This document shows, one piece after another, positions 1 to 47,736 of a stretch of DNA of 47,736 bases. The first letter of the stretch is position 1. Each line of letters begins with the position of its first letter. Source of the stretch: a virus. The stretch is from positions 1 through 47,736 of IMG/VR virus record IMGVR_UViG_3300027797_000044; one strand, 5' to 3'. The notes under the pieces are model-generated. The model was given only the letters and a program-made list of their open reading frames with translations. It made no database searches and had not been told where the DNA came from. The position numbers were made by a program, and so were the translations under genes.

Positions 1-149
1 GCGTCCGCAGAGGCCATGAGCAAGCATGCGGATACGAGGACCGATTTCGGATTGGAACCGACGCCAACACGCCCAAGTCCTCTCGCCCTTCCACTGTGAA
101 AGATCTCAACGACAGCATTGGACGCCTTGAATTGATTGTCAAATGCCAT
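1..149 (-). CDS. Truncated left copy of the 56-aa join-spanning ORF
   Basis: This is the 5' part of the ORF described in full at 47554-47724, cut off by the contig start. It begins at ATG 147-149. A GAGGA Shine-Dalgarno-like site lies about 7 bases upstream, inside the 15-base gap after the SSB-like gene. The mismatch between the two repeat copies falls in codon 8, giving Lys (AAG) here and Arg (AGG) in the right-hand copy. Confidence 0.5.
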   Translation of the reverse strand, partial: MAFDNQFKASNAVVEIFHSGRARGLGRVGVGSNPKSVLVSACLLMASAD

Positions 150-161
150 CGTTGGATCCTC
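1..161. repeat. Left copy of terminal redundancy
   Basis: The first 161 bases recur at 47576-47736 with a single difference: T at 127 against C at 47702. Either the molecule has direct terminal repeats close to T7's in length, or the contig is a circular genome whose ends overlap. A gene reads through the join in phase, which fits either model. An exact k-mer overlap would carry no mismatch, so the difference points to population variation or a sequencing error. Confidence 0.9.
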
Positions 162-164
162 GGA

Positions 165-794
165 TTAGAAGGGGCTGTTAGTCCCCTGGTTGGGCTTCTG
201 GAGCCACGACGGAGCCGGTGCTCCTACCTTCGGTGCTTGAGCCTGAGGCTTCTGCGCGCCAGGCACCTGGAACGCCTGGGTGCGGTCGGTGGTGGTGACA
301 GGACCGCCGTGAAGCTTCTGCCAGCCATCGTAGCCATTGGACTCGGGGTTAGGGGTCAAGAAGTCTTGGACTTCGTTCTTGTCCTCGTAACCGTCCTTGC
401 CCTTGGCAATTTTGATCTTCATGGCGACGTTCTTGCCGTCAAGGAGCATGAGCATCTCCTGGAAGGTAGCGCCGTTGTACTTGTCATACGAACCACGGTT
501 GCCGACGACGAACAGGCCAGAGCCCTCGAACAAGCGTGTCAGGGAGGTGATGCCCATCTTCTTGCCGCCTTCGCTGTTGTTTTCGTCGAGCGGGTTCATG
601 ATGACGGTCCAGATCTTGCGACCGGTGTATTCGCCATCGTTGATGGTCAGTTCGACTCGGCCGTATTCGCCGTTGGTCTTCTGGGAGCGCTTGATCTCCT
701 TCACAGTGAGGACTGCGGAGGCGAGAGTGCCGTTGGGGATGAGAGAGAAAGAGCTGCTGCCCTTTCCGGACTCGGGGGAGAACATGTTGTGCAT
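165..794 (-). CDS. SSB-like single-stranded DNA-binding protein
   Basis: The protein has 209 residues. An N-terminal beta-rich region of about 120 residues contains alternating strands of OB-fold type. A Gln/Pro/Ala-rich flexible tail follows and ends in Asn-Ser-Pro-Phe, recalling the conserved C-terminal tip of bacterial SSBs, though the acidic residues are missing. It sits directly downstream of the Sak4-like ATPase (23-base gap), the usual partner arrangement in phage single-strand annealing modules. The ATG at 794 has an A/C-rich leader with no Shine-Dalgarno site; a second Met three codons later is an alternative. It probably coats ssDNA during replication or recombination. The function rests on layout and context rather than a diagnostic motif. 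Confidence 0.6.
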   Translation of the reverse strand: MHNMFSPESGKGSSSFSLIPNGTLASAVLTVKEIKRSQKTNGEYGRVELTINDGEYTGRKIWTVIMNPLDENNSEGGKKMGITSLTRLFEGSGLFVVGNRGSYDKYNGATFQEMLMLLDGKNVAMKIKIAKGKDGYEDKNEVQDFLTPNPESNGYDGWQKLHGGPVTTTDRTQAFQVPGAQKPQAQAPKVGAPAPSWLQKPNQGTNSPF

Positions 795-817
795 GGTTTT
801 GGGTTTGGTTTTTGGTT

Positions 818-1684
818 TTAAGACTGCTTTTCGGGCAGAGTGGTGATGATATCCGTGTCGAGGCGCTTGCCTTCACGGATCTTCTTGATGAGTTGGCCGA
901 GGTGCGGCGGCTCAATCAGTTCCAAGCGACCGGAGCGGTCCTTGGCTGGGTAGCCCCAAGGGTTTTGCTGTTGGCAGACAAGGGCACGATACTGCGTCTT
1001 GCCGTCGTCAGCGGTCATGTTCTGGAGGGTGACAAGTTGGTCAAAGATGCCACCGATTTCACGGCCGGTCTTGGAGCCCTCAATCTGAGGCACCCAGGTG
1101 ACACGGCGGAGGTCGTCTTCGTGGCGGTCAAGGATACCGACCACAATGACGGACTTGGAGGAATGTTGGAGGTGGGTCAACCAGCGCATCATTTCACGGC
1201 CCAGCAGGCCGTAAGCACCACGGGTGTCTGGCTTGCCGGTCTTTTCGGACAGGGCTTCTGGCTGGGTCTGGGACCACTTAAAGCACTCGCGCGACGCGAC
1301 AGTGAGGGAGTCCACGAAGATGGAGTCGTACTTGTTGAGGTCCATGCCGGCGTCGGAGAACAGCTTGAAAACGTGCTGGTAGATAGCCGCAGAGTAGGGG
1401 CCCGATGCGTCTGACGGATCAGGACCGCCTACATAGAGGGCAAGGGTACGGGCGAGTTCCCATGGGTGACAGCCCACAGTGGCTGCGGCCTTGCGGACGT
1501 CAAAGACGTCGCCTGGCCAGTCCTGGATGGCGAGAGTGCCTGCCTCAAGGTCCACGAACAGGGTGCTGTCGGGGTCCATGGTGCGGGCGAGAGTCGTCTT
1601 GCCGACCCCAGAGGGGCCAAACAGGGCGATGTTGATTTTCGGTACGGCCTTCAGGCGGTCGTCTGCCTTGATGATTTTGAACAT
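818..1684 (-). CDS. Sak4-like RecA-fold ATPase (AAA_24 type)
   Basis: The protein has 288 residues. A Walker A motif, GPSGVGKT, lies at 23-30. A Walker B-like segment, SIFVDSL, lies near 119-125. The preceding LFVDLEAGT stretch is typical of the phage AAA_24 group. Sak4 proteins are short RecA-like ATPases that promote strand annealing with help from a phage SSB, and an SSB-like gene follows immediately. The start leader (..ATACCGACATG) shares ACCGACATG with the next gene upstream, supporting both starts. No Shine-Dalgarno site is visible. Confidence 0.8.
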   Translation of the reverse strand: MFKIIKADDRLKAVPKINIALFGPSGVGKTTLARTMDPDSTLFVDLEAGTLAIQDWPGDVFDVRKAAATVGCHPWELARTLALYVGGPDPSDASGPYSAAIYQHVFKLFSDAGMDLNKYDSIFVDSLTVASRECFKWSQTQPEALSEKTGKPDTRGAYGLLGREMMRWLTHLQHSSKSVIVVGILDRHEDDLRRVTWVPQIEGSKTGREIGGIFDQLVTLQNMTADDGKTQYRALVCQQQNPWGYPAKDRSGRLELIEPPHLGQLIKKIREGKRLDTDIITTLPEKQS

Positions 1685-1812
1685 GTCGGTATTGGGTGGA
1701 AATTAGAGGGGAGGAAGAACAACAAGCTCTTACACGTCGCCGGCAACAAAACCCACTATCATGAATCAAGTGAGAAAAAACCGGTTAGACGCCCGTAAGG
1801 CTCCCCAAAGGG

Positions 1813-2247
1813 TTACTCTTGGGTAAAGACGATTTTAGGGGCGGAGAACTCGACAGTGCGGGCGGCCTTAATGGCTTCCAGCAGGGCGTCTTCGGTGATG
1901 GCCTTATAGGTGCGCTCGGGGACGGAGAACTCGATCTTAAAGACCTTCTCAATCTTGTCCCAGGGCATGGTAGCGGCCACGGACTGAAGCTTCTTGGAGT
2001 CCCACTTGACCTTGGCCTTCATGGCATAGGTCATGCGGACGCCATCAAACTCACGGGTCGCTTCGCCGTCAATCTTGCCAAGGGCCTTAAGCTCCTCGAC
2101 AAACGCAGGCTGGTAGCGGGTGAGGATTTCCTCGTTGATCGCATCCAAAATCTGCTTCTGGTAAACGATGGTTTGGCCAATATCCACGGCCATTTCCTTG
2201 AGTTCGTGGAGGGGCTTGTTGCTAAACGTAATAGGTATAGTGCTCAT
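1813..2247 (-). CDS. Unknown protein of the Sak4/SSB neighbourhood
   Basis: The protein has 144 residues from the chosen ATG at 2247. The leader AACCGACATG matches that of the Sak4-like gene, so I prefer this start over an in-frame one 29 codons upstream. The N-terminal half is predicted helical with a coiled-coil look. The C-terminal half alternates short strands and ends in a Pro-Lys-Ile-Val-Phe motif. Phage Sak4 loci often carry a small gene of this general design, but I know no function for it. The 128 bases to the next gene show only a T-rich tract on the minus strand (about 1755-1785) after a weak GC-rich segment, which may be a poor terminator. Confidence 0.7.
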   Translation of the reverse strand: MSTIPITFSNKPLHELKEMAVDIGQTIVYQKQILDAINEEILTRYQPAFVEELKALGKIDGEATREFDGVRMTYAMKAKVKWDSKKLQSVAATMPWDKIEKVFKIEFSVPERTYKAITEDALLEAIKAARTVEFSAPKIVFTQE

Positions 2248-2334
2248 GTCGGTTCTTGGGACGATGCCCAAGGTCTGGGCTTCGTCAAGCGTGTGTTGCA
2301 CGTTTATTTGCGTGTGCATGCAACCCACTGACAA

Positions 2335-2691
2335 TCAACGCAATTTAAATGCCCGGTAGGCCAATCCACCGACCACCATTATTGATCCAAACCCTACCGC
2401 CATGGATATATCCCTGGTGGCCATCAGCGCAAGGGTAGCCGAACTCAGCTGAGCCTCCGTGTTCTTGTCGTCAAAAACGACCCCAGAGGCCGTTATTAAG
2501 CCCGCCATGGCGTGGCTGCTCTGGAACGCGTTAAGCGTCTTCTGTATTAGATACGCAGTAGCCGCAGAGCAAAGGATTGAGATGGTGGCGGTAATGCCAA
2601 TCGCAATCAGTAAGTTATCACTTACGTTTTGCTTTGGCTTCCTTAACTTGGGCTTCGCCTTTTGCACGAATATATTGTAGGATAAAATCAC
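2335..2691 (-). CDS. Two-span membrane protein, possible second holin or antiholin
   Basis: The protein has up to 118 residues. It has a basic N-terminus (Lys-rich, about 12-20) and two hydrophobic stretches, about 27-52 and 94-113, with a soluble loop between. The longest reading begins at a GTG at 2691 and overlaps the holin gene by 74 bases. No in-frame ATG lies closer, so the true start may be an unusual codon near the holin stop. Its position directly after the holin in a compact cassette suggests a role in lysis timing. That is inference; the sequence only shows a small membrane protein. Confidence 0.6.
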   Translation of the reverse strand: MILSYNIFVQKAKPKLRKPKQNVSDNLLIAIGITATISILCSAATAYLIQKTLNAFQSSHAMAGLITASGVVFDDKNTEAQLSSATLALMATRDISMAVGFGSIMVVGGLAYRAFKLR

Positions 2692-2956
2692 ATACCTCGG
2701 GCCCTGCGTAAGAGAGCGCCCCGACGACTGCGAATTGAAGCCCGGTTGATTGTATGTATTCCTTCACCACCATAGATGAGAAGAAGCCAACGACGCATGC
2801 TATTCCAATGCGCCTGGCTACATAGCCGAATGACTGTTTGTTTTGATCCGCAAGAAGGCGAGCGGTCATCGCTCCAGCACCAAGCGCGGCTGCGGTTACG
2901 CCATCCTTTATCAGTTGGTTGACCTGTTCTGGATCACTGGGGGGAGGAGGGCTCAT
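2618..2956 (-). CDS. Putative phage holin
   Basis: The protein has 112 residues. A proline-rich, acidic N-terminus is followed by hydrophobic segments at about 22-37, 48-65 and 72-92, then a highly charged Lys/Ala/Glu tail. Three short spans plus a basic tail fit a class I-like holin, which would form lesions in the inner membrane. The start ATG overlaps the stop of the upstream gene as ATGA, so it is probably translated by coupling. No family motif is decisive. Confidence 0.6.
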   Translation of the reverse strand: MSPPPPSDPEQVNQLIKDGVTAAALGAGAMTARLLADQNKQSFGYVARRIGIACVVGFFSSMVVKEYIQSTGLQFAVVGALSYAGPEVCDFILQYIRAKGEAQVKEAKAKRK

Positions 2957-3297
2957 TTTAGTTTAAGACATTTCTTCATCCACAAATAGACTTTTAGTAT
3001 CTGCTTTGGAGAGGTTGCTGAACTTTTGATGCTGTTGGCCAACTTGCTGATTATTGCTACGTTCCCTTTTACATAGCCCTTGCTTGGCATTAGCCTGTCT
3101 AGGCTTGGCGAGCTGTCCGTTGATTTCTTGTTGATCCCGCGCGTCAGTTTTATTCCGAGGGCTGGACAGAAAATAGGAATTTTGAAGTCCTCCCGTTTCA
3201 AAGTGCACGGCACTCCGTAGAGTTTTGCGCGCTGCCTGGCGTTGCTGATAATAGCGGCTTTTGGGTTCTTTAAGCGATACGCCTGTAGCCGATTCAT
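2953..3297 (-). CDS. HNH / endonuclease VII-like protein
   Basis: The protein has 114 residues from the ATG at 3297, which overlaps the previous stop as ATGA. It contains a Cys-Pro-Ala-Leu-Gly-Ile turn near 41-46. A SPSLDRLMPSKGYVKGNV segment lies in the middle, followed by the Ala-Asn-Ser-Ile-Lys motif. This SLDR...GY..GNV...ANxxK pattern is typical of small phage recombination endonuclease VII / HNH-fold proteins, many of which act as free-standing homing or branch-cutting nucleases. The local sequence is more AT-rich than most of the genome. Its place between a mini-zincin and the holin has no obvious lysis role and may reflect a homing insertion. Confidence 0.65.
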   Translation of the reverse strand: MNRLQAYRLKNPKAAIISNARQRAKLYGVPCTLKREDFKIPIFCPALGIKLTRGINKKSTDSSPSLDRLMPSKGYVKGNVAIISKLANSIKSSATSPKQILKVYLWMKKCLKLK

Positions 3298-3548
3298 CTG
3301 CGATAACCCTGTCTCCACAGTGCCTCCGTGATAATTGCGGACATGTGCCTGACCTTACGCTCTGAGGCTCGGAGGTCGCCGATATGGACGCACTCGTGTA
3401 TAAGCGTGTCCATGCGCTCCCTTTCCGACCGGTGTTTCTTGTCGATAACGATTTTAAATAACTTTGCTCCGACATGGTATAGTTGCCCATCGTCTTTGTA
3501 TTTTTTTAGGTCTGCTTCAACTATCTTGAACTTCTTTTTTGGTTTCAT
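3294..3548 (-). CDS. Mini-zincin metallopeptidase
   Basis: The protein has 84 residues. The motif LIHECVH places H51, E52 and H55 as a classical HExxH zinc site. The downstream helix with Glu in SERKV is a candidate third ligand. It is far shorter than peptidases with a full catalytic fold but matches the size of small HExxH proteins common in phage genomes. The gene starts inside the end of the lipoprotein gene (32-base overlap). It may process a virion or lysis protein; the sequence does not say which. Confidence 0.65.
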   Translation of the reverse strand: MKPKKKFKIVEADLKKYKDDGQLYHVGAKLFKIVIDKKHRSERERMDTLIHECVHIGDLRASERKVRHMSAIITEALWRQGYRR

Positions 3549-4230
3549 GTTCGTTAACGTTGTCGCGCACCTTATCGTAGGCCAACCACAGCAACAGGCC
3601 TGCTAGGACGGCTCCGGCGGAGCCAGCAATCCAAGCAAACCATGGACTCTCTATGACGTATGGAACCGCACCCGCAAACGCCCCAGCCAGGAGTAGCGGA
3701 GCGCCCTTTTTAATGCTAGCAAAGGCCATGGCGACACCGCCCAGAACGACCAAAGCCGCACCGGTAATAGTCCAAATCTTGCGATCAGACTCCTTCTCAA
3801 TGCGAACCATGTCTTCTTTCAGCTTTACGTTCTCGCTCTTGAGGGCTTGGATTTCGACTGCGTTTTGCTTGGCCAGAACCTCGGCCTTCTCCCATTCGGA
3901 AGTCAGCTTGGACAGGAACTTGCGGGCATACTCCGTCTGATCGATGTAGGCCTTTTCATCGGCAGCAGCAGCCCGAGCCAGCGCAAAGGCCTTGTCGCCT
4001 TCGCTCGCCGGCGGTAAATAGGCCTTGGCTAACTTAGCCTCGGACCTAACGACCGCAGGTTTTTCGGCGTTGACCTCGATGGCAACCAGGGCACCGGCTA
4101 CGCGGCCGTCTATCTTGTCCTGATCCTTTGCTATGTTGTCCAGGGCGTCCCCGCCCGCAGATGGGGTCGGGTCCACAGGGGGCGTGGTAGCGCAACCGAC
4201 CAACAGCAGGATGGGAGTCCAAAGTTTCAC
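3517..4230 (-). CDS. Lipoprotein with coiled coil and three membrane spans (spanin-like candidate)
   Basis: The protein has 237 residues and starts at GTG, overlapping the previous stop as GTGA. The N-terminus is a lipoprotein signal with lipobox Leu-Val-Gly-Cys, acylated Cys expected at 13. A proline-rich linker and a long charged helical region (about 70-150) with coiled-coil spacing follow. Three hydrophobic segments end the protein (about 152-172, 175-193 and 197-219). A lipid anchor at one end and membrane spans at the other is the logic of a unimolecular spanin, which links outer and inner membranes in lysis of Gram-negative hosts. Three spans instead of one is unusual, so this assignment is tentative. 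Confidence 0.55.
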   Translation of the reverse strand: MKLWTPILLLVGCATTPPVDPTPSAGGDALDNIAKDQDKIDGRVAGALVAIEVNAEKPAVVRSEAKLAKAYLPPASEGDKAFALARAAAADEKAYIDQTEYARKFLSKLTSEWEKAEVLAKQNAVEIQALKSENVKLKEDMVRIEKESDRKIWTITGAALVVLGGVAMAFASIKKGAPLLLAGAFAGAVPYVIESPWFAWIAGSAGAVLAGLLLWLAYDKVRDNVNEHETKKEVQDS

Positions 4231-4364
4231 TTCTGGAGTTCGCCTACGGCCTTTTTAGCCTTAGACTCAATATCTTGCAAGCGGGCGATATTGTTGCGGT
4301 ACACAAGGATACCGGTGACGGCGCCAGCGATGTAGGATAGGGCCATGGATAGGATGGTAAGCAT
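4227..4364 (-). CDS. 45-aa single-span membrane protein
   Basis: The reading frame starts at ATG 4362-4364 with the leader CCAAAACTACTATG, the same style as the capsid gene leader. It ends with TGA overlapping the next GTG start. The first 22 residues are hydrophobic (Leu, Ile, Ala, Gly), followed by a charged helix ending in Gly-Glu-Leu-Gln-Lys. This is the layout of a small single-span holin, pinholin or inner-membrane spanin. It is the first gene of the lysis cassette, 18 bases downstream of the giant virion protein. Confidence 0.6.
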   Translation of the reverse strand: MLTILSMALSYIAGAVTGILVYRNNIARLQDIESKAKKAVGELQK

Positions 4365-4382
4365 AGTAGTTTTGGGTTAAGT

Positions 4383-7300
4383 TTACTTTGGCTTGAAGTC
4401 GTCCGGGGTCAAGGCGCCCTTTGTCTTGTCCGGAACCATTTTGCCCGTTACTTGTGGGAAATTGGTGGCTTGCACGGCAACAGCCCCAAGAACTGGGCTT
4501 GCGGCTGATGCGCCCGCAACTAAAGCGCCCTTTGCCACTGGAATAATTGCCTTTGCCAAACTTCTCTTTGAGTTAGACATGTCCTTGTCTTCGACGCTGG
4601 ACTCTATTGCCGAGAGTGCCGATCGGCCTAAATTGACGACTGACTGGCCGGTAGGACCACCTGGGGCTTGCTCGCGCTTGAGGGTCTTCATGGCTGCTTC
4701 AAACTTAGGGCCTAAAAGACCGGCGTAGGATATGGCATTGAGCCACTTAAGGAACTCCGGGTCTTTCTTGCGCTTTTGCGAAGCTTCGGTTGGGTAAAGC
4801 AAGTCCTTGAGTTCCAGTAGGCCTCGATAAGCCAATATAGACAGAGCGCCTATAACGACAGGCCCCAACATTCTAAGGCGATCATAAAGGGAGTACCTTT
4901 TGCCCGGAGGGCTGAAGGTCACAGACCGCTTAATCGTGTCGTACAATCGGGTGTTTACTTCTGCGGCATAGGCGTAACTGAAGTTCATCAACTGCAGGTA
5001 GGTCTTGCCTAACTCGGTGTCCTGGAAGACCGGCTTGTGGGCTCGGTTGGTGCGGACGCTAGACTGCACGGAGAAGCGGATCATAGCCTCCTGGTGAAGT
5101 TGGGCCATTTCGTCGTTCGCCGTCATAGCGGCCATGCGCTCGTTGCTGTTCATCTTGGCCAATTCTTCGCACCAAGCAGCAAACTCGGCATGCTTGGATG
5201 GGGGTACGCCAAGTTCATTCAGCTGGTCGGTCGCCGACTGCTTGGCATTAAGGCCAATCTTTGCCGTCCAGTGTGAGCCGCTGACCATCTCGGATATGCG
5301 AAGGATATAAGAGTATCCGATTGCATGCGAAGCTTGCTGTTTGGCCACCTCGGAGGCCTCCATTAGATTGGCCTTGTAGATGCGGTTGGTTAGCCAGCGG
5401 AAGCGTGGGTCCGCGTTGTCGGCGTCCATGTCGATCGAGTGCGTGGTCATCCATGCGTCCTCGAATGAGTTGTGGATGCTTCCAATCTCCTGGCCGTATT
5501 GAGTCCAGAACGTGTCGCCCATCTTTCTCTGCAGGTACGGAGAGAACGCTGCCAACTCACGCAGGAAGCGACCCCAAGTTTCAGCATAGGCTCGAAGCGT
5601 CGTCAAGGTGGCCCCAACTGGTCCGCCACCGGCTCTCATGCCCATTGTGATTGGCTCAACTAGGTTGTTGATGAAGCCCTTGCCCATGGCAGAAGCAGCA
5701 GTAAACAGCGTTATGGTATCGACGTAGTTTTGTGATGCCTTCCCTAGACTTTTAATTTCAACACCGGCAGCCTTCTTTACGAGATCCATCGTTTCCTCGA
5801 TAATAGGGTATGGCACACTATCTTTCTCCATGTCCTTGGCGTATCCAGACCACTTCTTGCCGTCATGGCCAAAGCGCCTTACGACTTCGGTTCTCTTGGC
5901 CGCAGATGATATGTACCTGGATACTACGCGGAACGGGTCATTGACCTGCCATTTGCGCATAATGGCCTGAGACTCTTTTCCGAACTTACGCTTCAGTAAT
6001 GGGCTTTCGTCCATGCTCTTTCTGTCGCCAAATATGGAGTCAAAGCTCTCTGCAGCGCCACCACGGACGTGCATGTTGTAGAGTTCCTTGGCTTTTTCTT
6101 CGGCTATTTCGGCAAGGCTGTCCTCGACGGACTCTGGATCGACCGCAAGAAGGTCGTTAAGGGCATCTTCATCCATCTTTAGGAGCTTTGCCTTATCTGC
6201 GTCGCTTAACTTGCTGAGTTCTATTTCGTAAGCCTGTTTTGCGTCCTTGATAAATGCGGTTCGATTGTCGCCGATACGAGGCGAGTCATAGACGGCAGGA
6301 AAGTAGTCTTCAATGGTGCCAAGTTTTTCGCCGGCTTCTGTCCGGTATTGGTGTAGTTCCGCTAGTAGCTTTTTAAGCCCTGTAGCAGCCGTACCCAGGG
6401 GGCCTCCAGTGATTGGGCGATACCCCGTAACCATGTCCGTAAGGGCTTGGTAAACCTCCTCGCGCTGCTGTCTAGCCGTTCCCTGGTCGCCGTCCTTAAA
6501 GCTAGACAACATGTCACGGAGCGGGTTCATAATCTTATTGAGGCGATTATGGTACTTCGTTCTGGCGGTCGATATGGCCGTTGGGAGGTCGCGCTCGAAC
6601 GCATTTGAGTCCGTTCCTGGACGAGCGTGAATCATATTGGCGATTAACTGTAGCGCCTTGCTGAACCCGTAACGCTTTGCGTTCTGGTGTGCCTTTGCCG
6701 ATATGCCCGAGAAGTATCGAAGGGTAAGAATATCCAGGGCGGTTCTTGCTGCCGTCTGGCTTTTACGGGGGGCGCTAAACAGATCAGGGTCTTCAGACTG
6801 CTCCGCAGAAGCGTCACGGACGGAATTTAGCGTGGTCGGATTTTCGTCCTCTGGGTCAATGTTTTCGTCAGGTTTAGGCAGGGTGTCCTGTACCTTTGTT
6901 TCGGCAGCAGGGTCGGTCATTTTGGTAGGCGGAGCCTTGCGCTGATACTCAGTTATTCGGCTTACGCCCTTTGCGTCTTTTGGCTTAATGCCGCGTCTCT
7001 TGGCTTCCTCTGGCGTGACACCCAAGTTTGGCGCAAGTCTGGTAAACATCTCCCATTCAAATTCCTTAAAGGTTGGGTCTTGCTTGGCTTGCTCGAATTC
7101 CTTTTCGGATATCGTGTCCTTGCCGGCGAAGCGGTCCTTACCTTTGTCTCCGAGGGCTAATTCGCGCTGGGAGTCGTCGCGCTGGCTTTGGAATATGTTG
7201 CTAGACTCGGTGTTTACGTCGTTTCCTGCAAATGCAGCCTTTATCTTGCGCGGATCGGCAAGAATATAGGAGTCTTGTCCGCCCCTCTTTCCGCCCTTAG

Positions 7301-10300
7301 CGGTGCGTAGGTCGGAATCGCTATACTTTATGGCATCTACGCCGTACTTTTTGAAAAGAGAATGTATGGAAGGGTGGATGAATATCTGCCATACGCTTGT
7401 TTGGAACCTGTTAAGTTCATCATCACGAGCTTCGTCAAACGCTTGCGTAAGCTCTTCCCTTAGTTCAGTTAGATCCAAGTTCTTGCCCTGGTTTATGCGT
7501 TCAACCTCGCTGATTATCTTGGCGATAAACTCGTCCTCACGCTTTACTATGTACTCGTCTGCGGTCAATCCATCTGGGTCGGCCTTGCGCATCTTATCTA
7601 TTACCGATCGAGAGTCTATGGAGTGGCCTATCTTGCTGATATCGACGATGTTCTTGGCGTTAATATACACCTGTACAACAGCGCCTGTAGTTCCTGCCGA
7701 TGGAAGCGACTTGTTGTGGTCCTCATGTGCGTACTGCGCGGCGTAGTCAGGGTCAGCTGCTACATGGAAAAGGCCATCTTCGCTCATGTTTGCATCAAGT
7801 GTTTCGTACGCACCACTTTGACCTCGATAAAGGGCGTGTTTAACGGACGAGTCCTTTACGAACGTCTTTATCTGCTCCGCTCGCTCAGGGCTCATCTTGT
7901 TACGGCCGAGTATATTTACAACAAACGTGCTTCCGTCGCCCTTGCGCACCATGGCTTCGCCAATCGGGTAGGAGGCCTCTGACTTATTGGTTTCTGGAGA
8001 AACCACGGGGTCTGCTTTTAACTTTCGATCACCTTGACTCATGAGAGTTGGTCCCCTGTCGTCCTTGCTTATGCCTCGTCCAGCCCTGGCCTTATCGCCT
8101 TCGTTAAAGGCAAATAAGTCGTAATGGGATGGGTCTATCTTGGATTTTAGGCTTGCTGATTGGAACACCTTTTTAGCGCGATTTGCAGCCGATTGCTTAA
8201 GGTCGCGGACAAACGCCGGATCGAGCTTTAGCGCCTCAAGGTCAACCGTTGGGCCGTTCTTATCGTGAAGTGCGTCAGTGTTGAAAACGTGGCTTATGCG
8301 TCCACGAACAAGCACTTCACCGTTCTTCCCGTATATCGGATGATCTATGCGGCCATACGATTCATACGAGTCAGGTATCCACTGCCCCTGATCGCCTTCT
8401 GGGTCAAGCCACTCTTGGTGGTCTGATAAGCCGTTATCGGAATACTTACCCGTCGTATTTGCCCCCTCAAACTGAACGCCCATCTTTGACACGGCCCATA
8501 AGTCTCCATACGAGGATATGTAGTCACCGTCATCAACCTGAACCGACGACTCGTTTGTGTCTTTTATGTCTATCGGTTTCCTGCGGTCTGATGATGTATC
8601 CGAAAGGTCTGGTTCTTCGTCATTTGAATGGCCTATGTCAAACCATGTAGGCATGCCGGTCTGGTCACGAACTGGCAATCCGTCTGACCCGATTTTCTGC
8701 CCTGGCTTTACGTTTCTGAAATAGTTTTCTCCCTCTGCGCCTTCTATGCGACTCATCTGCTGCTGGTCAGAGCCGAGCCCGCCCATGTTCGTGGAGCCTT
8801 CTTGGTCCGGGTTGTAGCGCCCTTCGGCAAAGTTCTTGAGTATCTTGGCGGCTATGTCCTTGCCGAATAACTGACGGAAGGTGACCTTGATGGTTTCCCA
8901 TAGGCCAGCCAACTTTTCCTTCCAATTCTTGGAGCGACCGAGATAGACCGGATCGCTGTTAAGTTGGCGCATAACGGTTTCCTTGAATTCTTCAGCAAAG
9001 TACTCGTCAGGGGTAGTAAGGCGGTAGGTTTCGTCCGTAAGGCGCAAGCGATACATCGTCGAACCCTTCGGGAAACCCTCCTTCTTGATTTCTTCGGGGG
9101 TAAGCTTGATCAGCAGGCCGGTCGGGTTGTCGAGGTTGGCGTTTGTGACCTGTTGCGGGGTGAAACGACGACGGGCCCAGTCCTTGCGGTCGGTCGCGCT
9201 TAGGAGCGTATCCAGGCCCTTGTTCTTCTTAAGGAAATCGACGCGCTTTTCGCGCATTTCCTTGAGCACCGCTTGGCGGTCGGCTTCGGGCAGGAAGCGC
9301 GTGATGTGGTGGGCTATTTCGTGAGCAGCAGTTTCCTCGAACCGACCGGAAAGTATGGCATCGTGGAATATGGTAATGATGCGGCTAATGGTCTTGTACT
9401 GGCCTTGGGCGCCTTCTGGACCACTGCGGATGTTCATCTTGACGCCCTCGAAGAACTGGGCGCCAATCTTGTTCATGATGCGAGTGATGCCCTCGATCTG
9501 CTTTGGGGTTATTCCACCCCGTAGGCGAAGTTCGTCGGTGACTCGGGAGACTATGCCAGCGTAGCCCTTTCGGCCTTCTGGATCGCCGGCACGGTTCTCG
9601 GCGGTCTGCTTCTTGCGGCGGTCGAGTTCGTCGGCCTTGCGGGCGTCAGCGTCTGGATCGCGCTGGCTCTTAAAGTCCCATTGTCCAAATGGTTTGAATT
9701 TTCCGTATTCATTTCCTGAGCTGTCCATAACCTCAGCAAATTCAATTCCAGTTTTCCCTTCACCGGTAGCCGCCGTAAACTTACTTATATTTTCAGTAAT
9801 ACTTACCGCATCACTAGCGTGTACCCCGTCACCAATATAGACAAATAGCTGACTTGCATTTGTGCGTTCTATTGCTGCTATAAGGTTTCCAAGCACCCCT
9901 GGCTGCTTTAGTTTTACCATTTGATCAGTAGTCATTGGTATTGCCCCTACAGGACGCGCCTTTCCGTCTAATAGTAACATTCCAGGCTTTCCTTCTAGTA
10001 ACACCTTGCTTGCGCTTAAGGCATCGCTGGCGTTCATTATTTCACCAAACGACAACGCGCCTTTTTTGGTGAACATTCGTTCCGTTATTTTAATTTTGAA
10101 TTTTGGAGTTTTTTGCGGAATTAATTTATCTGGGATTTGATTGCGTCCGGCACCAGGCGCAGATTGTTTGTCATTAATGTAAGCGTATTTATTGCCTGCA
10201 ATTGCAATAAGGCCTTTGTACTCTATCCCGGAACCTTCAAATAAGCTTCTAAATGTAACGCTAACGCCAATGTCTGCGCGGGATAATTGGGATGTATCGT

Positions 10301-13300
10301 TTGGATGGTTGTGAACTATCCACACTTTTGCGGCACCAGTTACGCCAAGCGCCTGCCCCATGAGCAGGACTGGATACATGTTGGCCGAAGATATAAAACC
10401 TATGCTATTTCTTCCTACATGGATAATCCGATCATCTTTATCCACAACTACTACGGCTGTGTTTTCCTGCGGGCGCTGAGCAAACCATTCACCAACGGCA
10501 ACGGCTACGTCTTCTGCGGTTCTCGCCTTATCCGTTCCGCTCATAACTACCTGGACCGTGGCCTGCTCAACGATATTAGATACCTTTCCGTTTATCTCGA
10601 CGGAGTGAATGATATCAATGGCGGGTACGGTGCTTGTTGCCACTTGCGCCTGATTGGATGCTATCTTTTGGGCGTCCTTTATTACTTCTTTCTTACTTGG
10701 GATCTTTTTGGGCTTGGCGTCACTGTTTTCCTCAACGTCCCGGCGGGAGAACGGATTGTCGCCCGTATCTGCATCTTCGTTAGGGGTGTAGAGGCGCTTC
10801 ACGCCGTAGTCCGTAGGACTGTCGGACTGGGCGGCTACGCCGCCTACGCCACCTTCTGGAGTTAGCATTTCGCCCCTGGCGGCTCTGGCTATGAGGTCCA
10901 TCAGGACGTCCGTATTGGCGTTGGTCGGGTCAACCTGCGTCCAGCCTCGTTCGGCAAGGGCCTGGGCTAAGTCACTAAGCATGCCGTCTGCGGCGTCCTT
11001 GAGGTTCTTCTTGTATTCCAGATCAGTTTCAGCGCGCTTAAGGTCAATCTTGCCGTAGCGCTTGGGAAGTCTGGCTAACTTTATGAAACGACCTTTGCCT
11101 ATTTGCTGGGCTAGGCCGAGTAGTTCCTGGTGGCCGAAAACCGCTGGAAGGGTGGGTATGGCTATCCTTCCGTTGCTTGATTTTGTAATGCCTTCAATGT
11201 CGGCAATCAGGTCGCCCTTAACTTCTTCTCCTTCTTCACCGAACTCAGCAGCAGCGCGCTCCTTATTGTCCTCTCTGGTGGCCAATTCACGCCCAACTGC
11301 GTCATACAAGTCCTCCCCGACTTCATCGGCCGTAAACTTGGCCATAAACTCATTTAGCGCATCGTCCGATATGATATCGAAATCAATCTCGTCCGTTTGC
11401 ATGCCAGAAAGAAAAGTGCTTTCGGCCTCAAACTGGGCGATCAGCTTCTCGGCCGCATCGCGTTTGGCGTTCCAGCCCTCCCCCTTGCTCATGTTCTTGA
11501 TAATGCCGGCGAGTTCTTTTCGGGCGGCGGTAACGTCGGCGGGCTCATTGTCCGTAAACGGCTTCAGGATGCTTTCCGCGTTGGCTTCCGACGTTCCAGC
11601 CTGGGCTTCGTAGGAGCTAATGGCGTCCATGACCTCCTTAACGGAGTATGTCTGAACAAACATGTCTGCGCTGCTTCGGCTTGCCCTGAAGACGTTTTCG
11701 CTGACAAGTTTTTTGAGCTTCTTGCGCTGGGTTTCGAGGCGCCGGTTGTCGCTTGGCTTGGACTTAAGGGCTTCCTTGACCGCCTTCATCTTGTCTAACA
11801 CAAACTGGCGAGCCTTGCGGGTATCCTCATTCGGGGACTCGTTAACGAGTTCCTGCTGGTCGATGATGCCACGATCCAGACCCTTGATGCCTTGAATGTC
11901 GGTGCGCGGGGCTTCGGCCTGGGTGGGCTTGGCTTCGCTTTCCACGCCTAGATCCTTGAGCATAGACTCGTACTCGCTTCGGGTTATGGTTCCCTGGTCG
12001 AACATCCTGTTAATACGATCAATGGATTTTTTCTTAGCTTCGGAGTCCTTGTCGGCTTGAGTCGGCTCTGCCTTATCGGGTTTAGCCTCTGGCTTTCCGA
12101 GTTGCTCGTTAAGTTGTTGGGCCATCTCATTGAGGGTGTCCGCAAGGTTGTTGAGTTCGTCGATAAGGTCGCTGCGCTCGCTGAATTGGTCCTCGCGGCC
12201 CATATCTTCAATGTTGCTGGCTTTATCCTCGTGCCTAGATGCCAGATCCTGGGCTTCGCTGGCCAACTCCAGTAGCTTCCCGACGTTTTCAGGGCTAGGG
12301 TTAGATTCGACGGCTTCAAGGGCTGCCTCAACCCTGGGTATAATTCCCTTGTTTCCGTTGACTTCTTTGTCCGACGACACGGTTCCCTGGGCGGCACCCT
12401 CAAGGCTGTCTTTAATTTCATCATGGAATCGCGCGCTTTGCTCCTCGATGATATCTTTTATTTGTGCCGTAGTGGCGCTCTCCGTTTCTGGGCTTATCGT
12501 GGCATCCACAGGCAGCTCCATGACTCGCTTGAGTTCATTCTTCGCCCAAGCCTTTCTGGATGAAACCTCATAATACGACGATATGACTCCCTTCAGCGCC
12601 AATATGTAATCCGATCGGCCAAGCATTGTAATTTTTACACCGCTTACGCCGGCTGGATCCTTGAATAATTGAGTGCTATTTTCTCTTTGAGCACTTTCAA
12701 AAGCATCCTTAATTAAAGCAGGCCTCGTTGTGTTTCCAAGTTTGTCGGCAACGTCCTTGATGGTGCCGCCAGCTTCTTTTATCCTTGCCAATATGTTACT
12801 AAGGTACCCTTGACCAAGTAGGGATTCCTTTGTTCGTTCTTTGTTGCTGATTAACAATTCATCAAGTTTTGCGTTAAGCTCAATCAATAGCTTACTTAAA
12901 GCGGCATTAACTTTTTTAGGAGGATTAAGACCGGCCTCGTATTTGGCGATGGTGTCCCGGAGCGTTTGCTGCTGTTGTGGGCTCTTGCCTGACTTCTCAA
13001 GCTTAGCCAGTTGGGTGCGGGCCTGGGCTACATAGGCGGGCTCCGTGCCGGCGGTGGTCAGTTCGGCCGTCGTGTCCGCCGGCTTGGCCTGAGTTTCGGT
13101 AGCGCTTCCGCCCGTCAGGTTAAACGTGTCAGAGGTGTCAATTAGCTCGCTCTGGCTGGAGCCGAGCTGGCGGGGCTTCTCGGCTGGTTGATTGATTTGC
13201 TCGTTCTTTGCCTGGTGAGCCTCGGCGAGATCAAGAAAAGCTTTAAACCTCTTGGCCATCTTGCCCGGCTTATTTGGCTTGTTCCAGTTAGGGCCATGCT

Positions 13301-16300
13301 CGTTAAGAGTGCCCTTCCTTAGAGCAGCAACTACATCTTCAATAGTAGTAAGCTCTTTCGGTATGATTATATCGGACCAATCAAGCCACAATGGAATTAT
13401 TGAACCATTTTTTCTTTTTGTTCCCGTGTCCTCGTGAAACTCTATCTCAATCGGCCCGTCATCAGTAACAAACTTCTTTCCGTCATTTCTTATCTTAATG
13501 CCTATCTGTATTACGTCACCCTTTTTGCTTTCGATCTGATTGGTAAGGTCTATAACATACATGTCACCTTTTACTTTTCCGGTATAGTGATTTGATATTT
13601 CGTCTTTAATGAAGGTAAGTCCTCCAATCCTTACAAGAGGCCCTTCGTATCTGAGCGGCTTTGGCTTGGTGGACTGATCTTTCGACTTAAGCTGCTTTGC
13701 CCTTTCCTCGATATTTACTCCAAGCTTCTTGGCCAACTCGTTTCTTTGCTTCCTATGAGACTTAGGGTTTCCTGAAAACTTTTCACTCCAGTCCATTATC
13801 TCGATGAGATGGTCCAGATATCTGCTCTCAGAAACCCATCCTTCACCTATAATCTTGTAGGGGGTTTCTTTTGATTTTTCGCCCTCAGACGACCGAACTT
13901 CAGGCGTTTCATCATCAGCGGCAGTAGGCTCCTGTTTTGCAGGCTTAACTTTTAACTTAAACCCCAGGATGGACTCGGCCTCGGCCACGGCTTCTTTCGT
14001 GCTGAGCCCTTCGGCGTTCTGTCTTGCTATATCTTTTTCAACTTCTACCGCCTCGTTGTCGCCGTCGCCGTCATATTCTTCAATGTTTTCGGCGTTTTTC
14101 TGGATTTTGTCAAGGATCGCCTTGTCCGCCTCGCTGTGCTTGACCACCTTTCTTTTCTCCTGGTCTATCTTCTTGATCTGCTCGGGCGTAAGAACATCCG
14201 ACTCCATAAGGTGACGAACCTTGGCTATCTGCTCCTGCTTTGATCCGTCTATGTCGGCCCTTATCCGGTAGTAGCGGTTGTTATTGGGGTCAAATACGAT
14301 GGATCCTTCGAGTCCTATCTCTCCGGCAGCTATGCGCTCAACGGCATAAGAGTTCTTCGGGGCCTGGCCCCACTCGATCTGCCACTTTCCGCGCTTAATC
14401 TGGATGATGCCGAAGGAAACCTTGTCGTACTTTCCGACTTCTCCGCCTACCTGTCCCGTGAATGGAACCTCCGTACCGTCAGGCAGCGTGGCCTTAATGC
14501 CGTTTACCATGTCGGACATTTGGGGCTCACCGAAGCTATGCCACGTCAATATGTCGCCGTACTGAGGGCGATTATCCTTGTCCTTGGTGTCGAACTTAAT
14601 CTTGGTTGGCTTTTCGGTAAGCGAACCTTCCTTAATGGCACCCTTTACAGGTCTAAGAACGTAAGGGTTATTTGCGTTTGAGATCTCAAGTTCGCTTCCG
14701 GCGGCCTTTCTTCCTATTGCTTCGCTATCCTTAGGGTCAGAAGGATTTTCTGCGCCAAGCGGAAGTGCAGCCATGCCATTAAGCTGGTTAATAAGGCTAT
14801 CAATTTCGGATGCGTCAAATCGCCCATCTGAAAACTTGATTTCCTTGCCAGCCTTATGGAGAGGATTGCCCTGCGCGTCCAAAGTATCCTTTAAGCTTAC
14901 GACTACAAACTTTTTGCCCTCTTGGTTGACCTTGTAACTACCGGTTGGGTCTACATATCCATCTCCGGATTTAGTGTATCCTGCGTCTTTTAGCTTTGCT
15001 TCGTACCCGTCGGCATCGGCCGGTTTCTGTGTTGGCTTTTCGGCGGTTTGTGCTCGAGGTGCAACCGGTGCAGGAGGTTGGCGAACGGCATCCCGGTTGA
15101 AGCCAGGGGCGTATTGCTCGGCTGCAATACTCTTAAGCGTCGAACGTATTTCACCCTTATCCAATTCGGAAACGCCCGAGCCTGGCTGGGACGCGACATA
15201 CAGGGCAATCTTGCCTGCGTTGACTCGCTCATCCCAGGTAATGCCCTGCATCATGCGCTTGACTGCGTTGCCAAGGAGATCCTTTGAGAACTTCTCGATG
15301 AAGTTTTTAAGTCCTTGCTGGTTATAGGCCTCTGGCTTGTTTGAACCAGTACGCAGGAAGTTGGCCATCTGTTCGTAGAACTGCTTTCGGTAAGCCATTT
15401 CAATGGATTGCGATGGCATGTACTTGGTGTCCTTGTCAGCATAGGAGTGCTCCATTTGCTTGTTGACCATGCGAGCAAGCCCTTCGGCCGTAGAGACGGC
15501 TAGATTTTGATCCTTGGTTGATAACTGCGTAAGTATCTCCCCGGTGGAGTTAACAACGCGCTCAACAAATACTGGGTCGGCGGGCTTTAAGCCGCCGGTA
15601 CGGCGGTGCGCTTCCGCGTTAAGGCCAACGACGCTATTGGCAGCCTGTGCTGGCTCCATGGCAGCGTGGGCGGTAAGCAAGCCCTGTTGGTCAAGGGTTT
15701 CGTGCGCAGGGATGTGCTGCGGGACAAAGTTGACCTGGCCCTGGCCGTCAGCAGCAACGGTTACGGCGGGAGCCGTGCCTGGATTGGTGCTCGGAGCGGC
15801 AGGGGTTGCCGTGGGTGGGGTTACTGCGGTTGGCGCAACCGGTGCAGGCAAAGGATTTGAACCTGCGGTTGTCGATTGATTGGTAGGACCTACGGCGGGA
15901 GCCGGCTTGCTATCAAATAGCTTTTGCGCTTCTTCAAGAGAGTTAGCCGCGCCAATCTTACTCAAGTTTCCTGGATTTTTTGGATCAGTTCTAAAGACTT
16001 CAAATAAACCTCCCTTCTCCATGATTACGCCGTCACCTTTATCGTTCCTATACTGGTTAGGTCTATCGGCTCGAGCGGTCCATTTAGAGGTTTGAGCAGG
16101 CGCTTGAGCCTGGGGTTGTGCGGTCTGTGGCTGTGTAGCTGGGGCGCTGGCTCGGGCCGCCTCGCGAGCGACTCGGGCTGCATATTCAGGTGTGCCCTCT
16201 ACATACGATGGGGGCTTTGGTCGTCCGTTTTGATAGTGCGTCGCTGAGTATTTATTTCTCCATTCCGTGTAGGCTTCGCTCCACTTCTGTCTGTCTTCAA

Positions 16301-17969
16301 AGGTTGCTTCATTTCCAGGGAATACGGGCGACGGTTCAACGTTTTCTACGACGGCTTGTGCAGGCGCAATAGGATTGCCGTTAAGGGCAGCCTTAAAGGC
16401 TGCAGCGGCTGCAAGTGTATTTGGGTGATTTGGGCCAAACGTGTTGAACGCGTCGCGCAAGACTTCGTACTGGAACGCTGACGGATGGTCAGGCGGAGGT
16501 ACCAGATACTCGTCTTCTACGCTCGAGGCCTGCACTGGGACTCCGGCGGTCGGAGCAGGGGTTACTGGTGCCGCAGTTGGGGTGACGGGGACTGCAGGAG
16601 CGGCGGGCGCCACACCTGGAAGGGGAGGTGGAGTTGCCTGAGAGCTTCTAGCTGCTGCCACAAGTGCTGCCTGCGCCGCTGCTTCGGCTGGAGTTTGTGC
16701 GGTGGCCGCGTTATATGCCTTCTTGCCGCCGGCCTGGATTGAATTCATCAGGCCCGTGGTAATAAGACCAGCCGATCCACCAAGGAGTCCAGACGTGACT
16801 GGCTGAACCCAGTCAAACGACTTGTTGTTACCAGCTAATATAGATGCCAACTGAGAGGTGACGCTTACGGTTGCTTCTTCTGCCGCTTCCTTTGCACCTT
16901 CGACCAAATACGGGACGCCTTTCTTGATAAGGAATTTGCCGACTGGGTGTTTAACTGCGGTCTTTAATTCCTTCATGCCAGGTATGAGCGAGAACACACC
17001 CGTAGTTGCGCCTTCGGCTACGCCGGCAGCAGTGCCCGTCTTTACGGCAAGATCAAAGGCATTGGAGAACTCGTCTGGATTGGCGTTGGCGTATGCACGA
17101 ACAGCGTTCTCATCCTTAGGATCTAATTTTTTGGACCTTAGGTATTCTTCAAAGTTTTGGTTTATGTTACTCAGCGTAGCATCTCGGCCCGCCATGGCAC
17201 CCTGGGCTGCCGCCCCAGTGCCAGTAATTGCGTTGCTTACGCCTGGGCTTGGTGTTCGTCCGCCTCGTGCAGCAAACGCTTTTGCTCCAAGTTCTAGTGC
17301 GCTTAAGGCAAGGGACTTAATTGTAGGCAAGGAGCTTTCGGCAGCTGCTTGGGTGCCTATGCTTAGGGCATTGAGGCCGTAGTCACCAAAGAATGTCTTT
17401 GCGGCATTGTTTAGGTCGCCCGCTTCATTGTACTTCTGGAATTGCTTGTAAGTAGGGGTTACAGACTCATTTCTACTAAGCGCTGCCTCTAATTCGTCCT
17501 TTTCCGTTTTGGCTGCCTTTAATTTATCTTCGTTTTCAGTAAGCCATCTGGTTTGAAATTGCTTTTCAGTGTTAAAATTAGCAAGCGCCTCTGATTCAGT
17601 TAAACCCTTGCTGGCCTGTTCGGGAGAAAGGCCAGGGAATTTTTGATCTAACAACTTTTTGAGTCGAACGTTTCTTTGAACCTGTCTGTTAAAGTCGTTG
17701 CTGGCTTTTGCGGCATCGGTGCCATACCAAGAGCGACCGATAGCGTTCCCAATGGACGACACATATCCAGTCGTTTCAGCATTAGGATCAAGCGACTGGC
17801 CCGCCTTGCGCTGACCGCCGCCTATGCCCTTAAGGCCAGTGGGATCAAACTGGTCAAAGAAGTTTCCGCCTTGCGTGGCGTCCGGTTGGCCAACCGGCTT
17901 GATTTCTTGATTACCGACTTCCGGCTTTTTGGCTGGCTCGTCGAATTGGTCGAAATAATTTTTGGTCAT
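4383..17969 (-). CDS. Giant polyvalent virion/ejection protein (JAB peptidase, zincin, ADP-ribosyltransferase-like)
   Basis: The protein has 4,528 residues. The N-terminus has two Phe-Asp-Gln-Phe-Asp motifs (about 5-9 and 38-42), then helical and glycine-rich hydrophobic segments and Pro/Ala-rich linkers (about 440-490, 690-730 and 970). A JAB/RadC-like metallopeptidase has HNHPNDTSQLSRAD with H2553, H2555, S2563 and D2566. A zincin has HEIAH at 2883-2887. An ADP-ribosyltransferase-like module starts near YRG 3381 and ends in a Ser-Tyr-Ile-Leu-Ala-Asp-Pro stretch. The last 800 residues are mostly helical. Such multi-enzyme 'polyvalent' proteins are known from phages and conjugative elements and are thought to be injected with the DNA. 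Its place after the gp13-gp15-like genes is that of T7 gp16, so I infer co-ejection. The start overlaps the previous stop as ATGA. Confidence 0.85.
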   Translation of the reverse strand: MTKNYFDQFDEPAKKPEVGNQEIKPVGQPDATQGGNFFDQFDPTGLKGIGGGQRKAGQSLDPNAETTGYVSSIGNAIGRSWYGTDAAKASNDFNRQVQRNVRLKKLLDQKFPGLSPEQASKGLTESEALANFNTEKQFQTRWLTENEDKLKAAKTEKDELEAALSRNESVTPTYKQFQKYNEAGDLNNAAKTFFGDYGLNALSIGTQAAAESSLPTIKSLALSALELGAKAFAARGGRTPSPGVSNAITGTGAAAQGAMAGRDATLSNINQNFEEYLRSKKLDPKDENAVRAYANANPDEFSNAFDLAVKTGTAAGVAEGATTGVFSLIPGMKELKTAVKHPVGKFLIKKGVPYLVEGAKEAAEEATVSVTSQLASILAGNNKSFDWVQPVTSGLLGGSAGLITTGLMNSIQAGGKKAYNAATAQTPAEAAAQAALVAAARSSQATPPPLPGVAPAAPAVPVTPTAAPVTPAPTAGVPVQASSVEDEYLVPPPDHPSAFQYEVLRDAFNTFGPNHPNTLAAAAAFKAALNGNPIAPAQAVVENVEPSPVFPGNEATFEDRQKWSEAYTEWRNKYSATHYQNGRPKPPSYVEGTPEYAARVAREAARASAPATQPQTAQPQAQAPAQTSKWTARADRPNQYRNDKGDGVIMEKGGLFEVFRTDPKNPGNLSKIGAANSLEEAQKLFDSKPAPAVGPTNQSTTAGSNPLPAPVAPTAVTPPTATPAAPSTNPGTAPAVTVAADGQGQVNFVPQHIPAHETLDQQGLLTAHAAMEPAQAANSVVGLNAEAHRRTGGLKPADPVFVERVVNSTGEILTQLSTKDQNLAVSTAEGLARMVNKQMEHSYADKDTKYMPSQSIEMAYRKQFYEQMANFLRTGSNKPEAYNQQGLKNFIEKFSKDLLGNAVKRMMQGITWDERVNAGKIALYVASQPGSGVSELDKGEIRSTLKSIAAEQYAPGFNRDAVRQPPAPVAPRAQTAEKPTQKPADADGYEAKLKDAGYTKSGDGYVDPTGSYKVNQEGKKFVVVSLKDTLDAQGNPLHKAGKEIKFSDGRFDASEIDSLINQLNGMAALPLGAENPSDPKDSEAIGRKAAGSELEISNANNPYVLRPVKGAIKEGSLTEKPTKIKFDTKDKDNRPQYGDILTWHSFGEPQMSDMVNGIKATLPDGTEVPFTGQVGGEVGKYDKVSFGIIQIKRGKWQIEWGQAPKNSYAVERIAAGEIGLEGSIVFDPNNNRYYRIRADIDGSKQEQIAKVRHLMESDVLTPEQIKKIDQEKRKVVKHSEADKAILDKIQKNAENIEEYDGDGDNEAVEVEKDIARQNAEGLSTKEAVAEAESILGFKLKVKPAKQEPTAADDETPEVRSSEGEKSKETPYKIIGEGWVSESRYLDHLIEIMDWSEKFSGNPKSHRKQRNELAKKLGVNIEERAKQLKSKDQSTKPKPLRYEGPLVRIGGLTFIKDEISNHYTGKVKGDMYVIDLTNQIESKKGDVIQIGIKIRNDGKKFVTDDGPIEIEFHEDTGTKRKNGSIIPLWLDWSDIIIPKELTTIEDVVAALRKGTLNEHGPNWNKPNKPGKMAKRFKAFLDLAEAHQAKNEQINQPAEKPRQLGSSQSELIDTSDTFNLTGGSATETQAKPADTTAELTTAGTEPAYVAQARTQLAKLEKSGKSPQQQQTLRDTIAKYEAGLNPPKKVNAALSKLLIELNAKLDELLISNKERTKESLLGQGYLSNILARIKEAGGTIKDVADKLGNTTRPALIKDAFESAQRENSTQLFKDPAGVSGVKITMLGRSDYILALKGVISSYYEVSSRKAWAKNELKRVMELPVDATISPETESATTAQIKDIIEEQSARFHDEIKDSLEGAAQGTVSSDKEVNGNKGIIPRVEAALEAVESNPSPENVGKLLELASEAQDLASRHEDKASNIEDMGREDQFSERSDLIDELNNLADTLNEMAQQLNEQLGKPEAKPDKAEPTQADKDSEAKKKSIDRINRMFDQGTITRSEYESMLKDLGVESEAKPTQAEAPRTDIQGIKGLDRGIIDQQELVNESPNEDTRKARQFVLDKMKAVKEALKSKPSDNRRLETQRKKLKKLVSENVFRASRSSADMFVQTYSVKEVMDAISSYEAQAGTSEANAESILKPFTDNEPADVTAARKELAGIIKNMSKGEGWNAKRDAAEKLIAQFEAESTFLSGMQTDEIDFDIISDDALNEFMAKFTADEVGEDLYDAVGRELATREDNKERAAAEFGEEGEEVKGDLIADIEGITKSSNGRIAIPTLPAVFGHQELLGLAQQIGKGRFIKLARLPKRYGKIDLKRAETDLEYKKNLKDAADGMLSDLAQALAERGWTQVDPTNANTDVLMDLIARAARGEMLTPEGGVGGVAAQSDSPTDYGVKRLYTPNEDADTGDNPFSRRDVEENSDAKPKKIPSKKEVIKDAQKIASNQAQVATSTVPAIDIIHSVEINGKVSNIVEQATVQVVMSGTDKARTAEDVAVAVGEWFAQRPQENTAVVVVDKDDRIIHVGRNSIGFISSANMYPVLLMGQALGVTGAAKVWIVHNHPNDTSQLSRADIGVSVTFRSLFEGSGIEYKGLIAIAGNKYAYINDKQSAPGAGRNQIPDKLIPQKTPKFKIKITERMFTKKGALSFGEIMNASDALSASKVLLEGKPGMLLLDGKARPVGAIPMTTDQMVKLKQPGVLGNLIAAIERTNASQLFVYIGDGVHASDAVSITENISKFTAATGEGKTGIEFAEVMDSSGNEYGKFKPFGQWDFKSQRDPDADARKADELDRRKKQTAENRAGDPEGRKGYAGIVSRVTDELRLRGGITPKQIEGITRIMNKIGAQFFEGVKMNIRSGPEGAQGQYKTISRIITIFHDAILSGRFEETAAHEIAHHITRFLPEADRQAVLKEMREKRVDFLKKNKGLDTLLSATDRKDWARRRFTPQQVTNANLDNPTGLLIKLTPEEIKKEGFPKGSTMYRLRLTDETYRLTTPDEYFAEEFKETVMRQLNSDPVYLGRSKNWKEKLAGLWETIKVTFRQLFGKDIAAKILKNFAEGRYNPDQEGSTNMGGLGSDQQQMSRIEGAEGENYFRNVKPGQKIGSDGLPVRDQTGMPTWFDIGHSNDEEPDLSDTSSDRRKPIDIKDTNESSVQVDDGDYISSYGDLWAVSKMGVQFEGANTTGKYSDNGLSDHQEWLDPEGDQGQWIPDSYESYGRIDHPIYGKNGEVLVRGRISHVFNTDALHDKNGPTVDLEALKLDPAFVRDLKQSAANRAKKVFQSASLKSKIDPSHYDLFAFNEGDKARAGRGISKDDRGPTLMSQGDRKLKADPVVSPETNKSEASYPIGEAMVRKGDGSTFVVNILGRNKMSPERAEQIKTFVKDSSVKHALYRGQSGAYETLDANMSEDGLFHVAADPDYAAQYAHEDHNKSLPSAGTTGAVVQVYINAKNIVDISKIGHSIDSRSVIDKMRKADPDGLTADEYIVKREDEFIAKIISEVERINQGKNLDLTELREELTQAFDEARDDELNRFQTSVWQIFIHPSIHSLFKKYGVDAIKYSDSDLRTAKGGKRGGQDSYILADPRKIKAAFAGNDVNTESSNIFQSQRDDSQRELALGDKGKDRFAGKDTISEKEFEQAKQDPTFKEFEWEMFTRLAPNLGVTPEEAKRRGIKPKDAKGVSRITEYQRKAPPTKMTDPAAETKVQDTLPKPDENIDPEDENPTTLNSVRDASAEQSEDPDLFSAPRKSQTAARTALDILTLRYFSGISAKAHQNAKRYGFSKALQLIANMIHARPGTDSNAFERDLPTAISTARTKYHNRLNKIMNPLRDMLSSFKDGDQGTARQQREEVYQALTDMVTGYRPITGGPLGTAATGLKKLLAELHQYRTEAGEKLGTIEDYFPAVYDSPRIGDNRTAFIKDAKQAYEIELSKLSDADKAKLLKMDEDALNDLLAVDPESVEDSLAEIAEEKAKELYNMHVRGGAAESFDSIFGDRKSMDESPLLKRKFGKESQAIMRKWQVNDPFRVVSRYISSAAKRTEVVRRFGHDGKKWSGYAKDMEKDSVPYPIIEETMDLVKKAAGVEIKSLGKASQNYVDTITLFTAASAMGKGFINNLVEPITMGMRAGGGPVGATLTTLRAYAETWGRFLRELAAFSPYLQRKMGDTFWTQYGQEIGSIHNSFEDAWMTTHSIDMDADNADPRFRWLTNRIYKANLMEASEVAKQQASHAIGYSYILRISEMVSGSHWTAKIGLNAKQSATDQLNELGVPPSKHAEFAAWCEELAKMNSNERMAAMTANDEMAQLHQEAMIRFSVQSSVRTNRAHKPVFQDTELGKTYLQLMNFSYAYAAEVNTRLYDTIKRSVTFSPPGKRYSLYDRLRMLGPVVIGALSILAYRGLLELKDLLYPTEASQKRKKDPEFLKWLNAISYAGLLGPKFEAAMKTLKREQAPGGPTGQSVVNLGRSALSAIESSVEDKDMSNSKRSLAKAIIPVAKGALVAGASAASPVLGAVAVQATNFPQVTGKMVPDKTKGALTPDDFKPK

Positions 17970-19351
17970 GGATTACGGCCCAGCACAGCTTTAGCCGCGC
18001 CAGGACCGTACTTAGCATCGAACTCTTTTGCAAGAGCAGGATTGTCAACCAAAGCCTTTTTAGCACCTGCATTTGGAACTGGCCGAGCGGGCTGTGCTCC
18101 GGTGATCTGAGAAGGCATTGGGCCACGCATGGCTCCCCTTACGGCATCATCCGGGGTTACTGGAGGCCCTACCATGGGCGCTTGTGACGCAGCAGCAGGA
18201 GGTGGACCAAATACCTTTTCCCTCATACTCTTAATATCCAACGGCTTGCCTCCAGATTGAATAGTTACATCGCCTCCCCAAGATGCATCTTTCGACGTCA
18301 ACCCTTCTTGCATTATGTACTTTTGTACGGCCACATGCGCAGGATCATTTGGGAACGCCGCTATGGCAGCTGATGCTATAATTTGCGCGTCCTGTGGATT
18401 TAAACTTTCTCCCGCGTACCCGAGTGCGTTGGTTACGGCAGCAAGGGCGTCCACTGCCCGCTTGTCATTTCGTGCCATATCCAGCGAATTGCTGGATCCG
18501 CTACTACCGCCAGCAGAAGCTTTGATTCTGGCCACGGCCTCTTTGCCTTCGTTTTGGATGCGGGCAACCGCTGTTGGGGTTGGATTACCTGCCGTAAACG
18601 GCAGGCCAGAAGTGCCTTTACCTTCCTGACCTGGCTGCAGGCCTATTGCGCCCATGGCTGCCTTATTTTGAGGCGCAAGTATGCCAGCCAAATCAACCCC
18701 CTCTGGGGCTTGTGATGCGCCGATAAACGCGCCAACAGGCAGGTTCATGCGGGCGTCCTCGGGGGCGACGAAATCAACACCGCCAGAAGCAGGGAGGATC
18801 GGGCGACCTAATTCGTCGTGTTGGACCAACGTTTGACCCGGGTTCAGTACGGTAGGAAGCAATCGTTTGTTCGCGGCCGTTGCGTTTGCGCCGCCTGCCG
18901 CCAGACCAACCCCAACATCGGTTGGGTTTGCGTTCAGGTTGTGGCCGGCGATCAGCGCTGGCATGTCCTTTGGGCCCGTCTTTCCTGCTACAGCCGTGCC
19001 GAGTGCCGTCAATCTGGGTAGATTCTTGGGATTGACGATCATGCCCTTGCCGTCAGGAGATGGCATCCAATTGGACGGGTCGCTCAGGAACTCCTTTTGC
19101 TGTTCAGCGCTAAGGTTCGAGAAGGATACTCCGGCCGTTTCCGCAACAGCCTTGCCCTTGTTTGCTTCGTGTAGGCCTGTTCTGGCAACAAGTTCCGCAA
19201 CGGTGGCTGGAATGACCTTGTTGGTTCGGGCCTCATTGTAAGCCCGCTCGGCCTGCAGGTTGGCGCCCTTGGCAGCCTGTTCAGGATCGAACCCGAACAA
19301 GCCTTTGGACTTGCTTAGAAGTGGATCAACCCATGAGTAGTCTTGTGCCAT
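17966..19351 (-). CDS. Internal virion (ejection) protein, T7 gp15-like position
   Basis: The protein has 461 residues. A helical N-terminus (AAKGANLQAERAYNEAR) is followed by low-complexity Ala/Gly/Pro-rich sequence and a helical C-terminus. There are no enzymatic motifs. It lies between the two gp14-like genes and the giant protein, where T7-type phages encode gp15, part of the ejected trans-envelope channel. The leader ATAAAATAACTACAATG has no Shine-Dalgarno site. Sequence alone does not prove homology; the assignment is positional. Confidence 0.55.
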   Translation of the reverse strand: MAQDYSWVDPLLSKSKGLFGFDPEQAAKGANLQAERAYNEARTNKVIPATVAELVARTGLHEANKGKAVAETAGVSFSNLSAEQQKEFLSDPSNWMPSPDGKGMIVNPKNLPRLTALGTAVAGKTGPKDMPALIAGHNLNANPTDVGVGLAAGGANATAANKRLLPTVLNPGQTLVQHDELGRPILPASGGVDFVAPEDARMNLPVGAFIGASQAPEGVDLAGILAPQNKAAMGAIGLQPGQEGKGTSGLPFTAGNPTPTAVARIQNEGKEAVARIKASAGGSSGSSNSLDMARNDKRAVDALAAVTNALGYAGESLNPQDAQIIASAAIAAFPNDPAHVAVQKYIMQEGLTSKDASWGGDVTIQSGGKPLDIKSMREKVFGPPPAAASQAPMVGPPVTPDDAVRGAMRGPMPSQITGAQPARPVPNAGAKKALVDNPALAKEFDAKYGPGAAKAVLGRNP

Positions 19352-19356
19352 TGTAG

Positions 19357-19977
19357 TTATTTTATGTTCCAGCCAGTTCCTTTGGGCTGCATAGCGCCGT
19401 ACATGTTGACCATGGAGCCGACGCCGACGCCAAGTTTGCCTGCGGCCGCTAGGCCGGAGCCAGCTTGTTTGGCGGCGTCTAATTCAGATTGATTGGCATT
19501 AAGGGATCCGCCCATTCGGTTTGCGATTAGCCCCTGGCGGCGGGCAAAGTCCAGGTTCATCAGGGACGAGCCTATCTGGGCGTCGCCAAATCCTGCGGCA
19601 AGCGCTCGACTGGCGTTTTCTACGGATGCGGTTGAGCCTGCGGCTGCGCCGCGAACGGCAGAGTCGCTGGAAACGACCCTTGGGGTTCCGCCTACAGAGG
19701 CGATAGGGGCGACATACGGGGCAGAGGCTACGTTTGCTTCGCCGGCCGCAATTCGGCCTTCAGTAGAAGCCTTCATGGCTTTTTCGACTTCATCTACGCC
19801 CTGCTTCTTGAGTGCTTGATTAAAGGTGGCGTCCGACTCCTGCTGCATCCCGAGTTGGCGCTTTCGTTCTGCGTCGCGCGCTTGCATAATGGCCTGCTGT
19901 GACTTGTTAGCAGCCTGAGACTGGGCGTAAGTGCCTGCGGCCGTAACGGCCAAACCGATTGCCATTGGATTGCACAT
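19357..19977 (-). CDS. Internal virion protein, T7 gp14-like (copy 2)
   Basis: The protein has 206 residues. It begins Met-Cys-Asn-Pro followed by an Ala/Gly/Val hydrophobic segment (about 5-20) and a long Gln/Ala/Lys-rich helix. The C-terminal half is Gly/Ala/Ser-rich. A Met-Cys start followed by a membrane-prone stretch is typical of T7 gp14-type ejection proteins. It shares this start and its exact length with the preceding gene, though the sequences differ. Start and previous stop overlap as TAATG. Confidence 0.55.
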   Translation of the reverse strand: MCNPMAIGLAVTAAGTYAQSQAANKSQQAIMQARDAERKRQLGMQQESDATFNQALKKQGVDEVEKAMKASTEGRIAAGEANVASAPYVAPIASVGGTPRVVSSDSAVRGAAAGSTASVENASRALAAGFGDAQIGSSLMNLDFARRQGLIANRMGGSLNANQSELDAAKQAGSGLAAAGKLGVGVGSMVNMYGAMQPKGTGWNIK

Positions 19978-20597
19978 TAGGGTGTCCTTTGAGTATTCTC
20001 CTTAGTTGGCGTAGATCCACGCATGGCGCTGAAGTATGGTTGAGCACCTTGTGATTTACTGTCGTAGTAACCAGCGGTGCGGGCGTCAGAAACAAGGCCT
20101 GCCGTGTTGGCAAACATGTTGCCAAGCATGGAGTAAGATTGCTGGTTGGCCAAATTGTTGGCTGCGTTTGCAGACCTTGCGGCTGCAGTATTTGCGTCGC
20201 CGGTGGCATTGAGTTGGCCAATAAGTGAGCTCTTGTTTTCCTCCATACCCTGGCGCTGCTGATTGGCCATATTTGATGCCCTTTCAGCTATATCGTATCG
20301 AGCGTTCTTCATCTGCTCTTGCAGTATACCTTCACTCTTTGATCGTTCGCTGGAGTCCGTAAGACCCTTTCGTGCAAGCGAGTACGCAAGGTTTTCATTG
20401 GCCTGTTGGTACTGCTTAACGGCCTGAGGGTTCATTGATTTCATGAACTCCTCTTTGCGCTTATTGAAGAAATTGTCGTTAAACCCGGAAAAGGTCTGAT
20501 TTATCCTGCCCATGCCGGACTGGACGCGTTCTTGCCTTGCGTTTTCATCTGCCCTTGCTTGGGCCGCGTAAGCACCTGAGTCTCCTCCTCCGCACAT
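19977..20597 (-). CDS. Internal virion protein, T7 gp14-like (copy 1)
   Basis: The protein has 206 residues starting Met-Cys-Gly-Gly-Gly, then almost entirely helical, Gln/Asn/Ala-rich sequence. It follows the GNAT-fold gene with an 18-base gap, the order gp13-gp14 of T7-like phages. Unlike its neighbour it has no clear hydrophobic stretch after the Met-Cys start. It probably sits in the internal core and is ejected with the DNA. Its leader (AACCCAATAATACCATG) lacks a Shine-Dalgarno site. Confidence 0.55.
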   Translation of the reverse strand: MCGGGDSGAYAAQARADENARQERVQSGMGRINQTFSGFNDNFFNKRKEEFMKSMNPQAVKQYQQANENLAYSLARKGLTDSSERSKSEGILQEQMKNARYDIAERASNMANQQRQGMEENKSSLIGQLNATGDANTAAARSANAANNLANQQSYSMLGNMFANTAGLVSDARTAGYYDSKSQGAQPYFSAMRGSTPTKENTQRTP

Positions 20598-20615
20598 GGT
20601 ATTATTGGGTTATGG

Positions 20616-21092
20616 TTAATTTATGTTTGTTTTGTCATTCGTCCAGCTATAAACGTGGAAAGTATCTCCATTCTTTCCGAGCATTTTGAGGGAAGCCTCT
20701 CTGGTTGCCCCCAGATACTCGAGCCACCGGTGGGCGGTGTCATGACCCTCCATGGATCTGCACTCAGCCCTAAGCCAATCTGTGCCTTTTATGGACGGTA
20801 TTACGATCCGCTTGATGAACTTTGTAACTTCCGACGAAACCTCGTCCCATCGGTCGGTTGCGAACATCCAAACCTGCCACACCCCTGGCCAACAGGCTAT
20901 AGCGCCAAAAGCAGCAACAGGTATTCCGTCATTTGCCATGGAAATCCACCCGAAACTACCCTTTGCCATGATGCAATCAACCAGATCCTCGGGATTATCG
21001 TCCCATCTGGTAGCAAAGACCTCTTTTTTGTCAATTTCCCGCATGTTATCGGCAACATAAAGTAATCCAGCCTCGTTTAGTTCACGAAGCAT
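20616..21092 (-). CDS. GNAT-fold protein like T7 internal virion protein A (gp13)
   Basis: The protein has 158 residues. The order of elements fits a GNAT acetyltransferase fold: an N-terminal helix, a beta stretch with 'GIPVAAFGAIACWPGVWQVW', a helix and 'WLRAECRS' near 104-111. A C-terminal 'RWLEYLGA' segment is typical of the last acetyltransferase motif. T7 gp13 and many podoviral homologues (DUF2833) have this fold and take part in virion assembly. The canonical acetyl-CoA loop is not obvious, so catalysis is uncertain. Start and previous stop overlap as TAATG. Confidence 0.7.
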   Translation of the reverse strand: MLRELNEAGLLYVADNMREIDKKEVFATRWDDNPEDLVDCIMAKGSFGWISMANDGIPVAAFGAIACWPGVWQVWMFATDRWDEVSSEVTKFIKRIVIPSIKGTDWLRAECRSMEGHDTAHRWLEYLGATREASLKMLGKNGDTFHVYSWTNDKTNIN

Positions 21093-23923
21093 TAAGTTCC
21101 TGCCTCATGCTTTGAGTTTTGTTCGTCATAGTGGGCTAAGACATTTGATATCTTGGCGTAACCGTTAAAGGAACTGGTCATTTTAAGGCCGATATGGGTG
21201 CCGTAGCCAGTTGCTGGTATGCGGCCCTCAGAGAAGGTAGGCGCACTGACAAAAGCAAGTATGTCTCGGGCCTCTGGGTTAGAGTAGTCCATGCCAGCCT
21301 CTATTGTCCATTCGCCGGCGCAGGTAATATCTATGCCCTTCAACTCTTTATAGGTGCCTGGCTTGTTGGCGCTCAGGTATGGCATCTCAACTACGACCTG
21401 GGAGCCGTCAAAAAGGGTATTGTCTGGCCCTCCGTAAGTGTAAATTACATTTCCGGAGCGGACGTAGACCCTGTTCTTGAATACAATGATATCGTCTACG
21501 CCAAAACCAAAGTCATACTCCGACCAGGCGTTGATTGAGGATGAGCTAAACGTCGATAAGACATACACCTTTGACCCTGCGCAAATCCAATACCGCCCAT
21601 CATTGGGCTCTATGATTGCCTTAGCTGCGGCCTTTTGAGTTTCATTCAGGGTTCTGAGTAGTTCTATAAACTTTTCGTCAATAGGTGAGCCTACATCTTC
21701 CGAGTAAGCCGCATCGGTGCTTTGTCTTGCTCGAAGCGAGCGGACACCGTTGTAGGACAGGTAGAAAAGGTCTATCGCCCCAACGGATATGATTGTGCCG
21801 TTAGATGTGCAGCCGGTGTTATCGATGATCTGTATCTGCGCATTGAGCGATGGATCTGGGTCAAGGTTCCAAAGTTGGCAATTACGCTCAGTGAAGAACG
21901 CTACATACCCCTGGTATACGCCCATTCCAGTTACCGAATCACGGCAACCAAAACTACTAGATAGGTCTATAAACCCAGTGCCAGTGTCGTACACATCCCA
22001 CTTGGTTGCGTCGTTTAAGGCCGAGAAGTATATTGTTGAGCCTATGGCCACATAGGCCTTGTACTTGTAAGTAAAGGCCATCCTGAAGCCGCCGTTCTCG
22101 GCTACATTGACGGAAGCACCAAGTCCAGACACTCGGGTTGCTCCAAACTTGTACGGTATTGATGGGCGCTCGGGATCGGTAACGAGTATCCAGGCGGTCT
22201 TTCCTGCCTGGAACGTTCCCCCAAGGGTAACTTTTATTTGTTTCCTTACTAGCGCCGTAGACGCGCGCCCGCCACCAAACCTAGTTAAAGCACCTATGGC
22301 TATTGATCCCGTAGCTCCTATAGTTATTTTTTTCCCATTGTTCAGGTAGCCAATGGCCGTTGGAGACTCAATGCTTACTCCTCCGAAATTTGCATTAGCC
22401 GTATACCCGTGGTTAAGGCCGGATGACGTATTGCTGTTAATGGCGTCAATAACGTCGCCCATGGTAACTTCATTGGATTGGGACCATGCTACAGGGCCTG
22501 ATAGTAATTCTGTGACGTCATCTACCTTAAGAGAATGTATGACGTTATCACTTCCTCCGGTGAACTTACCTGGGGCGGTACCACTGGAGCTTATGGTAGC
22601 AATAAACCTTCCAGGATTGTAAGGACTTGCAACTATCGTAGAAGCATCAATAAATTCATTTATTCCGCTTACAGCGGATGGGTTTGCGCTAAACTCGACG
22701 TGCATGTACTCATTGTTAAAACCTGCACCATCAACAGCGCTCGTAGATACGCCTACATAAGCAGGATCAAGTCCGCTCCAGTTGGCACCATTGTAGTAGT
22801 ATTCAGCTTTTAGCTTATTTACAGCACTGTTTGCGTTTATTGCGCTTTTTATCGTCCATGCCAAAAGTTGACCTGGGTCGTGCGCGGTGCCGAAGTTTGG
22901 GGGTGGTATACTGTTGTAGGAAAGCGGAGTTCCAAGGGATAGTATTTCTTCTCCGTCTGGAGTAGTCGTATTAGTGCCCTTGACGTATATGCCGGTTATG
23001 GTCGGCAAGGCGGCAGCGTTTATGTATCTAAAACCCAGGTTTAAAGAGGCCTTGCCGTCTACGCCTCCAATAATGTTAAAGGTTAACCTTGAATTAATTG
23101 CGGAAAGTGGCTCCTGGGGTTTGACGACAGTGGTTACAGTTGTGGTAAGCGGTGAGTCTGCGTAAGCCTTTACTGAAAAATCGTTAGTACCTTTTCCAGT
23201 TATGTATATTTCGTTACCCAGCCTTGAAACAAGGTAATCCTTCATTGGGTCGGTCCATTCTTCGTTCTTGTTAAACAAGACCTGGGACTCAGTGATTTGG
23301 TCCTGAATAATGCCTTTTAGGTGTTCGGCAAAGTTGGCTATGCTGCCCATTGAGGAACTAGTATAACCACTGGTGAAATCCTTAATTGGCTGTCCGTTAA
23401 AGTACGGTATCTGATCTCCGTTGGCAAACTTGGCTATTACGAACGTGCTCCCGCCGTAAACAGTTGAGTACATTATCTCCTCGAGCGGGGAGCCCTCTGG
23501 ATGGTCTATGTACTGATATGTTACGCCCGCAGGCGGAATTGGGCATGCGTATCCCTGGGTCGTATCGTTGTAAGCTTCAAGAACCGCAAGCCCTCCTGGA
23601 ACTGGATTTGCCGGCCATCCCGCCAAAAGCCCCCAGTTGCTACAAGATGCTGGTATTGCACCTAAACATTCGCGATATACCTGAACGCAACCAGAGTTAG
23701 CGTTATTGGTAGACTTAAAGGCAACTATGCCATCTTCGGTCGCTTCAATTCCATATATACCAGCGCCCTGGGCGTAGGTGTATAGTGCCTTGCGTTTCTC
23801 TATCTCGCCCCCGCGCGTGATGTGCGCGTTGGTAAGCGTAGACAGTGTGCCAGGGTTCGACGACAGGCTATGCCGGCGCGTATCAAGGCCGCCCTTGAAG
23901 TTATCGACGACAATGTATGGCAT
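21092..23923 (-). CDS. Tail nozzle / tail tubular protein B (T7 gp12-like)
   Basis: The protein has 943 residues. It opens with VDNFKGGLDTRRHS, a hallmark start of podoviral tail tubular B/nozzle proteins, where NF.GG.D.R is conserved. The rest is beta-rich with many Gly, Thr and Asn residues, as expected for beta-propeller and platform domains. The order adaptor then nozzle then GNAT protein is T7-like. It overlaps the adaptor gene by one base as TAATG. Confidence 0.8.
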   Translation of the reverse strand: MPYIVVDNFKGGLDTRRHSLSSNPGTLSTLTNAHITRGGEIEKRKALYTYAQGAGIYGIEATEDGIVAFKSTNNANSGCVQVYRECLGAIPASCSNWGLLAGWPANPVPGGLAVLEAYNDTTQGYACPIPPAGVTYQYIDHPEGSPLEEIMYSTVYGGSTFVIAKFANGDQIPYFNGQPIKDFTSGYTSSSMGSIANFAEHLKGIIQDQITESQVLFNKNEEWTDPMKDYLVSRLGNEIYITGKGTNDFSVKAYADSPLTTTVTTVVKPQEPLSAINSRLTFNIIGGVDGKASLNLGFRYINAAALPTITGIYVKGTNTTTPDGEEILSLGTPLSYNSIPPPNFGTAHDPGQLLAWTIKSAINANSAVNKLKAEYYYNGANWSGLDPAYVGVSTSAVDGAGFNNEYMHVEFSANPSAVSGINEFIDASTIVASPYNPGRFIATISSSGTAPGKFTGGSDNVIHSLKVDDVTELLSGPVAWSQSNEVTMGDVIDAINSNTSSGLNHGYTANANFGGVSIESPTAIGYLNNGKKITIGATGSIAIGALTRFGGGRASTALVRKQIKVTLGGTFQAGKTAWILVTDPERPSIPYKFGATRVSGLGASVNVAENGGFRMAFTYKYKAYVAIGSTIYFSALNDATKWDVYDTGTGFIDLSSSFGCRDSVTGMGVYQGYVAFFTERNCQLWNLDPDPSLNAQIQIIDNTGCTSNGTIISVGAIDLFYLSYNGVRSLRARQSTDAAYSEDVGSPIDEKFIELLRTLNETQKAAAKAIIEPNDGRYWICAGSKVYVLSTFSSSSINAWSEYDFGFGVDDIIVFKNRVYVRSGNVIYTYGGPDNTLFDGSQVVVEMPYLSANKPGTYKELKGIDITCAGEWTIEAGMDYSNPEARDILAFVSAPTFSEGRIPATGYGTHIGLKMTSSFNGYAKISNVLAHYDEQNSKHEAGT

Positions 23924-24624
23924 TAGGATCTATCGTCTCGAGTGTAACGGCCACCAATGATGCGCAGGCGTTCGCCACGATCAAGGCCACCGCCGTAGAT
24001 AAAGCGGTCATACTTGACGCCCTTGCCCTTCATGCGGGCGTAGTGCGTGGTTGCCTGGGCGAGTTTAGCCTGAGCGTCTGCGGCCTTCGTGCGAGCAAGC
24101 ACTTCGGCAGCCGAGAATAGAACGATAAGGTTGTCGTCTAATTCTGCCGTATCAGTAGGCAGGTTGAGATTAGACAATTTCTTGATAGCCTTAAAGCGCA
24201 CCTTCTGACCGGCCGAACTGGGCACAGGCCAAACTTCAAACTGGTCATTCTCGTAGTGACGCCAGCGAACAACAGGTTCTGACTTGTTGCCTGCAATATC
24301 AGAGTCCTGGAAGTTGTATTGCTGCGGGCCAATGCCGTACTCCAGGTTGTGCCAGATATCGCCATACTTTATGTGTGCCGATGAAATGTTATCGGGGTCT
24401 ATATCGACACCGAAACTATAGTACCGCTGACTGGCAACGAGGTTGGTGTCTCGCTCTATGTAAGCAAAATCCCAATCGTGGTCAGCCCAAAGGCGCTGCT
24501 GGGTGCGACGTAGCAGGTGGTCATACTGGTCAATAGTATTGACCCCCATGCCCACGTTGGAGGATGCGCCGATCTCGGCGCGGAGCATTTCCCGCAGCTC
24601 AAGAAGGGTTGTTCCTCGGGCCAT
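23923..24624 (-). CDS. Head-tail adaptor / tail tubular protein A
   Basis: The protein has 233 residues. An N-terminal helix pair (LLELREMLRAEIG) comes first, then 'RTQQRLWADHDWDF', a segment typical of podoviral gp11-type adaptors, which read 'Q..L....DWPF'. Beta segments and a C-terminal helix with several Ala/Lys repeats follow. It lies between the capsid and nozzle genes, as expected for the adaptor ring between portal and nozzle. Confidence 0.75.
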   Translation of the reverse strand: MARGTTLLELREMLRAEIGASSNVGMGVNTIDQYDHLLRRTQQRLWADHDWDFAYIERDTNLVASQRYYSFGVDIDPDNISSAHIKYGDIWHNLEYGIGPQQYNFQDSDIAGNKSEPVVRWRHYENDQFEVWPVPSSAGQKVRFKAIKKLSNLNLPTDTAELDDNLIVLFSAAEVLARTKAADAQAKLAQATTHYARMKGKGVKYDRFIYGGGLDRGERLRIIGGRYTRDDRS

Positions 24625-24625
24625 C

Positions 24626-24949
24626 TTAGTTGTCCTTTAAGAGCTTGGACTTCTTTTCAACTACGGGAGCAGGAGCCTCGCCGCCGGCGATGCCGACTTC
24701 CGAGAAGGCGGTGACTAGGCGGGGCACTGGGCCCTGATAGATTTCTCGAACAATCTTACCATAGACTGAGATAAGACGTTCGATTTCTTCGGACTCCTTG
24801 ACGTCGGAATCTTCAAATTCGCGAACGCGAACAATAGAGTCGTTGCCGTGGATGGAACGGAGGATGGGCACTTCGGCTGCGGTGATGCGCTTTGGCACCG
24901 TGTTCAACATGTCCCCGTTGATTAGGATTTCAACATTAGCGGTTTGCAT
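24626..24949 (-). CDS. Small virion-block protein of unknown role
   Basis: The protein has 107 residues from ATG 24949. An in-frame ATG 14 codons upstream would run into the terminator zone, so the inner start is preferred. The residues 'VPKRITAAEVPILRSIHG' resemble a short motif seen in small phage head-region proteins. The C-terminus is acidic and lysine-rich. Its place after the capsid terminator and before the adaptor suggests a decoration or head-completion protein. Function unknown. Confidence 0.65.
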   Translation of the reverse strand: MQTANVEILINGDMLNTVPKRITAAEVPILRSIHGNDSIVRVREFEDSDVKESEEIERLISVYGKIVREIYQGPVPRLVTAFSEVGIAGGEAPAPVVEKKSKLLKDN

Positions 24950-24984
24950 ACATAGCAAGTGTCCCCGGCTTTTGGCCCTGCGCA

Positions 24985-25021
24985 ACAACAAAAAGGGCCC
25001 CTCCGTTGCCAGAGGGGCCCT
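24985..25021 (-). terminator. Intrinsic terminator after the capsid gene
   Basis: On the minus strand a perfect 10-bp stem (AGGGCCCCTC with GAGGGGCCCT, 24994-25003 and 25012-25021) with an 8-base loop is followed by TTTTTGTTG. It lies 19 bases after the capsid stop. It probably attenuates leftward transcription, so that head genes are expressed more than tail genes. Confidence 0.9.
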
Positions 25022-25039
25022 CGTATCGACTAAGACCGC

Positions 25040-26125
25040 TTAGACCGCGACGTAGATGCCAGAGCTGTTGAGGCGCTTGGCAACCGTACCGCCCGTCCAC
25101 GTCATCGACTTATAGATGGCGTAAACGTTCTCCGGACGAGCCGGATTGTGGATCTTCTTGTCTTCACCTTCCATGACGTACAACTGCATGGCATCATTAT
25201 CAATGATGTACGCATAGTTGGTACGGGTGGTTTCGCCAACGGCGTAACCAGGCACGGTGGCGGAGTCAAGGGTCGGGTCATACATGAACTCACCAATACC
25301 CTGGAGGGAAATGGTGCCGATCTGGATGTCGAAGCCCTTGGAGAAGCCGGACTGGGTGTAGAGGCCCTTCGAGTGGATCTCCGCTTCAAGCTTCTGGAGG
25401 AAGCCCGAACCGCAGACAATCGTGCCAGGCTTACCGCCGAAGCGGGTCAACTGGCGGACTTCCGAACGAAGACCGTCGATAATGTTGGTTTGGCCAGCTG
25501 CGTAAGTAAACTTAGCAGCGCGGTTACGCCAAGCAGGCTGGAGAGCACGGTCAATACCGCCGGTGATACCGGTAGCATTGAGATCCGCGCCGCCAGTGAT
25601 TGCAGCATTAGGACGAATGTACTTCGAGATACCCGCAAAGATATTAGCGCTTTGCGTACCGTCCAACCAGAGCATTTCGTTGAAGCCACGAGCCCAACCT
25701 TCCGCCATGTCATCCATCTTGGCCTTTAGAATGTTGGTCAAGACCGTGATATCGCGGTTGGAGTGCTTCGAGGTCGATTCGCCAGTGGCAGAATCGGTGA
25801 CGGAGATACCGTCATGCTTCAATTCCGTGAAGGTCACGGAAAGGCCAGCATGCAACTCTGCCCACGGAAACTTAATGCGCTTCGTGTTGGCAGGATTTTG
25901 GTAGCTGACAGCTTGGTTGTGGGTGTAGCCCACGATGGAGGTCGTGTAGTCAAACACGATCGGGAGGTCGATAAAACCCTTACCACCAGGGAAAGTCTGC
26001 TGGCGCTTCGTGAGAAGGTTGAGCAGGGGCTTGTTCTGGATGGTCTGGGCCATAGCGTCGCCCTTGACGTAGAAGTCGAGAGCGGAATTGGCGATGTTTT
26101 CAAGTTCGCCGACTGAGAAGGCCAT
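25040..26125 (-). CDS. Major capsid protein
   Basis: The protein has 361 residues. It lies between scaffold and adaptor genes and is followed by a strong terminator, as is usual for the most expressed virion gene. The sequence is balanced alpha/beta with a long helix near 85-110 (NILKAKMDDMAEGWARGFNE) like the spine helix of HK97-fold subunits. A C-terminal 'KSMTWTGGTVAKRLNSSGI' segment is also of capsid type. No prohead protease gene is seen near it, so maturation cleavage is not expected from context. The leader AACTATAAACTACTATG is A-rich without a Shine-Dalgarno site. Confidence 0.85.
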   Translation of the reverse strand: MAFSVGELENIANSALDFYVKGDAMAQTIQNKPLLNLLTKRQQTFPGGKGFIDLPIVFDYTTSIVGYTHNQAVSYQNPANTKRIKFPWAELHAGLSVTFTELKHDGISVTDSATGESTSKHSNRDITVLTNILKAKMDDMAEGWARGFNEMLWLDGTQSANIFAGISKYIRPNAAITGGADLNATGITGGIDRALQPAWRNRAAKFTYAAGQTNIIDGLRSEVRQLTRFGGKPGTIVCGSGFLQKLEAEIHSKGLYTQSGFSKGFDIQIGTISLQGIGEFMYDPTLDSATVPGYAVGETTRTNYAYIIDNDAMQLYVMEGEDKKIHNPARPENVYAIYKSMTWTGGTVAKRLNSSGIYVAV

Positions 26126-26147
26126 AGTAGTTTATAGTTTTTTAAGG

Positions 26148-27212
26148 TTACTGAATAGCCATACGGATAGCGTCCTCGAGAGAACGCGGAACCGGTCTGG
26201 CGTTTGCGGACGACATGGAGCTGGTGGGGTTCCGGATGCCGATTGACCTACCAGAAAGCGGGCGGAGCCGCGCGTTGACGTCGCTCAAAGCCTTTTGGGC
26301 CAAAGCGACAGCTTCTTGCGGAGAACCTGGGTTCCCATTCTGGATAAGTACGGCTGCCCGTTCCATTACCATCTCGTATTTCTTGGACCAATCCGGATCT
26401 CTGGCCTTTTCTGTCGTTTCCCAATTTAACACAGCATCGTGGATCTGCTTTTGGCTGACCTCTTGTTGATGCTGTTGTTGACGTTCCATCTGCTCTTTTT
26501 GGCGAGTTTCGTTGAATTCTTGCTGCGCCTTGTAGCGGGCAAGTTCCTTTGCGGACTCGTTATCAATGAAGCCGTCATCGACTTTAGCTCTGATATCCTC
26601 TGGCAGTTCATCGCCTGAAAACTTTGCAAGTTTACTAGCGTGTTCCTTCAGAAGCTTATAAGCCTCAATCGGGTCGTTCTTCATTAACGCCATGATGCCC
26701 ATACCTTCGGCCATCTCTGCAGGAGTTAGGCCGTTGTTGGTCATGAAAGTAGTGATCTTGTCGTATTGCTCCGCCCTGGGTTTCAGGGTATCGCGCTCCG
26801 TGATCATTTCCTTCCAGCGTGGATGGTTGTGAAACGGCAGTTTTTCGGCCTGCTTGCTGGGGTCTACCTTCTGTTGGTTCGCGTCCTTGCTAGCAACATC
26901 GGCGTTTGTCCCTTCGGCAGATTCCGTCTGCTCCCCCTCGGTGGACGAGTCTGAGTCAGGCTTGCCCTTGTTGGCTACGTTTTTTACAACGTCCAATAGG
27001 GTGGCCTTCTTTTTAGCGTCCTTGTCGTCCGCAGACGACGATTCTGCGGAATTGTTAGCGTCTATAGTAGAGCCCTCGTTATCCTGAGACACATCAGGAT
27101 AATTGCTCTCAACGGGCGCAGTTTCCTGCGTCTGGGTTAGGTTAGTGTTCTCGGCTGACGGAGCCGGGTCTGTCTCGTTTAGCGTCTGTTGCACATCGGT
27201 ATGTTTGTTCAT
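26148..27212 (-). CDS. Scaffolding protein
   Basis: The protein has 354 residues and is extremely hydrophilic. The N-terminal third is rich in Asp, Glu, Ser, Thr and Asn. The motif PFHNHPRWKEM near 130-140 is common in phage scaffolds. A Gln/Glu/Lys-rich coiled coil (about 225-265) and a basic C-terminal helix-turn (about 320-354) follow; in other scaffolds that region binds the coat protein. Position between portal and major capsid supports the call. Confidence 0.8.
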   Translation of the reverse strand: MNKHTDVQQTLNETDPAPSAENTNLTQTQETAPVESNYPDVSQDNEGSTIDANNSAESSSADDKDAKKKATLLDVVKNVANKGKPDSDSSTEGEQTESAEGTNADVASKDANQQKVDPSKQAEKLPFHNHPRWKEMITERDTLKPRAEQYDKITTFMTNNGLTPAEMAEGMGIMALMKNDPIEAYKLLKEHASKLAKFSGDELPEDIRAKVDDGFIDNESAKELARYKAQQEFNETRQKEQMERQQQHQQEVSQKQIHDAVLNWETTEKARDPDWSKKYEMVMERAAVLIQNGNPGSPQEAVALAQKALSDVNARLRPLSGRSIGIRNPTSSMSSANARPVPRSLEDAIRMAIQ

Positions 27213-27228
27213 AGTGGGAAAATGTCAA

Positions 27229-29340
27229 TTACGGAGTTAGCTCTCCGTTGCTCGGCGTCATTTGACCGCCGGCCATTTCTTCAGGGCTGGCTGGATGGCC
27301 GCCCATTGGATGGCCTGGAGCGGCTGGACCTGGCTGCGGTTGGGCTTGCTTGCCTTCCTGTGCAACTTGCAGGCCAGCGTTATCCTTGGCAGCGTTCTGG
27401 GCAACGATGGACGGTAGCGAAGCCTTGATGGCGTCGGTCAAGTCAATGCTGTCATCCATGCGCTTGATGGCTTCCTTGGCCATCCAGGACGGATCAATGC
27501 CGGGGATCTGGATGAGCGTCGGAGCAAGGCGCTCAAAGTTGGCAATTTCGGCAGCCTTATTGGGGCGACCGCTGGAGCCTGCCTGCACCTCAAGAAGCAG
27601 GTTATCAGAGATTTCCTGAGCCGATAGGGTTGGCCAAGAGGCGCCTGGACCTGCCACTCGCTGGGCCGACATAGGGTCCATCATAGTTAGCAGGACTTGG
27701 CCGGCGCACTTGCTCAACTCGGTTAGGAACTCGTCTAGGTCGTCTACGTTTGAGCCCATGGCCGTTTGACGGCTGGACTCGGCTACGGAGACTTCCGTAG
27801 CGGTAGAACTGCCCGTACCGCCCATATTGGCCTCCTGGGAGCCAATGACGCGGTAGATATCTTCCATGTACATCGACACATCGTATAGCGAAGGGTCGAT
27901 TGGGATAGGCATAACGGGCTGCAGCACGTCGCTTACCTTCTGGCCAGGCTGAATGGACTGAAGCTGGATAACCTCATTGGGCGACCGATCAATTAGCTTT
28001 CGCACGTCCGACTCGGACAAAGCGCCGATTGGAGTTACATAAAGCGGGCGGTTGGCGTTGCGGTGCTCGCGCAAGCGCTGGCGGGCAAGGTTGTATTCGC
28101 GCTGGATAGGCGTAAGCAGCCGAACGTCCGAAAGTGGGTAGATTTCCTTTTCGTTCTCAACTTCGTTAAAGGTCAACGTAAAGAACGGCCAGAAACGCTT
28201 AATCTTAATGTCGGGGCAGCTGGGTTCTTCAAGGAACTCCGGGTAGCCGTCGGCAACGACGTACCGCATGCCATCGCGCTTGCTGTAGATTTCCCATATC
28301 CGAGCGAGGCCGCAGCAATCCTTGCCGTCCTTGTCGCTTTCAATCTTTTTAACCTGATCTTCGTGGCGAGTGTAAGTCTTGCCTAAATCAACGTTGTAGA
28401 TTTCCTTAACCTCGTCAGTGGAAAGAATAAACTCTTGGGCAACCCAATCGGCACCAATAAAGCCCTTTATCTGCCGGCATTTAGGGTCTACGATGATGGA
28501 CGTCGAAAGCGGGAAGTCAAAGACAAGGCCTTCGCTTACAATGTGGTCCTGCTTTTCGGACAGTTCCTTTAGGAGTATCTTGAGCTGTTCCGCGCGCGCG
28601 CTGTGTTCGTCAAAGATATCGTCTTGTTGATCGGCCATTAAACGCTCAAGGGTTTTCAATTCCTCTGTGGCGTCGGTAATCTTTTCAGTGTCTTCTGGGC
28701 GTTTTTCCATCATCCGGTGGTAGCCAACCTTAACGTAGCCAACTCCGGTTACGCACACCCGGCGGACTAATTGCTTCATCTGGGACTTGATATCTTGGTC
28801 CTCCATGAAGTGCTGGAAGATAATTTCTAACGTGCGAGCTACCTTTTCAATATTAGACCGCTTTGTCATGCCCTGGGCAACATCATCCATTAGCGCGGTA
28901 GCCTGAGGATCAGGCATGCCGGTCTGCTGAATGGCAATTTGGTTGGCCGTTTGAGCAACTTGCAAGTCGGCTGCTTCCTCTGACCAGATTGCAAAATCCA
29001 TGGTCTTGCGGCGCTTAGCAACTGCCTTTGGGTTCTTAGAGTAAAGCGAGGCAACCTTCTGCTTGATGTGGCTTTGGACAATGTTGGCAACGTAGCGCTC
29101 GTCTTGTTCGGTCGGGTACGGCCACTGCTTGCCCATAAAGAAATCCATGTCCTGCTTCATGGTCTTGTGGGAGCGTTCCCAGTGTTTCTTTGCGCGAACT
29201 AATTTATCCTGCCATTCACCGACAAGGGCCCTGCTAGATCGCGTCTGGTCGGGGTCGGGTTTTCTGGTCACGCCAGACTTAGGCTTTTCTTGCCCAAAGG
29301 TTTCGGGAGGCTTACTTTCGATTGGTTCTTCGTTTTCCAT
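27229..29340 (-). CDS. Portal protein (head-tail connector)
   Basis: The protein has 703 residues, in the size range of P22-type portals and longer than T7 gp8. The N-terminal segment 'DFFMGKQWPYPTEQDERYVANIV' is typical of podoviral portals (GxQW then a polar turn). Long helices, a central beta-rich wing and a Gln/Pro/Gly-rich C-terminal tail follow. It lies directly after the large terminase and before the scaffold. It forms the dodecameric DNA channel. Confidence 0.85.
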   Translation of the reverse strand: MENEEPIESKPPETFGQEKPKSGVTRKPDPDQTRSSRALVGEWQDKLVRAKKHWERSHKTMKQDMDFFMGKQWPYPTEQDERYVANIVQSHIKQKVASLYSKNPKAVAKRRKTMDFAIWSEEAADLQVAQTANQIAIQQTGMPDPQATALMDDVAQGMTKRSNIEKVARTLEIIFQHFMEDQDIKSQMKQLVRRVCVTGVGYVKVGYHRMMEKRPEDTEKITDATEELKTLERLMADQQDDIFDEHSARAEQLKILLKELSEKQDHIVSEGLVFDFPLSTSIIVDPKCRQIKGFIGADWVAQEFILSTDEVKEIYNVDLGKTYTRHEDQVKKIESDKDGKDCCGLARIWEIYSKRDGMRYVVADGYPEFLEEPSCPDIKIKRFWPFFTLTFNEVENEKEIYPLSDVRLLTPIQREYNLARQRLREHRNANRPLYVTPIGALSESDVRKLIDRSPNEVIQLQSIQPGQKVSDVLQPVMPIPIDPSLYDVSMYMEDIYRVIGSQEANMGGTGSSTATEVSVAESSRQTAMGSNVDDLDEFLTELSKCAGQVLLTMMDPMSAQRVAGPGASWPTLSAQEISDNLLLEVQAGSSGRPNKAAEIANFERLAPTLIQIPGIDPSWMAKEAIKRMDDSIDLTDAIKASLPSIVAQNAAKDNAGLQVAQEGKQAQPQPGPAAPGHPMGGHPASPEEMAGGQMTPSNGELTP

Positions 29341-29355
29341 TTGTGTAAAGTGTTA

Positions 29356-30924
29356 CTAAGACCAAAAGCTTTTCAACCTGTTTTCCTTCCAAGTCATAGT
29401 TTTGCTGGCTTGCTTGACCCACTCAAGGGTTCCCCACTTAGGGCCTTCCTTGATAACTTCGGGTACCTGGGCGCCAACTTGGAAGTCCAAGCCCATGCCA
29501 ATGTGGGCAAGGGTGTCCACAAAGTCGTCGTGTCTGGCTGCGGGAAACTTAAGCATTTCGTTTTGGGCGTCTCCCCACCAACTTGCAAACCTGGGGAAGA
29601 ATACCTTGCCCATGGCCATACGGCCACGGATAGCCTGCGCGCGGGTCTGCTTGTCCTTTACCGGCGTCACCTCCTCTATGGAGCAGTAAATCTTCTCCTC
29701 TTGCATGCGTTTCCTTAGAAACGGACCTATTGCCTTGGAAATGTGCCCTTTCTCGGCTCGCCAGTTCAGGGGCTTACGGCGCTTCATTATGTCCAGCATG
29801 GCGTCGCAAACCGTATCAGTTTGGGCCCTGCGCCAAAAGATATCGGGCAGCACCCAGATATTGTCTTCTTCGTCCACGCCGACGCACATTAGCACCGTTT
29901 TGTCGGCGTCTTGGGCAATCGATACAGCGTGGTCAGAAGCAGCATAAATCCTAATATTCTTCGGTATCTTATTGGGGCTATCATAGGTTTTGATCCAGTC
30001 CTTGCGGAAAAAGTCGCCGTCGTCAGGCGTGGGCTGGCCTTGGTATAGGGCCGAAAAGCCGCGCTCGTTGAGCCGCTTGATATTAAGCAGTATGTCTATG
30101 GGGAACTGGGTTGGCCATAGCGCTTCCCCTGGCTTTCGCTTCATAGGGTCGTTTTCCACGGCTATGGCCGGTAGGGCTAGGATATGCCAATTCTCGGCTT
30201 CCTCTTTCCTGTAGCACGGGTTTCTGGGGTCCGTAAGACGGCCGATCAGGTCATCTTCGTGCCATCGGGTCATAATAATGACCACTCGGCCACCAGGCAT
30301 AAGTCGCGTCATGGCTGCTTCCGTGAACCAACTCCACATCTTGTCGCGCACGGATTTACTGTCGGCTTCCTCTCGGTCCTTAATCGGGTCGTCGATAACC
30401 AAAAGGTCTGCCCCTCGGCCAGTCAAACCACCCCCACGACCGACAAACTTCATTAACCCGCCTTCTTCGGTTTGGATTTTGTCCGCCGACGCGCTACCCG
30501 CCCTGAGTTTACAGCCTGGGAAGACTTGAGAAAAGGCACTACTTCGCATAGTTTCGCGAACAGAGCGGCCAAAATCTTGTGCAAAGTCGTCATTGTAGGT
30601 GGAGAAGATGAGTTGTCGGTATGGATCCTTGCCCATAAACCAAGCAGGAAAGCGACGGCTTGCCAGCTCCGATTTGCCGTGGCGAGGTGGCATGGTGATT
30701 ATTAGGCGCAACATACGCCCAGCTTCCACTTCCTCTAAGGCCGCTGCTATAACTTCGTGGTGCTTTGCCGGCCGATACTTGGACATGTCCGAGTTATCTG
30801 GATCCGACGGGTCTGGCATCGTGAACTGTGTAAAGTCCAGGAGGTTAGTCCTGGCCTTGCGCAACCTGAGCATGCGCTCGGCTGCAACTATTTGTTTCTG
30901 AATATCGTCAACCTCGTCTGCCAT
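29356..30924 (-). CDS. terL: Large terminase subunit
   Basis: The protein has 522 residues. An ATPase domain carries Walker A-like MPPRHGKSE (78-86) and Walker B LLVIDDP (174-180), with 'MTRWHEDDL' (219-227) as the coupling motif. The RNase H-like nuclease domain has D331 (AASDHAVS) and HDDFVD (465-470). These are the expected metal-binding acidic residues. It packages concatemeric DNA through the portal. The small terminase lies about 10 kb away rather than adjacent. One-base TAATG overlap with the previous gene. Confidence 0.95.
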   Translation of the reverse strand: MADEVDDIQKQIVAAERMLRLRKARTNLLDFTQFTMPDPSDPDNSDMSKYRPAKHHEVIAAALEEVEAGRMLRLIITMPPRHGKSELASRRFPAWFMGKDPYRQLIFSTYNDDFAQDFGRSVRETMRSSAFSQVFPGCKLRAGSASADKIQTEEGGLMKFVGRGGGLTGRGADLLVIDDPIKDREEADSKSVRDKMWSWFTEAAMTRLMPGGRVVIIMTRWHEDDLIGRLTDPRNPCYRKEEAENWHILALPAIAVENDPMKRKPGEALWPTQFPIDILLNIKRLNERGFSALYQGQPTPDDGDFFRKDWIKTYDSPNKIPKNIRIYAASDHAVSIAQDADKTVLMCVGVDEEDNIWVLPDIFWRRAQTDTVCDAMLDIMKRRKPLNWRAEKGHISKAIGPFLRKRMQEEKIYCSIEEVTPVKDKQTRAQAIRGRMAMGKVFFPRFASWWGDAQNEMLKFPAARHDDFVDTLAHIGMGLDFQVGAQVPEVIKEGPKWGTLEWVKQASKTMTWKENRLKSFWS

Positions 30925-31121
30925 TAAGACAAGTTCAGTTCGGCAATCTTGGCGTCTACCTTTGTCTTCAGGGCTTCCTTGGTTTCCGCAAACAGCACCA
31001 GCATGCCAGAAGCGTGGTAAACCTGGTTGGCCTTAACAGGAATGGCCGGCGATGCGTTCTTGCTGCCGTTAGCAATAAGGGCAGCGAAGCCGTCTTTATC
31101 GTATCGATTGGATGTGTTCAT
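30924..31121 (-). CDS. 65-aa protein between fibre and terminase
   Basis: A short soluble protein with mixed charge. The C-terminal half is a predicted helix rich in Lys and Ala (TKEALKTKVDAKIAELNL). It overlaps both neighbours by one base as TAATG, which argues that it is a real, coupled gene. I do not recognise it. Confidence 0.65.
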   Translation of the reverse strand: MNTSNRYDKDGFAALIANGSKNASPAIPVKANQVYHASGMLVLFAETKEALKTKVDAKIAELNLS

Positions 31122-32527
31122 TAGTAAATTGCTGTTACAAGTGGGATGGTTGCATCACTCGTCCCGTCAGATATAAACACGGTCATCACATCGTTTGTTA
31201 CTGGAGTTGTGACATACGAAGTGCTTGCGGTGTAATAGTTGTACGCGCCTACCACGGAGCTATCAAAAACCCCGTTGATGTAGAACTTAAAGGTGACGCC
31301 AGATGCGTTAAGTTTGTTATAGAACCAGCCTCCACCAGTATTCATAAATCCATATCCGGCAGACCATGAGCCTCCGCTGACATACAGGCTGGCAGACGAT
31401 GAAGTCATTGTGATGATGTCTAAATAATTATTAGCACCGTTTGCACCGTTTGCACCGTTTGCACCGGCAGGTCCAATCAAGGTTGCCGTAGTCTGGGTCG
31501 TGCCGTCCGGAAAAACCAACCCGCCGCCATTGGTAGCGAGGTTGAACTTGCCGTCATAGGGCGTGAACTTGTGCAGATAATGAGTGCCTGCGCCTGTGTC
31601 ATTGTAAGAGTCAATGACAAGGTCGGTATTTAAAGTGTTGTTGATCTGCGTGACAACAACAGCACCAGTTAATGTGCCTCCAGCAAGTGGCAGATAAGAA
31701 CCACCACCGCTAACTGCCATCCAAGTCCCGTTGTATCGGGCGTATTGAATACTGTTACTTGGTGCATCTGGAATAAAACCAGATGGATTGGACTGAAGGT
31801 AATAGGTCGATGCAGCCAGGGAAGCCGTTAGGTACGCTTGGTTCTTAACGAAAGCCGTGGTGGCAATACTGGTGTCGTTGTCACTGGTCGCAGGCGTTAC
31901 GGATTTTGGGTCGCCCGTAAAGGTCGGGCTGGCAAGCGGTGCCTTAAGGTTGTCGGCGGTCGTGACGAAGGCCGTAGTCGCAATCGCGGTCGTTGAGTTT
32001 CCAGCCGTTTGAGTGACGGCAATCGTGCCCGTTGGCAGGTTAGGCGTTCCGGTAAAGGTCGGGGAAACCAAGGTGGCGTAAGCCGATAGATCAATACTGA
32101 CAGTTTGCGTCCCAGAATTGTACGCCAAAGGAGACGTGGCAGCAATAACGCCGGTTGCACCGGTTGCACCGGTGGCGCCCGTGGGGCCCTGAATTCCCTG
32201 GGCTCCGGTGGCCCCAGCAGCTCCCGTAGCTCCCGTAGCTCCAGTTAATCCAGTTGGTCCGGTAGCTCCGGTAGCTCCAACAGCCCCGGTGGCGCCTGTA
32301 GGTCCAGTTAATCCAGTAGGTCCAGCAACGCCAGTTGGTCCAGTGTTGCCAATAACACCCTGAATCCCTTGCGGCCCGGTTAATCCCGTAGGCCCAGTTA
32401 AGCCAATAGGACCAGTCAATCCAGCGGGTCCGGTAGCCCCAACTGCGCCAGCAATTCCCTGAGGTCCAGGGACTCCAATGCTTAACTTTAATAAGACCGA
32501 GGAAGATGTAGTTATTGTTAAAGCCAT
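31121..32527 (-). CDS. Collagen-like tail fibre protein
   Basis: The protein has 468 residues from ATG 32527, which follows an A-rich leader; an in-frame codon upstream would add a Cys-rich segment inside the neighbouring gene. A short N-terminus is followed by 37 consecutive Gly-X-Y triplets (about 18-128), many GPT, GAT and GLT. Two copies of a 'SPTFTG...TTAFV' phage fibre repeat follow (about 155-230). A '[12 protein letters not shown]' motif, common in T4-type fibres, comes next, then a short GAN-repeat and a beta-rich tip. It probably trimerises and binds the host surface. Confidence 0.85.
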
Positions 32528-32529
32528 TT

Positions 32530-32832
32530 TTAAGCGGTAATGTGTTTTACAACATTTATTGCAATTGTTTCGGTGTACCAAGTAGATCCACCAGATGTTA
32601 GTTTAAAATCAATATTCCCAACTCCAATGCTCCAAGCAGATGTATTTGCGGTAGCCGTAAACTCTAAGTTGTTAACATTTTTAACAACAGTTATAGAGCG
32701 AAGAACACCTTGTGAGTCAATGAAAGTAGAGGTAATTGTAACGCCAGACAGGTTGGCGGGCCACCCTGTTTCCGGCGTGTAAAGAGCCGTCCAGCCCAAG
32801 CTCTGGCCCTGTTTGTGGGTTAGACTAGTCAT
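32530..32832 (-). CDS. Small beta-rich tail-associated protein
   Basis: The protein has 100 residues starting Met-Thr-Ser-Leu-Thr-His-Lys-Gln-Gly. Alternating strands and many Thr, Ser and Val residues suggest an Ig-like beta sandwich, as in small baseplate or fibre-base proteins that open with a 'KQG' segment. It is the first gene of the leftward virion operon. The frame stays open far upstream into the GC-rich control region, but that extension is Arg/Pro-rich and not credible. Confidence 0.65.
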
Positions 32833-33130
32833 TTTGAAAGACTGTGCGGCCAAATGGAAGGAGGTCAACATTTTTGAAAATTGCGAAATTTTAGCGCGCG
32901 GGGGGGATCGAAATCGGACCGAGCGGCTCGGGGGTGTGGGGCGGGGTCGGCGACCCCTTCGGGGTCGAGGCGGGGAGCGGGGCGGTCGGGGCGTCGAGCT
33001 CGGCCTGAGGCCGGCGACGGCAGCGCTCAGCAACTACACCAGGCTCGGGTCGGGATACGACCAGGGCGAGCCCCCAAGCGGCTCGGGTCGGGGCTCGACA
33101 GCAGGGCTTGAGTCCGGGGCTTGGGGGTGC

Positions 33131-33182
33131 AAACCGCGTAGCCTTTTTGGGGCTCGGGGCGACCGGAAAACCTACGCGGTTT
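33131..33182. repeat. 11-bp inverted repeat
   Basis: AAACCGCGTAG (33131-33141) and CTACGCGGTTT (33172-33182) are perfect inverted copies separated by 30 bases. They could pair as a long hairpin or mark two half-sites for a regulator in the divergent control region. Confidence 0.75.
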
Positions 33183-33343
33183 TGAGCCCTCCCACTGATC
33201 GGTTGGGGCGAGTTCGCGAACCCCTCCCCGATGCCCCCACGATGCCCCCAGACGCCACGAGGGGGCGAGGCAAGGGGCGAGGCAGGGCAAGGGGGCGAGA
33301 CGACCGCTAAGCAGCCGACAGCGCCCGGTGCCGATTGTCCCGA

Positions 33344-33361
33344 TTTGCGCTTGCAACCCAA
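33344..33361 (+). promoter_or_regulatory. Repeated 18-bp leader element, copy 1
   Basis: TTTGCGCTTGCAACCCAA occurs here, 32 bases before ATG 33394, and again at 35096-35113, 31 bases before ATG 35145. Equal spacing to two Met-Ser starts points to a duplicated promoter or translation leader. TTGCGC with a TAGTCC 17 bases on could be read as a weak sigma-70 pair here, but the second copy lacks a comparable -10. Confidence 0.6.
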
Positions 33362-33393
33362 ACAAGCTAGTCCCAACTTGAGCCCCTCCCACC

Positions 33394-33861
33394 ATGAGCA
33401 CCCCCAAAATCCCCCGAACCGACTTCGCGACAATCGCGAAGGCCGGAAATTACACCCTAAGCCCCGAGGCCGCTAGGGCTCGCAAGGCCTATATCCACGC
33501 CACGCCCAAACAACTAGCTTGGGCAGCTGACGCCCTTGGCAGCGCGTTGAAGAAGGACGTGGCCGATGCTCTCGCGGTTCGCCGCAAGCATGGCTCAACG
33601 CTCGAAGCCCTGCCCCCGGTCGGCAAGGCCTTCGGCTCAGCTTCGGCCAACTACGAAGCCGCATGCCGTGTCCACGCGACCGCCATCAGTGTGCTCTCGT
33701 CATGGGTCAATGCAGACGCCCCGGAGCAGTGGCTACGCTGGACCGACTACGACGGCGCGCCCATGGCTTCCCGCGTGCTGCCTCAGTTAGAGGACGGACA
33801 CCCCTATCTGTGGCTGCCCGACTACGGCCGCGACTATTGGGCCAGCCGCTGCGGCATCTAA
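33394..33861 (+). CDS. Unknown protein, first gene of the plus-strand array
   Basis: The protein has 155 residues, helical in its first two thirds (Ala/Lys-rich). The C-terminus is Trp/Asp/Tyr-rich and includes two Trp-Leu pairs. The start follows the leader CCCCTCCCACC, shared with several array genes. Codons 10-17 contain a perfect inverted repeat, CTTCGCGA-CAA-TCGCGAAG (33423-33441), a possible autoregulatory site. Being first in the array, it may be the earliest product. Not recognised. Confidence 0.65.
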   Translation: MSTPKIPRTDFATIAKAGNYTLSPEAARARKAYIHATPKQLAWAADALGSALKKDVADALAVRRKHGSTLEALPPVGKAFGSASANYEAACRVHATAISVLSSWVNADAPEQWLRWTDYDGAPMASRVLPQLEDGHPYLWLPDYGRDYWASRCGI

Positions 33862-33882
33862 TCACCCCGAACCCTTCCCACC

Positions 33883-34338
33883 ATGAAACCACGCAAGCCC
33901 ACCCCCACGCAAGCCGAAGCCCTTGCGGTGCTCAACGAGCACCTTAAGGACGGCTACGGCGAACCACTGACCTACCCCTTTGACGAGGGCAAGGCGCTCA
34001 CAGTCGCCGACCTCATTAACCTAAAAGACGCCCGAGCGACCACAGGAAAGAAGCTTGAGGGCTGGAGCAGGTCCGCAATCTTCCTCTCGGTCAATAGCCT
34101 GGTCGAACGTTATGAGGCCATGCCCGAAGCCGAGCGGGTAGCCGAGTGTCACGGCGAACACATATCGGGTTGGTTCGAGGAGCAGGGCTATGACGAGGCC
34201 GACCACGAAGGGGAGTTTCTTAGCACCCCTTCCCACTATTGGCCGGACCGCAAGGAGGGGAAACCCCCGAGCGTAAACGACTACCGAGACGCCCTTGAGC
34301 ACTGCGCACGAAACGGCATTTTAGCTTTCACCTCATAA
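33883..34338 (+). CDS. Unknown acidic protein
   Basis: The protein has 151 residues, mixed alpha/beta, with an acidic middle (WFEEQGYDEADHEGEF) and no membrane segment. The start has the CCCTTCCCACC leader and lies 21 bases after the previous stop. Not recognised. Confidence 0.65.
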   Translation: MKPRKPTPTQAEALAVLNEHLKDGYGEPLTYPFDEGKALTVADLINLKDARATTGKKLEGWSRSAIFLSVNSLVERYEAMPEAERVAECHGEHISGWFEEQGYDEADHEGEFLSTPSHYWPDRKEGKPPSVNDYRDALEHCARNGILAFTS

Positions 34339-34351
34339 CCCCCTTCCCACC

Positions 34352-34561
34352 ATGAAACCAACCCGACCACCCCGAGGCCGTAAGCCTCACCTGCTCACCC
34401 GCCTCGAAGCCCTAGCCCGACAAGTCCGGGCTTTGGGCTTCCAAGCCTACGCACTCGGCAACGAGCTTGCAACCCTCAGGGGCGAAGCCGACCGGCAGCG
34501 CAACCCGCACAACCCCCGCACCCGCCTCGAGCGATTGGCAAAGGAGGCACGCCGTGGCTAA
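34352..34561 (+). CDS. Basic helical 69-aa protein
   Basis: A short protein very rich in Arg, Leu and Ala. It looks like one long amphipathic helix after a Pro/Arg/Lys-rich start (KPTRPPRGRKPH), consistent with nucleic-acid or protein binding. It has the CCCTTCCCACC leader. Its last bases contain the start of the next gene. Not recognised. Confidence 0.6.
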   Translation: MKPTRPPRGRKPHLLTRLEALARQVRALGFQAYALGNELATLRGEADRQRNPHNPRTRLERLAKEARRG

Positions 34562-34808
34562 TCAAACCCTAACCCGAGCGGAGGCCTATCAGCTAAACCG
34601 ATCAGCCTTAGCCCTTGAGCGTATTGCCTGTCACCTCGAGGCCTTAGCCGACCGAACCGCAGCGAGCGACCCGCAGGGCTCGGCCTTGACGCTCGAGTGC
34701 GCAAGCGAGCTGGCCCACCATGCGGACGCAATCCGCGAAGCTACTGGGCTCAACGGCCGAACCGAGGCAAACCTCGAAGCCCTCACCCGCAACCCTTCCA
34801 CCCGATGA
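34554..34808 (+). CDS. 84-aa helical protein with GTG start
   Basis: The start is GTG at 34554, seven bases after a strong AAGGAGG site, one of the few clear Shine-Dalgarno sequences here. It overlaps the previous stop by 8 bases. The protein is Ala/Leu/Glu-rich and helical, resembling phage proteins that list several 'LExIAxxLEAL' heptads. Not recognised. Confidence 0.65.
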   Translation: MANQTLTRAEAYQLNRSALALERIACHLEALADRTAASDPQGSALTLECASELAHHADAIREATGLNGRTEANLEALTRNPSTR

Positions 34809-35092
34809 GCAGCGAGCCCGAAGGCCTCCGCCTAAGCCTCTACGCCGTCCGATGCGTCTATGATGCCGAAGGACACCCCCGCACAAAGGAAGCCCCACAA
34901 GGGGCTTGCGGGTGCTGTCTAAAGGCCTACCCCGTGCCCGGTGCAGACGCTACAGGCTCATGGCTAGTCCGAGCCTTCTATCAAACGGCGGAGAAGGACG
35001 TGCTCGAGATTGGGCGCCACCGGTGGGCTTGCCACCTTTGCCTTTCCATGTGGGACGATGGGATAAACGCGGAGGGGGTTTATGACCTCTAA
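34805..35092 (+). CDS. Cysteine-rich putative zinc-binding protein
   Basis: The protein has 95 residues. CGCC near 35-38 and CHLC near 76-79 form two cysteine knuckles that could bind one zinc. The start overlaps the previous stop as ATGA. Small zinc-ribbon proteins are common among early phage genes that bind host factors, but no specific family is recognised. Confidence 0.65.
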   Translation: MSSEPEGLRLSLYAVRCVYDAEGHPRTKEAPQGACGCCLKAYPVPGADATGSWLVRAFYQTAEKDVLEIGRHRWACHLCLSMWDDGINAEGVYDL

Positions 35093-35095
35093 CAG

Positions 35096-35113
35096 TTTGC
35101 GCTTGCAACCCAA
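35096..35113 (+). promoter_or_regulatory. Repeated 18-bp leader element, copy 2
   Basis: This is an identical copy of the element at 33344-33361. It begins three bases after the stop of the preceding gene and lies 31 bases before ATG 35145. Its presence in mid-array suggests a second internal promoter or leader. Confidence 0.6.
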
Positions 35114-35144
35114 CCCGAACCCCTCAAACACTGACTTCCCTGCC

Positions 35145-35561
35145 ATGAGCAAAACCAAAACACCCAGCCCCAAGGCCTTGAAAGAGGCCGTCATTGATAA
35201 GGCCGCAACGGCCTTTGTCTTCCACCCGCAGAACATGAGCCGTGCGCTGATCCGCACCCGCTACATCCCTTGCACGGACACAAAGGGGAGCCGAGTCAAG
35301 GCCTACACCCGAAGCGGTCGCAAGGGGGAGCCGAGCCTGGTCATCTCTTACGACCATGGCTTGAACGCGTCCGGCAATCACAGCAAAGCAGCCGCCGCCC
35401 TGGCCCTCTTTCTCGGATGGGTTAAGGAGGACGGCGAAAAGGTTTTGTGCGGTGCAACAGGCGACGACGGAACCGGCTCGTTTGTTATTATCAACGCAGT
35501 AGAAAACGCCAACACCCACGAAAGTCAGCGCGCCAACGCAGGGGAGGGCTTCGCCGCCTAA
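35145..35561 (+). CDS. Unknown protein following the second leader element
   Basis: The protein has 138 residues from ATG 35145. The repeated leader at matching distance favours this start. An in-frame ATG at 35082 with a GGAGG site would add 21 residues and is the alternative. The sequence is mixed alpha/beta with a basic middle (TKGSRVKAYTRSGRKGEP). Its Asn/Asp/Gly-rich C-terminal part contains 'GDDGTGSFVIINAV'. Not recognised. Confidence 0.65.
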   Translation: MSKTKTPSPKALKEAVIDKAATAFVFHPQNMSRALIRTRYIPCTDTKGSRVKAYTRSGRKGEPSLVISYDHGLNASGNHSKAAAALALFLGWVKEDGEKVLCGATGDDGTGSFVIINAVENANTHESQRANAGEGFAA

Positions 35562-35562
35562 C

Positions 35563-35880
35563 ATGAGCCACCCAAACGACACCGGCAGGGCTTGGCGGAT
35601 TGTTTTAGATCACTCCCCGAGAGGGGAGACTTTTAGCCGTTATCTCGAGATTTACGAGACGGACGAAAAGGGCGACTTCGTGCGCGTGACCGCTTCCGTT
35701 TATGCGGAGGCCCACGAGACAAACGAGGAAGCAATCCTAGCGACATGGGAGCAACTCAAGGACCCGGTCGGCCCCGCTTGGTGTGCCGATAAAGACGAAT
35801 ACGGCGAGACGATTGACGGCGTTCGCTGGCTAGCCGAGGCCCTCGGCATCAACCTCGAACCAAACAAGCCCCAGGCCTAA
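35563..35880 (+). CDS. Unknown acidic 105-aa protein
   Basis: Acidic alpha/beta protein (many Asp/Glu; 'RYLEIYETDEKGDFVRV' reads as a beta hairpin). Small acidic phage proteins sometimes mimic DNA or block host nucleases, but there is no specific signature here. It starts one base after the previous stop. Confidence 0.6.
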   Translation: MSHPNDTGRAWRIVLDHSPRGETFSRYLEIYETDEKGDFVRVTASVYAEAHETNEEAILATWEQLKDPVGPAWCADKDEYGETIDGVRWLAEALGINLEPNKPQA

Positions 35881-35908
35881 GCCTGGGCATCCCTTTCCCC
35901 CTACACGC

Positions 35909-36202
35909 ATGAGCACCAACCCCACCGGCAAGTATAAACCAAAACCCCACGCCTTCGACGCCACTGACATGGCAGTCGCAGCAGACGCCCGCCAGCTCCT
36001 CAAGGTAGCACTCCGCAACCTTGACGAGATGAAGGCAAGGCACGAGGACGCCGAGGAGATCGCAAAGCTTGCAAAGACCGAGCCCGATATGAACCCCGAC
36101 TTTTGCCGGGCCCTCGCAAATGAGCTGAGACTCGCCGGCATCGAACACGCACGGCAGGCCTTCGCCCTTCTCCGCACCATCAGCCCACGCGCAAAGAAGT
36201 AA
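35909..36202 (+). CDS. Unknown helical 97-aa protein
   Basis: A Lys/Pro-rich N-terminus is followed by an almost continuous helical region with Ala, Leu, Glu and Arg in heptad-like spacing (ARQLLKVALRNLDEMKARHED). It has a pyrimidine-rich leader (CCCTTTCCCCC). Not recognised. Confidence 0.6.
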   Translation: MSTNPTGKYKPKPHAFDATDMAVAADARQLLKVALRNLDEMKARHEDAEEIAKLAKTEPDMNPDFCRALANELRLAGIEHARQAFALLRTISPRAKK

Positions 36203-36206
36203 GACC

Positions 36207-36434
36207 ATGGCCGACACATCTACCGACCTATTCAAACGGGCCAGCATGATCCGTTTTAACCGCGAAGCTAACGACCGGGCCCCGACCGCTTGGTTTGCCG
36301 CCCTACCCACCGAGGAGCAGGACGCTCTCAATCTCATGCTCGAACGCAACGCCAAGGACCTCGAACGCAAGGGTAAGGCCGCGGCCAAACGCGAGTCTCG
36401 GGCAATCCTTGAACAATACAAACGCAGAGCCTAA
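36207..36434 (+). CDS. Unknown charged helical 75-aa protein
   Basis: Strongly charged, with the C-terminal half a basic helix (RNAKDLERKGKAAAKRESR). It follows the previous gene by 4 bases. It could bind nucleic acid; not recognised. Confidence 0.6.
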   Translation: MADTSTDLFKRASMIRFNREANDRAPTAWFAALPTEEQDALNLMLERNAKDLERKGKAAAKRESRAILEQYKRRA

Positions 36435-36449
36435 CCCTTTCCCCCAACC

Positions 36450-36977
36450 ATGAACAAACAAGCCCAGGCCTTAACCAAGGCCATCAAAGACCTCGAAAGA
36501 ATTGCCGGCACTATGTCGGCAACGGACTTCGGGACACACCACCAACTGACCGATGTGCTCGAGGTGCTCCGCAAAGGGCTCGAGCCTGATCCGTTGACGA
36601 TCACCCAAGCAGCGCGCGAGGCGTTGAGCTACATCATTTGCACCGCAACGGAGGGCGGTCATTACACAAAGGAAGACTTCCGCCGGTGGGAGAAGTATGT
36701 GCACCGCGATGAGGAGGGCGGTCGCTTCTACGCAGAGGTCACAGTCATCCCCAACGACGACGTTGAAGGCATCCCGCTGGACCCGATCCGCATGACGCCC
36801 GAGGAACTCGGCAAGCGACTTCACCACGCCCTGGAGCACGGCAAGGTAGTCCCGAAGCACCGCAGCATTATTCTCCGCCTGTTAGACGGCGACGAAGATA
36901 TAGCGGGTGAGTGCGATGTGATTGACGCCGGTGTCATGATGCAGCTGGCCGTATATGGGGAGGTGGTTTATGGTTAA
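36450..36977 (+). CDS. Unknown 175-aa protein
   Basis: Two regions are visible. A helical N-terminus (about 1-65) comes first. An alpha/beta C-terminal part contains 'FYAEVTVIPNDDVEGIPLDPIRMT' and an acidic segment (DGDEDIAGECD). The leader CCTTTCCCCCAACC is of the array type. Not recognised. Confidence 0.65.
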   Translation: MNKQAQALTKAIKDLERIAGTMSATDFGTHHQLTDVLEVLRKGLEPDPLTITQAAREALSYIICTATEGGHYTKEDFRRWEKYVHRDEEGGRFYAEVTVIPNDDVEGIPLDPIRMTPEELGKRLHHALEHGKVVPKHRSIILRLLDGDEDIAGECDVIDAGVMMQLAVYGEVVYG

Positions 36978-37428
36978 CCCAACCCCCGAGCAGGTGCTCG
37001 AAGCCATCCGCATACTGATCGCCTCCGAGGGGCCGGTCATCCGCGAGTGCGTGGACGACTACATGGACGGCGTGGACGAGCGTATCATGTCCGCGCGCTT
37101 GCTCATGACGGCCACGGCACGGATCGCTAGCCATGTGTGCAGTGACTGCCACGCTCTCAGCTACGGCCACGGCAAGGACGCTGACCGCTTGCCCGATGAC
37201 GATAGTGTGGGCATGGAACACCGATCCAATCAATATTGGCACGGGGTCCAGGCTCGAGCCATGAGCCACTACATTGACGGCATCAACAAGGCACTGAGCT
37301 ACCACGACCGACTTGATAATCATTGTTATGCTTGGCCCGGTGACGGCATGAACCAAGCCGACTACCTCAACCAAAGTGCGCAGCTCAACATGGGTTGCCA
37401 CGACACCAACCCCCCATTTGGGAGCTAA
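36970..37428 (+). CDS. Unknown 152-aa His/Asp-rich protein
   Basis: The start is ATG 36970 after a GGAGG site at good spacing, overlapping the previous stop by 8 bases. The protein is helical and contains clustered Cys, His and Asp (HVCSDCHALSYGH; DRLDNHCYAWPGDGM). Metal binding is possible but no known enzyme motif is present. Confidence 0.65.
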   Translation: MVNPTPEQVLEAIRILIASEGPVIRECVDDYMDGVDERIMSARLLMTATARIASHVCSDCHALSYGHGKDADRLPDDDSVGMEHRSNQYWHGVQARAMSHYIDGINKALSYHDRLDNHCYAWPGDGMNQADYLNQSAQLNMGCHDTNPPFGS

Positions 37429-37429
37429 C

Positions 37430-37765
37430 ATGAAAACAGATTGGACCACCATCGACCCCGGCAGCGATCACATCATTGTCCGCTTGAAAAAGGGCGGTGA
37501 CAGCTGGACGATAGAGAACTACGGAACCGACACCGACGGAAGCCCACGCCTTTGTCTCCACGGAGACATTGGCGGGGTGATTGCCGAAGGCCAGGCCCTT
37601 GCCGAAGCGAACCCGAACGATCAGATTTATCTTGTCGAAGTGCGCTTCGTTCATCCATTCACCCCCAGGTCATATTTTCCCCCCCAGAACAAAAACCCAG
37701 AAACATACCACACGCACATGAATGACGCCATCACAACCAACACGGAGGATTCGACCGATGCCTAA
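37430..37765 (+). CDS. Unknown 111-aa protein
   Basis: It starts one base after the previous stop. The first 80 residues look like a compact beta domain ('DHIIVRLKKGGDSWTIENYG'). The tail is Pro/Asn/Thr-rich and disordered. Not recognised. Confidence 0.6.
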   Translation: MKTDWTTIDPGSDHIIVRLKKGGDSWTIENYGTDTDGSPRLCLHGDIGGVIAEGQALAEANPNDQIYLVEVRFVHPFTPRSYFPPQNKNPETYHTHMNDAITTNTEDSTDA

Positions 37766-38393
37766 CTGGGTATTCGGCTATCTCTCGGTCACTGCTCGCA
37801 CTCGCAAGCCCAAGGGCTTGAAGGATGCCGGTTTGACGATCGACAAGCACGGCAAGGTTTCCGACCTGCAGACATTCATCAAGGCAGTGCAAACGCCCAA
37901 GCCCACCTTTAACACCGGTGAGCCCGAGGGCGAGCGTGAGATCCTGCCCTTCGACTTCGAGCAGATCATCCCGACTCCGTGCGCGCTCTACGCTGCCGAG
38001 AAGATTTATTATGGCGACCCCGCACTGAAGAAGAAGCAGGAAGCCGAGGAGGCCAGGCTGACGAAGCTCTACGGCTACGGCAGTGCCTACGACTTCCATT
38101 GTGGCGAGTGGGACACGAAGTGGAACGCTTGCGACTGCGAGGTAGTTACGGACAAGGATGGACCCATCGAGGTCACGAAGACCTTTCACGAGGTTATCTA
38201 CCGCTTTCAAACGGCATGGTCGCCGCCGGTTGCGGTGATCAAGAAAGCCAGCAAGATGTGGCCGAGCTTCCGCTTTAGTTACGACTGCGAGGAAGAGGCC
38301 AATATGTTCGACCCGTTCACCGCGAAGTTCAAGGCCGGTCTTCAAACCAGCTTCAAGAGCCGCAAGCCGGAGGATGACGAGAGCGATGAGTAA
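37758..38393 (+). CDS. Api92-like ferredoxin-fold protein
   Basis: The protein has 211 residues. It starts MPNW.. and carries 'YGYGSAYDFHCGEWDTKWNA' (about 112-131), followed by 'FQTAWSPP'. This is the conserved core of the phage/plasmid Api92-like family (DUF1281-type), whose role is unknown. The start has a GGAGG site 8 bases upstream and overlaps the previous gene by 8 bases. Confidence 0.75.
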   Translation: MPNWVFGYLSVTARTRKPKGLKDAGLTIDKHGKVSDLQTFIKAVQTPKPTFNTGEPEGEREILPFDFEQIIPTPCALYAAEKIYYGDPALKKKQEAEEARLTKLYGYGSAYDFHCGEWDTKWNACDCEVVTDKDGPIEVTKTFHEVIYRFQTAWSPPVAVIKKASKMWPSFRFSYDCEEEANMFDPFTAKFKAGLQTSFKSRKPEDDESDE

Positions 38394-38643
38394 GCTCGTT
38401 CTCCTCAAGCGGTATGTGTGCTACGAGATGCGAGACGAGAGCATCATTGACAGAAGTGTTGAGGCTGTAGTGGCCATCAACCCCGATCATGTCATCAAAG
38501 TGTCCCCACGGAAGTCCTCCACGCGCGACGACATGTTCTGCTCGTCGGAGTATTTCTGCCAAGTCGTAACCTCCAATAGTGGCAGCACCTCAGTCGAAGG
38601 CACTCTTAACGAGGTCCTCGCCCAACTCCAACCGACACCATGA
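38386..38643 (+). CDS. Unknown 85-aa protein
   Basis: A small alpha/beta protein with an N-terminal strand pair (KLVLLKRYVCYEMRDES) and several Ser/Val stretches. The chosen ATG 38386 overlaps the previous stop by 8 bases; an in-frame ATG four codons earlier (38374) is possible. Not recognised. Confidence 0.6.
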   Translation: MSKLVLLKRYVCYEMRDESIIDRSVEAVVAINPDHVIKVSPRKSSTRDDMFCSSEYFCQVVTSNSGSTSVEGTLNEVLAQLQPTP

Positions 38644-38846
38644 AATCGAAACTGCAATACATCAAGGGTTCGGCCGTCAAGGCACTGATCCGCAACACCA
38701 CCGGCAAGCGAACCTCCAAGGAGTTCCTGGAGGCCCTTGACCGCTACGTGGCCATGAAGGTAGCCAAGTGTGCCCAGGAGCACAATGGGGGCAAGAAGAC
38801 AGTGGACGGCAGTGTCGCCGCCTACACCCTGGGGGTGCCAAAATGA
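38640..38846 (+). CDS. Candidate histone-fold DNA-binding protein
   Basis: The protein has 68 residues, basic, with predicted helix-loop-helix-loop-helix order. A short helix carries SAVKALIRN (11-19). Gly-Lys-Arg-Thr-Ser (22-26) forms the first loop, and a helix follows at about 27-48. Asn-Gly-Gly-Lys-Lys-Thr (49-54) forms the second loop before a short third helix. The R-T/S pair and (R/K)KT loop, with that spacing, match the minimal histone fold, especially the bacterial histone type with a short central helix. It would dimerise and coat or bend DNA. The start overlaps the previous stop as ATGA. The call rests on pattern matching by eye. Confidence 0.5.
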   Translation: MKSKLQYIKGSAVKALIRNTTGKRTSKEFLEALDRYVAMKVAKCAQEHNGGKKTVDGSVAAYTLGVPK

Positions 38847-39106
38847 AGCCGGTGACTGACAGCACGATCGAGCGGCTTGTGGCCTTTCATGGCCACGATG
38901 CGTCCGACTACGCTCGGCTAGCGTTCGATGCCCGAGCTGCCCTTTGGGTGCTCTACGAGAAACTGATCGGTGACGACCGCTTCCGCTTTGAACTGCGGGA
39001 GCGGTGGGAGCAGATGGATGGGGCTAGGCGGTCGAAGTTTAGGCGCAAGGGTGTGCCGTGGCTGACCGAGGTGCACAGGTTGGCGGTGCTCAAGGTCAAC
39101 AGATAG
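38843..39106 (+). CDS. Unknown basic 87-aa protein, last gene of the array
   Basis: Helical, rich in Arg and Trp ('RFRFELRERWEQMDGARRSKFRRKG'), overlapping the histone-like gene as ATGA. It lies 6 bases before the array terminator. Probably co-translated with its neighbour; function unknown. Confidence 0.6.
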   Translation: MKPVTDSTIERLVAFHGHDASDYARLAFDARAALWVLYEKLIGDDRFRFELRERWEQMDGARRSKFRRKGVPWLTEVHRLAVLKVNR

Positions 39107-39111
39107 CAAAC

Positions 39112-39138
39112 GGGGCTCCTTACGGAGCCCCTTCTTTT
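39112..39138 (+). terminator. Intrinsic terminator of the plus-strand array
   Basis: A perfect 8-bp stem, GGGGCTCC-TTAC-GGAGCCCC, is followed by TTCTTTT. It lies between the last array gene and the convergent resolvase gene. Confidence 0.92.
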
Positions 39139-39155
39139 GGCCTACACGGCCGTTT

Positions 39156-39620
39156 CTACCCCTTGTCCGTATCAGGACCGCCCCCAAGCCATCCGGGGAG
39201 CTCTGGGAGGTCGCCAGACAGCTCTTCGTCGGGGCCCATGTAGATCACGACCCCGCCCTTCGGCCCCCAGGACTTGGAGAGCTCCATGCTGGACACGGAA
39301 CTGTCGTTTTCGAGGACACCGGCGTCTTGCATGGCGTCGAGGATGAGCTTGGCCAGGTTGTCCACATCGGGGACCTGGGTGTGGGGCTTGCCGTGCCGGT
39401 CTTCCTTGGGGGTGGGGAATACGAAGGCCATGCTGAACTGCAGTGGGCCCTTGAGGGGGATGGAGGACATGCCGTGGAGGCGGTTGGCCGCGTTCATGAC
39501 GGCAGCGCGCCAGACCTTGGCATTTGCATCGGCCGTGGAGATGACCCGTCCGTTGACGAAGCGAGGGCGGGGTTGGGGGCGTGGGTGGCCCATGATCTGG
39601 ACCATGATCTGTTCGCTCAT
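39156..39620 (-). CDS. rusA: RusA-type Holliday junction resolvase
   Basis: The protein has 154 residues. The family core PDVDNLAKLILDAMQDAGVLENDSSV is complete, with D85, D87 and D95 as catalytic acids and N105-D106 in the following motif. The N-terminal 'GHPRPQPRPRF' is also typical. RusA dimers cut four-way DNA junctions, here probably debranching replicated DNA before packaging. The C-terminal tail is Gly/Pro-rich. The gene stands alone on this strand, convergent with the array, and its leader lacks a Shine-Dalgarno site. Confidence 0.92.
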   Translation of the reverse strand: MSEQIMVQIMGHPRPQPRPRFVNGRVISTADANAKVWRAAVMNAANRLHGMSSIPLKGPLQFSMAFVFPTPKEDRHGKPHTQVPDVDNLAKLILDAMQDAGVLENDSSVSSMELSKSWGPKGGVVIYMGPDEELSGDLPELPGWLGGGPDTDKG

Positions 39621-39687
39621 GTGTTTTGTTTTGCTTAATTGGACTGTCTTGTCGAGCGCCTTTCTGGAGGAGAGGACACTATCCCGT

Positions 39688-39982
39688 TGGCCTTTAGGCC
39701 AGGGTTAGGGATGGTGAGTTCCCTTTAGGGGACTTACTATCCTTCCTGTAAGGAATCCTCACGGCTCGGCTGGTATCATTGGTTAAAAGTGGTAGCAAAA
39801 ACGAGGAAGGCTTCCTCGCGTAATTAGTCACTGCACTCAAAATCTCACTTAAGAATAGCGTTGACAGCGGCTTCCACATTTCAGTCACTGCTTTATGTGT
39901 TCTACACCCGACCCTTCCCCACTGCTTCCAGAGGGGGGTAGCTTCCTCAAAGGAAGCCCCGAGGAAGCCCCATCCTTCCTCG
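39688..39982. repeat. Cluster of six inverted repeats
   Basis: Stems are TGGCC-TTTA-GGCCA (39688-39701), AGTTCCC-TTTA-GGGGACT (39717-39734, one G-T pair) and TTCCT-GTA-AGGAA (39743-39755). CGAGGAAG-G-CTTCCTCG (39802-39818), GCTTCCT-CAA-AGGAAGC (39941-39957) and CGAGGAAG-CCCCATC-CTTCCTCG (39960-39982) follow. The last two lie in the start of the next gene. The motif AGGAAG/CTTCCT recurs in both orientations. The gap from 39621 to 39894 holds nothing else I recognise. Confidence 0.7.
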
Positions 39983-40287
39983 CCCGCAGCACCCTCCCAA
40001 AAGCCGGCTTTGGCGACCTCATGGCATGGGTCGTCGAGCGCAGAGAAGCCAAGCGGCAGCAGTGGCAGGACTACAAGCATAAGCGGAAGAGCCAGGCCAA
40101 GCCCAAGCCGATCAGCCGAGCAAAGAAGGCTCAATACCAACGCACCTACCGGGCGAAGATAAACGCAGGGCGCAAAGGACTTTCCAAGTGGAACCCCAAT
40201 CCCGCACTTGCCAGGGAGAAGAAAGCGGCCGAGGCTAGACGTCACCGATACAAGGAGATGCTCGACCGAAAGAGGGGCATCAAGTGA
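39895..40287 (+). CDS. Basic helical protein of unknown function
   Basis: The protein has 130 residues. The first 35 residues are Pro/Ser-rich and encoded by the hairpin repeats. The remainder is a very basic helix (Lys/Arg/Gln; 'RREAKRQQWQDYKHKRKSQAKPKP'). A later in-frame ATG at 40021 would skip the repeat-encoded part and is a plausible start. Nucleic-acid binding is likely from charge alone. It lies 7 bases before the tRNA-like gene and may share its transcript. Confidence 0.5.
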   Translation: MCSTPDPSPLLPEGGSFLKGSPEEAPSFLARSTLPKAGFGDLMAWVVERREAKRQQWQDYKHKRKSQAKPKPISRAKKAQYQRTYRAKINAGRKGLSKWNPNPALAREKKAAEARRHRYKEMLDRKRGIK

Positions 40288-40294
40288 GGCCTTT

Positions 40295-40399
40295 GGGGGT
40301 GTAGTTCAAAGGTTTAGAACGACCCGCTCATAACGGGCCAATTTAAGGTCTATCTTAAAATGGTCTTTACCAAAGCTGGTTCGAGTCCAGCCGCCCCCA
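40295..40399 (+). tRNA. tRNA-like gene, anticodon CAT, with 36-nt variable region
   Basis: The acceptor stem is GGGGGTG (40295-40301) with CGCCCCC (40392-40398), one T-G pair. The D stem is GTTC/GAAC with a GG-containing loop. The anticodon stem is ACCCG/CGGGC with an outer A-C mismatch and loop CTCATAA (anticodon 40329-40331). The T arm is GCTGG-TTCGAGT-CCAGC, then discriminator A and CC; the final A of CCA is not encoded. The region between anticodon and T stems (40339-40374) is 36 bases and holds two perfect hairpins. CAT means Met or, after lysidine modification, Ile. Whether it is charged and functional is open. Confidence 0.75.
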
Positions 40400-40401
40400 C
40401 C

Positions 40402-40935
40402 TTACTTGGTTTCCTTGACGTCGATCACAGTGGCCTTGACGTGGCTGACAGTGGACTTGAGCGTCTCGAAGGTTTCCTTACCGCGACGGATAAAGTCTTC
40501 CAGCTCTGACACTGACAGCTCTGACAGATCCTTCTTGCCCGACTTCTTGAGGCCGAGCTGAAGGGAAGCGGCCACGGCAGAGAGCCCATGACCGGAAGCC
40601 TCCAGCGTCCACTTGGCGGCCTGGAAGCGGGTTTGGGCAGGCACGGCATCGGACTCCATGAGCTGCTGCATGATGGCCCAGGCCTTTGAGGCGCCGGCGG
40701 TCTTTATGTCGGTGTCTCGGGCGAGCTCGATGGTTTCCCTGATCTGGGCATTGGCGATCAGCTCCTTCCCGGAGGCTTGAGGGTCAGTGTAGCCAGCGGT
40801 CTTGCCAGCGGCCTTGGCGTCACCCCCGTTGCCGACGTAGGCCTCTACAAAGAGAAGCTCTTGTTCGGTCAGTGGGCGGCGCTTCTGGGGTTCAATGGAA
40901 AGGGGGCCCTTCCAATCTTCTTTAGGTGCGGTCAT
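40402..40935 (-). CDS. terS: Small terminase subunit
   Basis: The protein has 177 residues. The N-terminal helix-turn-helix region reads 'LTEQELLFVEAYVGNGGDAKAAGKTAGYTD...GKELIANAQI', the standard pattern of small terminases. A helical oligomerisation region and a Lys-rich tail follow. It recognises phage DNA and loads the large subunit. The start overlaps the lysozyme stop as ATGA, so it is expressed at the end of the replication operon rather than with the large terminase. Confidence 0.85.
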   Translation of the reverse strand: MTAPKEDWKGPLSIEPQKRRPLTEQELLFVEAYVGNGGDAKAAGKTAGYTDPQASGKELIANAQIRETIELARDTDIKTAGASKAWAIMQQLMESDAVPAQTRFQAAKWTLEASGHGLSAVAASLQLGLKKSGKKDLSELSVSELEDFIRRGKETFETLKSTVSHVKATVIDVKETK

Positions 40936-41375
40936 TTGGTTGCGTGGTAGATTACCATGGCCTTGTCATAGCGGGCCTGGGGCACAAGGGCGACTTGATA
41001 CTTGTAGCGGCTGAAGCCGGTCATGCCGAGGTTGAAGGCGAGCCAAGTCTCGTGGGCCATGGCGGGTCGGCCGATCTTCTCGGAGAGACGATGGCGCAAA
41101 TAAGCGAGGTATGTTTGAGCGTATTCCTGGGAAACCCACGAATTCGTCGCTTTCGTGAAAGGATAAACAGGAAGATTGTTTACCTTGCGTAGCTTAGTGG
41201 TGTCGTCCCACGCGGCTTTGTGGAACTGAAACAGCCCCCTGGCTAAACCTTTGTCCCCGATTGCCATAGGGTCGCCGCCGGACTCGATGCCTTCGATGGC
41301 CTTGAGCCAGGAGTCAGGCACGGGTTCAAAGGCTTGGAGTTTGATTGCCATAAGGATAAGTAGAAGTCTCGTCAT
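40932..41375 (-). CDS. Lysozyme-like transglycosylase endolysin
   Basis: The protein has 147 residues. The N-terminus (MTRLLLILMAIKLQA) is a short signal or signal-arrest segment. The catalytic domain has IEGIESGGDP with E31 and GLFQF at 47-51, the two signatures of the SLT/lysozyme-like superfamily. It would cleave peptidoglycan glycan strands in the periplasm. It lies far from the holin cassette, before the small terminase. Confidence 0.8.
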   Translation of the reverse strand: MTRLLLILMAIKLQAFEPVPDSWLKAIEGIESGGDPMAIGDKGLARGLFQFHKAAWDDTTKLRKVNNLPVYPFTKATNSWVSQEYAQTYLAYLRHRLSEKIGRPAMAHETWLAFNLGMTGFSRYKYQVALVPQARYDKAMVIYHATK

Positions 41376-41386
41376 GGGTGCGTAGA

Positions 41387-41596
41387 TTAGGAGCTCTTAA
41401 TCTCCGCACGGATGCCAAAGGTGTCGTTGCGCACGAAGGTGAATTGATCGGACAGCATGTGCCTGATGCCGCCGTCACTGTCCATCACGATGGCGTAGAC
41501 GTCATTTGAGAACGTGCCCCCATCACGGACATAAAGCAGCATGCCATAGCCCAGGGGTGTCTCGACCGGCATCGGGTTGCGAAACTCGTAGATCAC
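41387..41596 (-). CDS. Unknown 69-aa protein with GTG start
   Basis: The start is GTG 41596, overlapping the previous stop as GTGA, with GAGGAG a few bases upstream. A longer ATG-initiated reading of the frame is less likely because it would overlap the upstream gene by about 50 bases. The product is beta-rich (GYGMLLYVRDGGTFSNDVYAIVMD). Not recognised. Confidence 0.65.
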   Translation of the reverse strand: MIYEFRNPMPVETPLGYGMLLYVRDGGTFSNDVYAIVMDSDGGIRHMLSDQFTFVRNDTFGIRAEIKSS

Positions 41597-42099
41597 GACT
41601 GCTCCTCCTCTTGACCTTCCGTGCCCTTGGCGATTTGCCATTGTTGAATAGCAAAGCCAATTTCATAGGATGCTCCACGCTTGTGCAGTTGCTCGGCAAG
41701 TTCATCCCCCGCCTTAATCAGCCGCTCGACACAAGCAATCTCCTCGTCCAATTTCCGATCAAGGTAGCCGGTGTTATTCTTTAGCCTGGCCGTGTCTGAA
41801 TTGAGTTGGGCTAATTCGTGTTCGCTGTTTGCGATTAGCGAATTGAGGCGCTTAATTTCATTCGACTGTTCCCATAATTGGGCGGCATCCTTGACAGACT
41901 CAGCTTTGAGGCGCTTAACCTCAAGCGCGTGGTCACGGCACTCGTTGCCAATGCGGATTAAGTTTCCAGCAAATGAGTCCACGATCCCTTTCTGGATATC
42001 AAGCTCTCGCTCGAAACCCTGTCGTCGGATCTTTTCGTGGTTCAGTTCGTGGATGGTAGATAGGTATCTATCCATTAGGTCTTGGTTTTCGTTTTCCAT
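41593..42099 (-). CDS. Coiled-coil protein
   Basis: The protein has 168 residues from ATG 42099, two bases after the primase-helicase stop. Almost the whole protein is a charged helix with heptad repeats (about 10-145), ending in an acidic Glu/Gln tail. There is no signal or membrane segment. It may be a structural or regulatory partner of the replication proteins; function unknown. Confidence 0.7.
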   Translation of the reverse strand: MENENQDLMDRYLSTIHELNHEKIRRQGFERELDIQKGIVDSFAGNLIRIGNECRDHALEVKRLKAESVKDAAQLWEQSNEIKRLNSLIANSEHELAQLNSDTARLKNNTGYLDRKLDEEIACVERLIKAGDELAEQLHKRGASYEIGFAIQQWQIAKGTEGQEEEQS

Positions 42100-42101
42100 A
42101 A

Positions 42102-44360
42102 TTAGAGTCGGGTGCAAGTGCCAGCGTCCTTATCATAGGACCAGTCGGTCCAGCGTGGCGGTTGGTAAGCGCCGTGGTTTAGTTCAGCGCCTTCTTCATC
42201 CATGGCAATAGGACCGGAAGGTATGTCGAGCCACTTCTTGTCCTTGCCGCCCTTGGCTGCACAAGCCGAGATGACTCGGCCCAGGAGTAGGTCGTCGATG
42301 AGGTGCTGGAACTCGCTTGGTCCAATCTGCTTGAGGACAGGCGGTAGCTCGTTGCGTCGGCGGTAGAGGCCGGACTTGGCGTTCTTGCCTTCGATAGAGT
42401 AAGGGTGTCCTTCGGCTGATGCGCGCTCGATAGCCAGGGCGAGCCAGGCATGGCGTTCACCGATGTTAACCACAGAGAAGCCATCGTGCTCAGTCACGTC
42501 AATGAGCAGACCGGACGGGGTGCGTAGTAGTGTCTTTTCGCCATCGAACATCTCGGGGTTGTTAGCCTTAACGACGGCCATCTTCCATAGTAGACCACGC
42601 TTAGGCGGTATTCCCATGGTAGGTAGGCGGCGGTCGTAGTCAGCGCAGTGCCAGATGCCAATGACAGAACGGAAAGCAGCAGGCAGTGCGGATGATCCAC
42701 GGATAGACGACTTCATGTCCTCCACGCCACGGATAGGTTCTTCACCTTGTTTGCGGATGTGGTGCGTCAATAGGAGGGCGGCTCCGAGTTCACCGCAGAC
42801 CTGAGAGGCCACGCGAACAAACTCATTGATGACGGTAGCGGAGTTTTCTTCGCCGTGCAGGGTGCTATTGAGTGTATCCACAATGACCAGGGTTAGGTCG
42901 GGGAGGCGCTTAAGCAGTGAGAAGAACTCCGCCCAGCGGCGGGAGGGCTTCGCCTCGCCGGTCTTGGCATCAGTCTCTACGATAGCGAACGCACCGCCCG
43001 AGTTGATAGTCGGCAGGATGATAAGCCTATCACCGGCCTTCTCACGCCGCTTCTCGGCATCAATGTCATGGAGGCGGATGTGCAATTCGTCCTTGTCATC
43101 TTCGGTCGTCAGAATGACGACAGTTCCGCCCTTAAGGACTTTGCCACCGCACCATTCGTGCTCGTCTCCATCGGTATGCGAGGCGACCTTGATAGCCAGG
43201 TCAAGACACAGGAAGGTCTTACCAGCACCCCCTTCGGCTACCATCAGCTGGTGTTTGCCGGCGAGGATCAGCTTGTCCACGATGAATTGACGCTTGGGCT
43301 TCTCGGACATGGACCAGCGATGAGCTGCCCACACTTCGAGTCCTTCGCCACCGGCCACCATGGGCTTCATGGGCTCAGGGAAAGCACCATGGTTAAGAAT
43401 GTCTCGGTTCATCACCGCATGCCATTCGCGCTCAGCGCGCTGAAGGGGCCATGGTGGAACCATGTTGGCGTCCATCCATCCAAGGACGGCCTGGAAAGCA
43501 TCGGCAAGGGACATGTCGCCACGGCGGGCAACATGCAGGTAGTGACCGCAAACTCGGGTAAATTGCGACCAGCGGTTCTTCTCATCGTCGGAGCCCTCGA
43601 ACACCTTTTCAGTAAGGTCTAGCTCTCGCTTCTCGGGGGCAAACAGGCCTTCGGCTGGAGTCGATGCTTCGGTCCCGTCGTGGTTCTTGGCTTGTGAGAT
43701 GCGGCCTTTAAGGAGGTCTATGCCGTAGACTTCGGCCATGGGGTCCACATTGATGGTAACGGACTTGGCGATGCCGTCCTTGCCATGGATGGATCCAGCG
43801 ATGCGGACAGGTTGGTGTGCACGACCGAAAGGATTACCTTCGACGCCGAGCCCGAACTGCATGTCTCCACCGGACTTGCGGGCAAGGTCATCACGCAGGC
43901 GGACGACTTCGGGTATGTCCTTACATGGGTCAACGAGAGTCCAATACAGGTGGCGCTTGAGCATGCCATCAACAACGCCACCGGACATGACGACAGCGGT
44001 GGGCTCGCCCATGGTCTTCGCAAGGAAGGCATGCTTGGCGTCAATGTCACCAGAGTCCAGGTCAACGACGACGGAGCGAAACTCACGGACGTTCTCAGAT
44101 GTGCCTCGGTCGGAAGACAGGATGGCGGGCACAATAAAGCTCGCACGGCCATGCTCGGACCAGCGTTCGACGTGCCTTAAAACTTCGTCGGCTGGAATGA
44201 TTGGATCAGCCAGGTTGATGAACTTGTCATCACGGAAGACGCCCTCTCCGTCAGTGCCCTTCTCTCCGATGCCACGGACGCAGATGTAGCCAGACTGCGG
44301 GAGTTTGCCGAACAGTATCTTGAGGTGCATAAACACCGCATTTCTATCAACAGTGCTCAC
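42102..44360 (-). CDS. Bifunctional primase-helicase (AEP primase plus RepA/DnaB-like ATPase)
   Basis: The protein has 752 residues. The N-terminal half contains VVVDLDSGD with D100 and D102, a VVMSGG turn near 123-128 and RHLYW with H137, the metal and catalytic pattern of archaeo-eukaryotic-type primases in RepB-like phage proteins. The C-terminal half is a RecA-fold ATPase with Walker A GGAGKT (377-382) and Walker B LTLVIVDTLNS. 'LLTHHIRK...RGSSALPAAFRSVIGI' is typical of RepA-like hexameric helicases. It would prime and unwind at the phage fork. With no phage polymerase seen, it probably recruits the host replicase. ATGA overlap with the HTH gene. Confidence 0.85.
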   Translation of the reverse strand: MSTVDRNAVFMHLKILFGKLPQSGYICVRGIGEKGTDGEGVFRDDKFINLADPIIPADEVLRHVERWSEHGRASFIVPAILSSDRGTSENVREFRSVVVDLDSGDIDAKHAFLAKTMGEPTAVVMSGGVVDGMLKRHLYWTLVDPCKDIPEVVRLRDDLARKSGGDMQFGLGVEGNPFGRAHQPVRIAGSIHGKDGIAKSVTINVDPMAEVYGIDLLKGRISQAKNHDGTEASTPAEGLFAPEKRELDLTEKVFEGSDDEKNRWSQFTRVCGHYLHVARRGDMSLADAFQAVLGWMDANMVPPWPLQRAEREWHAVMNRDILNHGAFPEPMKPMVAGGEGLEVWAAHRWSMSEKPKRQFIVDKLILAGKHQLMVAEGGAGKTFLCLDLAIKVASHTDGDEHEWCGGKVLKGGTVVILTTEDDKDELHIRLHDIDAEKRREKAGDRLIILPTINSGGAFAIVETDAKTGEAKPSRRWAEFFSLLKRLPDLTLVIVDTLNSTLHGEENSATVINEFVRVASQVCGELGAALLLTHHIRKQGEEPIRGVEDMKSSIRGSSALPAAFRSVIGIWHCADYDRRLPTMGIPPKRGLLWKMAVVKANNPEMFDGEKTLLRTPSGLLIDVTEHDGFSVVNIGERHAWLALAIERASAEGHPYSIEGKNAKSGLYRRRNELPPVLKQIGPSEFQHLIDDLLLGRVISACAAKGGKDKKWLDIPSGPIAMDEEGAELNHGAYQPPRWTDWSYDKDAGTCTRL

Positions 44361-44746
44361 AGGCGGCGAACTCTAGCTGGTTGAATGTCGTTAAGGCTCA
44401 TGTATCGGCTGATAGTCCACTTGCCTACACGCAGGTAAGCAGCAATCTGCTCCTGGCTCTTGTTCTCGGACACCATCTTGCGGATCTTCTCCTCCCAGCC
44501 GGTCTTGTCGATGCGATAACCAGTCCGCTTGCGGCGCTTATTCCAGGTGATGCCGAAAACCCTGATCCAATTACGGATGGAGGACTCAGACCAGCCCATC
44601 CATTCGGCTGCTTGCGGTATAGTCATGCCCTCCCTATTGGCCTTCCTCACAAAAGGAAGCATCGCCTTCATGCGCACGACCTTGGAATAGCTCATGTTAT
44701 GGTTCCGATACTTCATGCGGAAGATGGGGCTCCTCTTGGTCATCAT
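44357..44746 (-). CDS. Double helix-turn-helix DNA-binding protein
   Basis: The protein has 129 residues from ATG 44746, overlapping the previous stop as ATGA. The N-terminus is basic. A first HTH lies at about 41-63 (TIPQAAEWMGWSESSIRNWI) and a second at about 97-116 (SQEQIAAYLRVGKWTISRYM). The architecture resembles resolvase- or transposase-type recognition domains without a catalytic part. It could be a replication-initiation or regulatory protein acting with the primase-helicase immediately downstream. Confidence 0.75.
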   Translation of the reverse strand: MMTKRSPIFRMKYRNHNMSYSKVVRMKAMLPFVRKANREGMTIPQAAEWMGWSESSIRNWIRVFGITWNKRRKRTGYRIDKTGWEEKIRKMVSENKSQEQIAAYLRVGKWTISRYMSLNDIQPARVRRL

Positions 44747-45165
44747 TCGATAAAACGGATAAAGAGTGGGGTGCGTGGCCCGACATAGGCCCCGGTGACG
44801 TTGAAACTCATGTATTCGAGCGCGTCTTCTTCGGTCATCTCGTCTCGTATCTGAAGGATACGAACGCACTCGGTCCAGTCGTACACGACGACGGGATCTG
44901 AAGTTTCGGTGACACCAAGAATGGCGGCTTCAAAGCCGTCCGCGCAGAGCATTTCTTCGCCTTCACCGATTTCATCGGCGTAGTCTTCGATCGCTTTGCG
45001 GAGGCGGGTGCCGGTTTCTTCGATTGCTTGGACTTGAGGATTTGGGACGCTTTTACGGAGCGACTCTTTTGCCTTGCTGGTCTTTTTTTCATTTTTTCTT
45101 ATTTTTTTAGCCACGATGGCAGGGGAGGTTGTTGGTCGTTTGGTTTCGTGCTGGTGTTCCAGCAT
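44743..45165 (-). CDS. Conserved-type phage protein, possible -1 frameshift extension of the nuclease
   Basis: The open frame runs from ATG 45165 (140 residues) but overlaps the nuclease gene by 67 bases and has no ribosome site. A Lys-rich linker (about 18-45) leads to a compact domain, 'AIEDYADEIGEGEEMLCADGFEAAILGV' and 'YMSFNVTGAYVGPRTPLFI', of a type seen in many phages with unknown role. The nuclease frame ends at A_AAA_AAA next to its stop. A -1 slip there would append the last 119 residues to the nuclease. Alternatives are the ATG above or a GTG at 45114. Confidence 0.65.
   Translation of the reverse strand: MLEHQHETKRPTTSPAIVAKKIRKNEKKTSKAKESLRKSVPNPQVQAIEETGTRLRKAIEDYADEIGEGEEMLCADGFEAAILGVTETSDPVVVYDWTECVRILQIRDEMTEEDALEYMSFNVTGAYVGPRTPLFIRFIE
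45099..45108 (-). promoter_or_regulatory. Candidate slippery site A_AAA_AAA before the nuclease stop
   Basis: On the minus strand the nuclease ends CTA AAA AAA TAA. Seven A's (45102-45108) precede the stop. In the -1 frame the next codon is ATA, and the frame stays open to 44743. The sequence allows ribosomal frameshifting or polymerase slippage; I did not find a clear stimulatory stem-loop. Confidence 0.45.
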
Positions 45166-45884
45166 CTTTTAGAGTGGTTGCACATACGGCACTTAAAGTG
45201 CGTCTCGTCACTAAACTCTCTGGCCATTTCCTCAGGGCTCTCCGTCCTGACGATGGATACAACTCGGTCGATTTGGGCCTGTGCGAATACCGAGTCAAAT
45301 GGGATCATCTGGGCGTGGAGTTCGCCGGTGTTGCGGTTTAAGGTGGTGAACAGGCATCCATTAAATAGCTCCATGTAAGCCATGTAGACCTGGGCCTGGA
45401 CGTAGTAAACGTAGTTGGCCTCCTTGATGCCGCACTCCGATGCCTTCTTCCAATTTGAGGCGTTAAGCGCCTTATTCTCCCACAGCACGGGGTAGATTAG
45501 CCCCTCGATTGCCGGCCCCGCTACAACTGCTCCGTCGATATGACCACGGAGGCGGCCATCCATTTCATAGAAGCCGAACTGCTTGCCGTCCTGCTGCTCA
45601 GTAACGAGATCAAAGCCACCAGTCTTAAGGTACTTGGCGACGCGCGCTTCACCATCATGGCCCATGTCAAAGATACGCAGGGTCTTGCCCAGGAAGCCAC
45701 CGCCCTCATCCTCGGGGACGCCGTGGAATATGTAGGCTAACTGCCGCTTGCAGTCCTTGCCCCACAAAGACGCACCTAGGTAGTTGCGCTTGGGTTGGGC
45801 TTTATTGGCTGCGATCATGCCATCGTCGATGTGCTTGACGACGGCCTCGGAGAAGTGGTCTATGGATTCTGGTTTGAACATCAT
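45099..45884 (-). CDS. PD-(D/E)XK nuclease with Cas4/AddB-type cysteine pattern
   Basis: The protein has 261 residues. RGHIDGA gives D117, and WENKALN gives E136 and K138, the D...ExK nuclease core of the RecB family. C45 near the start and C232, C235 and C241 (CxxCx5C) at the end fit the four-cysteine iron-sulfur site that holds Cas4 and AddB nucleases together. It probably acts as an ssDNA exonuclease with the helicase upstream (ATGA overlap). Phage enzymes of this type often serve DNA end processing for recombination. Confidence 0.85.
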   Translation of the reverse strand: MMFKPESIDHFSEAVVKHIDDGMIAANKAQPKRNYLGASLWGKDCKRQLAYIFHGVPEDEGGGFLGKTLRIFDMGHDGEARVAKYLKTGGFDLVTEQQDGKQFGFYEMDGRLRGHIDGAVVAGPAIEGLIYPVLWENKALNASNWKKASECGIKEANYVYYVQAQVYMAYMELFNGCLFTTLNRNTGELHAQMIPFDSVFAQAQIDRVVSIVRTESPEEMAREFSDETHFKCRMCNHSKRCWNTSTKPNDQQPPLPSWLKK

Positions 45885-47563
45885 TTGCGTTTAATGGTTT
45901 TGAGGTGAAAATCGGTCACTGCGTCAAGAATGCGGGCTTCGTTGTATTTCCAGGTCATCATGCAGGAGGCCATGTATTTGGTGACGCCAAAGTTGATCCT
46001 TCCGCCTAGGTCTAGGCAGGCGAGTTGCTTGTCGGTTGCGGGCTCAGTGAGCCAGCGCTTGGTCTTCTTGCAAGCGTCCTTGTCGCCAAAGTTGCGGAGG
46101 AAGTCGTCGGCAGAGGAAAGCACTTCCATGCGCTCGTCCTGACCGCTTGCGGCGAGGATGCGGACCTTCGTGGATCCGTCGATGCGACCGAGGGCATACC
46201 ATGTGCCCTTATAGCGGAGAACGCAGGCCCACGCGGTAATGCCGTTGGCCATAACGACGGCCCCGTCAAAGATTTCCTGCCACTTGTAAGGGGATGTGCT
46301 TAGCAGGTCGATTTCGGTCATCACGAAGGCCGAGAGCTTATCCTTCTCCTCCCCGTCGGTCTTATCCGAGATAAGGCACTTACCGCATACGGGGCACTCC
46401 TTGGAGCCCAGGGGAACGGTAACGCCACACTCTGGGCACTCCCTGGTGGGGGCTATGCCGGTGGCTAAGTCCTCTTTATTGAGTTTAGAGTCTACCTCGA
46501 TGGTGCCGTGCGCACGGACGGAGTAGCCGAAGTCTAGCACGATGCAGTCGCTCTTGATAACCCCAGGGTAACGCTCGGGGTCAACCTTACGGAGCCCACG
46601 GCCGATCATCTGGATCATAGTGCTCTTAAAGGAGCACGGCCTTAGCAAGATGACGCAGGATACGTCTTGGCAGTCCCAGCCCTCGGTGAGCACGGCTACA
46701 TTGACCAAAACGGTGAACTTGCTCTTGTCGAAGTCCTCGATTACGCTCTTACGGAGGCCGTCTGGCATGTCCCCATTGACCTCGTTGGCAAGGATACCGG
46801 CGGCGTTAAAGGCGGCCATGACGTCCTGAGAATGGGCTACAGTGGAGCAGAAAACGACCGTTTTACGGCCGTCTGCCACCTTACGCCATTCCTCGATAAC
46901 CCGGTCATTGACCACCTGGCTATTCATAATGACCCCAGCCTCCTCCATGTTAAAGTCGTCCGTGGAGGTCTTGGCCTGCTTAAGTTTCTCCTCCAGGTCG
47001 CAGTCGATGACAAAGAAGCGGGGCTTAACGAGGAAGCCTGCGGCGATCAGTTCGCCAAGCTCGATTTTGTCGGCTACGTTACTGAAGACCCTGACGATAG
47101 CCTTTTTGTCGCCACGCTGGGGGGTGGCCGTTACCCCAAAGAGACGCACATTAGGGTTAATGGCGCGCGCGTGATTTATGATATCGGTATAAGACCGGGC
47201 GGCGACATGGTGGGCTTCGTCGATAATAACCAAGTCCATGGCCGGCATCGTCGCCAAGTTATCTGGGCGGGAGAGCGTCTGGACCATGGTGAAAGTGGCC
47301 CCTTCCGACCAGCGCTTACGGGAAGCGGTGTATAGGTCGGTTGGGGTGTTCGGCGACACTCGCTCGAATGTAGCCCTGTTCTGGGATACGAGTTCGTCGC
47401 GGTGCTGCACGATTAGGATGCGTCCACCCATGGCTTTCGCCACTGCGGACAGCATTACGGTTTTGCCGGCACCGGTAGGTGCGATGCCGAGCGTGTTGCC
47501 ATGTTCCTTGAGGTTGCCGACGCAAGCATCGACGAACTCAACCTGCCTAGGTCTTAATTGCAT
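45881..47563 (-). CDS. SF2 DEAD/DEAH-box helicase with zinc ribbon
   Basis: The protein has 560 residues from ATG 47563. The start MQLRPRQVEF gives the Q-motif-like beginning of UvsW/type III-like helicases. Walker A is APTGAGKT (28-35), DEAH at 115-118, TATP at 145-148 and QMIGRGLR at 318-325. A zinc ribbon follows (C376, C379, C390 and C393), then a C-terminal domain of unknown role. It may remodel recombination or replication forks. An in-frame ATG at 47602 exists inside the terminal repeat, but the start overlapping the 56-aa ORF is better placed. Confidence 0.9.
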   Translation of the reverse strand: MQLRPRQVEFVDACVGNLKEHGNTLGIAPTGAGKTVMLSAVAKAMGGRILIVQHRDELVSQNRATFERVSPNTPTDLYTASRKRWSEGATFTMVQTLSRPDNLATMPAMDLVIIDEAHHVAARSYTDIINHARAINPNVRLFGVTATPQRGDKKAIVRVFSNVADKIELGELIAAGFLVKPRFFVIDCDLEEKLKQAKTSTDDFNMEEAGVIMNSQVVNDRVIEEWRKVADGRKTVVFCSTVAHSQDVMAAFNAAGILANEVNGDMPDGLRKSVIEDFDKSKFTVLVNVAVLTEGWDCQDVSCVILLRPCSFKSTMIQMIGRGLRKVDPERYPGVIKSDCIVLDFGYSVRAHGTIEVDSKLNKEDLATGIAPTRECPECGVTVPLGSKECPVCGKCLISDKTDGEEKDKLSAFVMTEIDLLSTSPYKWQEIFDGAVVMANGITAWACVLRYKGTWYALGRIDGSTKVRILAASGQDERMEVLSSADDFLRNFGDKDACKKTKRWLTEPATDKQLACLDLGGRINFGVTKYMASCMMTWKYNEARILDAVTDFHLKTIKRK

Positions 47564-47724
47564 AGTGAATGGGGGGCGTCCGCAGAGGCCATGAGCAAGC
47601 ATGCGGATACGAGGACCGATTTCGGATTGGAACCGACGCCAACACGCCCAAGTCCTCTCGCCCTTCCACTGTGAAAGATCTCAACGACAGCATTGGACGC
47701 CCTGAATTGATTGTCAAATGCCAT
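47554..47724 (-). CDS. 56-aa ORF across the genome join
   Basis: It starts at ATG 47722-47724 (equivalent to 147-149), about 7 bases after a GAGGA site, and ends at TAA 47554-47556. The helicase ATG lies inside its last 10 bases, so coupled translation is likely. The product is Ala/Ser/Val-rich with a basic centre (HSGRARGLGRVGVGSNPKS). Nothing is recognised. Gene order places it between the SSB-like protein and the helicase once the contig is closed. Confidence 0.55.
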   Translation of the reverse strand: MAFDNQFRASNAVVEIFHSGRARGLGRVGVGSNPKSVLVSACLLMASADAPHSLCN

Positions 47725-47736
47725 CGTTGGATCCTC
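47576..47736. repeat. Right copy of terminal redundancy
   Basis: Identical to 1-161 except C at 47702 where the left copy has T at 127. See the left copy for interpretation. Confidence 0.9.

Follow-up and report, generated by a model that had tools for sequence, protein, structure and literature searches.

A probable polyvalent-type ejection protein of 4,528 residues carries exchangeable cargo modules in a short-tailed phage

Results

The largest gene of the window (the whole 47,736-nt stretch of viral DNA analyzed here) probably encodes a polyvalent-type ejection protein, in which a conserved chassis is combined with exchangeable cargo modules that would be injected together with the DNA. 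Specifically, the C-terminal chassis and the N-terminal block would make up a virion ejection protein in the position of T7 gp16, and between them would lie a cargo chain of a RadC-type JAB module, a zincin-like module, a module termed mid3, an ART-like module, and further unnamed modules. On the synteny and homology given below, the giant protein is very likely packaged in the virion and ejected; it would travel inside the head and pass into the host along with the DNA, after which each module would act against its own target, and by analogy early action in the host is rather likely. Recombination at the module joints would swap the cargo around an unchanged chassis, as is expected of an arms race.

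The giant gene closes a T7-like virion block

We found that the giant protein is encoded on the minus strand by a single open reading frame (ORF) with an ATG start and no internal stop codons, which accounts for 13,587 of the 47,736 nt (28.5%) and starts four bases within the end of the upstream gene. Because the ends of the record share a 161-bp overlap (99.4% identity) and the junction is unbroken in a sister phage, the record is an essentially closed circular genome, and the share of 28% given in the initial annotation is right. The phage is of the podovirus type (short-tailed), with an essentially circularly closed genome of 47.7 kb. The coordinates of all features are collected in Table 1.

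Table 1. Features of the giant gene and of the virion block (window coordinates; residues refer to the giant protein)
Feature	Residues	Coordinates	Strand	Basis
Giant polyvalent-type ejection protein gene (predicted), 4,528 aa	1-4528	4383..17969	-	Open frame; homologues in IMG/VR phages
Conserved N-terminal block	1-588	16206..17969	-	95% nt identity to sister phage L002; dN/dS 0.22
Replaced cargo segment	977-1589	13203..15041	-	No nt homology in L002; flanks 92-97% identical
Block B, conserved module before variable slot, no assigned function	2061-2421	10707..11789	-	HMM matches in L002, L006, L004, L030, L016
Junction box FSRRD	2407-2411	10737..10751	-	Pattern scan; equivalent box in L002, L006, L016, L046
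RadC-like JAB module	2463-2761	9687..10583 (Pfam RadC core 10182-10520)	-	PF04002; E2502, H2553, H2555, S2563, D2566
Junction box FKSQRD, JAB/zincin joint	2766-2771	9657..9674	-	Pattern scan; FKSLRD at equivalent L046 joint
Zincin-like module (H2883, E2884, H2887, E2989)	2771-3074	8748..9659	-	Invariant in 11 sequences; homologues in LPD38/ART-PolyVal giants
mid3 module	3080-3310	8040..8732	-	HMM map; cleanly absent from L002 and L006; present in L016, L019, L023, L040
Junction box MSQGD, before ART-like module	3310-3314	8028..8042	-	MSEGD at equivalent L019 joint
ART-like module (YRG 3381, LFHVAADPDYAAQYA, GGQDSYILADPRKIKAAF)	3330-3600	7170..7982	-	Conserved in L002 and L006; weak ART-PolyVal likeness
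Junction box FQSQRD, after ART-like module	3593-3598	7176..7193	-	Pattern scan
C-terminal ejection chassis (putative), ~790 aa	3738-4528	4386..6758	-	In all relatives; matches Microcystis phage and Kochitakasuvirus virion proteins
461-aa protein, gp15 position		17966..19351	-	Position; 459-aa gene at equivalent place in Mae-Yong1326-1
gp14-like internal virion protein		19357..19977	-	PF24072 T7_gp14 E 1.4e-4, under curated cut-off
Internal virion protein, nozzle-like protein (943 aa), tail adaptor		20616..24624	-	phrog_308 E 6e-15, phrog_511 E 2e-7; PF24175 adaptor E 1.6e-8
Major capsid, scaffold position, portal, terminase large subunit		25040..30924	-	PHROG matches

In the direction of transcription, the genes for the terminase, the portal, the scaffold position, the major capsid, a small protein, and the tail adaptor are followed by those for the nozzle-like protein, the internal virion protein, a 206-aa protein, the gp14-like protein, the protein in the gp15 position, and the giant. 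Microcystis phage Mae-Yong1326-1 has a closely similar gene order, with its own giant (UUJ74515) last in the block. Both the preceding gp14-like and gp15-position genes and this synteny bear out the earlier placement of the gene in the gp16 slot of a T7-like virion block. The agreement with gp16 is one of position alone, since Pfam and PHROG searches detected neither sequence similarity to T7 gp16 nor a lytic transglycosylase domain in the giant protein. Ejection is presumed as for T7 gp16, which is ~1,318 aa long; the window's protein is 3.4 times longer, and threading an intact chain of more than three times that length would be demanding, which counts against the proposed mechanism.

The chassis was found in every relative returned by the chassis search. 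It matches the Mae-Yong1326-1 giant (hhalign E 7e-25) and the "virion structural protein" of Pseudomonas phages KPP25 and R18 (Kochitakasuvirus; 20% identity, E 4e-5), proteins which differ from the window's giant in being about half its length (2,441 aa in Mae-Yong1326-1). The Mae-Yong1326-1 giant further differs in having two other HExxH motifs and LPD1, and no JAB or ART of the window type was detected in any of these proteins. LPD38 (PF18857) was rejected as the identity of the chassis, with no Pfam match and an hhalign probability of 0.5%. Neither a profile search with the chassis nor a phmmer search with the whole giant protein returned a match in the PDB, no relatives of the chassis or of the zincin-like module were found in 84,980 cellular genomes, and no near nucleotide match to the virion block (18.0-32.0 kb) was found in cultured phages. 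In two relatives, L041 (6734-12301) and L043 (7196-12301), the giant is only ~1,700-1,860 aa long, and upstream of it lies a separate open frame of ~1,320-1,350 aa, such that a small giant goes with a large protein in the gp15 slot.

Three conserved motif sets lie in the cargo chain

Three motif sets had been noted in the protein, and all were recovered at the residues given for them: HNHP at 2553 with S2563 and D2566, HEIAH at 2883-2887, and YRG at 3381 with SYILADP at 3567. Sequence conservation indicates that they are not chance occurrences, given the RadC profile match, the invariance of HExxH together with a downstream Glu, and a YRG-to-SYILADP block that is 65-97% conserved in two relatives. 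To the largest part of the giant protein no enzyme could be assigned; matches to SHOCT, PDE4, and tautomerase in Pfam all fell below the cut-off and were set aside. For the JAB, zincin-like, and ART-like modules alike, protein matches in cultured phages were absent or only weak.

The JAB module is real by sequence, its catalytic set is complete, and its family is RadC. Specifically, Pfam RadC (PF04002) matched residues 2484-2596 with an E-value of 2.4e-12 (47.3 bits vs a curated cut-off of 22.1), and the five residues of the JAMM set listed in Table 1 are invariant in nine copies that share 24-58% identity with the window. The JAB profile also matched the solved RadC structure 2qlc (E 1e-6) and, weakly, the archaeal Rpn11-like structure 6fjv (E 0.028). 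Iyer et al. (2017, PMC5512222) make the case that a groove for the ubiquitin tail is missing from RadC JABs, whose substrates are more probably nucleic acids or nucleotides. The initial annotation of a JAB peptidase therefore holds for the JAB and its metal ligands, whereas the word "peptidase" is not established for a module of this type; by analogy, action on nucleic acids, nucleotides, or a conjugate is more likely than general peptidase activity. The segment after the RadC core (9687-10170, residues 2601-2755) resembles a second, degenerate JAB half; comparison of the two halves by hhalign over 16 copies gave an E-value of 4e-4 and a probability of 36%. A tandem pair of JAB copies occurs in the N-terminal half of the giants of six relatives (L019, L022, L023, L027, L036, and L040), and HNHP is missing from the second copy in L019, L023, and L040.

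For the zincin-like module, H2883, E2884, H2887, and the downstream E2989 are shared without exception by 11 relatives, the most divergent at 18% identity, with E2989 lying within YFAEEF, 102 residues past the HExxH helix. More distant relatives of the module belong to phage giants of ~2,100-3,700 aa; all three zincin-bearing giants examined have LPD38, one also has ART-PolyVal, and two have ParB-like domains (LPD38 E 2e-35, ART-PolyVal E 4e-18). Since these domains mark recognized polyvalent proteins, homology of the HExxH module to those of such proteins is supported, and its membership in the zincin group rests on that homology. The fold was not confirmed by structure prediction: the AlphaFold model of the module alone (pLDDT 63.6) was helical, with HExxH and the later Glu both in predicted helices, and resolved no sheet such as the three-stranded one of the zincin fold. 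Searched against the PDB, this low-confidence model gave no structure match, and its sole viral match was a relative. A model spanning the zincin-like, mid3, and ART-like modules (876 aa, eight sequences) was uninformative (pLDDT 36.8), and the zincin profile returned one irrelevant match in the PDB. Of the proposed zincin, the invariant motif and the homology stand.

The ART-like module, which is kept in L002 and L006 only, is probably an ART judging from its sequence. Its conserved block has an ART-looking order of LYRGQ, GLFHVAADPDYAAQYA, VVQVYINAKN, and GGQDSYILADPRKIKAAF, and its C-terminal signature aligns with that of an ART-PolyVal in L064 (DQDVWIALEPEQIKSATGN); the best match of the module, a weak one (E 0.1), was to a profile built from two ART-PolyVal sequences and covered the same signature. 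The module had no Pfam match, no significant profile match, and no match of its profile in the PDB. The sequence of strand 1 is LYRG in each of the three copies, with Arg3382 where the polyvalent HYD2 clade has His; the Tox-ART-HYD2/ART-PolyVal signature (His, Tyr, and Asp in strands 1, 2, and 5, respectively) is therefore not the one present. Of the earlier reading as an ART-like domain, only the resemblance of the C-terminal signature to ART-PolyVal is borne out.

Cargo modules are exchanged between close relatives

Comparable parts of the sister phage L002 and the window share 94-98% nucleotide identity, with exceptions at the tail fibre, a 127-bp gap, and the interior of the giant gene, where 4,150 nt (30.5% of the gene) have no nucleotide match in L002. 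The tail fibre gene (30910-32529) is the other large region replaced between the two phages. Within the giant gene, the JAB alleles of the two phages are 66% identical between flanks at 86-97%, and mid3, which is either cleanly present or cleanly absent among relatives, has no nucleotide match in L002. In L006, the JAB slot holds an ART-PolyVal (E 7.5e-5, below the cut-off), for which no match was found in phages or plasmids.

More distant relatives point the same way. In L046, the JAB and zincin-like modules follow each other as they do in the window and are 42% identical to the window's, on a chassis at only 26%, and the L046 zincin-like module is 74% identical to that of L016 (sisters, support 99/99), while the chassis of these two are 29-31% identical. 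This conflict between the zincin and chassis trees implies that modules move between chassis. The values of dN/dS for modules alignable with L002 (0.12-0.27, among close relatives) indicate that the modules are maintained by purifying selection. It had been suggested that the full domain order may be undescribed; the arrangement is new, but it is one among many, and the order is not fixed, shifting as it does between close relatives.

Short peptides recur at the module joints

Four short peptides, which we term junction boxes, were located at joints in the C-terminal half of the giant protein; the pattern for the window's lineage, FxS[QR]RD, was chosen after inspection, and the count is small. 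In L046, boxes occur at all three joints (MFASRRD, FKSLRD, and VMESRRD), and in L040 the box is SED. In the giants of L019, L023, and L024, SEGD is the commonest 4-mer, with 12 copies each vs no more than 5 for any shuffled 4-mer. It is confined to the giant ORF (as checked in L019 and L023) and splits the giants into segments mostly of 126-406 aa, few of which are related, with the chassis following the last box. Box identity was 0.79 within a protein vs 0.35 at the same joint across lineages (permutation P 1.5e-4, for a small set read by eye). Boxes repeated to the same degree were not found in LPD38 giants, which limits the strong form to the window's giant-protein family. In a further group (L020, L021, L022, L027, and L036), a recurring YDDGEN starts a repeated domain and is often followed by one or two residues and IP; no HExxH was present in the sequence of these giants that was examined.

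Synonymous codons vary between box copies about as they do elsewhere in the gene, with a slight bias in some copies (Ser, P 0.009; Glu, P 0.016). This variation means that the peptide itself is conserved, which implies something that recognizes it; codon use does not support repetition at the DNA level as the chief origin of the boxes. The boxes would fit either polyprotein cleavage sites or binding sites.

A reading of the boxes as binding motifs (e.g., for encapsidation or unfolding) or as neutral linkers homogenized by cassette copying, with the protein working uncut as T7 gp16 does, is a serious possibility, though short of probable. The boxes lie exactly at the points of cassette exchange, the slight codon bias is in keeping with copying, and N4 virion RNA polymerase, an HExxH-bearing giant packaged unprocessed (Iyer et al. 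2017, PMC5512222), offers a precedent for an uncut protein. However, the other synonymous codons follow the background, such that recent DNA copying would not explain most of the likeness between boxes, and neutral linkers need no shared sequence.

Somewhat doubtful is the reading as a polyprotein, in which the protein's own zincin, or another phage protease, would cut at the boxes in the prohead or after injection and free separate enzymes. It would account for boxes at the joints of the C-terminal half here and at all those of L046, for the division of the SEGD-bearing chains into mostly non-homologous, domain-sized segments, and for boxes that resemble one another within a protein, diverge across lineages at a given joint, and are encoded by different codons; self-processing by zincins has moreover been proposed, citing P1 DdrB (Iyer et al. 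2017, PMC5512222). Against it stand the unprocessed N4 protein, the L022 group, which lacks HExxH although its YDDGEN motif recurs, and the post hoc choice of a window pattern with four copies; the boxes are candidate cleavage sites. Self-cleavage by the zincin at these sites is a tentative proposal, and it is similarly unlikely that such giants are true polyproteins whose lineage-own cleavage peptide co-evolves with the embedded zincin. Very improbable is a chain of non-catalytic relics that merely fill the ejection channel: it agrees with the loss of HNHP from some second JAB copies and with the large part of the protein to which no enzyme was assigned, but full catalytic sets are invariant in the main JAB and zincin-like copies at 18-30% identity, and dN/dS is low (0.12-0.27). 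For an ejection protein with exchangeable cargo, the reading we prefer, the zincin-like module would most likely trim or release modules, with a role as an effector as the alternative.

Relation to known systems

Polyvalent proteins have been known as a class since 2017 (Iyer et al., PMC5512222), and the initial annotation likened the giant to them, a comparison upheld by its domain mix, its place in the virion block, and its homologous zincin. We found several disparate enzyme domains in one very large chain (RadC JAB and zincin-type, with ART as probable), encoded beside virion genes according to both the block annotation and the Mae-Yong1326-1 synteny; unlike LPD38-bearing polyvalent proteins, the window's giant has a different chassis. 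N4 virion RNA polymerase (Schitoviridae) is comparable in that it is very large, is ejected, and has an HExxH module ahead of an extensive C-terminal region, which is helical in N4 (PMC12633501), but no RNA polymerase domain was found in the window's giant.

The class is known, and what appears to be new is the lineage-specific joint peptide repeated within one protein and the exchange of cargo between near-identical phages, neither of which the initial annotation had noted. A term search of Iyer et al. (2017, PMC5512222) returned neither a junction motif nor such exchange, and no report of a junction motif was found in open-access text, which covers only part of the literature. The 2017 paper draws a polyprotein analogy and proposes that polyvalent proteins are cut by their own zincins, without giving cut sites (Iyer et al., PMC5512222); the lineage-specific boxes would supply explicit, testable candidates, and a 12-fold SEGD predicts 13 fragments of known size, which makes the test easy. 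The pair of near-identical phages with different cargo shows that the modules carried by a predicted virion ejection protein can change fast, alongside the tail fibre, and ejection proteins would then be a place to seek early counter-defence enzymes.

Downstream of the giant gene, weak holin-like matches (2618-2956 and 3517-4230; PF16083 E 6e-5, PF07332 E 0.0015) mark a likely lysis region, and an AAA_24 ATPase (PF13479, E 1e-38) is encoded at 818-1684 on the minus strand.
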